From the NCBI RefSeq assembly GCF_012911005.2, contig NZ_WTVS01000057.1:1-35759 (forward strand): a DNA stretch of 35,759 nucleotides, in the 5' to 3' direction. Shown piece after piece: positions 1 to 35,759 of this stretch; the first letter of the stretch is position 1, and each line of letters opens with the position of its first letter. A program made the translations under genes and the position numbers. The DNA comes from Aromatoleum toluolicum. GTDB lineage: Bacteria; Pseudomonadota; Gammaproteobacteria; Burkholderiales; Rhodocyclaceae. Below the pieces are notes generated by a model. The model worked only from the letters and a program-made list of their open reading frames with translations, was not told the DNA's origin and did no database searches.

Positions 1-67
1 GCCAGTCCTGCACCGACGGCGGCAGCAGGTAGTCCGTTTGGCGGTCGATCGGGCGGAAGCGGCTCAC
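1..67 (-). CDS. IS1182-family transposase, N-terminal 22 codons only (runs off window)
   Basis: Reading leftwards from a GTG at 67-65, the strand encodes FRPIDRQTDYLLPPSVQDW after two lead residues. This matches the conserved N-terminus I know from IS1182-family transposases (F-R-P-x-D-x-x-x-x-x-L-L-P-P-S-x-x-D-W). A GGAG lies nine bases upstream of the GTG. The rest of the gene is beyond the left edge, so whether it is intact cannot be seen. It lies in the accessory island, next to a second insertion sequence. Confidence 0.72.
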   Translation of the reverse strand, partial: MSRFRPIDRQTDYLLPPSVQDW

Positions 68-104
68 GCAGTCAGGCTCCAAGGGTGACACGGCATTTTA
101 CCGG

Positions 105-127
105 GCGATAGTCCGACAGGCTGCTAG
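105..127. repeat. possible terminal end of the IS1182-type element
   Basis: On the minus strand this stretch reads CTAGCAGCCTGTCGGAC and lies about 45-60 bases upstream of the transposase start. It resembles terminal repeats I associate with IS1182-like elements. The opposite end of the element is outside the window, so the match cannot be tested here. Confidence 0.3.
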
Positions 128-154
128 TATTTCAGTAGCGCCTGACGAGTACTA

Positions 155-179
155 AAAAGTGCGTTGGTTACCGTACATT
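155..179 (+). repeat. IS630 left terminal inverted repeat
   Basis: The core AGTGCGTTGGTTA is shared exactly with the inverted right end. The match extends to CG and ACATT with single mismatches between. Confidence 0.88.
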
Positions 180-1208
180 CTATTCGGCCGCATAGCGGGT
201 ACTCGGATGCCTGAAGAACGCACGCACAATGTCCGGGGTTTTCTGCAGCGAGTGCATGAAGCGCAGCGCGAGCTTCTTCATCTGCTCGGGCCCCTTGATG
301 ATGCTGCGGCCCAGTTTGTGGCTTTTCAGATGTGCCCAGACGTGCTCGTCGGGATTCAGATCGGGCGAGTAGGCCGGCAGCCGGAACAGCCGCAATTTGC
401 CATCGAACCCCTCGACGAACTTTCGGACCTTGGCGCTGCGATGCACCGGATGACCATCGACCACCAAGAAGATTGGCCGCGTTGTGCCCTGCATCAGTCG
501 CTTCAGAAACTCGATGAAGACGTCCGCGGTGACGTTCCCCTCAGTACACATGAACCGCAACTGCCCCTTTGGGCTGATGGCCGAGATCAGATTGAGCTTG
601 AAGCGGGCGCCGGTCGTCTTCACCACCGGCGTCACCCCCACCGGCGCCCAGGTCGTGCCGGTATGGTAGTCCGAGCGCACCGCGGCCTCGTCGCCGAAGA
701 AGATCTCCGCCCCGACCGCTTTGGCTTCGGCGCGAATGCGCGGAAACTCATTCTTGATCCAGTCGGTCACCAGAGCCGGGTCGCGCTGGTAGGCGCGCAT
801 CGGCGGCCGTTGCGGCGACAGCCCCAACTTGCGAAGCAGACGCCCAACGCTCACCTCCGACATTGCCACTTTGAACTGGGTGCGGATCAGTTCTCGAACC
901 ATCGCCCGCGTCCACAGCGCAAACTCGAACTTGAACTGCTGCGGGTTCGACAGTGTGATCGTGCAGTACAGCCAATCGAGCGCCTTGCCGTCGAGCTTGG
1001 GCTTGGCACCCGGCACAGGTTTGGCACGCAGCGCGTCGAGCCCGCCTTCACGGTACAGCGCCAGCCACTCGTAGATGCGCGGGCGCGAAAAGCCGAGCGC
1101 CTTGACCACGACTTCGGGCGACTCGCCCGCTTCAACTCGTTGCACCGCCCGAATCCGCATTTCTTCGAGCGTGGCATGCGACAGGGAGCGACCGTCTCTC
1201 TTTTCCAT
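180..1208 (-). CDS. IS630-family transposase
   Basis: A 342-residue protein, the usual full length for IS630 transposases. The N-terminal part (about 1-130) has paired helix-turn-helix-like segments (SPEVVVKALGFSRPRIYEWL, then the SEVSVGRLLRKLGL block). The C-terminal DDE catalytic domain shows FFGDEAAVRSD (Asp173), LVVDGHPVHRS (Asp251) and LPAYSPDLNPDEHVW (Glu288). The 36 residues between the second Asp and the Glu are in the IS630 range. It cuts and pastes the flanking element into TA targets. The stop lies just inside the left repeat. The ATG start at 1208 was chosen because the family N-terminus begins close to here. The frame has no interruption. Confidence 0.93.
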   Translation of the reverse strand: MEKRDGRSLSHATLEEMRIRAVQRVEAGESPEVVVKALGFSRPRIYEWLALYREGGLDALRAKPVPGAKPKLDGKALDWLYCTITLSNPQQFKFEFALWTRAMVRELIRTQFKVAMSEVSVGRLLRKLGLSPQRPPMRAYQRDPALVTDWIKNEFPRIRAEAKAVGAEIFFGDEAAVRSDYHTGTTWAPVGVTPVVKTTGARFKLNLISAISPKGQLRFMCTEGNVTADVFIEFLKRLMQGTTRPIFLVVDGHPVHRSAKVRKFVEGFDGKLRLFRLPAYSPDLNPDEHVWAHLKSHKLGRSIIKGPEQMKKLALRFMHSLQKTPDIVRAFFRHPSTRYAAE

Positions 1209-1236
1209 GCCGAATTATCGCATGTCGCCTTCAATC

Positions 1237-1261
1237 AATGTTCGCTAACCAACGCACTTCT
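1237..1261 (-). repeat. IS630 right terminal inverted repeat
   Basis: On the minus strand it carries the same AGTGCGTTGGTTA core and ACATT inner end as the left repeat. It lies 28 bases upstream of the transposase start and so probably includes its promoter region. Confidence 0.88.
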
Positions 1262-1382
1262 TAGTAATTCATCGCTTCTGGATAGGCGGTCCAACCGACA
1301 GGCCTCGTGATTTGACTAGAACTGCAAGTATCCCGAGGCTGCAAGTGGAACCGTACGGTAACATCACGATGGAGGACAAACC

Positions 1383-2282
1383 ATGGAGTTGCGCCACCTT
1401 CGCTGCTTCGCTGTCCTGGCGGAGGAACTGCACTTCACCCGTGCTGCTGAAAGGCTGCATATCGAGCAGTCCCCCCTGTCCCGTACCATCAAGGAGCTCG
1501 AAGACGAACTTGGCGCACTGCTATTCGATCGTGACCGCCGCGGCACACGGCTGACACAGGCCGGTGCAGTTTTTCTCCAGGATGTGCTTCGGTTGTTCTC
1601 GACGCTGGAACTTGCCCGTGAAAACGTAAAAGCGGTTTCGTCAGGCTATCAGGGGATTCTTCGCATCGCCGTCCCCTGCGGCTGCATCGATCCGCGGCTA
1701 TCTGGCTTTCTCGCACGCTGTCGCGAGGAAGATCCGGAAGTCGAGATACGTTTGACAGAAGCGACGCTGGCCGAGCAGGTGCGCGGACTGCGTTCGGGCA
1801 GCTTCAATGTGGGGTTTGCACATACCACCGACGTCGGGGATGGAATCGTTGCCGAACCGATCTGGATTGATCCGCTGGTCGTGGCCGTATCGGCACGGCA
1901 TCCGCTGCTCGTTCACAAGCAGGTGCCCTTGGAGGAGTTGGTGCGTTATCCGCTCGTAATGGCTGATCCCCGGTTGTTCGGGCGGAGCAATTGCGAGCTG
2001 GATCGATTGCTGCACACCGCGATGGGCAAACCCGGCGCCGTCGAGCACGTCGCCTCGATGGACATGATGCTGACGCTGGTCGCAGCTGGTTATGGCGTTG
2101 GGTTCGCGAACGCTGCACGAATTAGAGTTTGTCATCGCCCCGACGTGGTGACTCGTCCTCTCGCGGCCCAAAATGTCACCCACACCACGTACCTGTTACG
2201 ACCGGACAGTGGCGCTGACACCCCTTCCGCCATACCTCTGGACCGCTTTATGGCGCGTCTACACGCTCAAATCGACGAGTAA
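1383..2282 (+). CDS. LysR-family transcriptional regulator
   Basis: A 299-residue protein with the normal LysR layout. An N-terminal winged HTH (1-60; MELRHLRCFAVLAEELHFTRAAERL, followed by QSPLSRTIKELEDELG) precedes a linker helix and a periplasmic-binding-protein-like effector domain (about 90-295). The ATG has a strong GGAGGAC ribosome site six bases upstream, directly after the IS630 insertion. LysR proteins bind DNA as tetramers and sense a small molecule. The target here is unknown, and no divergent partner gene remains next to it because the IS element lies upstream. Its effector domain resembles that of the headless LysR protein at 2698-3348 (both contain LVAAGYGVG). Confidence 0.93.
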   Translation: MELRHLRCFAVLAEELHFTRAAERLHIEQSPLSRTIKELEDELGALLFDRDRRGTRLTQAGAVFLQDVLRLFSTLELARENVKAVSSGYQGILRIAVPCGCIDPRLSGFLARCREEDPEVEIRLTEATLAEQVRGLRSGSFNVGFAHTTDVGDGIVAEPIWIDPLVVAVSARHPLLVHKQVPLEELVRYPLVMADPRLFGRSNCELDRLLHTAMGKPGAVEHVASMDMMLTLVAAGYGVGFANAARIRVCHRPDVVTRPLAAQNVTHTTYLLRPDSGADTPSAIPLDRFMARLHAQIDE

Positions 2283-2309
2283 CGGGCAAAGCCCGGTGCC
2301 GTTCACCGG

Positions 2310-2603
2310 TTACGTCTTTGGCCCCGAGCGCAGGTTATCCTCCGTCACAGCGATCAGATCAGCGGCACTTCTGTTCAGAGCTCCGGCGATTCTGAGGATC
2401 AGCGCCAGCGTGGGCATGTGCTCACCCCGTTCTATCTTTCCCATGTGGGAGCGCTCGATTTCCGCCAAGGACGCCAGCTCTTCCTGAGCCATTCCCTGTT
2501 CCATCCGTGCCGCACGAACCGCCAGGCCGAAGGCCAGCGCAGGCTCAGGTTCGTAGGTGGTCGATCCGACAGGGCGGCCTCGCTGGACAGTACGCTTTTG
2601 CAT
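2310..2603 (-). CDS. XRE-family HTH regulator (Cro/CI-like)
   Basis: A 97-residue protein. After a basic N-terminal tail (QKRTVQRGRPVG) comes one Cro/CI helix-turn-helix at about residues 25-85 (LAFGLAVRAARMEQGMAQEE, then SHMGKIERGEHMPTLALILRIA). It is small and has no effector domain, as expected for a repressor. I start it at the ATG at 2603; a TTG two codons upstream (2609) is possible. It runs divergently from the headless LysR gene. The 94-bp region between them is AT-rich and contains palindromes that could be its operators. Similar small XRE proteins occur beside integrases of ICEclc/PAGI-2-type islands, so a role in controlling the island is likely but inferred. Confidence 0.85.
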   Translation of the reverse strand: MQKRTVQRGRPVGSTTYEPEPALAFGLAVRAARMEQGMAQEELASLAEIERSHMGKIERGEHMPTLALILRIAGALNRSAADLIAVTEDNLRSGPKT

Positions 2604-2619
2604 CGGCAAAAGCGTCGAA

Positions 2620-2652
2620 TATCGCGATACTTTTAACCACGTTAAATTTAAC
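2620..2652. promoter_or_regulatory. palindromic candidate operators between divergent regulator genes
   Basis: Two perfect palindromes lie in this AT-rich gap: TATCGCGATA (2620-2629) and GTTAAATTTAAC (2641-2652). A third arrangement, TTAAC-3 nt-GTTAA, spans 2633-2645, so the TTAAC half-site occurs three times in alternating orientation. The location between an XRE repressor gene and a divergent regulator fits autoregulation. Binding is inferred, not shown. Confidence 0.5.
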
Positions 2653-2697
2653 TCTTTGCTATGATGCTTGCTGCCACGGTCTGGCCTCCATCACGAA

Positions 2698-3348
2698 ATG
2701 GCATCCATGAGTGCCCCCAGCCAATCGTCGATACTCAAACTCGCCGTTTCGGCTGACGCGCTGTCGCCACAGCTGGCGACACTGCTTGCCCTGCAGCGTG
2801 TCGAGGAGCCGGAAACCCTCGTCCTGCTGCAGGAGGCCACTGCCGGCGATCTGGTCCGTGGCCTGGAAAACGGCGATTGCGACATGGGCATGGCGGTGGG
2901 GACGACGTCAACGCACCTGGCGTTGGACACTCAGCCACTTTGGGGTGACGAACTGGCTTTGGCGGTTCCGTTACGCTCGCCGCTGCTTGCCCACGTCGAG
3001 GTGTCATTGGATGCGCTGCTGCACTATCCATTGGTTCGGCGGTGCCCACGGGCATGTGAAGCGCTGAGCCAGCAGGTTGATGCTGTCATTGGGCCTGAAG
3101 ACCGTTCTGCCCGGGAGGTCAATTCCTTCGAACTCATGGCTCTGCTGGTGGCGGCAGGCTACGGTGTCGGCATTGCGCCCCGATCGCGCATCGCGCAGGC
3201 ACGTGGCTGGGGTGTTGCCATGCGCCCCCTGGCCGGCGGTCCCTATCTCATCCGAACCCAGTTGCTGCTGCCGTCGCGAGGGTGTGTGCCGGCTGTCGAG
3301 AGGTTTGCCGAACGGGCGGCGAAGATCACGGAGACCAAGCCGGCGTGA
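2698..3348 (+). CDS. LysR effector-binding domain protein lacking the DNA-binding domain
   Basis: About 216 residues that align only with the effector-binding half of LysR regulators: ILKLAVSADALSPQLATLLA opens the first subdomain, and LVAAGYGVGIAPRSR lies near the end. No helix-turn-helix precedes it, and there is no room for one before the divergent XRE gene. The start is uncertain: ATGs at 2698 and 2707 are both plausible and neither has a clear ribosome site. It could be a decayed LysR, or a ligand-binding partner for the full LysR upstream, whose effector domain it resembles. The intact frame argues that it is maintained. Confidence 0.8.
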   Translation: MASMSAPSQSSILKLAVSADALSPQLATLLALQRVEEPETLVLLQEATAGDLVRGLENGDCDMGMAVGTTSTHLALDTQPLWGDELALAVPLRSPLLAHVEVSLDALLHYPLVRRCPRACEALSQQVDAVIGPEDRSAREVNSFELMALLVAAGYGVGIAPRSRIAQARGWGVAMRPLAGGPYLIRTQLLLPSRGCVPAVERFAERAAKITETKPA

Positions 3349-3433
3349 TGAGGCGTCCATCGTACGTTCGCGTGTTTCCAGACGAAAGCGGCACGCGGCA
3401 TCTTGCAGTGCAAGTTCGCCATCGCGCGTATCG

Positions 3434-5302
3434 CTAGGCGTACCGGGGCAGTTGTGGAGTCCGACTATCGCGTTGCACCACCCTTTCGCTGACGGCGCTG
3501 CATACCAGATGGACGGCGAGGTGCAGATTCTCCGGCGTCACCGCCTCGATGGGGGACTGCCCTTGGAAGAGATCGTTCGGACGTATAAGGGCATGGTAGA
3601 TGTGCCAAGTGTCGACTCCCGGGGGCATCTGCTTGAGGATGGTTTGGATCAGCCTGCGCTTGAGCGGATCGAGCTGCCAATCCGGCACGCGCTGTCCCCG
3701 GTTGCCCAGGCTGATCGACAGGAGGTTGCCGGCCTGGATTTCGTAAGTGATCCAGCGACGGGACTTGCCTGCGAGCTTGGCATAGTCGGCGACCGACAGG
3801 TTGTGCGGAGCCTCCAGAATGTCGAGCAGGATCATCCGCTCGCGCTGGACGTTGGAGATGGCCGGCTCGATCTTGGGCACGCGCACTGCGGAAAGGCGCT
3901 GCACCGGAGCCGTGGCCAGCGCCATGGCCCCCTGGAGCGGTTGCGACACCACCAGCGTGGGAGCAGCCCTGGCCGCCGACAACGGTTGCTCCTCCGCTTC
4001 GGTGGCGACCACGGGAAAGCCATCCAGTTGAATGGTCAGCAGCGTACTGGCCGCTTCGACCTGCCCCTGCTCGAACAGGTCCAGCCGGTCCGCCCAGTCC
4101 TGCATCATGCGTCGGCGCTGCTCCACATACTTGGCGTGGTTGTAGGTTGCGCGAACCTGGTTGGGATCGACGTGGGAAAGCTGTGCATCCACCCACTTCT
4201 CGGGATACCCCAGTTCGTTGAGTGCGGTCGAGATGGTTCCGCGGATGCCGTGGCCGGTCAGCCGGCCCTCGTATCCCAAGCGATGCAGTGCCTTGTTGAG
4301 GGTGTTCTCGCTGATGCGCTGCTTGAGGCTCTTGTCCCCCGGGAACAGGTACGTCTGGGCTGGCTTGGACTGGTCGAGCATGTGCCGAACGATCTCGATC
4401 GCCTGCACGGACAGCGGCACGATGTAGGGTGGGATGTCCTCCGGCCGGACGTTCTCCTTCTGCATCTTCAATTCCAGCTGTTTCACCACCTCCGGCGGGA
4501 TGATCCACAGGCCATCGTCGAGGTGGAACTGGTCTGGCGTCGCCAGCCGCAGTTCCCCGGTCCGCACGCCGGTCAGCAACAGCAGGCGGAGGCCAAGCTG
4601 CGTTTTCAGCTTGCCGGGGTACTTGCGCAGCAACTGCAAGAACTCGGGCAATTCGGGCATGCGCAGGAAGGGGTTGTGGCGTACCGGCGGCTGGGGCATG
4701 GCGACCACATCCAGGTCGGAGGCCGGGTTCTGTTCCAGGCCCGGCACGATCACGAGGGCATACCGGAAGAGCTGGTTGAACCAGGTGCGCACCTTCTCGG
4801 CGATGGATGGCGCGCCGCGCTTCTCGATGCGGCCGACGATTTCAAGTAGGTCGGCGCGGGTGATCTCGTAGATCGAACGCTTGCGCAGGCTCGGCAGGAT
4901 GTCGTTCTTGAAGATGCGCGGGATCATCGACAGCGTGGTCTGCCGGCCTTTCTTGAGGCGCCCCTGCGCCCGGAAGGCGAGCCACTTGTCGTACACCGCC
5001 TCAAAGGTGTTCTGCTCGGCCTGGGTGGCGATGCGCCGATCCTTCTCTCGCTGCCGCTGTGGGTTGATGCCCTTGGCCACCAGCGCCCGCGCATTGTCGC
5101 GGCGCTCCCGCGCTTCGCGCAGGCTGATCTCCGGGTACGTCCCCAGGGACATCCGCTTCTGTCGGCCCAGCCAGGTGTAACGAAAGTGCCAGGACTTGGT
5201 GCCCTTGTCCGAGACGGCCAACGAGAGGCCGTCGAAATCGGGGATCGTGTAGTCCTTTCCGGTGGCCTTCGCCTGCCGGACGAACATGTCGGTGAGTGCC
5301 AT
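3434..5302 (-). CDS. int: tyrosine recombinase (ICEclc/PAGI-2-type integrase) with long C-terminal extension
   Basis: A 622-residue site-specific recombinase. Residues 1-95 form the DUF4102-like arm-binding domain, about 100-190 the SAM-like core-binding domain, and 210-405 the catalytic domain. The catalytic set is visible: Arg247 (LLTGVRTGEL), His351 and Arg354 (TGHGIRGT), His377 (LSHVDPNQVR) and Tyr387 (ATYNHAKY). The long form of about 600-660 residues is typical of integrases that use tRNA-Gly genes, and a tRNA-Gly lies 224 bp upstream in the same orientation. Residues about 490-615 are unlike other integrase parts: an HTH-like stretch (SVADYAKLAGKSRRWITYEI), then VPDWQLDPLKRRLIQTIL and a terminal helix-rich segment. 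This layout recalls Xre/MbcA/ParS antitoxins. AGGAG five bases before the ATG sits in a hairpin. Confidence 0.93.
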   Translation of the reverse strand: MALTDMFVRQAKATGKDYTIPDFDGLSLAVSDKGTKSWHFRYTWLGRQKRMSLGTYPEISLREARERRDNARALVAKGINPQRQREKDRRIATQAEQNTFEAVYDKWLAFRAQGRLKKGRQTTLSMIPRIFKNDILPSLRKRSIYEITRADLLEIVGRIEKRGAPSIAEKVRTWFNQLFRYALVIVPGLEQNPASDLDVVAMPQPPVRHNPFLRMPELPEFLQLLRKYPGKLKTQLGLRLLLLTGVRTGELRLATPDQFHLDDGLWIIPPEVVKQLELKMQKENVRPEDIPPYIVPLSVQAIEIVRHMLDQSKPAQTYLFPGDKSLKQRISENTLNKALHRLGYEGRLTGHGIRGTISTALNELGYPEKWVDAQLSHVDPNQVRATYNHAKYVEQRRRMMQDWADRLDLFEQGQVEAASTLLTIQLDGFPVVATEAEEQPLSAARAAPTLVVSQPLQGAMALATAPVQRLSAVRVPKIEPAISNVQRERMILLDILEAPHNLSVADYAKLAGKSRRWITYEIQAGNLLSISLGNRGQRVPDWQLDPLKRRLIQTILKQMPPGVDTWHIYHALIRPNDLFQGQSPIEAVTPENLHLAVHLVCSAVSERVVQRDSRTPQLPRYA

Positions 5303-5307
5303 GCTTG

Positions 5308-5327
5308 CTCCTGAACAGAGTCAGGAG
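5308..5327 (-). promoter_or_regulatory. hairpin covering the integrase ribosome-binding site
   Basis: CTCCTGA and TCAGGAG form a perfect 7-bp stem with a 6-base loop. On the mRNA the 3' arm contains the AGGAG that serves the integrase ATG at 5302. Folding would hide the ribosome site and limit integrase translation. The pairing is visible; the effect is inferred. Confidence 0.5.
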
Positions 5328-5391
5328 TCAGATGCTCATCCCGGCACCCGCTCGGCCCAAGGAACAATCCGGACTCGAACACAACCGCTTT

Positions 5392-5510
5392 GATGGACTG
5401 CCGGATGGACTAATTTAGTCCAGCAGTGGGTGGATTTCGGTGGATCTCATTGGAATGTTGTCTAGCGAAAAATTCTTTGCTGACAACAGCTTATGGAGCT
5501 CAGTGGATCT
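5392..5510. repeat. candidate integrase arm-type repeats near the attachment site
   Basis: Between integrase and tRNA lie three direct copies of GTGGATYT (5430-5437, 5440-5447, 5503-5510). The first two are exactly one helical turn apart. A TGGACTAA/TTAGTCCA inverted repeat with a single central base (5406-5422) and two copies of GATGGACT (5392-5399, 5404-5411) precede them. Short direct repeats between a recombinase gene and its attachment core are typical arm-binding sites. No other gene is visible in 5328-5525. Confidence 0.5.
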
Positions 5511-5525
5511 CCATGGAAGCCTAAT

Positions 5526-5545
5526 TGGAGCGGGCGATGGGAATC
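5526..5545 (-). other. presumed attachment site (3' end of tRNA-Gly)
   Basis: The last bases of the tRNA gene, GATTCCCATCGCCCGCTCCA on the minus strand, form the usual crossover region for this integrase class. The tRNA is complete, so the element restored its 3' end on integration. The second copy must lie left of the window, and I find none inside it. Confidence 0.55.
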
Positions 5546-5599
5546 GAACCCACGGCTCTAGCTTGGGAAGCTAGGGTATTACCATTATACGACGCCCGC
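5526..5599 (-). tRNA. glyU: tRNA-Gly(CCC)
   Basis: A complete cloverleaf is readable on the minus strand. The 7-bp acceptor stem is GCGGGCG/CGCCCGC with U73 and an encoded CCA. The D stem is GTAT/ATAC, the anticodon stem CTAGC/GCTAG with loop TTCCCAA (anticodon CCC), and the T arm contains GGTTCGATTCC. There are 71 bases before the CCA. It reads glycine GGG codons. The gene is also the integration target of the island to its left. Confidence 0.95.
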
Positions 5600-5726
5600 T
5601 CGGCGGCCCGGTTTGTGTCGGGCAGGGCGCCATTCTAATGACTGGCGCAGTGCGACGCAATGCGCGGTCGGGGCGGTGCCGCAGGGCGTGGTAAGATTTT
5701 CACTCGACGCCTCAGACAGTTTCCCC

Positions 5727-5930
5727 ATGATCCAGCTCATCATCAACGGCCAGCCGGAACGCCTCGATCAGGCGCTGACCGTGCATGCCCTGCTCGAGGC
5801 GCGCCAGCTCGCCGGCAAGCGGCTGGCGGTCGAGCGCAACGGCGAGATCGTCCCGAAGGGCCGGCACGCCGAAACCCTGCTCGCGGACGGCGACCGGCTC
5901 GAGATAGTCGTCGCAGTGGGCGGCGGCTGA
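5727..5930 (+). CDS. thiS: sulfur carrier protein ThiS
   Basis: A 67-residue ubiquitin-fold protein ending in the required Gly-Gly (VAVGGG). It carries sulfur as a C-terminal thiocarboxylate to ThiG for synthesis of the thiamine thiazole ring. The start [13 protein letters not shown] matches the family's first beta-strand, so the ATG at 5727 is preferred over upstream starts even though no good ribosome site is visible. thiG follows, but only after an unusual 196-bp gap. I see no TPP riboswitch (no CTGAGA or matching helix elements) in the 128 bp between the tRNA and this gene. Confidence 0.93.
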
Positions 5931-6126
5931 GAGATCATGAATAAAGCTACTGCGCGACCCGATTTCGCCCCTGTCGAGTTTGGCAAATGCGTCGCCGTAC
6001 CAGTGTACGGCTGCGCTTCTCGGGCCGAACTAGGGCCGCTCGCTACGCTTTCTTCAAGACCTCTTGGTGCTGTTTCCCGGCGTTGACGCCAATTCTCTTT
6101 CAACCCCGCAATCCCGCAGGTCGAAC
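5931..6126. other. thiS-thiG spacer with a hairpin; no gene seen
   Basis: This 196-bp gap breaks what is usually a closely spaced thiS-thiG pair. It contains a perfect hairpin, GCCGTAC-CAGT-GTACGGC (5994-6011), and no ORF with a ribosome site. The stretch 5945-6090 looks like a dispersed intergenic repeat of the sort found in this bacterial group, but only one copy is in the window. Confidence 0.4.
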
Positions 6127-6912
6127 ATGAACGACTCCCTGGTCATCGCCGGCAAGTCCTACGGCTCCCGCCTCCTCGTCGGCACCGGCAAGTACAAGGA
6201 TTTCGACGAGACGCGCGCAGCGATCGACGCGAGCGGCGCCGAGATCGTCACCGTCGCGATCCGCCGCACCAACATCGGCCAGAACCCCGGCGAGCCCAAC
6301 CTGCTCGACGTGCTGCCGCCCGAGCGCTTCACGATCCTGCCGAACACCGCCGGCTGCTACACGGCGGACGACGCGGTGCGCACGCTGCGCCTCGCGCGCG
6401 AGCTGCTCGACGGCCACGCGCTCGTGAAGCTCGAAGTGCTGGGTGACCCGAAGACGCTGTTCCCGAACATGCCCGAGACGCTCAAGGCCGCCGAGATCCT
6501 CGTCAAGGACGGCTTCGACGTCATGGTGTACTGCGCCGACGACCCCATCCAGGCGAAGATGCTCGAGGACATGGGCTGCGCCGCGGTGATGCCGCTCGCG
6601 TCGCTGATCGGTTCCGGCATGGGCATCCTGAATCCGTGGAACCTGCGCCTGATCATCGACCAGGCCAGCGTGCCGGTGCTCGTCGACGCCGGCGTCGGCA
6701 CCGCGTCCGACGCCGCGATCGCGATGGAGCTGGGCTGCGACGGCGTGCTCATGAACACCGCGATCGCGCACGCGCAGAACCCTGTGCTGATGGCCAGCGC
6801 GATGAAGAAGGCGGTCGAGTGCGGCCGCGAAGCCTTCCTCGCTGGCCGCATGCCGCGCAAGTTCTACTCCGCCGACCCGAGCTCGCCGACGAGCGGCCTG
6901 ATCGGCTCGTAA
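6127..6912 (+). CDS. thiG: thiazole synthase ThiG
   Basis: A 261-residue TIM-barrel enzyme that condenses 1-deoxy-xylulose-5-phosphate, dehydroglycine and ThiS thiocarboxylate into the thiazole phosphate of thiamine. The N-terminus reads [20 protein letters not shown]. The Schiff-base lysine is Lys101 in [21 protein letters not shown] and [11 protein letters not shown] form the phosphate-binding loops, and the C-terminus [14 protein letters not shown] is typical. Length is normal. The ATG at 6127 follows a weak AGG. It is probably cotranscribed with thiS despite the spacer. Confidence 0.96.
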
Positions 6913-7022
6913 GTCTTGTCGCAGCGGCGCGCATTGCGGGCTGCTGCGACGACCGCTTCCTCCCTTCCGTTCCGCCCGCGGAGCGCGACCGCTTCCGTGC
7001 CGTCGCCGCCCGCCCAGCAAAG

Positions 7023-7784
7023 ATGACCGCAACCAATCCCGACCACCCGGATACCGATCCGTCCGCCTCCGCCGAACTCCAGCACGCGCCGCCGGGCGAC
7101 CCCGAGGCGCGCTTCTCCAGCCGCTCGATCCGCAGCTTCGTGCTGCGCCAGGGGCGCATGTCCGTCGCCCAGCAGCGCCACATGGAGGAGACCTTCCCCA
7201 GGGTCTCGATTCCCTACCGCGTCGCGCCGCTCGACCTCGACACCGCCTTCGGCCGCCCTGCGCCCAAGATCGTCGAGATCGGCTTCGGCATGGGCGAGAC
7301 CACCGCGAAGATCGCCGCGGCGCTGCCCGACAAGGATTTCCTCGGCATCGAGGTGCACGGCCCCGGCGTCGGCAGCCTGTGCAAGCTGATCGCCGACAAC
7401 GGCCTCGCCAACCTGCGCATCATGCAGCACGACGCCGTCGAGGTGCTGCGCGACATGATCCCGGAAGGCGCGCTCGCCGGCGTGCATGTGTTCTTCCCCG
7501 ATCCCTGGCACAAGAAGCGCCACCACAAGCGGCGCATCATCCAGGCCGACTTCGTCGCGCTGATCGCCTCGCGCCTCGCCCCGGGCGGTTACCTGCACTG
7601 CGCGACGGATTGGGAGGAGTACGCGCAGTGGATGATGGAGATCCTCGCCGCCGAGCCGGCGCTGGAGAACACCGCCGACGGCTTCGCGCCGCGCCCGGAC
7701 TACCGGCCGCTGACCAAGTTCGAGAACCGCGGCCTGAAACTCGGCCACGGCGTGTGGGATCTGGTGTTCCGGCGGCGTGGGTAA
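7023..7784 (+). CDS. trmB: tRNA (guanine-N7)-methyltransferase TrmB
   Basis: A 253-residue SAM-dependent enzyme making m7G46 in tRNA. After about 30 low-complexity residues comes [11 protein letters not shown], a family signature. The Rossmann SAM motif is [10 protein letters not shown], followed by [18 protein letters not shown] and the substrate-binding [15 protein letters not shown]. The protein ends normally ([10 protein letters not shown]). The ATG at 7023 lies 110 bp after thiG and lacks a strong ribosome site. A start nearer RSFVLRQG would also give a working domain. Confidence 0.95.
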
Positions 7785-7811
7785 GCGCCCGGAATGCCTT
7801 GGAATTCGGCA

Positions 7812-7883
7812 GTGGGAGCGGCCTCGGCCGCGAATCGGGTAGCATTTCGCATGCATATCGTGCGCGGCTGAGGCCGCTCCCAC
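7812..7883. repeat. REP-like paired inverted repeat
   Basis: Two arms, 7812-7832 and 7863-7883, are reverse complements at 20 of 21 positions (GTGGGAGCGGCCTC... and its inverse). They are separated by 30 bases. The GTGGGAGCGGCC head is the pattern of REP elements known from Pseudomonas and other proteobacteria. As RNA it forms a very stable hairpin between trmB and sppA. It has no T-run, so it is probably not a simple terminator. Confidence 0.75.
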
Positions 7884-7905
7884 CGGATCAACCGAGGTGA
7901 AGCGT

Positions 7906-9717
7906 ATGTGGAGCTTTTTGGGCAGGTTCTTTCGCGGCATCTGGTGGCTGGTGGACGCGCTGCGGCGCGTCGTCGTCACGTTCGTGTTCGTGCTGGTGCT
8001 CGCGCTGGTGCTGGCCTTCGTGCTGTATCCGGGGCCGTCCGTGCCCGACGGGGCGGCGCTGGTGCTGCGGCCTGCGGGCACCCTGGTCGAGCGCGTGCGC
8101 GTCAATGATCCGCTGGGCATCATCCGCTCGGGCGGCGCCCCCGTCGCCCAGACCTCGCTGCCCGACCTGCTCGAGGCGGTGCGCGCCGCACGCGAGGACA
8201 AGCGCATCAAGGCGCTGGTCATCGAGACCGATCTCCTCGCCCCGGGCGGCTTGTCCAAGCTCGCCGAACTGCGCGAGGCGGTGCTCGATTTCAAGAGTGG
8301 AGGCAAGCCGGTGTATGCGCGCGGCGAGCGCTTCCTGCAGGGGCAGTACTTCCTCGCCAGCATCGCCGACGAGGTCCATCTCGCGCCCGACGGCTTCGTG
8401 CTGCTGCCCGGACTCGCGCGCAACGTCAGCTACTTCAAGGGCGCGCTCGACGCGCTGGGCGTGAAGGTGCATGTATTCCGCGTCGGCGAGTACAAGTCCT
8501 TCAGCGAACCGTTCACGCGCACCGACATGTCCGACGAGGATCGCGAGTCCTCGCGCGTGCTGCTCGATGAGCTGTGGCAGGGCATGCGCGAGCGTGTCGC
8601 AGGGACGCGCAAGCTCGCGCCCGGGGCGCTCGACCGCTATGTCGAGGACTACGCCGGGCTGCTGCAGGCGACCGGCGGCGACGCTGCCCGCGCCGCGCGC
8701 GACGCCGGCCTCGTCGATGCGCTGAGCCAGCGCGACGAATGGCGAGAGCTGCTGAAGGCGCGCGTCGGCGAGGGGGGCGACGGCAAGGACTACCGGCGCA
8801 TCGACGCGGACGATTACCTCGCCGCAGTGCGCGCCGCGCGCCCGCACGAGAATGCGCGCGTCGCGGTGCTGGTCGCGCAGGGCGCGATCGTCGATGGTGC
8901 GGCGGACGACGATTCGGTCGGCGGCGACAGCCTCGCGGCGCAGATCCGCGCGGCGCGCGAGGACGAGGCCGTGAAGGCGGTGGTCTTGCGCATCGACAGC
9001 CCCGGCGGCAGCGCCTGGGCGTCGGAGGTGATCCGCCGCGAGCTGGAGCTCACGCGCCGCGCGGGCAAGCCGGTCGTCGCGTCGATGAGCTCGGTCGCCG
9101 CGTCCGGCGGCTACTGGGTCGCGGCTGGCGCGGACGAGATCTGGGCACGGCCGGAGACGCTCACCGGCTCGATCGGCGTGTTCGCGATGTTCCCCGAGCT
9201 CACCGAACCGCTGGCCCGCCTTGGCGTCACGACCGACCGCGTCGCGACCGGCCCGCTCGCCGGCACGCTGGACCCGCGCCGCCCGCTCGAACCCGCGCTG
9301 GCGAAGGCGATGCAGCTGGGCGTCGAGCACAGCTACCGGCGCTTCGTCGAGATCGTCGCGAGCGCGCGCAGGAAGGACCTCGCCGAGGTCGATGCCGTCG
9401 CGCGCGGCCGCGTCTGGACCGGCGCGGCCGCGCTGCGCCTGGGCCTCGTCGACAAGCTCGGCGGGGTCGAGGACGCAGTCACCGCCGCCGCGAAGCGCGC
9501 TCGGCTCGAGCACTACGAGACGGTGTGGCCGACGGGCGAGATCAACCTGCGCAACCTGCTGCTGCGCCGCCTGATGTCGGTCGTCGGTCCCGTCGGCATT
9601 ACCAGCGAGTCGCCGCTCGCGCGCCTCGTCGGTGGCCTGCAGGCGCAGGCCGCCGACCTGCTGCGCTGGAACGACCCGCAGCACCTGTACGGCCACTGCC
9701 TGTGCGACGCGCCGTAG
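7906..9717 (+). CDS. sppA: signal peptide peptidase SppA, 67K type
   Basis: A 603-residue inner-membrane serine protease that degrades cleaved signal peptides. One N-terminal membrane segment (about 22-42, VVVTFVFVLVLALVLAFVLY) precedes two tandem ClpP-like domains. The general-base Lys197 is in GEYKSFSEPF and the nucleophile Ser400 in ASGGYW, matching the Lys/Ser dyad of the long E. coli form. I chose the ATG at 7906 because GAGGTG lies six bases upstream; a GTG at 7897 overlaps that ribosome site. The gene ends three bases before the converging hemW stop. Confidence 0.95.
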   Translation: MWSFLGRFFRGIWWLVDALRRVVVTFVFVLVLALVLAFVLYPGPSVPDGAALVLRPAGTLVERVRVNDPLGIIRSGGAPVAQTSLPDLLEAVRAAREDKRIKALVIETDLLAPGGLSKLAELREAVLDFKSGGKPVYARGERFLQGQYFLASIADEVHLAPDGFVLLPGLARNVSYFKGALDALGVKVHVFRVGEYKSFSEPFTRTDMSDEDRESSRVLLDELWQGMRERVAGTRKLAPGALDRYVEDYAGLLQATGGDAARAARDAGLVDALSQRDEWRELLKARVGEGGDGKDYRRIDADDYLAAVRAARPHENARVAVLVAQGAIVDGAADDDSVGGDSLAAQIRAAREDEAVKAVVLRIDSPGGSAWASEVIRRELELTRRAGKPVVASMSSVAASGGYWVAAGADEIWARPETLTGSIGVFAMFPELTEPLARLGVTTDRVATGPLAGTLDPRRPLEPALAKAMQLGVEHSYRRFVEIVASARRKDLAEVDAVARGRVWTGAAALRLGLVDKLGGVEDAVTAAAKRARLEHYETVWPTGEINLRNLLLRRLMSVVGPVGITSESPLARLVGGLQAQAADLLRWNDPQHLYGHCLCDAP

Positions 9718-9720
9718 GCG

Positions 9721-10947
9721 CTAATCGCGCAGGAACAGCGTCAGCAGGTCGTTGAGGAAGCGCCGCCCCTGTTCGGTGGGGCGGATCTCATCGCCGTCGA
9801 CCTGCACCAGCCCGCGCTGCCGCGCCTCGATCAGCTCCGTCTCGATCGCCGCGAAGGGCAGGCCCGTGCGGTTCGCGAACAGCCGGCGCGGGAAGCCGCC
9901 GGTGAGCCGCAGCGCGTTCATCATGAACTCGAAGGGCAGCTCCGCGACGCCGACCTCGCGGCGTTCCTGTACGAACTCGCGCCGCTGCGCGCTCTCGAGG
10001 TAGCGCGTGGGGTGCTTGTGGCGCATCTCGCGCACGATGCCCTCGTGGCTCGACAGCTTGCCGTGCGCGCCGGCGCCGATGCCGAGGTAGTCGCCGAAGG
10101 TCCAGTAGTTGAGGTTGTGTCGGCACTCGTGGCCCGGTTTCGCGAACGCAGAGGTCTCGTAGTGGCGGAAGCCCGCGCCGGCGAGCCGCTCCTCGATGGC
10201 CTCCTGCATGTCGGCCGACAGGTCGTCGTCGGGCAGCGTCGGCGGCGCATGCGCGAAGGGCGTGTTGGGCTCCAGCGTCAGGTGGTAGCACGACAGGTGC
10301 GTGACGCCGAAAGCCAGCGCGGTGTCGAGATCGGCGAGCGCCCCGGCGAGCGTCTGCTCCGGCAGCGCGTACATCAGGTCGAGGTTCACGCGCTCGAAAT
10401 GCGCGAGCGCCGTGTCGATCGCCCGGCGCGCCTCGTCGCCGCCGTGGATGCGGCCGAGCTGGACGAGGTGGCGGTCGTCGAAGCTCTGGATGCCCAGCGA
10501 CAGGCGATTCACGCCGGCCGCGCGAAAGTCGCGGAAGCGCGCCGCCTCGACGGTGCCGGGGTTCGCTTCGAGCGTGACCTCGGCCATCGGATCGAGCGGC
10601 AGCAGCGTGCGGATGCCGGTCAGCAGCCGGTCCAGCCCCTGCGCCGACATCAGGCTGGGGGTGCCGCCGCCGAAGAAGATCGAATGCACGCGTCGCCCCC
10701 ACACCTGCGGCAGGGCGCTTTCGAGGTCGGCGAGCAGCGCGTCGATGTAGGCCGCCTCGGGAATCTCGCCGCCGCGCGGGGCGTGCGAGTTGAAGTCGCA
10801 GTACGGGCACTTCTTGACGCACCACGGGTAATGCACGTACAGCGCGAGCGGCGGCGGCGTGGTCAGCTGCGGGCGCTCCGGCAGTTCGCCCGACGTTTTG
10901 CCTGCGGCCGGCGCGACCGCGAGCGGGATGATGCGGCGTTCGTTCAC
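9721..10947 (-). CDS. hemW: HemW-like radical SAM protein (heme chaperone)
   Basis: A 408-residue protein related to oxygen-independent coproporphyrinogen oxidase, but of the HemW type. The radical SAM motif CVKKCPYC gives Cys43, Cys47 and Cys50. SIFFGGGTPSLM, LEANPGT, RLSLGIQSF and NLDLMYALPEQT follow, and the C-terminal HemN domain includes YLGIGAGAHGKLSS and a winged-helix end. HemW proteins bind heme and deliver it to acceptors. They lack oxidase activity and the extra N-terminal part of HemN. The GTG start at 10947 overlaps the rdgB stop (GTGA), implying coupled translation. Confidence 0.93.
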   Translation of the reverse strand: MNERRIIPLAVAPAAGKTSGELPERPQLTTPPPLALYVHYPWCVKKCPYCDFNSHAPRGGEIPEAAYIDALLADLESALPQVWGRRVHSIFFGGGTPSLMSAQGLDRLLTGIRTLLPLDPMAEVTLEANPGTVEAARFRDFRAAGVNRLSLGIQSFDDRHLVQLGRIHGGDEARRAIDTALAHFERVNLDLMYALPEQTLAGALADLDTALAFGVTHLSCYHLTLEPNTPFAHAPPTLPDDDLSADMQEAIEERLAGAGFRHYETSAFAKPGHECRHNLNYWTFGDYLGIGAGAHGKLSSHEGIVREMRHKHPTRYLESAQRREFVQERREVGVAELPFEFMMNALRLTGGFPRRLFANRTGLPFAAIETELIEARQRGLVQVDGDEIRPTEQGRRFLNDLLTLFLRD

Positions 10948-11540
10948 AGCGGGTCGGTTTCCAGCCTCAACAACAGGTGGCGCATCGCCGCGCCGCGGTG
11001 GCTCAGCGTGTTCTTGAGCTTCGCATCGAGTTCCGCGGCGGTCTGGCCCAGTTGCGGCACGTAGAACAGCGGGTCGTAGCCGAAGCCGGCCTCGCCGCGC
11101 GGCGCGTCGAGGATCGCGCCGTGCCATTCGCCATCGGCGATCACGGGGCGCGGGTCGTCCGCATGGCGCACCAGCACGACGACCGAGTAGAAGAAGGCGC
11201 GTCGGTCGCTGATGTCGGTGAGGCGCTCGATCAGCAGCGCGTTGTTGCGCGCGTCGGATTTCGGTTCGCCGGCATAGCGCGCCGACTGCACGCCCGGCGC
11301 GCCGCTCAGCGCCGTCACGCACAGGCCCGAATCGTCCGCGACCGCCGGCAGGCCGCTCAGCCTGGCGGCGTGGCGCGCCTTCGCGAGCGCGTTCTCGACG
11401 AAGGTGTCGTGCGGCTCCTCCGCCTCCGGGATGTCGAAGGCCGACTGCGGCACCACCTCGATGCCCAGCGGCGCCAGCAGCGCCGCCATCTCGGCGGCCT
11501 TCTTGGCGTTGTTGCTTGCGAGTACGAGTCGTTTGCTCAT
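10944..11540 (-). CDS. rdgB: non-canonical purine NTP pyrophosphatase (ITPase)
   Basis: A 198-residue HAM1/RdgB enzyme that hydrolyses dITP, ITP and XTP to monophosphates and keeps deaminated purines out of DNA and RNA. It shows RLVLASNNAKKAAEMAALL, VADDSGLCV and GFGYDPLFYVP. The ATG at 11540 gives the family N-terminus MSKRLVLASNN and lies four bases after the rph stop. Order rph-rdgB-hemW is common in betaproteobacteria and suggests one transcript. Confidence 0.96.
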   Translation of the reverse strand: MSKRLVLASNNAKKAAEMAALLAPLGIEVVPQSAFDIPEAEEPHDTFVENALAKARHAARLSGLPAVADDSGLCVTALSGAPGVQSARYAGEPKSDARNNALLIERLTDISDRRAFFYSVVVLVRHADDPRPVIADGEWHGAILDAPRGEAGFGYDPLFYVPQLGQTAAELDAKLKNTLSHRGAAMRHLLLRLETDPL

Positions 11541-11544
11541 CGTG

Positions 11545-12264
11545 TCACTGCTCCGCAATGGCCGCGCGCTGTGCAGCGAACAGCTGGCGAATGCCTCCTT
11601 CTGCGAGTGCCAGCAGCGCGTCGAGTTCCTTGCGCGTGAAGGGCGAGCCCTCGGCCGTGCCCTGCACCTCGACGAAACCGCCGGCGCCGGTCATCACGAC
11701 GTTCATGTCGGTGTCGCAGTCGGAATCCTCCGCGTAGTCGAGGTCCAGCACCGGCACGCCCTTGTGGATGCCCACCGACACCGCGGCGACGAAGTCGCGC
11801 ATCGGGCTCGCGGCGAGCTTGCCGGCGGCGATCAGCTTCGCGAGCGCGTCATGCACCGCGACGCAGGCGCCGGTGATCGCCGCGGTGCGCGTGCCGCCGT
11901 CGGCCTGCAGCACGTCGCAGTCGACGATGATCTGGCGCTCGCCCAGCGCGGTGAGATCGACCACCGCGCGCAGGCTGCGCCCGATCAGGCGCTGGATTTC
12001 CTGTGTGCGCCCGCTCTGCTTGCCCTTGGCGGCCTCGCGCGCGCTGCGCGTGTGGGTCGAGCGCGGCAGCATGCCGTACTCTGCGGTCACCCAGCCCCGG
12101 CCCTTGCCGCGCAGGAAAGGTGGCACGGACTCCTCGACGCTGGCCGTGCACAGCACGCGCGTCGCGCCGAATTCGACCAGCACCGATCCCTCGGCGTGGC
12201 AGGTGAAATTGCGGGTGATCCGGACGATACGCAGTTCGTCGGCGTGGCGGTGGCTCGGGCGCAT
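11545..12264 (-). CDS. rph: ribonuclease PH
   Basis: A 239-residue phosphate-dependent 3' exoribonuclease that trims tRNA precursors. It covers the complete RNase PH fold: [20 protein letters not shown] at the start, [32 protein letters not shown], the active-site [17 protein letters not shown] and [19 protein letters not shown]. There is no frameshift like that of some E. coli K-12 strains. It begins nine bases after the PP2C gene. Confidence 0.97.
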
Positions 12265-12273
12265 GCGGGTTTC

Positions 12274-13191
12274 CTATTTGCTGAATTTCTGGATGGCGGC
12301 ATTGATCTCGGCAATCGCCTTCTCGATGTCGTCGTCGCTGATGTCGAAGCGCGATGCGGGTGCGCGCGAGGTGTCGAAGCTTTCGAGCTGCGTCGTGAAG
12401 TTGTCGAGCGCCATCGTCTGCGTCGATACCGCGTCGCCGTGCGGCTGCGTGGCGTCGTCGTGCCAGCGCATCGCGAGCATCGACAGGTTGTCGCAGCTCG
12501 CCCCGGCGATGGCCTCGGCACGGTCGAGCAGGGCGGGGACCGCCTTCATGATGTCGGGGGCCGACAGTCCCTCGCTCAGTGCCGCGTCGCCGAGCGGCCC
12601 CCACACGCCGTCGGTGCACAGCGCGAGCACGTCGCCGTCGCGCAGCGGCAGGCGCTTGGAGAACTCGACCTGCGGCGCGTGGTTGCCGCCAAGGCAGCTA
12701 TACACCCGGTTGCGCCCCGGATGGCGCGCGGCCTCCTCGGCATTAAGGAGGCCCTGGTCCATCATCAGCTGCACGCGCGAGTGGTCGCGCGTGTGCATGG
12801 CGACCTTGCCCTGGCGCAGCACGTACAGGCGCGAATCGCCCGCGTGCGCCCAGTAGGCGAAGCCGTCCTGCACGATACACGCGACCACCGTCGTGCGCGG
12901 CGCCTCGTCGAGGTTCTTGTCGAAGGCGTAGTCGAGGATCGCGTTATGCGCGTTCGTCAGCGCGCGCGACAGGAACATCGATGGGTCGCGCTGCACCGAC
13001 CGCGCATCGCGCTGGAAGGCCTCGGTGATGAACTGTACGCAGATGTGCGACGCGACCTCGCCGTGCAGGTGCCCGCCCATGCCGTCGGCCACCACCATCA
13101 ACAGCGCGTCGCGCGAATAGCTGTAGGCGAGCCGGTCCTGGTTGTTCTTGCGCTGGCCGATGCGGCTTTCCTGGTAGATCGTGAACTTCAC
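12274..13191 (-). CDS. PP2C-family Ser/Thr protein phosphatase
   Basis: A 305-residue soluble metal-dependent phosphatase. The PPM motifs are in order: GQRKNNQDR (12-20), VVADGMGG (34-40, metal-binding Asp36), AHAGDSRLYVLR, ALCTDGVWG and ASCDNLSML. After the domain (about residue 245 on) come about 60 residues with an acidic helical end (DISDDDIEKAIAEINAAIQ). It starts at a GTG with GGAAGGA about eight bases upstream. It directly follows the kinase gene on the same strand, so the two probably form an opposing phosphorylation pair, as in other bacterial PP2C/STPK operons. Confidence 0.92.
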   Translation of the reverse strand: MKFTIYQESRIGQRKNNQDRLAYSYSRDALLMVVADGMGGHLHGEVASHICVQFITEAFQRDARSVQRDPSMFLSRALTNAHNAILDYAFDKNLDEAPRTTVVACIVQDGFAYWAHAGDSRLYVLRQGKVAMHTRDHSRVQLMMDQGLLNAEEAARHPGRNRVYSCLGGNHAPQVEFSKRLPLRDGDVLALCTDGVWGPLGDAALSEGLSAPDIMKAVPALLDRAEAIAGASCDNLSMLAMRWHDDATQPHGDAVSTQTMALDNFTTQLESFDTSRAPASRFDISDDDIEKAIAEINAAIQKFSK

Positions 13192-13205
13192 GGTCGCGTC
13201 CTTCC

Positions 13206-14156
13206 TTATGTACGTCCGATAAACGACTTCAGTCGTGCGCCGAGGTCGCCGAACAGCCCCGCATGCACCGTGTCGCCGTCGTCGTCGCGGCGGATCAGCG
13301 CCTTCTGCAGCGAATACACGCTCTGCGGGCGTGCCAGCGGGTCGAGCTTCAGGCACCAGTCGATGGTGTCCAGCAGCTGCGGGGAATACTGTGCGCCGTG
13401 CGTCCTGCGCAGCGGCACGAAGGTGTCGTGCCTGATGCGTTCGTCCGAGCGCGGCGGCGGGTTGCCGGTGATGCACGCGTGCAGGCTCGCGCCGACGCTG
13501 TAGATGTCGCTCCACGGCCCCAGCGCGTCGCGGTGCTCGAACTGTTCGGGCGACGCGAAGCCGGGCGTGTACATCGGCTTCAGGATCGGCTGGTCGCTCA
13601 TCAGCGTCTGCCGCGCCGCGCCGAAGTCCAGCAGCACCGGCGTGCCGTCGTTGCGCAGGTAGATGTTCGACGGCTTGATGTCCAGATGCAGCAGCTTGTG
13701 CGCATGCACCTCGCGCAGGCCATTGAGCATGCGCGTGAACACCACGCGGATGAAGCGTTCGCTCACCTCGCCGCGGTGTTTCTGGATATAGTCGTGCAGC
13801 GTGCGCCCGCGCTCGAACTTCATCACCATGTAAACTGTGGCGTTGGCGCGAAAGAAATTCAGCACCTGCACGACGTTGGGGTGCATCAGTTTCGCGAGCG
13901 AGCGGCCTTCTTCGAAGAAGCACTTCATCCCGTAGCGGAACGCGGGCAAGTGCTCCTCGGAGACCTGCGGTTCGAATTCGCCGTCCTTGCGCAAGGCGAG
14001 CGAGTTGGGCAGGTACTCCTTGATCGCCACCGGCGTGCCTTCCTGGTCGTTGGCGAGGTACACGATGGAGAAGCCGCCCAGCGAAAGCTGCCGCTCGATC
14101 CGGTACTGGTCCAGCTGGAAACCGGCGGGAAGAGGGCAGTTTGTTTGCGCAGACAT
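13206..14156 (-). CDS. Hanks-type serine/threonine protein kinase
   Basis: A 316-residue kinase. The glycine loop reads LSLGGFSIVYLA (24-35). Lys46 is in VAIKEYLP, the catalytic loop HLDIKPSN gives Asp159, Lys161 and Asn164, and DFGAAR gives the metal-binding Asp177. TPGFASPEQ marks the activation segment end. It has no membrane segment and no PASTA or other sensor domain, so it is probably cytoplasmic. The ATG at 14156 gives MSAQTNCPLP; a GTG at 14243 is less likely, and no strong ribosome site supports either. It runs divergently from yicC. Confidence 0.92.
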   Translation of the reverse strand: MSAQTNCPLPAGFQLDQYRIERQLSLGGFSIVYLANDQEGTPVAIKEYLPNSLALRKDGEFEPQVSEEHLPAFRYGMKCFFEEGRSLAKLMHPNVVQVLNFFRANATVYMVMKFERGRTLHDYIQKHRGEVSERFIRVVFTRMLNGLREVHAHKLLHLDIKPSNIYLRNDGTPVLLDFGAARQTLMSDQPILKPMYTPGFASPEQFEHRDALGPWSDIYSVGASLHACITGNPPPRSDERIRHDTFVPLRRTHGAQYSPQLLDTIDWCLKLDPLARPQSVYSLQKALIRRDDDGDTVHAGLFGDLGARLKSFIGRT

Positions 14157-14248
14157 TTGGAGGAAGGCTGGAACCCGGCTTTCCGCGGCATTTTTTGTTT
14201 GGAACCCGCAGTGTACAGGATCGCGGCGGGTTCCCGGAGACACTACCG

Positions 14249-15115
14249 ATGATCCACAGCATGACCGGCTTCGCCGTGCAGACCCGCGACCTCGGACGCG
14301 TCAGCATCCACCTCGAGCTGCGCAGCGTGAATTCGCGCTACCTCGACCTGTTTTTCCGCATCGGCGACGAACTGCGCCAGGCCGAACCGGCAATCCGCGA
14401 ACAGATCTCCGCGCGCCTGACCCGCGGCAAGGTCGAATGCCGGCTCAACCTGCAGACCAACGGTGCCGCCCCGCGCACGCTCGCCCTCAACGCCGCGCTG
14501 CTCGATCAGCTGCGCGAAGCCGAAACACGCGTGCGCGACCGCATGCACGACGCCGCCCACCTGTCGGTCGCCGAAGTGCTGCGCTGGCCCGGCATGCTCG
14601 CCGATGACAGCGTCGGCTTCGATGAGCTGCAGCCGGCCGTGATCGAGCTCGCCAAGGCCGCGCTCGACGAACTGGTCGCGACGCGCCGTCGCGAGGGCGC
14701 CAAGCTCGCGGCTATGATCCGCGAACGCCTCGACCGCATGCGCGAGCTCGTCGCCCAGGCCCAGCCGCGCGTCCCCGAACTGGTCGCGGAATACCAGGAG
14801 AAGCTCACGACGCGCCTGCGCGAAGCGGTCGCCTCGCTCGACGAGGACCGCATCCGCCAGGAGGTCGCGCTGTTCGCCCAACGCATCGACGTCGCCGAGG
14901 AGCTGTCGCGCCTGACCGCGCACATCGACGAGGTGCAGCGCATCCTCAAGGCCGGCGGCGCCGCCGGCAAGCGCCTCGACTTCCTGATGCAGGAACTCAA
15001 CCGCGAGGCCAACACGCTCGCGTCGAAGTCCTCCGCGACCGAGGTCACCGGCATCGCGATGGAGATGAAGGTGCTGATCGAGCAGATGCGCGAGCAGGTG
15101 CAGAACATTGAATGA
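14249..15115 (+). CDS. yicC: YicC-family endoribonuclease
   Basis: A 288-residue protein with the YicC N-terminal signature MIHSMTGFAVQTRD and LELRSVNSRYLDL and the C-terminal DUF1732 part (EVALFAQRIDVAEELSRL, RLDFLMQELNREANTL). Members act as endoribonucleases. GGAGA lies 11 bases before the ATG. In most relatives yicC is followed by gmk. Here a terminator and an integrase follow instead. Confidence 0.94.
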   Translation: MIHSMTGFAVQTRDLGRVSIHLELRSVNSRYLDLFFRIGDELRQAEPAIREQISARLTRGKVECRLNLQTNGAAPRTLALNAALLDQLREAETRVRDRMHDAAHLSVAEVLRWPGMLADDSVGFDELQPAVIELAKAALDELVATRRREGAKLAAMIRERLDRMRELVAQAQPRVPELVAEYQEKLTTRLREAVASLDEDRIRQEVALFAQRIDVAEELSRLTAHIDEVQRILKAGGAAGKRLDFLMQELNREANTLASKSSATEVTGIAMEMKVLIEQMREQVQNIE

Positions 15116-15154
15116 CGTTTCGTAGCACGCCACGCCGCACCATCAACCAAGCAG

Positions 15155-15180
15155 AGCCCGCGTAGTTAGCGGGCTTTGTT
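15155..15180 (+). terminator. rho-independent terminator after yicC
   Basis: AGCCCGC and GCGGGCT form a 7-bp stem with a 7-base loop, followed by TTGTT. It lies 40 bases after the yicC stop. It separates yicC from the integrative element. Confidence 0.8.
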
Positions 15181-15222
15181 GTATCGAGCAGCACCACGTC
15201 GTATCATCACATCACGGTATAG

Positions 15223-15276
15223 GTGTGTAACCAGCCGTGTAACCAATGGGCAAAATCTGCCAAAAAGTGGTTACAC
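15223..15276. repeat. left-end GTGTAACCA repeats (integrase arm sites?)
   Basis: GTGTAACCA occurs at 15225-15233 and 15237-15245 (12-bp period) and inverted at 15268-15276 (TGGTTACAC), just upstream of the integrase start. Similar sequence recurs at the right end of the element, which supports recombinase binding. Confidence 0.55.
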
Positions 15277-15291
15277 AAGGATGATGAAGAC

Positions 15292-16551
15292 ATGGGCAAG
15301 CTGTCGGATGTGCAGATTCGCAACTGGATCAAGACCGGCGAACGCTTTGCGGGCAAGGCGGACGGCGATGGGCTGTATCTGCGTTTCCGAGCAGCGGATG
15401 CCACACCCGTCTGGCTGTTTCGCTACCGTTTTGCGGGCAAGGCGCGCGCCATGCTGATGGGCGGCTTCGGCGTTCTGTCCCTCGCCGATGCGCGGAAGGA
15501 AGTGAAGCGCCTAGCTGCTCAGGTGGCACTCGGGATTGACGTTGCCGGCGAGAAGCAGGAACGCAAGGCCGAAGCTGTCGCCAAGATCGAAGCCGCAGCG
15601 CGCGCCGTGACTGTTGCCGACCTCGCGGACGACTACTTCGAGCGGATGATTGCCGGGCGCTGGAAGCACCCCAACATCGTGCGCAGCAGGATCGAGAAGG
15701 ACATCAAGCCCGCCATCGGGAAAATGAAGGTGGAGGACGTGCGCCCTGCCGACATAGACGGACTGCTTCAGGATGTGGTGAAGCGCGGCGCTCCGACCGT
15801 GGCGAACGACGTGCTGCGCTGGGTGCGGCGGATGTTCGACTTCGCGATCAAGCGGCACCTGTGCCAGCACAATCCTGCCGGCGCTTTCGACTTGGCAGAC
15901 GCGGGCGGCAAGGAAGAGGCGCGCGACCGTGCGCTATCCCGCTCCGAGCTGGCGACCTTCTTCAAGGCCATGCGGGAGGCTAAGGGCTTCAGCGTGGAAA
16001 ACGAGCTAGCGGTGAAACTGCTGCTGCTGCTCGCCGTGCGCAAGCAGGAACTGACGGCGGCGCGGTGGGATGAATTCGACCTCGACGCCGCGGTGTGGAA
16101 CCTGCCGGCCGAGCGCACCAAGACCGGCGCGGCTATCGCGATCCCGCTCCCCGCTGTCGCCGTGGAATGGCTCCGCACGCTTCATCGGCTGGCGTGCAGT
16201 TCGGACTACGTTTTCCCCGCTCGCAAGATGCAGCACCGCATGATCCCTCACATCCACGAGAACACACTGAACGTTGCGCTCGCCAAGGTGAAGCACGGAC
16301 TGCCGGCCTTCACGATCCACGATCTCAGGCGCACGGCACGCACGCACCTGGCGGGGCTGGGCGTGCCTCCCCACGTGGCAGAGAAGGTGCTGAACCACAA
16401 GCTGAAGGGCGTGGAAGGGCGCTATGACCGCTACGACTACTTCGAGGAACGGAAGGCCGCGGTGAACCAGTGGGCGGCGCTGCTTGGGCAACTGGAGAAG
16501 GGCGGGGCAGATGTGATCCCGATCCACGAACGGCGAGCCGCTGCCGACTGA
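15292..16551 (+). CDS. int: P4-type tyrosine recombinase (integrase)
   Basis: A 419-residue integrase. Residues 1-95 are the DUF4102 arm-binding domain (GKLSDVQIRNWIKTGERFAG), about 100-210 the core-binding domain, and 215-400 the catalytic domain. Visible catalytic residues are the Arg of LLAVRKQELTAA, the His and Arg of FTIHDLRRTART, the His of LNHKLKGVEGRY and the following Tyr region (RYDRYDYFEERK). The ATG at 15292 was chosen because AAGGA lies ten bases upstream and the family begins MGKLSD. It is unrelated in detail to the longer integrase at 3434-5302, so the two elements integrate independently. Confidence 0.94.
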   Translation: MGKLSDVQIRNWIKTGERFAGKADGDGLYLRFRAADATPVWLFRYRFAGKARAMLMGGFGVLSLADARKEVKRLAAQVALGIDVAGEKQERKAEAVAKIEAAARAVTVADLADDYFERMIAGRWKHPNIVRSRIEKDIKPAIGKMKVEDVRPADIDGLLQDVVKRGAPTVANDVLRWVRRMFDFAIKRHLCQHNPAGAFDLADAGGKEEARDRALSRSELATFFKAMREAKGFSVENELAVKLLLLLAVRKQELTAARWDEFDLDAAVWNLPAERTKTGAAIAIPLPAVAVEWLRTLHRLACSSDYVFPARKMQHRMIPHIHENTLNVALAKVKHGLPAFTIHDLRRTARTHLAGLGVPPHVAEKVLNHKLKGVEGRYDRYDYFEERKAAVNQWAALLGQLEKGGADVIPIHERRAAAD

Positions 16552-16610
16552 AAACAGAGTTTCATCGCCGCCTGACGGATTCAGGCAACGACACAGGGAG
16601 TTACTTCGCC

Positions 16611-16712
16611 ATGAAGAAGCAGACAAAGAAGCCCGGCGCACCCCAAACGCCGCAACAATCGCAGGAACCGAGCCTGATTGAATTGCTGCTGAAAGCACAT
16701 GGGCGGCGCTAA
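16611..16712 (+). CDS. small hypothetical protein, 33 residues
   Basis: MKKQTKKPGAPQTPQQSQEP is followed by a short helix, SLIELLLKAHGRR. The ATG at 16611 is preceded by a GGGAG at a workable distance. The length and Lys/Gln/Pro-rich start give no function. It lies 59 bases after the integrase in the same direction, so it may be cotranscribed. Confidence 0.5.
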   Translation: MKKQTKKPGAPQTPQQSQEPSLIELLLKAHGRR

Positions 16713-16720
16713 CTGAGGTA

Positions 16721-16777
16721 TGCCGCGCCTAGGACGACGGTCCGAAAACCCGATCCCCTTGTCGGGCTGACGCGGCA
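16721..16777 (+). ncRNA. candidate structured RNA in the element
   Basis: TGCCGCG (16721-16727) pairs perfectly with CGCGGCA (16771-16777). Inside lies a second stem, CCCGA/TCGGG (16749-16753 and 16762-16766). The stretch is noncoding, between two genes of the element. The pairing is visible. A role such as a small regulatory RNA, as in satellite phage P4 immunity, is speculation. Confidence 0.35.
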
Positions 16778-16809
16778 CTCATTCAAGGGCTTGCGCATTG
16801 GGGGCGCTG

Positions 16810-17493
16810 ATGATCGAAACAACCTACGTTCGAATCGAGCGTGCAGCGGCAGTGCTGGAGACTGACGAAGATACGCTTCTGATTGCGGCAACGGAGGGGC
16901 GTATCCGCCTGTATGCGCTAGTGAACCGCGATTGCTACGCCGAACTGACAAAGGTGCATTCCGGTGATTACCTCGAAGTGGCGAACCAGCCGTGGGAGAT
17001 GACCGTGCACGAGGAACGGTTTCGCATGTTTCAGTTTGTCCCGATCTTTCCCATCTCAGCGGGACATTTGTTGAAATTTGGACGCGCTGACCTCACGGGT
17101 CATCCGCTGTCGGATGAGGACGAACACGGAATGATCTGGGTCACATGGAATGGCGGACCCTTCGAGCATGAGCAACCGATAGTGGTGCTGCGCTCAGATC
17201 TTTTCCTCCTCCGAGAAGCTGCAGAAGCACTCAGACGGGAAAAGATGCCCGCTGCTGGCACTGTTCGGACTCCTGATGCACAGCTGCCAAGAGGGGCTGA
17301 AACACGTAAGCGGGATACTCTTCTATGTATCCTTGCCGCGATGGCGGACCAAGCCGGCATTGATCCAAGCGAACGAGGCGCAGCGGCGAGGGTCGCGGAA
17401 TGGACTGAGCATATCGGCGCACCCGTCAGCGAGGACACCGTTCGTAACGTCCTGAAGTCGATTCCCGAGGCCACCCAGCGCCGGACCAAGTAA
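16810..17493 (+). CDS. hypothetical protein with C-terminal helical/winged-helix-like segment
   Basis: A 227-residue protein I do not recognise by name. The start MIETTYVRIERAAAVLETDED and ATEGRIRLYALV suggest a first domain that may be HTH-like, of the sort seen in hypothetical proteins next to phage-type integrases. Residues about 170-225 (DTLLCILAAMADQAGIDP, then APVSEDTVRNVLKSIPEA) look like the C-terminal winged-helix segment shared by many such proteins. The ATG at 16810 follows GGGGCG; a TTG at 16798 is possible. A regulatory role is a guess. Confidence 0.75.
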   Translation: MIETTYVRIERAAAVLETDEDTLLIAATEGRIRLYALVNRDCYAELTKVHSGDYLEVANQPWEMTVHEERFRMFQFVPIFPISAGHLLKFGRADLTGHPLSDEDEHGMIWVTWNGGPFEHEQPIVVLRSDLFLLREAAEALRREKMPAAGTVRTPDAQLPRGAETRKRDTLLCILAAMADQAGIDPSERGAAARVAEWTEHIGAPVSEDTVRNVLKSIPEATQRRTK

Positions 17494-17498
17494 CCAAG

Positions 17499-17532
17499 AA
17501 ACCGAATTCGGGAAGAGAAAACCGAATTCGGG
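17499..17532. promoter_or_regulatory. tandem palindromic operator-like sites
   Basis: AAACCGAATTCGGG occurs twice (17499-17512 and 17519-17532). Each copy contains the perfect palindrome CCGAATTCGG, and the copies are exactly 20 bp apart, two helical turns. They lie 75-108 bp upstream of the AlpA-like gene in a 113-bp gap. This geometry suits two dimeric repressors on the same face of the DNA. Which protein binds is unknown. Confidence 0.6.
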
Positions 17533-17606
17533 CTATCGCTCGTTGCATTTCGCCAAAGTCCGCCCCATGCCGCATCAAGCGGCGCAACGCAAAACAGGGG
17601 CGAACC

Positions 17607-17867
17607 ATGCACAGCAACACCACTACCACGCCGAAGCTGAAGACTGCCGGCGCTACGATCCCGCCAGCTCTGGCGAACTTCGACTCGCTGCCCGACAGCG
17701 CGCTGGTCGACGTCGCAACCGTCGCAGCTCTGCTTGGATGCTCCCGTAACACGGTCTGGCGAAAGGCGAGGGCCGGCGCGCTTGCATCGCCGATTAAGAC
17801 CGGACCGAACTCGACCCGCTGGCGCGTCGGCTCGATCCGCGCACACCTCGCCGCCATCATTGGGTGA
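17607..17867 (+). CDS. AlpA/excisionase-like HTH DNA-binding protein
   Basis: An 86-residue protein. After a Thr-rich tail, residues 30-85 form a MerR/AlpA-type helix-turn-helix (LVDVATVAALLGCSRNTVWR, followed by KARAGALASP and WRVGSIRAHLA), the fold used by AlpA activators and by excisionases of integrative elements. The ATG at 17607 has an AGGGG upstream. It begins the replication gene run and lies behind the palindromic sites, so it may control excision or the genes after it. Confidence 0.85.
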   Translation: MHSNTTTTPKLKTAGATIPPALANFDSLPDSALVDVATVAALLGCSRNTVWRKARAGALASPIKTGPNSTRWRVGSIRAHLAAIIG

Positions 17868-17878
17868 GGGCGCGAGCG

Positions 17879-18049
17879 ATGACCGACAACAAAAAGGGCC
17901 GCACCGGACGGCACGACCCCAAGCAATTCAACTTCGACCACTCTACCGGCAATGACGATCCGCTGCGCGGCGGGCACGAGCTGGGTAAGCCCGCACGCCT
18001 GAACCGCCAGCAAAAGCGATCCTGGCGGCGCAAGGGGGGCGCGCGATGA
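17879..18049 (+). CDS. small basic hypothetical protein
   Basis: A 56-residue, strongly basic protein (NKKGRTGRHDPKQFNFDHST near the start, QQKRSWRRKGGAR at the end) with no recognised domain. It starts 12 bases after the AlpA-like gene. Its stop overlaps the next start (ATGA at 18046), so it is translationally coupled to the Toprim gene. Nucleic-acid binding is plausible from charge alone. Confidence 0.7.
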   Translation: MTDNKKGRTGRHDPKQFNFDHSTGNDDPLRGGHELGKPARLNRQQKRSWRRKGGAR

Positions 18050-18930
18050 TCGCCGCCAACATCATCGACGGTTTCCGCGAGGCGATACACCAGGCCGGGC
18101 TGGTTCCGCCTGCCGTGATCGATGCGGACGGGCTGCTGCATCGCTTCCACGTTGAAGGCGACAAACGCGGCTCGCACAACGGCTGGTATCTGCTGCACCT
18201 GAACGGGCGCGCGGCGGGCGCTTTCGGGAGCTGGAAGGCTGGCATTCAATCCTCCTGGGCAGCGGACGGGCAGCGCATGAGCGATGCGGAGCGCGACGCC
18301 TTTGCCGAGCTGGTGAAGACGGCACGCGCTAAAGCGGACGCCGAACGGCGCGCGGAGCATGAAGCACGGGCCATCGAGGCGCGGGCGGAATGGCACCGTG
18401 CCGTGCCTGCCGATCCGGCGCACCCGTACCTTGTCGCCAAGCATGTGCAGCCGCACGACCTGCGACAGATTGGCGGCGCGCTGATCGTGCCTCTGATCGA
18501 CGTGTATGGCCTGCTGTGGAACCTGCAACGCATCCGCACGGATGGTGACAAGCGGTTCCGGCCGGGCCGCGCAGGCGGGCTGTATTCGCCTATTGGCGAC
18601 CTGTCGAATCCGGGGCGAATTCTGATCTGCGAAGGCTGGGCCACGGGCGCGACGCTGCACGAAGAGTCCGGGCATCCGGTGCTGTGCGCGATGAACGCGG
18701 GCAACTTGCTGTCGCTCGCCAAGGCGGCGCGGGCGGCATGGCCTGCTCTGGATCTCGTGATCTGCGCAGACAACGACCGGAACACTGCTGGCAACCCGGG
18801 CGTGACTGCGGCGACCGCTGCCGCGACGGCGACCGGGGCCAAGGTGATCGTTCCCGAGTTCCCCGAAGGAGCGAGCGGTTCGGATTTCAACGACCTGGCG
18901 GCGATCCGCAGGAAGGGGGCCGCGCAATGA
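18046..18930 (+). CDS. Toprim-domain primase-like protein
   Basis: A 294-residue protein. Residues 1-70 include HNGWYLLHLNGRAAGAFGSW, which resembles the start of mobile-element primases. A charged helix (80-120) links to the Toprim domain (about 125-290), with the catalytic Glu196 in ILICEGWATGAT and the metal-binding pair Asp242/Asp244 in LVICADNDRN. GSDFNDLAAI closes the domain. No zinc finger is seen. Proteins of this type pair with DUF3987 helicase-like ATPases in phages and satellites, and the next gene here is exactly that (ATGA overlap). The likely role is priming of element replication. Confidence 0.9.
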   Translation: MIAANIIDGFREAIHQAGLVPPAVIDADGLLHRFHVEGDKRGSHNGWYLLHLNGRAAGAFGSWKAGIQSSWAADGQRMSDAERDAFAELVKTARAKADAERRAEHEARAIEARAEWHRAVPADPAHPYLVAKHVQPHDLRQIGGALIVPLIDVYGLLWNLQRIRTDGDKRFRPGRAGGLYSPIGDLSNPGRILICEGWATGATLHEESGHPVLCAMNAGNLLSLAKAARAAWPALDLVICADNDRNTAGNPGVTAATAAATATGAKVIVPEFPEGASGSDFNDLAAIRRKGAAQ

Positions 18931-20453
18931 TGGGGAATGTGTTGGACCTGAACCAGTTGATCGAGCGGGCGATCGTGCCGGGCGAGGACTGGCCGGAACC
19001 GCAACCGTTGGCGGCAAAAATGGAGCGCGAGCCGTACCCGTTCGACGCGCTGCCCGACACCATCCGTGCGGCGGTGGAGGAAGTCGCGGGTTTCGTGCAG
19101 GCACCGTTGCCTCTGGTGGCGTCGTCGGCGCTTGCGGCGCTGTCACTGGCGCTACAGGCGCATACCGACGTGAAGCGCAGCGAAAAGCTGCAAGGGCCAG
19201 TCGGGCTATTCCTGCTCACCATCGCGGACAGCGGCGAGCGTAAATCGACCTGTGACGGATTTTTCGGCGCGGCGATACGCGAGTATGAATCGCAGCAAGC
19301 AGAGGCCGCCAAAGGACCGCTGAAGGACTACGCGGCGGCACTGGGAGCATGGGAGACGAAACGGGCAGGCATCAAGGACAACATGCGGCAGTTGGCGAAG
19401 GCGAAGAAATCGACCGCCGACGACGAAATGCGCTTGCGTGACCTTGAGCACGACAAGCCCGAACCGCCGAGAGTCCCGAGACTGGTCTATGGCGACGTGA
19501 CACCCGAGGCGCTGGGCTACCAGGTGGCGAAGGTGTGGCCGTCGGCGGGCATCGTATCGAGCGAGGCTGGGGCGGTACTAGGGGCGCACGGCATGGGCAA
19601 GGATTCGGCCATGCGAAATATGGCACTGCTGAATCAGTTGTGGGACGGCGCGACGATATCGAGCGAGCGGCGCACGGTGGAGTCATGGAGCGCACGCGGC
19701 GCGCGGCTGACGATCGCATTGCAGGTGCAGGAAGCGACCTTGCGCGAGTTCTTCACCAAGTCGGGCACTCTCGCACGCGGGACCGGGTTTCTTGCGCGGT
19801 TCCTGATCGCCTGGCCGGAATCGACCCAAGGTTTTCGGCTGTTCAAGGAAGCCCCTGCGTCATGGCTACACCTGGCGGCATTCAATCGGCGTATTGCCTC
19901 GATTCTCGCGCAACCGGCACCGCTGCAAGAGTGGGGCGGACTGGAACCGCCTCTGCTGGCATTGGCACCGGACGCTAAGGCGGCATGGATCGAGTTTCAC
20001 AACGCAATCGAGGGCAAGCTAGCTAGCGGTGGCGAACTCCACGATGTGCGTGACGTGGCATCAAAAATTGCCGACAACGCTGCACGGCTGGCGGCGCTCT
20101 TCCATGTTTTCGAGCAAGGCGCGGGCGGCGCAATTGGCATCGATGCGCTGGAATCGGCAACCTGCATCGTCGCGTGGCACCTGTCGGAGTCGCGGCGTTT
20201 CTTTGGCGAACTCGCATTGCCTGCCGAGATGGCGGGTGCGGCGCGGCTCGACGCCTGGCTGATCGAGCATTGCAGGCGCCACCACACGACCATGATTCCG
20301 ACTAGGGAGGCGCAGCGGTTGGGGCCGGTGCGGGACAAATCCGCCATGGGCGAGGCGCTGGCGGCTCTGGAAGAACTCGACCGGGCGCGGCTGATCCTGG
20401 AGGGCAAGCGCAAGCTGATTGCGATGAATCCGGCGCTGGTAGTCACGCGATGA
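18927..20453 (+). CDS. DUF3987 (YfjI-like) helicase-like ATPase
   Basis: A 508-residue protein of the DUF3987 family. The Walker A-like loop ADSGERKST (about 101-108) is typical of the family, after a FLLTI strand. ALGYQVAKVWPSAGIVSSEAG and the block around WSARGARLTIALQVQEATLR belong to the ATPase core, and GTGFLARFLIAWPESTQG is another family block. The C-terminal part (about 400-508) looks like a winged helix. It probably works with the Toprim protein as a helicase-primase set. The start overlaps the preceding stop (ATGA). Length is normal. Confidence 0.9.
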   Translation: MMGNVLDLNQLIERAIVPGEDWPEPQPLAAKMEREPYPFDALPDTIRAAVEEVAGFVQAPLPLVASSALAALSLALQAHTDVKRSEKLQGPVGLFLLTIADSGERKSTCDGFFGAAIREYESQQAEAAKGPLKDYAAALGAWETKRAGIKDNMRQLAKAKKSTADDEMRLRDLEHDKPEPPRVPRLVYGDVTPEALGYQVAKVWPSAGIVSSEAGAVLGAHGMGKDSAMRNMALLNQLWDGATISSERRTVESWSARGARLTIALQVQEATLREFFTKSGTLARGTGFLARFLIAWPESTQGFRLFKEAPASWLHLAAFNRRIASILAQPAPLQEWGGLEPPLLALAPDAKAAWIEFHNAIEGKLASGGELHDVRDVASKIADNAARLAALFHVFEQGAGGAIGIDALESATCIVAWHLSESRRFFGELALPAEMAGAARLDAWLIEHCRRHHTTMIPTREAQRLGPVRDKSAMGEALAALEELDRARLILEGKRKLIAMNPALVVTR

Positions 20454-20920
20454 CGACCCTATCCGAGCTGATCCATAGAAGGCGGCGCGGCGCTGGTGCG
20501 ACAGCGGCACTTGCGACTTCTGCGACACATGACGAGCAAGAGGCGCGAACTGTCGCAACTGTCGCAACTGTCGCTGTCGCAAAGTCTAGCGAGGACGTGA
20601 CCGCGCGGGCCTGGCTGCTGCATTTCACTGATCGTGATCCGGTGGAAGTCTGGACGGCACCGCCAGCAACGCACGCGGAAATCCTGGCAGCGAACCCTGA
20701 TGCAATCGCAGCGGAACCGCCGATGCTGATCGACGCCGATCCGCCAGCGATGGCGCAATCCTGCAAAGACTGCCGACACCGGGCACGACCAGGGCACGCC
20801 GAGCCGGGTTACTGCGCCATGCGAATCGACACTCCGCACGCCTACGGACCGGGGCATCCCCTGCACTTGCTGCCCGAGGACGGCGGCGCGAGCTGCGAAC
20901 ACTTCGAGGAATGGACATGA
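20450..20920 (+). CDS. hypothetical protein with four-cysteine C-terminal motif
   Basis: A 156-residue protein. The N-terminal 50 residues are low-complexity, including a TVATVATVA repeat encoded by three tandem copies of CAACTGTCG or close variants at 20547-20582. The C-terminal 55 residues hold Cys105, Cys108, Cys122 and Cys149 (SCKDCRH, GYCAMR, GASCEHFEEW), a likely metal-binding knuckle seen in small phage-associated proteins. It overlaps the preceding gene by ATGA. Function unknown. Confidence 0.78.
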   Translation: MTTLSELIHRRRRGAGATAALATSATHDEQEARTVATVATVAVAKSSEDVTARAWLLHFTDRDPVEVWTAPPATHAEILAANPDAIAAEPPMLIDADPPAMAQSCKDCRHRARPGHAEPGYCAMRIDTPHAYGPGHPLHLLPEDGGASCEHFEEWT

Positions 20921-21483
20921 CGAAACGCAAAGTGCCGACCAGGGAAGCGAGGCCGGACCCGGACAAGGAAGCCAAGAACCGCGCCGACGTGGCTACCCAT
21001 GCCGAGACAATGACCGCCGTCGCGGCACTTCGCTTTGCGGGCGTCGTGGGCGAGCAAGATCCACAAACTTTAGTCGCAGAGATGACCGACCGCATCAAAG
21101 CCGTGGTCGGCGGCGACATGCGCGAACCGGAACGGATGCTCATGGGGCAGGCAATCGCGTTACAAGCGATTTTTTCCAGCCTGGCGAACCGGGCCGCGAT
21201 CAACATGGGCGAGTATCCGCAGACCGTCGAGCGTTATATGCGGCTGGCTCTGAAGGCGCAAAGCCAGTGTCGGGCAACGCTCGAAACCCTGGCGGTGATC
21301 AAGAATCCGCCCGTCGTGTTCGCCAAGCAGGCGAACGTCACGACCGGGCCGCAGCAGATCAACAACGGTATAACCGTACCGGCACGCGCGGGGGAAACGC
21401 AAAGCGAGCCGAACAAACTATATAGAGGCGCACGATGGGCAATGGATGGACGCCGGAACGGCGAGCGCGGCAAGCGGAGTTGA
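20917..21483 (+). CDS. hypothetical protein of the element
   Basis: A 188-residue, mainly helical protein. The start (MTKRKVPTREARPDPDKEAK) is charged. The middle (ERMLMGQAIALQAIFSSLAN, GEYPQTVERYMRLALKAQSQ) looks like a helical bundle common in phage and satellite hypothetical proteins. The tail carries PQQINNG, a motif I associate with such proteins. The ATG at 20917 overlaps the previous stop and has GAGGA six to seven bases upstream, so it is preferred over the ATG at 20911. Function unknown. Confidence 0.78.
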   Translation: MTKRKVPTREARPDPDKEAKNRADVATHAETMTAVAALRFAGVVGEQDPQTLVAEMTDRIKAVVGGDMREPERMLMGQAIALQAIFSSLANRAAINMGEYPQTVERYMRLALKAQSQCRATLETLAVIKNPPVVFAKQANVTTGPQQINNGITVPARAGETQSEPNKLYRGARWAMDGRRNGERGKRS

Positions 21484-21644
21484 TTCGCACATGGCGACCG
21501 TGGGAGCACTCAACGGGACCGAAAACCGATGAGGGCAAGGCGACCGTAGGGCGCAACGCCTTCAAGGGCGGCCATCGGGCGCTTCTGCGGGATTTGGCGC
21601 GGGTTCTGCGGGAGCAAGACCTACAGCGGCGCGAGATTGAGTAG
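21435..21644 (+). CDS. conserved small protein (WTPERRARQA type)
   Basis: A 69-residue protein reading WTPERRARQAELIRTWRPWE, then STGPKTDEGKA and NAFKGGHRALLRDL. This pattern recurs in small proteins of phages and integrative elements in proteobacteria. It overlaps the 3' end of the preceding gene by 49 bases in another frame, an unusually long overlap for this cluster. No function is known to me. The family resemblance supports it as a real gene rather than a shadow. Confidence 0.78.
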   Translation: MGNGWTPERRARQAELIRTWRPWEHSTGPKTDEGKATVGRNAFKGGHRALLRDLARVLREQDLQRREIE

Positions 21645-21741
21645 AACTTGTTTGATGTATGCTTTTGTTCTGCCCTGTCATGCCGCGCTGGGATCAGCCA
21701 AGTTGCGAGTGACGGATTCGCGACCGATTGAGGAGGCACAA

Positions 21742-21921
21742 ATGTTTGAGACCAGCCTAGAGCGAACAATCATCGTTACCGCAGTCGTTCTCTGGTTTGC
21801 CCACGGCTGGTATCTGAACGAACGCCTCAAACATGTCCATGAAAAACTCGACCGCATCCTTGACGCATTCGATGGGTTGCGCGACTACCCCTTCGACCGG
21901 GGCGATTCCGCAAGCCGCTGA
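21742..21921 (+). CDS. small single-pass membrane protein
   Basis: A 59-residue protein with one hydrophobic segment at about 10-26 (IIVTAVVLWFAHGWYL) and a charged, helical C-terminus (NERLKHVHEKLDRILDAF). The ATG has GAGGAGG seven bases upstream, a strong ribosome site. It is the last gene of the element, ending just before the right-end repeat. It could be an anchored accessory or immunity factor, but nothing in the sequence shows that. Confidence 0.75.
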   Translation: MFETSLERTIIVTAVVLWFAHGWYLNERLKHVHEKLDRILDAFDGLRDYPFDRGDSASR

Positions 21922-21924
21922 AAA

Positions 21925-21950
21925 GTGTGTAACCAAGCGTGTACCCATTG
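21925..21950. repeat. right-end repeat of the element
   Basis: GTGTGTAACCA followed by CGTGTACCCA matches the left-end sequence at 15223-15248 at 22 of 26 positions, in the same orientation. It is either an arm-binding site or part of the right attachment site. Confidence 0.5.
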
Positions 21951-22283
21951 ATTTGCGGAGTAGGGGTACATCCAGAAGCGGCGAGGCTTTCAAGGCGTCT
22001 TCGATATTCAGGTGCAACATCGAGTGAGCATTGTGTGCTGCATCAAGATATGCCTTCGTCAAGTCAATGCCCGCACAGTTAGCCTCAAGCGGCGGGGGGG
22101 ATGGCGACGGGCGTTACCTGGTCAGTTTTTGGCCGGCGCCAACTTTGATTGTTGTCCAACCAATGTCAGTCATAAGTCTGAATTGTTGTCTTAAGCGCAA
22201 CAGTTAGTCGCGGCAGCGGTGGTATTTCGCCTGCCTGAACGCTCCTACAGTGATCCCCACGGACACTCACAAGGAGCTTCAAG
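21948..22283. other. intergenic stretch right of the element; no intact gene
   Basis: On the minus strand an open frame runs through about 21948-22120 (EANCAGIDLTKAYLDAAH, then NIEDALKASPLLDVPLLRK). It looks protein-like but has no credible start and continues as antisense of the small membrane protein gene. It may be a gene remnant cut at the integration point. The last 80 bases lead into pirin, with AAGGAG upstream of its ATG. No terminator or tRNA is visible. Confidence 0.4.
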
Positions 22284-22994
22284 ATGATCATGATCAGACG
22301 GGCAAACGAGCGCGGCGTGGCGGAATTCGATTGGCTGAGTTCCCGGCACAGCTTTTCGTTTGGCCACTATTACGACCCGGCGCACATGGGCTTCGGCCCG
22401 CTGCGCGTCATCAACGAGGACCGGGTCGTCCCGGGCGAGGGCTTCCCGACGCACGGTCACCGCGACATGGAGATCATCTCCTACGTGCTGGAGGGCGCGC
22501 TCGAACACAGAGACAGCATCGGCACCGGCTCGGTGATCCGGCCGGGGGACGTGCAGCGCATGTCGGCCGGCACCGGTATCAGCCACAGCGAGTACAACCA
22601 CTCGTCGACGGAGCCCGTGCATTTCCTGCAGATCTGGATCGTTCCCGCGGCCCGCGGCCGGCGGCCCGGTTACGAACAGCGCAATTTCCCGCGCGACGAG
22701 CGCCACGGGCGTCTGCGGCTCATCGCGAGTCCCGACGGAAGCGACGGCTCGGTGACGGTTCACCAGGACGTACGCCTCTATTCGACGCTGCTCGACGGCG
22801 ATCAACGCGCAGAACTCGCGCTGGCTGCCGGGCGCAACGCCTGGGTGCAGGTCGCCCGTGGTGAGGTCACCGTCAACGGCAAACGCCTTGCGGTGGGAGA
22901 CGGGGCCGCGATCGATGGCGAGTCATCCGTCGTACTCGACGGTGCCCGCGCCGCGGAGGTGCTGGTGTTCGATCTGCCGGGACAAACGGACTGA
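22284..22994 (+). CDS. pirin family protein
   Basis: A 236-residue bicupin. The metal site is visible as FPTHGHRDMEIISYVLEG with a later His in GISHSEYNHS. The start (RRANERGVAEFDWLSSRHSF) and GFGPLRVINEDRVVPG are the family signatures. Pirins bind iron; some bacterial members (E. coli YhhW) have quercetin 2,3-dioxygenase activity. AAGGAG lies before the ATG. It heads a block of detoxification-like genes and may answer to oxidants or aromatic compounds, which is inferred from family and context. Confidence 0.93.
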   Translation: MIMIRRANERGVAEFDWLSSRHSFSFGHYYDPAHMGFGPLRVINEDRVVPGEGFPTHGHRDMEIISYVLEGALEHRDSIGTGSVIRPGDVQRMSAGTGISHSEYNHSSTEPVHFLQIWIVPAARGRRPGYEQRNFPRDERHGRLRLIASPDGSDGSVTVHQDVRLYSTLLDGDQRAELALAAGRNAWVQVARGEVTVNGKRLAVGDGAAIDGESSVVLDGARAAEVLVFDLPGQTD

Positions 22995-23045
22995 TCGAAG
23001 CGCTTATGCCGTCATCAGGCGATATCGTGCAAGGAGGATGTCGCA

Positions 23046-23078
23046 ATGATGAATGCGCCGGTTCTGGACTTCACGTGA
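23046..23078 (+). CDS. possible 10-residue leader peptide or gene remnant
   Basis: MMNAPVLDFT has a near-ideal ribosome site (AAGGAGG, eight bases upstream) yet stops after ten codons. A strong hairpin follows 13 bases later. It could be a leader peptide or the intact start of a gene deleted here. Confidence 0.35.
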   Translation: MMNAPVLDFT

Positions 23079-23090
23079 CTGAGAAGAACG

Positions 23091-23115
23091 CGCCAGCCCG
23101 CGGGACGGGCTGGCG
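23091..23115 (+). promoter_or_regulatory. strong RNA hairpin between pirin and the GNAT gene
   Basis: CGCCAGCCCG and CGGGCTGGCG form a perfect 10-bp stem with a five-base loop. No T-run follows. Its place between two tiny ORFs fits an attenuator or an mRNA-stabilising stem. Confidence 0.5.
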
Positions 23116-23137
23116 ACAAGACCCCAAGGAGAAGATC

Positions 23138-23182
23138 ATGCACGGACAGGAACTCGCCAACGGACTCGCGGGAGGTCGATGA
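23138..23182 (+). CDS. possible 14-residue leader peptide
   Basis: MHGQELANGLAGGR follows AAGGAG at six bases. Its TGA overlaps the two candidate ATG starts of the GNAT gene (23179 and 23182), so reading it would bring ribosomes to the next start. Too short to judge by sequence. Confidence 0.35.
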   Translation: MHGQELANGLAGGR

Positions 23183-23484
23183 TGACGAAGAACGATGTGA
23201 CCATCGAGCGGGAAGATACGCCGACGAAGGGCCGCTACGTCGCCCGGGTTCCGGGCGTGGCCGAGGAGGCCGAACTCACCTTCAGCAAGGCCGGAGCCGA
23301 GCTGCTGATCGCCGATCACACCGCGGTCCCCGACGCGATGCGCGGCATGGGCGTCGGCGCGTTGCTCGCCGCCCGCCTGGTCGCCGACGCGCGAAAGGGC
23401 GGCTACAGCATCCTCGCGCTGTGTCCGTTCGTACGGGCGCAGGCGCAGCGCCACCCCGAGTGGGCCGACGTCGTCCGGACCTGA
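23182..23484 (+). CDS. YjdJ-type GNAT N-acetyltransferase
   Basis: A 100-residue minimal GNAT domain. It reads GRYVARVPGVAEEAELTFSK, then ADHTAVPDAMRGMGVGALLA with the acetyl-CoA pyrophosphate loop (R-G-M-G-V-G), and ends in LALCPFVRAQAQRHPEW, the usual tail of this short family (YjdJ/CG14615 type). Substrate unknown. The second of two adjacent ATGs (23182) is preferred, with GGAGG six bases upstream. The MFS gene starts four bases after its stop, so they are likely cotranscribed. Confidence 0.88.
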   Translation: MTKNDVTIEREDTPTKGRYVARVPGVAEEAELTFSKAGAELLIADHTAVPDAMRGMGVGALLAARLVADARKGGYSILALCPFVRAQAQRHPEWADVVRT

Positions 23485-23488
23485 TGCC

Positions 23489-25093
23489 GTGACGACCGTG
23501 GCCGTTGCACCGTCCTCCGCATGGACGCCGTTCAGGCATCAGGTCTTCACAGTGCTCTGGACGGCGACCGTCGTCTCGAACGTCGGTACCTGGATGCACG
23601 ACGTCGGCGCGGGCTGGCTGATGACTTCGCTGTCGCCGTCGCCGCTGATGGTGGCACTGGTGCAGACGGCGACGACGCTGCCGATCTTCCTGTTCGCGCT
23701 GCCGGCCGGGGCCCTTGCCGACGTCGTCGACCGGCGTCGCCTGCTGATCACGTTCCAGTCGGTAATGGCGGTGCTTGCGGCACTTCTGGCCGTACTCGTG
23801 TGGCTCGAACGGGCCGACACGCTGGTCCTGCTGCTGATCACCTTCCTGCTCGGGACCTGCGCAGCGTTCATCGCTCCGGCATGGCAGGCGATCGTGCCCC
23901 GGCTCGTGCCGAAGGAAAGCCTGCAGCAGGCGATCGCGATCAATAGCGTGGGCGTCAATATCAGCCGTGCGATCGGGCCGGCGCTGGCCGGCTTCGCGAT
24001 CGTCGCGCTCGGCGCCGCGACGCCGTTCGCCCTGAACGCCGTGAGCTTCATCGGCGTGATCGCGGCCCTCGTCTGGTGGCGGCCGGCGGCCCGACCGACG
24101 GCCGCACTGCCGGCTGAAGCGTTGTGGGAAGGCGTCGTGCTGGGACTGCGTTATGCCCGCTCGAGCCGGCCGCTGAAGGCCACGCTGCTGCGCGCGGCGG
24201 TCTTCTTCCTGCCCGCCAGCGCATTCTGGGCGCTGCTGCCGCTCATCGCCCGGAAGGAACTCGCGGGGAGTGCCACGCTGTACGGCGTCATGCTCGGCAG
24301 CGTCGGAGTGGGTGCCGTGCTGGGCGCGCTCATTATGCCCGCCATTCGCGGCCGGCTCGGGCCCGAACGGCTGGTGATCGGCGCGACGGCCTTGATCGCC
24401 GGCGTGCTGTTCGCAGCCGCAGCCGTGCGCGAGGCGACGGTCCTGACGCTAGCCTGCCTCGCCTTCGGCGCGGGCTGGATCGCGGTCTTGTCGACGCTCA
24501 ATGTCTCGGCGCAGATCGCGTTGCCAGACTGGGTGCGGGCGCGCGGCCTGTCCGTCTATCTCACGGTATTCTTCGGCGCGATGAGCGCCGGCAGCGCGCT
24601 GTGGGGACAGGTTGCGGCGGCGTTCTCGATCCCGGTCTCGCTGCTGGCCGCCGCCGGCGTGCTGCTGCTCGCGATTCCGCTCACCCGCGGGGCGAAACTC
24701 CACCAGGCCGAAGGACTGGACCTGTCGCCGTCAATGCACTGGCCGGCGCCGATCGTGGCCGGTGACGTCGCGGGCGAACGCAGCCCGGTGATGACGACGA
24801 TCGAATACCGCGTGCAGCCGGACAAGGCCGGCGAGTTTCTCGATCGCATGGCCGAACTCGGCCACGCGCGCCGCCGCCTCGGGGCGTACGCGTGGGGCGT
24901 GCTCGAAGATGCTGCTGAGCCCGGCTGCTTCGTCGAGTACTTCGTCGAATCGTCGTGGCTGCAGCATCTTCGCCACCACGAGCGGGTCAGCGGTGCGGAT
25001 CGTGCGGTGCAGGAACGTATCCAGGCCTTGCTCATCCCCGGCAGCAAGCCGGTCCCGCGGCACCTTCTGGGGCCGCAGGATCGGCTTGCTTGA
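23489..25093 (+). CDS. MFS_3-family transporter with C-terminal ABM-like extension
   Basis: A 534-residue protein. Residues 1-410 hold about 12 membrane segments of the EntS-like MFS_3 (transmembrane secretion effector) group, with the loop ADVVDRRRLL after helix 2 and the NSVGVNISRAIGPALAG block. Residues about 425-530 are soluble (TTIEYRVQPDKAGEFLDRMA, CFVEYFVESSWLQHLRHHER) and look like an antibiotic-monooxygenase (ABM) ferredoxin-like fold, an extension known in this transporter group. The likely role is export of a small molecule. It starts at GTG 23489 without a clear ribosome site and converges on the amidohydrolase gene, 15 bp away. Confidence 0.9.
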   Translation: MTTVAVAPSSAWTPFRHQVFTVLWTATVVSNVGTWMHDVGAGWLMTSLSPSPLMVALVQTATTLPIFLFALPAGALADVVDRRRLLITFQSVMAVLAALLAVLVWLERADTLVLLLITFLLGTCAAFIAPAWQAIVPRLVPKESLQQAIAINSVGVNISRAIGPALAGFAIVALGAATPFALNAVSFIGVIAALVWWRPAARPTAALPAEALWEGVVLGLRYARSSRPLKATLLRAAVFFLPASAFWALLPLIARKELAGSATLYGVMLGSVGVGAVLGALIMPAIRGRLGPERLVIGATALIAGVLFAAAAVREATVLTLACLAFGAGWIAVLSTLNVSAQIALPDWVRARGLSVYLTVFFGAMSAGSALWGQVAAAFSIPVSLLAAAGVLLLAIPLTRGAKLHQAEGLDLSPSMHWPAPIVAGDVAGERSPVMTTIEYRVQPDKAGEFLDRMAELGHARRRLGAYAWGVLEDAAEPGCFVEYFVESSWLQHLRHHERVSGADRAVQERIQALLIPGSKPVPRHLLGPQDRLA

Positions 25094-25108
25094 GACGCGC
25101 CGACCTCC

Positions 25109-26959
25109 TCAGATCGCCCAGCAGGAACAACCCAGCGCACCCCAGAACCCGACGAAGTCGGACACCGGGACGTTCGACTTGCGCGCATGGTCGTGCCGAT
25201 GACCATGCACCGTGCAAGCCCCGGCGCACTGGTGGAGTTCGGCGCGTTGAGCCGCTGGAGGGGCGGTCCGATAGTGCCCTGGTACGCGTGTTACGGGCGA
25301 CCACTCCGGCAGCACGGGCAGCGGAGGTGGGGCGAGCGGCGCGAATTCGGCGCTGCCCCAGACGATCCTGCCGCCGACCACCGTCAGCACGGATTCGAGG
25401 CCCTTGATCGCTTCCTCTGGCACGCTGAAGTAGTCGTCGGACAGCACCGCGAGGTCCGCCAGCTGGCCGTTCCTGATCGCGCCCTTGATGCCCTGGTCGG
25501 ACGAGAACCAGGCGCTGCCGGCGGTCCACAATTCGAGCGCCGTCTCGCGCGACAGCCGGTTCTCGTCGCCGTAGAGCTCAAGGCCGCCGACGGTGCGTCC
25601 GGCCACGAGCCAATAGAGCGCAGTCCACGGGTTGTAGCTCGCGACGCGCGTGGCGTCGGTGCCGGCCCCGACGGGAATGCCTGCGTCCAGCATGCGCCGG
25701 ATCGGCGGCGTGAGACGCGCGGCCTCGGCGCCATAGCGATCGACGAAGTACTCGCCCTGGAAAGCCATGCGATGTTGGATCGCGATGCCGCCGCCGAGCG
25801 CTTTCACCCGCTCGATGTTCGGCGCGGAGATGGTCTCGGCGTGGTCGAAGAACCACGGCAGTCCGGCGAAGGGAATGTCGCGATCGACCTTCTCGAAGAC
25901 GTCCAGCATGCGGCCGATCGATTCGTCGTAGGTCGCATGCAGGCGGAACGGCCAGCGGTGCTCGACGAGATGGCGCACGACCTTCTCGAGGTCCGCTTCC
26001 ATCGTCGGCGCGAGGTCCGGCCGCGGTTCGAGGAAGTCCTCGAAATCGGCCGCCGAGAAGGTCAGCATTTCGCCGGCGCCGTTGTGCCGGTAGAAGTCGT
26101 CGCCCTGACGAAGCGTGACCGTACTCGTCCAGTTCTGGAAATCCGCCAGCTCCTCCTTCGGCCGCTGAGTGAAGAGGTTGTAGGAGATGCGCACCGTGAG
26201 CTTCTGCTCGCGTGCGAGGTCATCGATGACGCGATAGTCGTCCGGATAGTTCTGGAACCCGCCGCCCGCATCGATCGCGCTCGTCACCCCCAAGCGGTTC
26301 AGTTCGCGCATGAAGAGGCGGGTGGAGTTCACCTGGTGCTCGAACGGCAGCTTCGGGCCCTTGGCGAGCGTCGCATACAGGATCAGCGCGTTCGGGCGGG
26401 CGATCAGCATGCCGGTCGGTTCGCCGGAGGCATCGCGCTGGATTTCGCATCCCGGCGGCGCCGGCGTGTCCTTGCCGTAGCCCACGGCTCGCAGTGCGGC
26501 GCGATTGAGCAGTGCGCGATCGTAGAGGTGCAGGACGAAGACCGGAGTATCCGGCGCGACGGCGTTGATTTCGTCCAGCGTCGGCATCCGCCTTTCGGCG
26601 AACTGGAACTCGGTCCAGCCCCCGACGACGCGGACCCACTGCGGGCTGGGTGTGCGGGCCGCCTGCTCGCGCAGCATCCGCAGCGCGTCGGCGAGGGAGG
26701 GCACGCCTTCCCAGCGCAGCTCCAGGTTGTAGTTGAGGCCGCCGCGGATCAGGTGCAGGTGGGAGTCGTTGAGTCCGGGGATCACGCGCCGACCGTGCAG
26801 GTCGACGACCTGCGTCGTCGTGCCGCGCTTGGCCATCACGGTCGCGTCGTCGCCCACCGCGAGGAATTTCCCGTCCTTGATCGCGACCGCGCTTGCGGCA
26901 GGTTTGTCGCGATCGACCGTATGGATACGTCCGTTATGCAGGATCAAGTCTGCCGACAT
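25109..26959 (-). CDS. YtcJ-like amidohydrolase with His/Cys-rich tail
   Basis: A 616-residue metal-dependent hydrolase. The first metal ligands are His67 and His69 in DSHLHLIRGG, with FDHAET, the IQHRMAFQG block and the catalytic Asp region VGAGTDATRV further on. It is YtcJ-like, whose members act on N-substituted amides and related compounds. The substrate here is unknown. Beyond the usual end (about residue 545) lies a tail with Cys578, Cys582, His585, His587, His589, His591 and a final ALGCSCWAI (Cys611, Cys613), a probable extra metal site. It is followed on the minus strand by no further gene, and it is preceded 21 bp upstream by the ABM-like gene. Confidence 0.9.
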   Translation of the reverse strand: MSADLILHNGRIHTVDRDKPAASAVAIKDGKFLAVGDDATVMAKRGTTTQVVDLHGRRVIPGLNDSHLHLIRGGLNYNLELRWEGVPSLADALRMLREQAARTPSPQWVRVVGGWTEFQFAERRMPTLDEINAVAPDTPVFVLHLYDRALLNRAALRAVGYGKDTPAPPGCEIQRDASGEPTGMLIARPNALILYATLAKGPKLPFEHQVNSTRLFMRELNRLGVTSAIDAGGGFQNYPDDYRVIDDLAREQKLTVRISYNLFTQRPKEELADFQNWTSTVTLRQGDDFYRHNGAGEMLTFSAADFEDFLEPRPDLAPTMEADLEKVVRHLVEHRWPFRLHATYDESIGRMLDVFEKVDRDIPFAGLPWFFDHAETISAPNIERVKALGGGIAIQHRMAFQGEYFVDRYGAEAARLTPPIRRMLDAGIPVGAGTDATRVASYNPWTALYWLVAGRTVGGLELYGDENRLSRETALELWTAGSAWFSSDQGIKGAIRNGQLADLAVLSDDYFSVPEEAIKGLESVLTVVGGRIVWGSAEFAPLAPPPLPVLPEWSPVTRVPGHYRTAPPAAQRAELHQCAGACTVHGHRHDHARKSNVPVSDFVGFWGALGCSCWAI

Positions 26960-26980
26960 GTGGCATCTCCCGTATTGCGT

Positions 26981-27541
26981 TTATCGATCGCCCGGCTTGT
27001 CGGGCTGCGGGCGCGAGCCGTGCAGCCATGGACGGGCGATCCTGACCAGCAGGGGCATCGCGGCCCAGGTCAGTACGATGACGATTCCGCCGGCAACCAC
27101 GCCGGCGAAGATGAATTTCGGTACGAGCTGACCGAACAGCGGGGCAAGCAGCGCCGACACAATCATGCTCACCGGCCACACGGCGAGCCAGGTGAGCAGG
27201 GCCATTTTCCACCTCGGCGGCGGAGGTCCGGGCGAACGGAACCAGGCTTCGAGGCCGTCGAGGCGCCGATAGACGGGTTCGCCCTCGGTCATTGTCCTCG
27301 CCCGTTCGTCCCAGGTCTTGAACATCGGCGAGTCGTAGAAGGCATCCCGCTCCTCTTCGTTGCGGAAGGTGCGCAGGATGCCGTATTCGCGCGCGTCCGA
27401 GCCCGGCGGCGGCACGAGCAGGCTCGCGCCCATCACGCCGCTGTGCGCGAATGAAGTCGAAAAAAATTCGCGCAGCGCCTGCTGGAATTCGGCCTCGCAG
27501 CCGGCACGTACGCGGCGGGTAATGGCGACGTGTATGGACAT
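26981..27541 (-). CDS. ABM-like monooxygenase domain with membrane anchor
   Basis: A 186-residue protein. Residues 1-95 form an antibiotic-biosynthesis-monooxygenase-like domain (SIHVAITRRVRAGCEAEFQQ, YGILRTFRNEEERDAFYDSP, GLEAWF). A Pro-rich hinge leads to two hydrophobic segments (about 118-140 and 148-172), which places it in the inner membrane. Similar proteins are annotated as putative ABM or DUF proteins. The ATG at 27541 (MSIHVAITRR) has GGAAG at a suitable distance and is preferred over an ATG at 27568. Enzymatic activity is unproven. Confidence 0.87.
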   Translation of the reverse strand: MSIHVAITRRVRAGCEAEFQQALREFFSTSFAHSGVMGASLLVPPPGSDAREYGILRTFRNEEERDAFYDSPMFKTWDERARTMTEGEPVYRRLDGLEAWFRSPGPPPPRWKMALLTWLAVWPVSMIVSALLAPLFGQLVPKFIFAGVVAGGIVIVLTWAAMPLLVRIARPWLHGSRPQPDKPGDR

Positions 27542-27615
27542 GATCGCTTCCGGGAAGTCTCGGCTCATGGTCCGTCACGGCGAGGCCCGGCAGGGCGCAC
27601 GCCGGGACGGGACGC

Positions 27616-28290
27616 TCAGTGTTCCTTGTGCGGAACCACCTGCGGCGTCTTGGCCGACTGCGGAGCCTTATGCACCATCGTGTAGGCGTACTCGACACCG
27701 ACACCGTAGGCACCGGCCTGCTGCTTGAGGATGGACATCAGTGCGTCGTAATGCTCGCGGTTCTTCCAGTCGCGCTGGAATTCGAGCAGCGCCGGGATCG
27801 TCGTCAGGCGCACCGCGCCGGCCTGGACCATCCGCGACAGTGCGGCATCGTGCGCGGCTTGCGAGGTCGCCCCGCAGCAATCCTCGACGACGTAGATGTT
27901 GTAGCCCGCGCCCAGCATCTCGATCGTCGGCCACGTCACGCAGACCTCCGTCCACAGGCCGGTCATGATGATGTTCTTGCGGCCGGTGGCCTCGATCGCC
28001 TGACGAAAACCGCTGTCGTCCCACGAGTTCATCGAGGTGCGCTCGACCACGGGCTGGCCTGGGAACACGTCGAGCAGTTGCGGCCAGATGTAGCCGCTGA
28101 AGGATTCCGTTTCGACGGCTGTCAGGACCGTCGGCACGTTGAATTCCTTGGCGACCTTGGCGAGCAGGGTGACGTTGTTGATCAGCGTGGCGCGGTCGAT
28201 GTTGGCGACGCCGAACAGCATCTGCGGCTGGTGGTCGATGAATACGATTGCCGCGTCTTCAGGGGTGTAGAGCTTCTGGTAGGGGGTCAT
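27616..28290 (-). CDS. YcaC-like isochorismatase-fold hydrolase
   Basis: A 224-residue cysteine hydrolase. The triad expected for YcaC-type proteins is present: Asp19 (VFIDHQPQM), Arg84 in VVERTSMNSW at the position of the usual basic residue, and the nucleophile Cys117 in GLWTEVCVTWP. EDCCGATSQAAHD and QFRDW-like LLEFQRDWKN follow. Substrate unknown. GGAGA lies about 11 bases before the ATG. It is 61 bp downstream of a paralogue in which Cys117 is replaced. Confidence 0.93.
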   Translation of the reverse strand: MTPYQKLYTPEDAAIVFIDHQPQMLFGVANIDRATLINNVTLLAKVAKEFNVPTVLTAVETESFSGYIWPQLLDVFPGQPVVERTSMNSWDDSGFRQAIEATGRKNIIMTGLWTEVCVTWPTIEMLGAGYNIYVVEDCCGATSQAAHDAALSRMVQAGAVRLTTIPALLEFQRDWKNREHYDALMSILKQQAGAYGVGVEYAYTMVHKAPQSAKTPQVVPHKEH

Positions 28291-28351
28291 GCGATTTCTC
28301 CGTGGGGTTGATCGGCATCGGTTCGCTCCTGCGACCGATCCTCATCGCTGC

Positions 28352-28984
28352 TCAGGACAATGAGCCTGGGTCTTTGCTGCAATGATCAATACGGGCAGGG
28401 CAGTGTTCCTTCATGATCGCCATCGCTTCGGCGCGGTGCGCCTGTCGCGACCAGTCGCGCTGCAGTTCGAGCAGGAACTGCAAGGCCGTCAGCGACACGG
28501 CGCCCGCCTGTTCGACGCGGCGGATCGCGGCGTCGTGCGCCCTGCGGCTCGTCCCGCCCGACGCATCCTCGACGACGTACATGCCGAAGCCTTCTTCCAG
28601 CATCTGCAGCACCGCGAACACGAGTGCCGTTTCGCTCCAGAGGCCGGCAACGACGAAGTTCCGGCAACCGCAGCGCCTGACCGCTGCGACGAAGCGAGGG
28701 TCGTCCCATGCGTTCATGCTGGTGCGGGCGATGCGTTCCTGCCCGGGGAAGAGTTCGACCAGCTCCGGCACGAGATCTCCACCGAGTCCGGGGAAGTCGA
28801 CCGTCGTCAGGATGACCGGCACGCGGAAAGCCTTCGCGGCCTTGGCCAGCAGTACGACGTTGTCAAGCAATTCGCCGCTGCCGCTGCTGAGCACTCCGCC
28901 GAGCATCTGCGGCTGCACGTCAATGAAGACGACGGCGCAGTTGTCGGGCGTCAGCAAGCCCTTGTCGGTCGAACTCATGCTCAT
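28352..28984 (-). CDS. isochorismatase-like protein lacking the catalytic cysteine
   Basis: A 210-residue paralogue of the next gene, alignable along its whole length (VVFIDVQPQMLGGV, RTSMNAWDD, GLWSETALVFAVLQML, VVEDASGGTSRRAHD, FLLELQRDWS). Asp22 and Arg87 are kept, but the nucleophile position is Ala120: the SETAL segment replaces TEVCV. The minus-strand codon is GCA (28625-28627). The start at 28984 is chosen because AAGGGG lies nine bases upstream. It may be a non-catalytic partner or binding protein. Frame and length are intact, so it is not an obvious pseudogene. Confidence 0.9.
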   Translation of the reverse strand: MSMSSTDKGLLTPDNCAVVFIDVQPQMLGGVLSSGSGELLDNVVLLAKAAKAFRVPVILTTVDFPGLGGDLVPELVELFPGQERIARTSMNAWDDPRFVAAVRRCGCRNFVVAGLWSETALVFAVLQMLEEGFGMYVVEDASGGTSRRAHDAAIRRVEQAGAVSLTALQFLLELQRDWSRQAHRAEAMAIMKEHCPARIDHCSKDPGSLS

Positions 28985-29081
28985 GGCGGCCATCCCCTTG
29001 CATGCGATTGACGTGCATAGGATGGTCCGTCGCGAACGCGAGCACCATTGACCGTTCCGGCGAATTTACGGTCGCGGAAAT

Positions 29082-29112
29082 GGAGGAGGCGGGTCTCCTC
29101 CTTTTGGAGGAG
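29082..29112. promoter_or_regulatory. alternative GGAGGAG/CTCCTCC hairpins after the response regulator
   Basis: GGAGGAG (29082-29088), CTCCTCC (29095-29101) and GGAGGAG (29106-29112) can fold in two exclusive ways, with loops of six or four bases. More GGAGG repeats continue to 29128. The stretch lies between the response-regulator stop and the pseudo-hydrolase start, both on the minus strand. It could end or modulate read-through. Confidence 0.4.
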
Positions 29113-29129
29113 ATGGAGGAGGAGGGGGG

Positions 29130-29786
29130 TTACAGATGGACCAGGCCGCGGCGGTTCGCGACCGTGACGGCTTCGGTGCGGCTCAGCACGTTCAGCTTGG
29201 TGAAGATGCTGCGCAGATGGGACTTGACCGTCGTCTCGCTGATGAAGAGATTGGCGCCGATTTCCCGGTTGCTCTTGCCTTGCGCCAGAAGCGCCAGCAC
29301 GTCGAGCTCCCGGCCGGTGAGCGCTTCGCTGCTGATGCCGGAGGCGAGCTTGGTCAGGAGCGCTCCGGCTATCGAGGTTTCGCCCGCATGCACGCTGCGG
29401 ATGGCTGCGAGCAGGTCCTCCCGTGGCGCGTCCTTCAACAGAAAGCCTTTGGCACCGGCCTTGATCGCGTTGGCGATGTCAGTGTCCGTGTCGAAGGTGG
29501 TGAGCATGATGATGCGCGCCGCGCCATCGTGCCGCCGGATTTCCTCCACGGCGCCGATGCCATCCAGCACCGGCATGCGCATGTCGAGCATCGTGACGTC
29601 CGGCCGCCGGGCCAACCACAACTCGACGGCTTCGCGGCCGTCGGCCGCCTGGCCCACGACGGTCATGTCCGCCTGCCGTCCGATGATTGCCGCGAGCCCC
29701 TCCAGCACGGTGACGTGATCGTCCGCGACCAATACGCCGATTCTGTCTCCCGGCTTCGTCGTCGAATCCGTCGAAGTCATGCTCAT
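29130..29786 (-). CDS. NarL/FixJ-type response regulator
   Basis: A 218-residue regulator. The receiver domain (about 14-135) shows the acidic pair ADDH, phospho-acceptor Asp68 (VTMLDMRMPVLDG), Thr96/97 in IIMLTTFD and Lys118 (GFLLKDA). The LuxR HTH (about 152-215) includes LTGRELDVLALLAQGKSNRE and TVKSHLRSIFTKLNV. The start overlaps the kinase stop (ATGA), so kinase and regulator are made together. It may control the nearby hydrolase, pirin and transporter genes; this is inferred from position. Confidence 0.95.
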   Translation of the reverse strand: MSMTSTDSTTKPGDRIGVLVADDHVTVLEGLAAIIGRQADMTVVGQAADGREAVELWLARRPDVTMLDMRMPVLDGIGAVEEIRRHDGAARIIMLTTFDTDTDIANAIKAGAKGFLLKDAPREDLLAAIRSVHAGETSIAGALLTKLASGISSEALTGRELDVLALLAQGKSNREIGANLFISETTVKSHLRSIFTKLNVLSRTEAVTVANRRGLVHL

Positions 29787-32575
29787 ACCCCATTTGTCGT
29801 GACGTTCGCGATCGGCAGGACGACGGCAATCTCGGTTCCTCCCGCCGGCGCACTGTCGACGCTCAATTGGCCGCCCATCTCCTTGACCCGTTCGCCGATC
29901 CCGACCAAGCCGAAACCGTCATGAGTGCGCCCCGGATCGAATCCGCGTCCATCATCGCGCAGCCTCAGCATGAGCGCCTTCTCGGAAAAGGAAATCCGGA
30001 CGCCGATACGGTTTGCGTGTCCGTGCCGCAGTGCGTTCGTGAGCGCTTCCTGACCGATGCGCAGGATGTTCTCTTCCCATGTGGCGGGGATGGCGCGCGG
30101 CTCACCATCGACCGTCAGCTCCGCGACGATCGCGGTACCGGCCGTCAGCTCGCTCATCAAGCGCCGCAAGGCTTCGCACAGATCATTCCTCTCGAGCCTG
30201 CGCGGACGCAAGGCGTGTACGGAACGCCGCGCCTCCTGCAGGCTCTCGCGGGCGAGGTTGCCGGCACGAGCCAGATGCGCCTCGGACTCCGTCACGAGAC
30301 CCTTGGCCCTCGCATCGGCGGCCGCCTCCAGTTGAACGATCACACCGGTAAAACCTTGTGCGAGCGTGTCGTGGATGTCGCGCGCCATCCGGTTTCGTTC
30401 TGCCGTCACTGCCATCTGGCGGCTTTGCTGCGACAGTCGCATCAAGTGAATCGCCAGCATCGCCTGATGAGCCAGTGCACGCGTCAATTCCACGTCCTCG
30501 CGGCGAAACGACGGTTTGTCCCTGCAGCACATGCCGATGATCCCGGCGACTTTCCCCGCCATCGTCATCGGCATGAACAGAATCGCATTCACCTCCAGGG
30601 CACGCCAGCGCTCTTTCAGCAATGACACGGCGGGATCGGGGTCCGCGTCGTCGAACACGCGACTGCACGTGGCCTCCGCTTCGCATCCGACGCACAGGTG
30701 GGGGGAGGGCGTGTCGAGGTCCTCGAGCAGCCCGTGCAGCCCCGTCCGCAGAAGCTCCGACCATACCGGATAGCCCTTCAGCAAGCCCGGAAGTCTTTGT
30801 GCCGGATGGTTCGCGTCACCGCTCAGATGGTCGTCGCCTGCGGCGAGGATCGCCCTGACATCGAGCGAATCGCCGTCCTCGTTCCAATCCCACACGCAGA
30901 CGCTATGCGCGCCCGACTGCTGGATGATGGTGCGCAGAACATGCTCCAGCAACCGGTCCGGATCGGACTCCCGGGCGAGTGCATCCAGCATGTGCGTAAG
31001 GGCGTCGAGTTGCCCGCGCGCCAGGTGTTCCGACGCCCGCAAGGCCTCCGCCGCTTGCTGGCGCTCGGTGACGTCGCGCAGGATGACCGTGAAAATCAGT
31101 TTGCCGCCGATGTCGAGCTTGGAAATCGAAGCCTCGGCCGGGAACTCGCGTCCGTCCTTCCTGCGCCCGACGACGGAGGTGCGTTGCCCCATGGCCCGCG
31201 CGATATCGCGCGAGCGCGTAAATTCCGCCAGATGTTTCGAGTGCTTGGCGGCGAGACGTTGCGGGATGAGACTGTTCAGCGACTGACCGATGAGCTCTGA
31301 CGCCGAGTATCCGAAGACCGCTTCGGCGCCCTGGTTGAACAACACGATTCGCTCATGGGAATCGACCGAGATGATCGCGTCTTCGGCGATTGCCAGAATG
31401 CCCTCGAACCGCGCCTTCGCAGCCCGGGTCTCGTCCTCGCTGTTCTTCTGTTCCGTGATGTCCATGATCGCGCCGACGAACTCGGCCGCTCCCGGCCCCG
31501 TTCCAACGGCACGGGCCACCACATGAACCTGCTTGATCGTGCCATCCGGCATCAGCAGGCGATGCATCAGGTCGAAATCGATCAGTTCGCGTGCCGCCCG
31601 ATCGAGGGTGTCACGCAGCGCAGAGCGATCGTCGGGATGAACCCGGTCGAACACGAGATTCAGCGTCGGCGTCGTCGCAGCATCGTAGCCGAGGATGCAG
31701 AACGTCTCCTTCGACCAGACGAGTTCGCCGCTGGCCACGTTCCAGCCGAAGCTGCCGGTGCGGCTCAAGCGCTGAGCCTCCGCCAGATAGGCCGCGCTGC
31801 GCCGCAATTCGTCATCCGCCTGTTTGCGCTCGGTGATGTCGGTCGAAATCCCGCTCACCAGCGCCGGATGCCCGCCCTCGTCGAAACCCAGGACGCCGCG
31901 CTCGTGAATCCAGCGTATCGTCCCCCCGGGTTGGACGATGCGGTATTCAATATCCTGATAATCGGGATCTTCGCCAGCGACCCAGCGCGAAAAAGTGGTC
32001 TCGATGCGAAGACGGTCGTCCGGATGAATGGACTCGATCCAGAGTCGCGGATTGCGATGGAGGTCTTCAACCGGTCGGCCCCAGATATGTTCAAAGCTCG
32101 GGCTCGCATACAACACCTTTTCCGGGTGCAAGGCCGTGAACCAGATGACCTCCGGGATCGCGTCGGCCATCCGGCGAAAGCGCTCTTCGCTTTCCTGCAA
32201 CTGGGCCTGGGTACGCTTAAGCCCATCGATGTCGACACTCGATCCGTACCAACGAACGATGGCGCCCCCACCGTCGCGCAGCGGGTAGTCGCGATGCAGG
32301 AACCTGCGGTACTCCCCATCGGCCCGCCGGACCCGGCCTTCGGCCTCGAACGGGACTCCGTTTGCCAACGCCGCACGCCATTCCTCGACCCACCGAGTGA
32401 CATCATCGGGATGGATAGCAATGGTCCACCCCCAGCCGAGCAATTCTTCCGGCGGAAGCCCGACGTAATCCGACCAGCGCCGATTCACGAAGTCGACATG
32501 ACCGTCCGGGCGCGCGCTGCGAATCATCGCGGGCGCCGAGTCCAGGATCAGACGAAGCTCATCTTCGCGTTGCAT
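29783..32575 (-). CDS. multi-PAS/GAF sensor histidine kinase (NarX/DesK-type core)
   Basis: About 930 residues without membrane segments, so a cytosolic sensor. Four PAS/PAC units lie at roughly 1-120, 127-252, 257-380 and 385-512 (for example DILDSAP-type starts and DITERKQ ends), then a GAF domain (about 530-710). The HisKA_3 dimerisation domain has His735 in RNRMARDIHDTLAQGF, and the HATPase domain (about 835-925) has GQEALTNALRHG and GFGLVGIGERV. The GAF part holds Cys628, Cys631 and Cys637 (LCVGCEAEATC), a possible redox or metal site. I use the ATG at 32575 (GGAGGAA about ten bases upstream); a GTG at 32614 would add 13 residues. It is coupled to the response regulator. Confidence 0.94.
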   Translation of the reverse strand: MQREDELRLILDSAPAMIRSARPDGHVDFVNRRWSDYVGLPPEELLGWGWTIAIHPDDVTRWVEEWRAALANGVPFEAEGRVRRADGEYRRFLHRDYPLRDGGGAIVRWYGSSVDIDGLKRTQAQLQESEERFRRMADAIPEVIWFTALHPEKVLYASPSFEHIWGRPVEDLHRNPRLWIESIHPDDRLRIETTFSRWVAGEDPDYQDIEYRIVQPGGTIRWIHERGVLGFDEGGHPALVSGISTDITERKQADDELRRSAAYLAEAQRLSRTGSFGWNVASGELVWSKETFCILGYDAATTPTLNLVFDRVHPDDRSALRDTLDRAARELIDFDLMHRLLMPDGTIKQVHVVARAVGTGPGAAEFVGAIMDITEQKNSEDETRAAKARFEGILAIAEDAIISVDSHERIVLFNQGAEAVFGYSASELIGQSLNSLIPQRLAAKHSKHLAEFTRSRDIARAMGQRTSVVGRRKDGREFPAEASISKLDIGGKLIFTVILRDVTERQQAAEALRASEHLARGQLDALTHMLDALARESDPDRLLEHVLRTIIQQSGAHSVCVWDWNEDGDSLDVRAILAAGDDHLSGDANHPAQRLPGLLKGYPVWSELLRTGLHGLLEDLDTPSPHLCVGCEAEATCSRVFDDADPDPAVSLLKERWRALEVNAILFMPMTMAGKVAGIIGMCCRDKPSFRREDVELTRALAHQAMLAIHLMRLSQQSRQMAVTAERNRMARDIHDTLAQGFTGVIVQLEAAADARAKGLVTESEAHLARAGNLARESLQEARRSVHALRPRRLERNDLCEALRRLMSELTAGTAIVAELTVDGEPRAIPATWEENILRIGQEALTNALRHGHANRIGVRISFSEKALMLRLRDDGRGFDPGRTHDGFGLVGIGERVKEMGGQLSVDSAPAGGTEIAVVLPIANVTTNGV

Positions 32576-33046
32576 GACTGCATCTTCCTCCGACTTGTGG
32601 CCGTCGTATCGCACTGGTTCCGTCAGCGGGCCGTTCTGACCGGCCGTGCGGCGAGCTCATGATAGTTGCGGGCGGTCACGGCTTGCATGCGGCCGACTGG
32701 GAAGGGAATGGAGGAGGGGAGCGCCCGACGACAGCCCGACAACAATATTTAACCGCGGAATGTTCTGGAAGCAATACAACCCCCCGTCGAAGGCTTCTTC
32801 CGCCTTGCTCTGTGCCGAGTGGGTATGCCGGTCCATTGTTGGCTCCAGGAATATGCGTACGAAATGCGGCGCAATGCATACAAATTATGACATTAAAATG
32901 TTTGCGCTGATGTGCGGAACGCCGCATGATTGCAAGGATTTCGCTCGCGCAGGGCGGTGATTGCGACCACGATTTCAATGTTGTGGAAGCATCCGTGCGT
33001 GCCATGCGCAGCGGCGTTCCCGCCCAGTCATAGAACGGAGCAGAAA
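32576..33046. promoter_or_regulatory. 471-bp divergent intergenic region; no gene seen
   Basis: It separates the kinase and subtilase genes, which point away from each other. No ORF with a ribosome site is visible. An AT-rich patch at about 32875-32905 (ACAAATTATGACATTAAAATG within it) is the most promoter-like part for the subtilase; the kinase promoter is probably near 32580-32760. Exact boxes cannot be assigned by eye. Confidence 0.35.
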
Positions 33047-34210
33047 ATGAGGAATGGAATACTTGCGGCGACCGTCATGTGCAGTCTTGCCGGTTTGCCC
33101 GCCGGTGTCGCGGCCCAGACGCAGCCGGGGAATCTCGGCGTGTCGGTGGAAGTGCGCGAAGAGGTGCGCAACAGCTTCATCTTCGTGCTGCGCGACGACG
33201 TTCCCGCGAACGAGGTGGCGCGTCACGCCAATGCGCTCGCGGTGGGGGCGGGCGGCAGGGTCACCCATACCTATACCGCGTCGATCAAGGGTTTCGCGGC
33301 GAAGATGCCCGACGAGGCCGCCGCGCGCATGCTCGCGGCCAATCCGCTGATCGCATCCTACGAACCGGATGCCATCGCCTACGCCTTCGCCAAGCCGGGC
33401 ACGGCCGCGGCCTATCCCTGCACCGCGCCGCAGACCCCGTGGGGCGTCACGCGCGTCGGCGGGGCCGGCGACGGCACGGGCCGCACGGCGTGGGTCATCG
33501 ATACCGGCATCGATTTCGAGCACCCCGACCTGATCGTGGATCGCGGTCGCAGCGCCAGCTTTCTGCTGCGCGGCAAGACCTCGGCGGACGACGGCAACGG
33601 CCACGGCACCCATGTCGCCGGCACGATCGGAGCGCTCAACAACGGCTGCGACGTCGTCGGCGTCGCGGCCGGCGCGACGCTGGTCGCGGTGCGCGTGCTC
33701 GACAACAGCGGCTCGGGAAGTTATTCCGGCGTGATCAAGGGGATCGACTACGTCGCGGCGAACGCCGCAAACGGCGACGTCGCGAACATGAGCCTGGGCG
33801 GACCTTACAGCGCGCTCCTGAATGACGCGGTGACCAAGGCGTCCTACACGAAGGACAACAACGGCAACGAGAAGAACGTGTATTTTGCCCTTGCAGCCGG
33901 CAACGAGAGCGCCGACGCGGCGAATTACTCGCCGGCCAGCGCCAACGGCCCGAACATCTACACGGTGTCGGCGATCGATGGCAGCGATACCCTCGCGTGG
34001 TTCTCGAACTATGGCAACCCGCCGGTCGACTGCGCCGCGCCGGGTGTGAGCATCGTGTCGACGAAGAACGGCGGCGGTGTCACGGCCTTTTCGGGGACCT
34101 CGATGGCCGCGCCCCACGTTGCGGGAATCCTCCTGCTCGGCACGCCGACCTCCGGCGGCAGCATCAAAGGCGATCGGGACAGTAATCCGGATCCGATCTG
34201 CCACCGCTGA
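33047..34210 (+). CDS. secreted subtilisin-family (S8) serine peptidase
   Basis: A 387-residue protease. A signal peptide (about 1-23, cut near AGVAA-QT) precedes an inhibitor I9-type propeptide (about 42-113, SFIFVLRDDVPANEVARHAN and ASYEPD). The peptidase domain has Asp152 (AWVIDTGID), His186 (GNGHGTHVAG), oxyanion Asn285 (LAAGNES) and Ser352 (FSGTSMAAPHVAG), a proteinase K-like arrangement. Cysteines at 125, 201, 329 and 385 may form disulfides. It is exported through the inner membrane and probably matured by removing the propeptide. GGAG precedes the ATG. It ends shortly after the catalytic Ser, as in single-domain members. Confidence 0.94.
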   Translation: MRNGILAATVMCSLAGLPAGVAAQTQPGNLGVSVEVREEVRNSFIFVLRDDVPANEVARHANALAVGAGGRVTHTYTASIKGFAAKMPDEAAARMLAANPLIASYEPDAIAYAFAKPGTAAAYPCTAPQTPWGVTRVGGAGDGTGRTAWVIDTGIDFEHPDLIVDRGRSASFLLRGKTSADDGNGHGTHVAGTIGALNNGCDVVGVAAGATLVAVRVLDNSGSGSYSGVIKGIDYVAANAANGDVANMSLGGPYSALLNDAVTKASYTKDNNGNEKNVYFALAAGNESADAANYSPASANGPNIYTVSAIDGSDTLAWFSNYGNPPVDCAAPGVSIVSTKNGGGVTAFSGTSMAAPHVAGILLLGTPTSGGSIKGDRDSNPDPICHR

Positions 34211-34222
34211 TTGCGGCCTCAG

Positions 34223-34247
34223 CCCCGCCGCATCCTGCGCGGCGGGG
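34223..34247. terminator. strong hairpin between converging genes
   Basis: CCCCGCCGC and GCGGCGGGG form a perfect 9-bp stem with a seven-base loop, 12 bases after the subtilase stop. There is no T-run on either strand, so it is not a canonical intrinsic terminator. It may protect or end both converging transcripts. Confidence 0.5.
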
Positions 34248-34262
34248 TATCACCATTGCGAT

Positions 34263-34688
34263 TCATGGCGCGTCGCCCGCTTCAATTGCGGCCGGCGCAA
34301 TCGCGGCGCCGCGTTCCGCGAGCAGCGCGCGCAGCACCGAGCGGTGGCAGTGCGCTTCGTCCGCGCAGTAGCAGCCGATCGAGAAGTTTGTCTGGTGCGA
34401 TAGCGCGGCCAGCACGTCGAGCGAGCGGCTGTTGTCGGGTGTCGTCATCTCGGCGCGGTAGCGCTTCACGAAGGCCTGCCACTCGGCGGGCGACTGAGCG
34501 TGCTGCGCCTGCTGCGCGAGCTTCATCGTGTCGACGCTGGGCGCGAGGTTGGGATACCACACGTCGTACCAGTTCTGCGACGCGAACTCGGCCTTCGGCA
34601 CGCCGCGCGGCGGGCGGCGCACGGTGCCGATGCGCAGGCCTTCGTCGGGCGCTCGCGGGGTACCCAGGCGGACAATGCGCAGGACCAC
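34263..34688 (-). CDS. DUF488 family protein
   Basis: A 141-residue protein. It shows the DUF488 pattern LRIVRLGTPRAPDEGLRIGT, then RPPRGVPK, WYDVWYPNLAPS and a Cys/His stretch SIGCYCADEAHCHRSVLRAL. This family is widespread and its function is not established. The GTG at 34688 is chosen because AAGGAG lies eight bases upstream; earlier in-frame starts would add residues that do not fit the family. It converges with the subtilase gene. Confidence 0.88.
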   Translation of the reverse strand: MVLRIVRLGTPRAPDEGLRIGTVRRPPRGVPKAEFASQNWYDVWYPNLAPSVDTMKLAQQAQHAQSPAEWQAFVKRYRAEMTTPDNSRSLDVLAALSHQTNFSIGCYCADEAHCHRSVLRALLAERGAAIAPAAIEAGDAP

Positions 34689-34767
34689 GGTCGTTCTCCT
34701 TGTCCTTGCAGCCCGGTGGTGGGCGGGCCGGCGGTGAATGCGGGGCATCTTGCGCGTGCAGCGTGTG

Positions 34768-35325
34768 TCACGCAATGCGCACGCCCTCCTCGAACTCGAT
34801 GCCGTGGCGGAAGGCGATCTCGGGCGTTCGGCATGGCTGGATCAGCGTCGCGTCGCCATATTTGAGCGCGACCGAGGCGCTTGCGGTGCCGGGGCTGAGC
34901 TTTCGGATCGCGCCGTCGCGTATCGTCAGCGCGAGGCTGTGGAATTCGGCCTCCAGCGCCAGCGTGAGCCGCAGCACCGGCAGGCTGATCCCGGCGAAGC
35001 CGAGGCGGATGTCGATCGCCTGCGGGGCGCGGATGCGGCACTTGCCCCAGTGCACGATCGCGCTCTCGCCGGGCGGGTGCTTCGCCGGGTCCGCGTATTC
35101 GCGCAACTCGTCGACGGCCGCCCAGGCCTTGAACACGAGCTCGAAGACGTCGAGGCGCAATTGTGCGGCAACCGCCTCGGCCGCTTCCTCGGCGACGAAG
35201 CCGAGCAGCGTGGCCGGAAAGTCGGCGTGCGCGGCATGCGCGCGCACATGCTCTTGCAGCGTGTCCTTGAGGTCGTCAGCGGCGACGTCGAGCAGCTGGC
35301 TGATGGTGATGCCGGTTTCACTCAT
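34768..35325 (-). CDS. hypothetical protein, unrecognised
   Basis: A 185-residue protein I cannot assign. The N-terminal half is helical and acidic (TISQLLDVAADDLKDTLQEH, then VAEEAAEAVAAQLRLDVFEL). The C-terminal half has beta-rich stretches (GLAGISLPVLRLTL-like). There is no signal peptide or membrane segment. Its start overlaps the end of the proline-rich membrane protein gene by eight bases (ATGAGTGA), so the two are probably coupled and may act together. Confidence 0.8.
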   Translation of the reverse strand: MSETGITISQLLDVAADDLKDTLQEHVRAHAAHADFPATLLGFVAEEAAEAVAAQLRLDVFELVFKAWAAVDELREYADPAKHPPGESAIVHWGKCRIRAPQAIDIRLGFAGISLPVLRLTLALEAEFHSLALTIRDGAIRKLSPGTASASVALKYGDATLIQPCRTPEIAFRHGIEFEEGVRIA

Positions 35326-35759
35326 GGCCGGGCTCCGGTGAAATGTCGGCGCGCGGTTGCGCGGCCGCGCGCAGGGGCGTGACGGCGATCTCGACGCGCA
35401 GCGGCGGCCCCTCCAGCGGCACGCAGCGCGGGCGTTCCGCGGCGCCGGCAAAGCTCGCGCGGACCGTCGGTTTCTGCACGGACGGGGGGCGCCCGCCTGT
35501 GCTGCGCGCCCGCAGCCACCACGCTGCGGCGCCGACCGCCGGCAGGGGGGCGAGCACCCACCACCACAGCGGGCTGGGGCCGGGCGGCGGAACCGGCTCC
35601 GATACGGGCGATACGGGCGGCAAGGTCGGCGAAGGTACCGGCGGTGGCTCCGGCGGTGGCTCCGGGGGCGGTGCAGCGGGCGGCTCCTCCGGTGGCGGTG
35701 ATTCGGGCGCAGGTGTGGGCGGGGCAGGCGGTTCGGGTTCGGGAGCCGGGGGCGTGGGG
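35318..35759 (-). CDS. proline-rich membrane protein, C-terminal part (runs off window)
   Basis: The frame stays open to the right edge, so the start is outside. What is visible is about 45 residues of Pro/Glu-rich repeats (EPPPEPPP and similar), one membrane segment (SPLWWWVLAPLPAVGAAAWW) and a soluble end of about 60 residues (RPRCVPLEGPPLRVEIAVTP). This suggests a large protein with a long rigid linker before a C-terminal anchor. No function can be given. Confidence 0.7.
   Translation of the reverse strand, partial: PTPPAPEPEPPAPPTPAPESPPPEEPPAAPPPEPPPEPPPVPSPTLPPVSPVSEPVPPPGPSPLWWWVLAPLPAVGAAAWWLRARSTGGRPPSVQKPTVRASFAGAAERPRCVPLEGPPLRVEIAVTPLRAAAQPRADISPEPGHE

What the first reader, a model, noticed from the sequence alone, without database searches (positions are those of the whole stretch)
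15223..21947. Compact integrase-Toprim-DUF3987 element without virion or transfer genes
About 6.7 kb holds an integrase, an AlpA-like regulator, a primase/helicase-like pair and five or more small proteins of unknown role, coupled by ATGA overlaps and bounded by related repeats. It can plausibly integrate and replicate but not package or transfer itself. This is the profile of a phage satellite or similar parasite, and I know of no named family with this exact gene set. The small proteins are candidates for helper interference or defence.
Basis: partly seen in the sequence, partly recalled or inferred. Interest (0 to 1): 0.72.

Follow-up and report, generated by a model that had tools for sequence, protein, structure and literature searches.

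The report
Small integrating satellite-like element, decoded origin
A 6.9-kb stretch of bacterial DNA looks like a self-integrating, parasite-like element, and comparing it with its relatives suggests where its own copying starts and which two amino acids of an uncharacterised helicase read that start site.

Summary
In detail: int, AlpA-like HTH, Toprim, DUF3987 and small genes form a ~6.9-kb element without recognised virion or transfer genes. Relatives have the site without it; a second copy lies at tRNA-Lys in the same genome. It is laid out like a PICI/PICMI phage satellite; helper, induction and packaging are untested.

New here: (1) a dyad of 5-bp boxes (GCkAn, up to 4+4) 27-60 nt behind the DUF3987 gene in 29 of 33 family members: a probable origin inside the next gene. 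(2) Box letters co-vary with two residues of the helicase's C-terminal winged helix: residue 464 is Arg in 15 of 16 GCG-type and Gln in 34 of 35 GCT-type members; residue 460 is Ala/Ser in 9 of 9 GCTAA and 2 of 42 others. DUF3987 is thus probably an origin-reading initiator helicase. (3) Rfam's int-alpA RNA (16722-16789) ends ~20 nt before a variable gene; so do 28 of 30 sampled copies: probably a translational leader.

The parts
15095..15115 (.). attL core: 3' end of yicC (CAGGTGCAGAACATTGAATGA)
   Evidence: matches attR core with a 2-nt gap, 0 of 300 shuffles reach the score
15225..15276 (.). left integrase arm-type sites: GTGTAACC at 15225 and 15237, inverted copy at 15269
   Evidence: same layout in L122 at 3878, 3890, 3922
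15292..16551 (+). tyrosine integrase (419 aa)
   Evidence: Pfam; 86% identical protein at the same site in G011
16722..16789 (+). int-alpA RNA (Rfam RF02996)
   Evidence: 64.1 bits, E 6.4e-12, gathering 35.8
16810..17493 (+). variable slot gene, 227 aa, ATG 20 nt after the RNA
   Evidence: no Pfam match; counterpart position of PICMI iolg (inference)
17607..17867 (+). AlpA-like HTH protein, 86 aa
   Evidence: HTH_17 3.8e-6, phrog_66 2.9e-5
17864..18049 (+). small protein, 61 aa or shorter (ATG at 17879)
   Evidence: 67% over 30 aa in L122
18046..18930 (+). Toprim_3 primase, 294 aa
   Evidence: fused to DUF3987 in ten of 15 loci mapped
18927..20453 (+). DUF3987 (YfjI family) helicase/initiator, 508 aa
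20223..20426 (+). C-terminal winged-helix domain of DUF3987 (residues ~433-500) with residues 460 and 464
   Evidence: AlphaFold model, pLDDT about 94 in this part; residue-box covariation
20498..20580 (.). iteron dyad, probable origin: GCGAC 20498, degenerate GCGGC 20504, GCGAC 20513 and 20522; GTCGC 20552, 20561, 20570, 20576
20450..20920 (+). p156: ORF whose first ~45 codons hold the dyad; cysteine-containing C-terminal part
20917..21483 (+). p190: conserved protein of unknown function
   Evidence: 12 sequences aligned; no PHROG or PDB relative
21435..21644 (+). p69: conserved small protein paired with p190
   Evidence: 11 sequences aligned
21742..21921 (+). 59-aa protein with a hydrophobic segment (listed with a TTG 21637 start, 94 aa)
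   Evidence: sequence; start codon is my choice
21927..21946 (.). right integrase arm-type sites GTGTAACC, GTGTACCC
22009..22027 (.). attR core: CAGGTGC--AACATCGAGTGA, displaced yicC 3' end
   Evidence: similarity to G011's right end runs on to 22083

Best explanation
A satellite-like integrative element. Int recombines at the 3' end of yicC (inferred from att repeats and arm sites). After a trigger, AlpA and the slot gene behind the int-alpA RNA leader would switch on excision and the replication operon (inferred from PICMI). The Toprim-DUF3987 pair copies the circle: the C-terminal winged helix of DUF3987 binds a dyad of GCGAC boxes just behind its own gene, one box type per element, with residue 464 tracking box letter 3 and residue 460 tracking letter 5; the helicase is loaded there and Toprim primes (covariation shown; binding and loading inferred). 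Transfer is by a helper, most likely a phage (inferred, untested).
For: Bounded element, and the site without it. Second copy in the same genome with 47-nt perfect repeats at tRNA-Lys. Dyad in 29 of 33 members, 16 complete; left and right letters agree in 28 of 29, 0 of 20,000 permutations. Pattern-only scan of 399 genomes of the own order: of 25 distinct places returned as loci, 18 lie 29-64 nt behind a DUF3987 ORF, two of them the own copies. Residue 464: first set Arg 8 of 8 G-type, Gln 20 of 21 T-type; later set Arg 7 of 8, Gln 14 of 14 readable; together 15 of 16 and 34 of 35; 8 independent pairs on supported branches, the residue follows in 6-8 and never runs opposite, p 0.008-0.031. Residue 460. 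Near pairs with different boxes differ mostly in the last 60 of ~860 residues: 25 of 64 and 29 of 49, against 3 of 269 and 5 of 86 in same-type pairs. Winged helix. DUF927 instead of DUF3987 in G011, with another repeat type. PICI origins lie 3' of rep with two iteron sets: PMC6092414 passages.
Against: No helper, induction, excision, copy-number or packaging evidence. No terS or capsid gene recognised. The spacer between the half-arrays is not AT-rich in the window, unlike PICI origins. Raw pattern counts are no higher than the tool's reversed-pattern control: 7 against 16 genomes for GCGAC, 17 against 13 for GCTAY (my count); the case rests on adjacency to DUF3987. Only 7 of 32 DUF3987 loci in a wider sample carry the GCkA dyad, one of them the own copy, so the code belongs to part of PF13148. 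Two discordant rows: L050 (one GCGAT box in its array) and L240. 460 and 464 lie in the helix before the usual recognition helix. Foldseek matches to winged-helix proteins are above E 1e-3. yicC is also used by islands reported as non-replicating (PMC8978831 passages).
Confidence: 0.72

Rival explanations
1. Integrative element mobilised by conjugation in trans (like the MGIs at yicC that I recall), not by a phage; the replication module only keeps the excised circle.
For: yicC is an integration site of genomic islands in Shewanella and Pseudoalteromonas (PMC8978831 passages); the p190-p69 pair also sits on two small Polaromonas RepA/ParA plasmids, one typed mobilizable.
Against: No relaxase recognised in the element. 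The other plasmid is typed non-mobilizable. No oriT search was run.
Confidence: 0.18
2. Remnant of a prophage or of a larger island that lost its other genes and is now inert.
For: No structural genes; the 10.7 kb to the right is also missing from this site in relatives.
Against: Repeat-bounded copies of 7.0-7.5 kb with int, primase, helicase and array recur at other sites (L003, L042, L054); DUF3987 is open in both copies of this genome; phage records lack close copies.
Confidence: 0.12
3. The dyad is an operator that regulates the operon, or a constraint of the encoded peptide, not an origin.
For: It lies in the start of an ORF of at least 70 codons in most members (such an ORF starts at the DUF3987 stop in 27 of 33).
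Against: Left and right letters agree as reverse complements, which peptide selection does not predict; three arrays (L036, L038, L061) lie where no such ORF starts; the letters track the helicase's own C-terminal domain. Operator use besides origin use is not excluded.
Confidence: 0.15

Closest known systems
PICMI (phage-inducible chromosomal minimalist islands, Vibrionaceae; PMC10803314, passages and section 10 read)
   Same: Size (6.1 kb prototype), order int - small gene - alpA - small gene - primase (their model uses DUF3987 and DUF5906), no capsid-remodelling genes, direct-repeat bounds
   Different: yicC or tRNA/tmRNA neighbours instead of fis; two copies in one genome; int-alpA RNA; Toprim; p190-p69 tail; helper dependence not shown. 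The authors found no complete PICMI outside Vibrio, but 68 of their 135 int+alpA+prim hits were outside Vibrionaceae and larger on average; I did not see that list, so relatives of this element may be in it
Gram-negative PICI, e.g. EcCICFT073 (PMC6092414, passages read)
   Same: One-way transcription; pri/rep followed by an origin directly 3' with two iteron sets
   Different: Helicase family, 5-bp boxes with 9-bp period, 25-nt spacer not AT-rich in the window, no terS or capsid-remodelling gene recognised
YfjI/DUF3987 loci of Legionella and enterobacterial plasmids
   Same: Same helicase family at 32-37% identity; AlpA gene next to it on pNDM-CIT
   Different: No such dyad within 300 nt in the two read, L424 and L425
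Rfam RF02996 int-alpA RNA
   Same: Member here, 64.1 bits
   Different: Rfam types it as sRNA gene; its position argues for a 5' leader

Membership tests
PICMI | int, AlpA and DUF3987/DUF5906 primase together | tested here: met
   (HTH_17 just over cut-off; DUF3987 present, DUF5906 not)
PICMI | integration next to fis (hallmark, PMC10803314) | tested here: not met
   site is yicC
PICMI | phage-induced excision, rolling-circle concatemer packaging | not testable with these tools
   needs culture
PICI | own attachment site and integrase | tested here: met
PICI | origin 3' of rep with two iteron sets flanking an AT-rich region | tested here: inconclusive
   two facing sets present; spacer not AT-rich in the window; origin activity untested
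PICI | phage-dependent induction, interference, packaging | not testable with these tools
   needs culture
PICI | terS or capsid genes (present in some PICIs) | tested here: not met
   none recognised
Mobilisable island at yicC | int targeting the 3' end of yicC | tested here: met
   att repeats, (recombination itself not tested)
Mobilisable island at yicC | oriT or mob gene | not tested
   no relaxase seen; oriT not searched
RF02996 int-alpA RNA | score above gathering cut-off | tested here: met
   64.1 against 35.8 bits

The most novel reading that the evidence does not exclude
DUF3987 is the origin-binding initiator helicase of a broad class of satellite-like elements. Its C-terminal winged helix reads a dyad of 5-bp boxes by a two-residue code (464: Arg for G, Gln for T at letter 3; 460: Ala/Ser for A at letter 5). 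Box and residue have switched together about ten times, so each element keeps a private origin, and the int-alpA RNA is the translational leader of an interchangeable regulatory gene.
Probability: 0.75. Interest if true: 0.8.

Novelty: new variant of a known kind. Interest (0 to 1): 0.72.

Why it matters
It would give a function and a DNA target to a common domain of unknown function, tie two uncharacterised parts (DUF3987, int-alpA RNA) to one kind of mobile element, and extend PICMI-like elements beyond Vibrio. The residue-box match makes a DNA-reading rule testable with natural proteins, and lets origins be predicted from helicase sequence in this subfamily.

Tried and rejected
p190 as a small terminase: AlphaFold model poor (mean pLDDT 56.5, helical hairpin), no PHROG or PDB relative; left open. 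Antisense targets of the int-alpA RNA, as for C4/CI RNA (recalled): no consistent complementarity in the seven elements; dropped. The single-sequence fold of the RNA is no better than shuffles (z -0.16); the structure rests on Rfam and on covariation in six sequences. A first RNA-to-ATG count ignored strand and was redone. In 109 I took, among ORFs of 60 aa or more starting within 45 nt, the start nearest +20, ATG favoured, so the choice leans to 20; 2 of the 28 are GTG; the control was ATG only (96 of 1,800 random positions, about +15 to +27). One of the 30 (L437) is the own second copy and L426 carries the same gene as L046. A custom RNA model added only a weak second match in L069 (24.3 bits, E 0.0088).

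Rows set aside: L049 and L066 (gene cut off) and five members under 43% identity from the 33; duplicates and own copies; there L384 and L386 (truncated) could not be read and L417 (C-type boxes, Gln) was left out of the 51 rows; three rows nearly identical to earlier members (L383, L391, L393) were not counted. L405 is weakly aligned (24% identity). The order is unnamed in the tools; I think it is Burkholderiales (inference; one of my notes says so without proof).
Full report
What is there. The window element runs from the 3' end of yicC to about 22027. Genes, all on the + strand: integrase (15292-16551), int-alpA RNA (16722-16789), a 227-aa gene without a Pfam match (16810-17493), an AlpA-like HTH protein, a 61-aa protein, Toprim_3, DUF3987, p156, p190, p69 and a 59-aa protein with a hydrophobic segment.

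Ends and site. All 17 genomes of the own genus have yicC, the own one included. I compared nine yicC regions of relatives with the window. Similarity to the chromosome runs to the end of yicC (window 15111-15120) in eight; the ninth, L122 from G011, goes on into a related element. In seven of the nine the chromosome resumes to the right of window 32771 (L112, L114, L115 and L117 at 32771 itself; L116, L118 and L119 later). Between the two flanks lie 455, 454, 117 and 453 bases in L112, L114, L115 and L117. So the site exists without the element, but the insert of this genome (17.7 kb) also holds a 10.7-kb block of ordinary genes. L113 and L122 show no right flank in the stretch read. L122 carries a related element at yicC with the same integrase (86%), Toprim (74%) and p69 (71%) and its own imperfect repeats. 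The right end of the window element holds CAGGTGC--AACATCGAGTGA (22009-22027), equal to the yicC end of relative L117 apart from two missing bases; 0 of 300 shuffles reach its score.

A second copy. The own genome holds another element (G000:C177), DUF3987 92% identical, 80% DNA identity over the block from Toprim to p190, an integrase only 25% identical, and a 47-nt perfect repeat of tRNA-Lys at both ends, 7,502 bp apart. One search looked for exact repeats of 14 nt or more around 22 loci with an integrase match; six had one: L003, L042 (Methylomonas sp. LW13, tRNA-Thr, 49 nt, 7,024 bp), L054 (tRNA-Arg, 23 nt, 7,015 bp), L046 (tRNA-Arg, 17 nt, 11,041 bp), L052 (tRNA-Sec, 14 nt, 11,427 bp) and L034 (15 nt, 5,612 bp). 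The window and L122, whose repeats are imperfect, were among the sixteen without. Ten non-core proteins from six related elements (L003, L042, L046, L052, L054, L122) gave no structural phage family.

In ten of the 15 loci mapped Toprim and DUF3987 are one ORF of 799-863 aa; in the window and L003 they are two overlapping genes. In G011 the helicase is a DUF927 protein (2.2e-107), with other repeats (GGAACG type) near the start of the helicase gene and of the next gene.

The dyad. A search for repeated 7-mers pointed to a cluster just behind DUF3987. Of 33 members with at least 43% identity and enough sequence, the facing cluster there beats every other window of the locus in 25 and is at least level in 30; 24 score 4 or more. 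Of five members under 43%, one scores 4 and none is best. Read with only GC-n-A fixed, 29 of 33 have at least 2+2 boxes, 20 at least 3+3, and 16 the full 6-9-9 | 9-9-6; the gap is 25 nt in 21 of 29, otherwise 14, 27, 34 or 35; letters 3 and 5 of the left and right arms agree in 28 of 29, 0 of 20,000 permutations. L056 has the arms in the opposite order; L060, L064 and L065 show none by this rule. Patterns alone, in 399 genomes of the own order, hit 7 (GCGAC) and 17 (GCTAY) genomes; the tool's reversed-pattern control hits 16 and 13 (my count), so raw counts prove nothing. But of 29 loci returned, 4 repeat a place already listed, and of the 25 distinct places 18 lie 29-64 nt behind a DUF3987 ORF; two of these are the own copies and three are near-identical to members already known. 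Of the seven others, three look like GC-rich coding matches, L382 is the array about 2 kb behind DUF3987 in L037, and L388-L390 may be remnants. In the 30 DUF3987 loci returned from 398 genomes of the phylum, plus two plasmids, 12 of 32 have some facing 9-bp array within 300 nt, 7 of GCkA type (one the own copy); 5 such arrays occur in 98 kb of control sequence.

The code. On a tree of 29 DUF3987 proteins the box type changes at least 12 times. Two pairs of near relatives with different boxes differ mainly in the last 60 residues (25 of 64, 29 of 49); pairs with equal boxes hardly there (3 of 269, 5 of 86; the first equal pair includes a row with an unreliable start). The best column is residue 464 of the window protein; 12 of the 15 best columns lie in the C-terminal part, which holds 14% of columns. 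Tested then on rows under 95% identical to the first set, some only 24-36% identical, Arg goes with GCG in 7 of 8 and Gln with GCT in 14 of 14 readable. Over 51 rows: 15 of 16 and 34 of 35; residue 460 is Ala or Ser in 9 of 9 GCTAA rows and in 2 of 42 others (460 was picked from the first 29 rows, and only one GCTAA row is new). On a tree built without these columns type and residue each change 10 times; 8 independent pairs, the residue follows in 6 to 8 and never goes the other way. The domain is modelled as H-E-H-H-E-E, a winged helix, pLDDT about 94; 460 and 464 lie in the helix before the one that usually reads DNA. Foldseek's nearest chains are mostly winged-helix proteins such as MarR and ArsR regulators, best E 3.2e-3.

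The RNA. int-alpA RNA is in 7 of 41 loci of the set at the Rfam cut-off. It ends 19-21 nt before the ATG of a gene in 6 of the 7; these six proteins (180-343 aa) have no Pfam match over cut-off. In 300 genomes of the order 70 have it; in 28 of 30 loci read, an ORF of at least 60 aa starts 15-25 nt after it, against 96 of 1,800 random positions (with the lean told under Tried and rejected). Six slot-protein pairs among the 29 are related at E 1e-3 or better, the rest show no match. The loop CCCUU could pair with AAGGG at the RNA's end or with the ribosome-binding-like AAGGG behind it (sequence; inference). L047 has a C4 antisense RNA between integrase and primase. In some relatives without the RNA the gene after int overlaps it by 4 nt (L032, L060, L061, L063), as iolg does in PICMI.

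Literature. PICMI and PICI papers: passages and one section. DUF3987 is listed as a predicted helicase in PMC5862659 (passages). Searches for DUF3987 with satellite, replication origin, integrase/AlpA, or YfjI/helicase/origin listed titles and abstracts in which I saw no account of this origin or residue code; most listed papers were not opened. A search for int-alpA gave one paper, whose two passages only list the RNA. The library lacks most subscription papers. MGIs at yicC and the P4 CI/C4 RNA are recalled, beyond what searches show.

Verdict. A bounded, probably replicating element; a satellite by likeness, not by proof. The strongest new point is the match between box letters and two residues of DUF3987.

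Noticed in passing
window 4055-5296 (-) and tRNA-Gly 5526-5599 (-): Another integrase (28% identical) next to a tRNA-Gly: probably a second integrated element at the left of the window.
   Followed up: no
window 22284-32614: 10.7 kb of ordinary genes (pirin, GNAT, MFS, amidohydrolase, isochorismatases, response regulator, PAS kinase by my reading of the ORFs) missing from this site in relatives; the pirin gene has kin of 83-85% identity elsewhere in G013 and G014.
   Followed up: partly
L047 7658-7748: C4 antisense RNA (RF01695) between integrase and primase, where other members carry int-alpA RNA.
   Followed up: no
L123 4047-4800, L124 7883-8922: The p190-p69 pair on two small Polaromonas RepA/ParA plasmids.
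   Followed up: partly
L388, L389, L390: Dyad arrays without a DUF3987 gene close by (L389 has a weak fragment 817 nt away); L388 lies beside hipA: remnants or another user.
   Followed up: partly
L037, about 1965 nt behind DUF3987: A GCTATT dyad about 2 kb from the helicase gene, besides a weak one next to it.
   Followed up: no
L118 4743-7099: G015 has another stretch of about 2.4 kb at the yicC site; G001 (L113) shows no right flank within 10 kb: perhaps an insertion hotspot.
   Followed up: no
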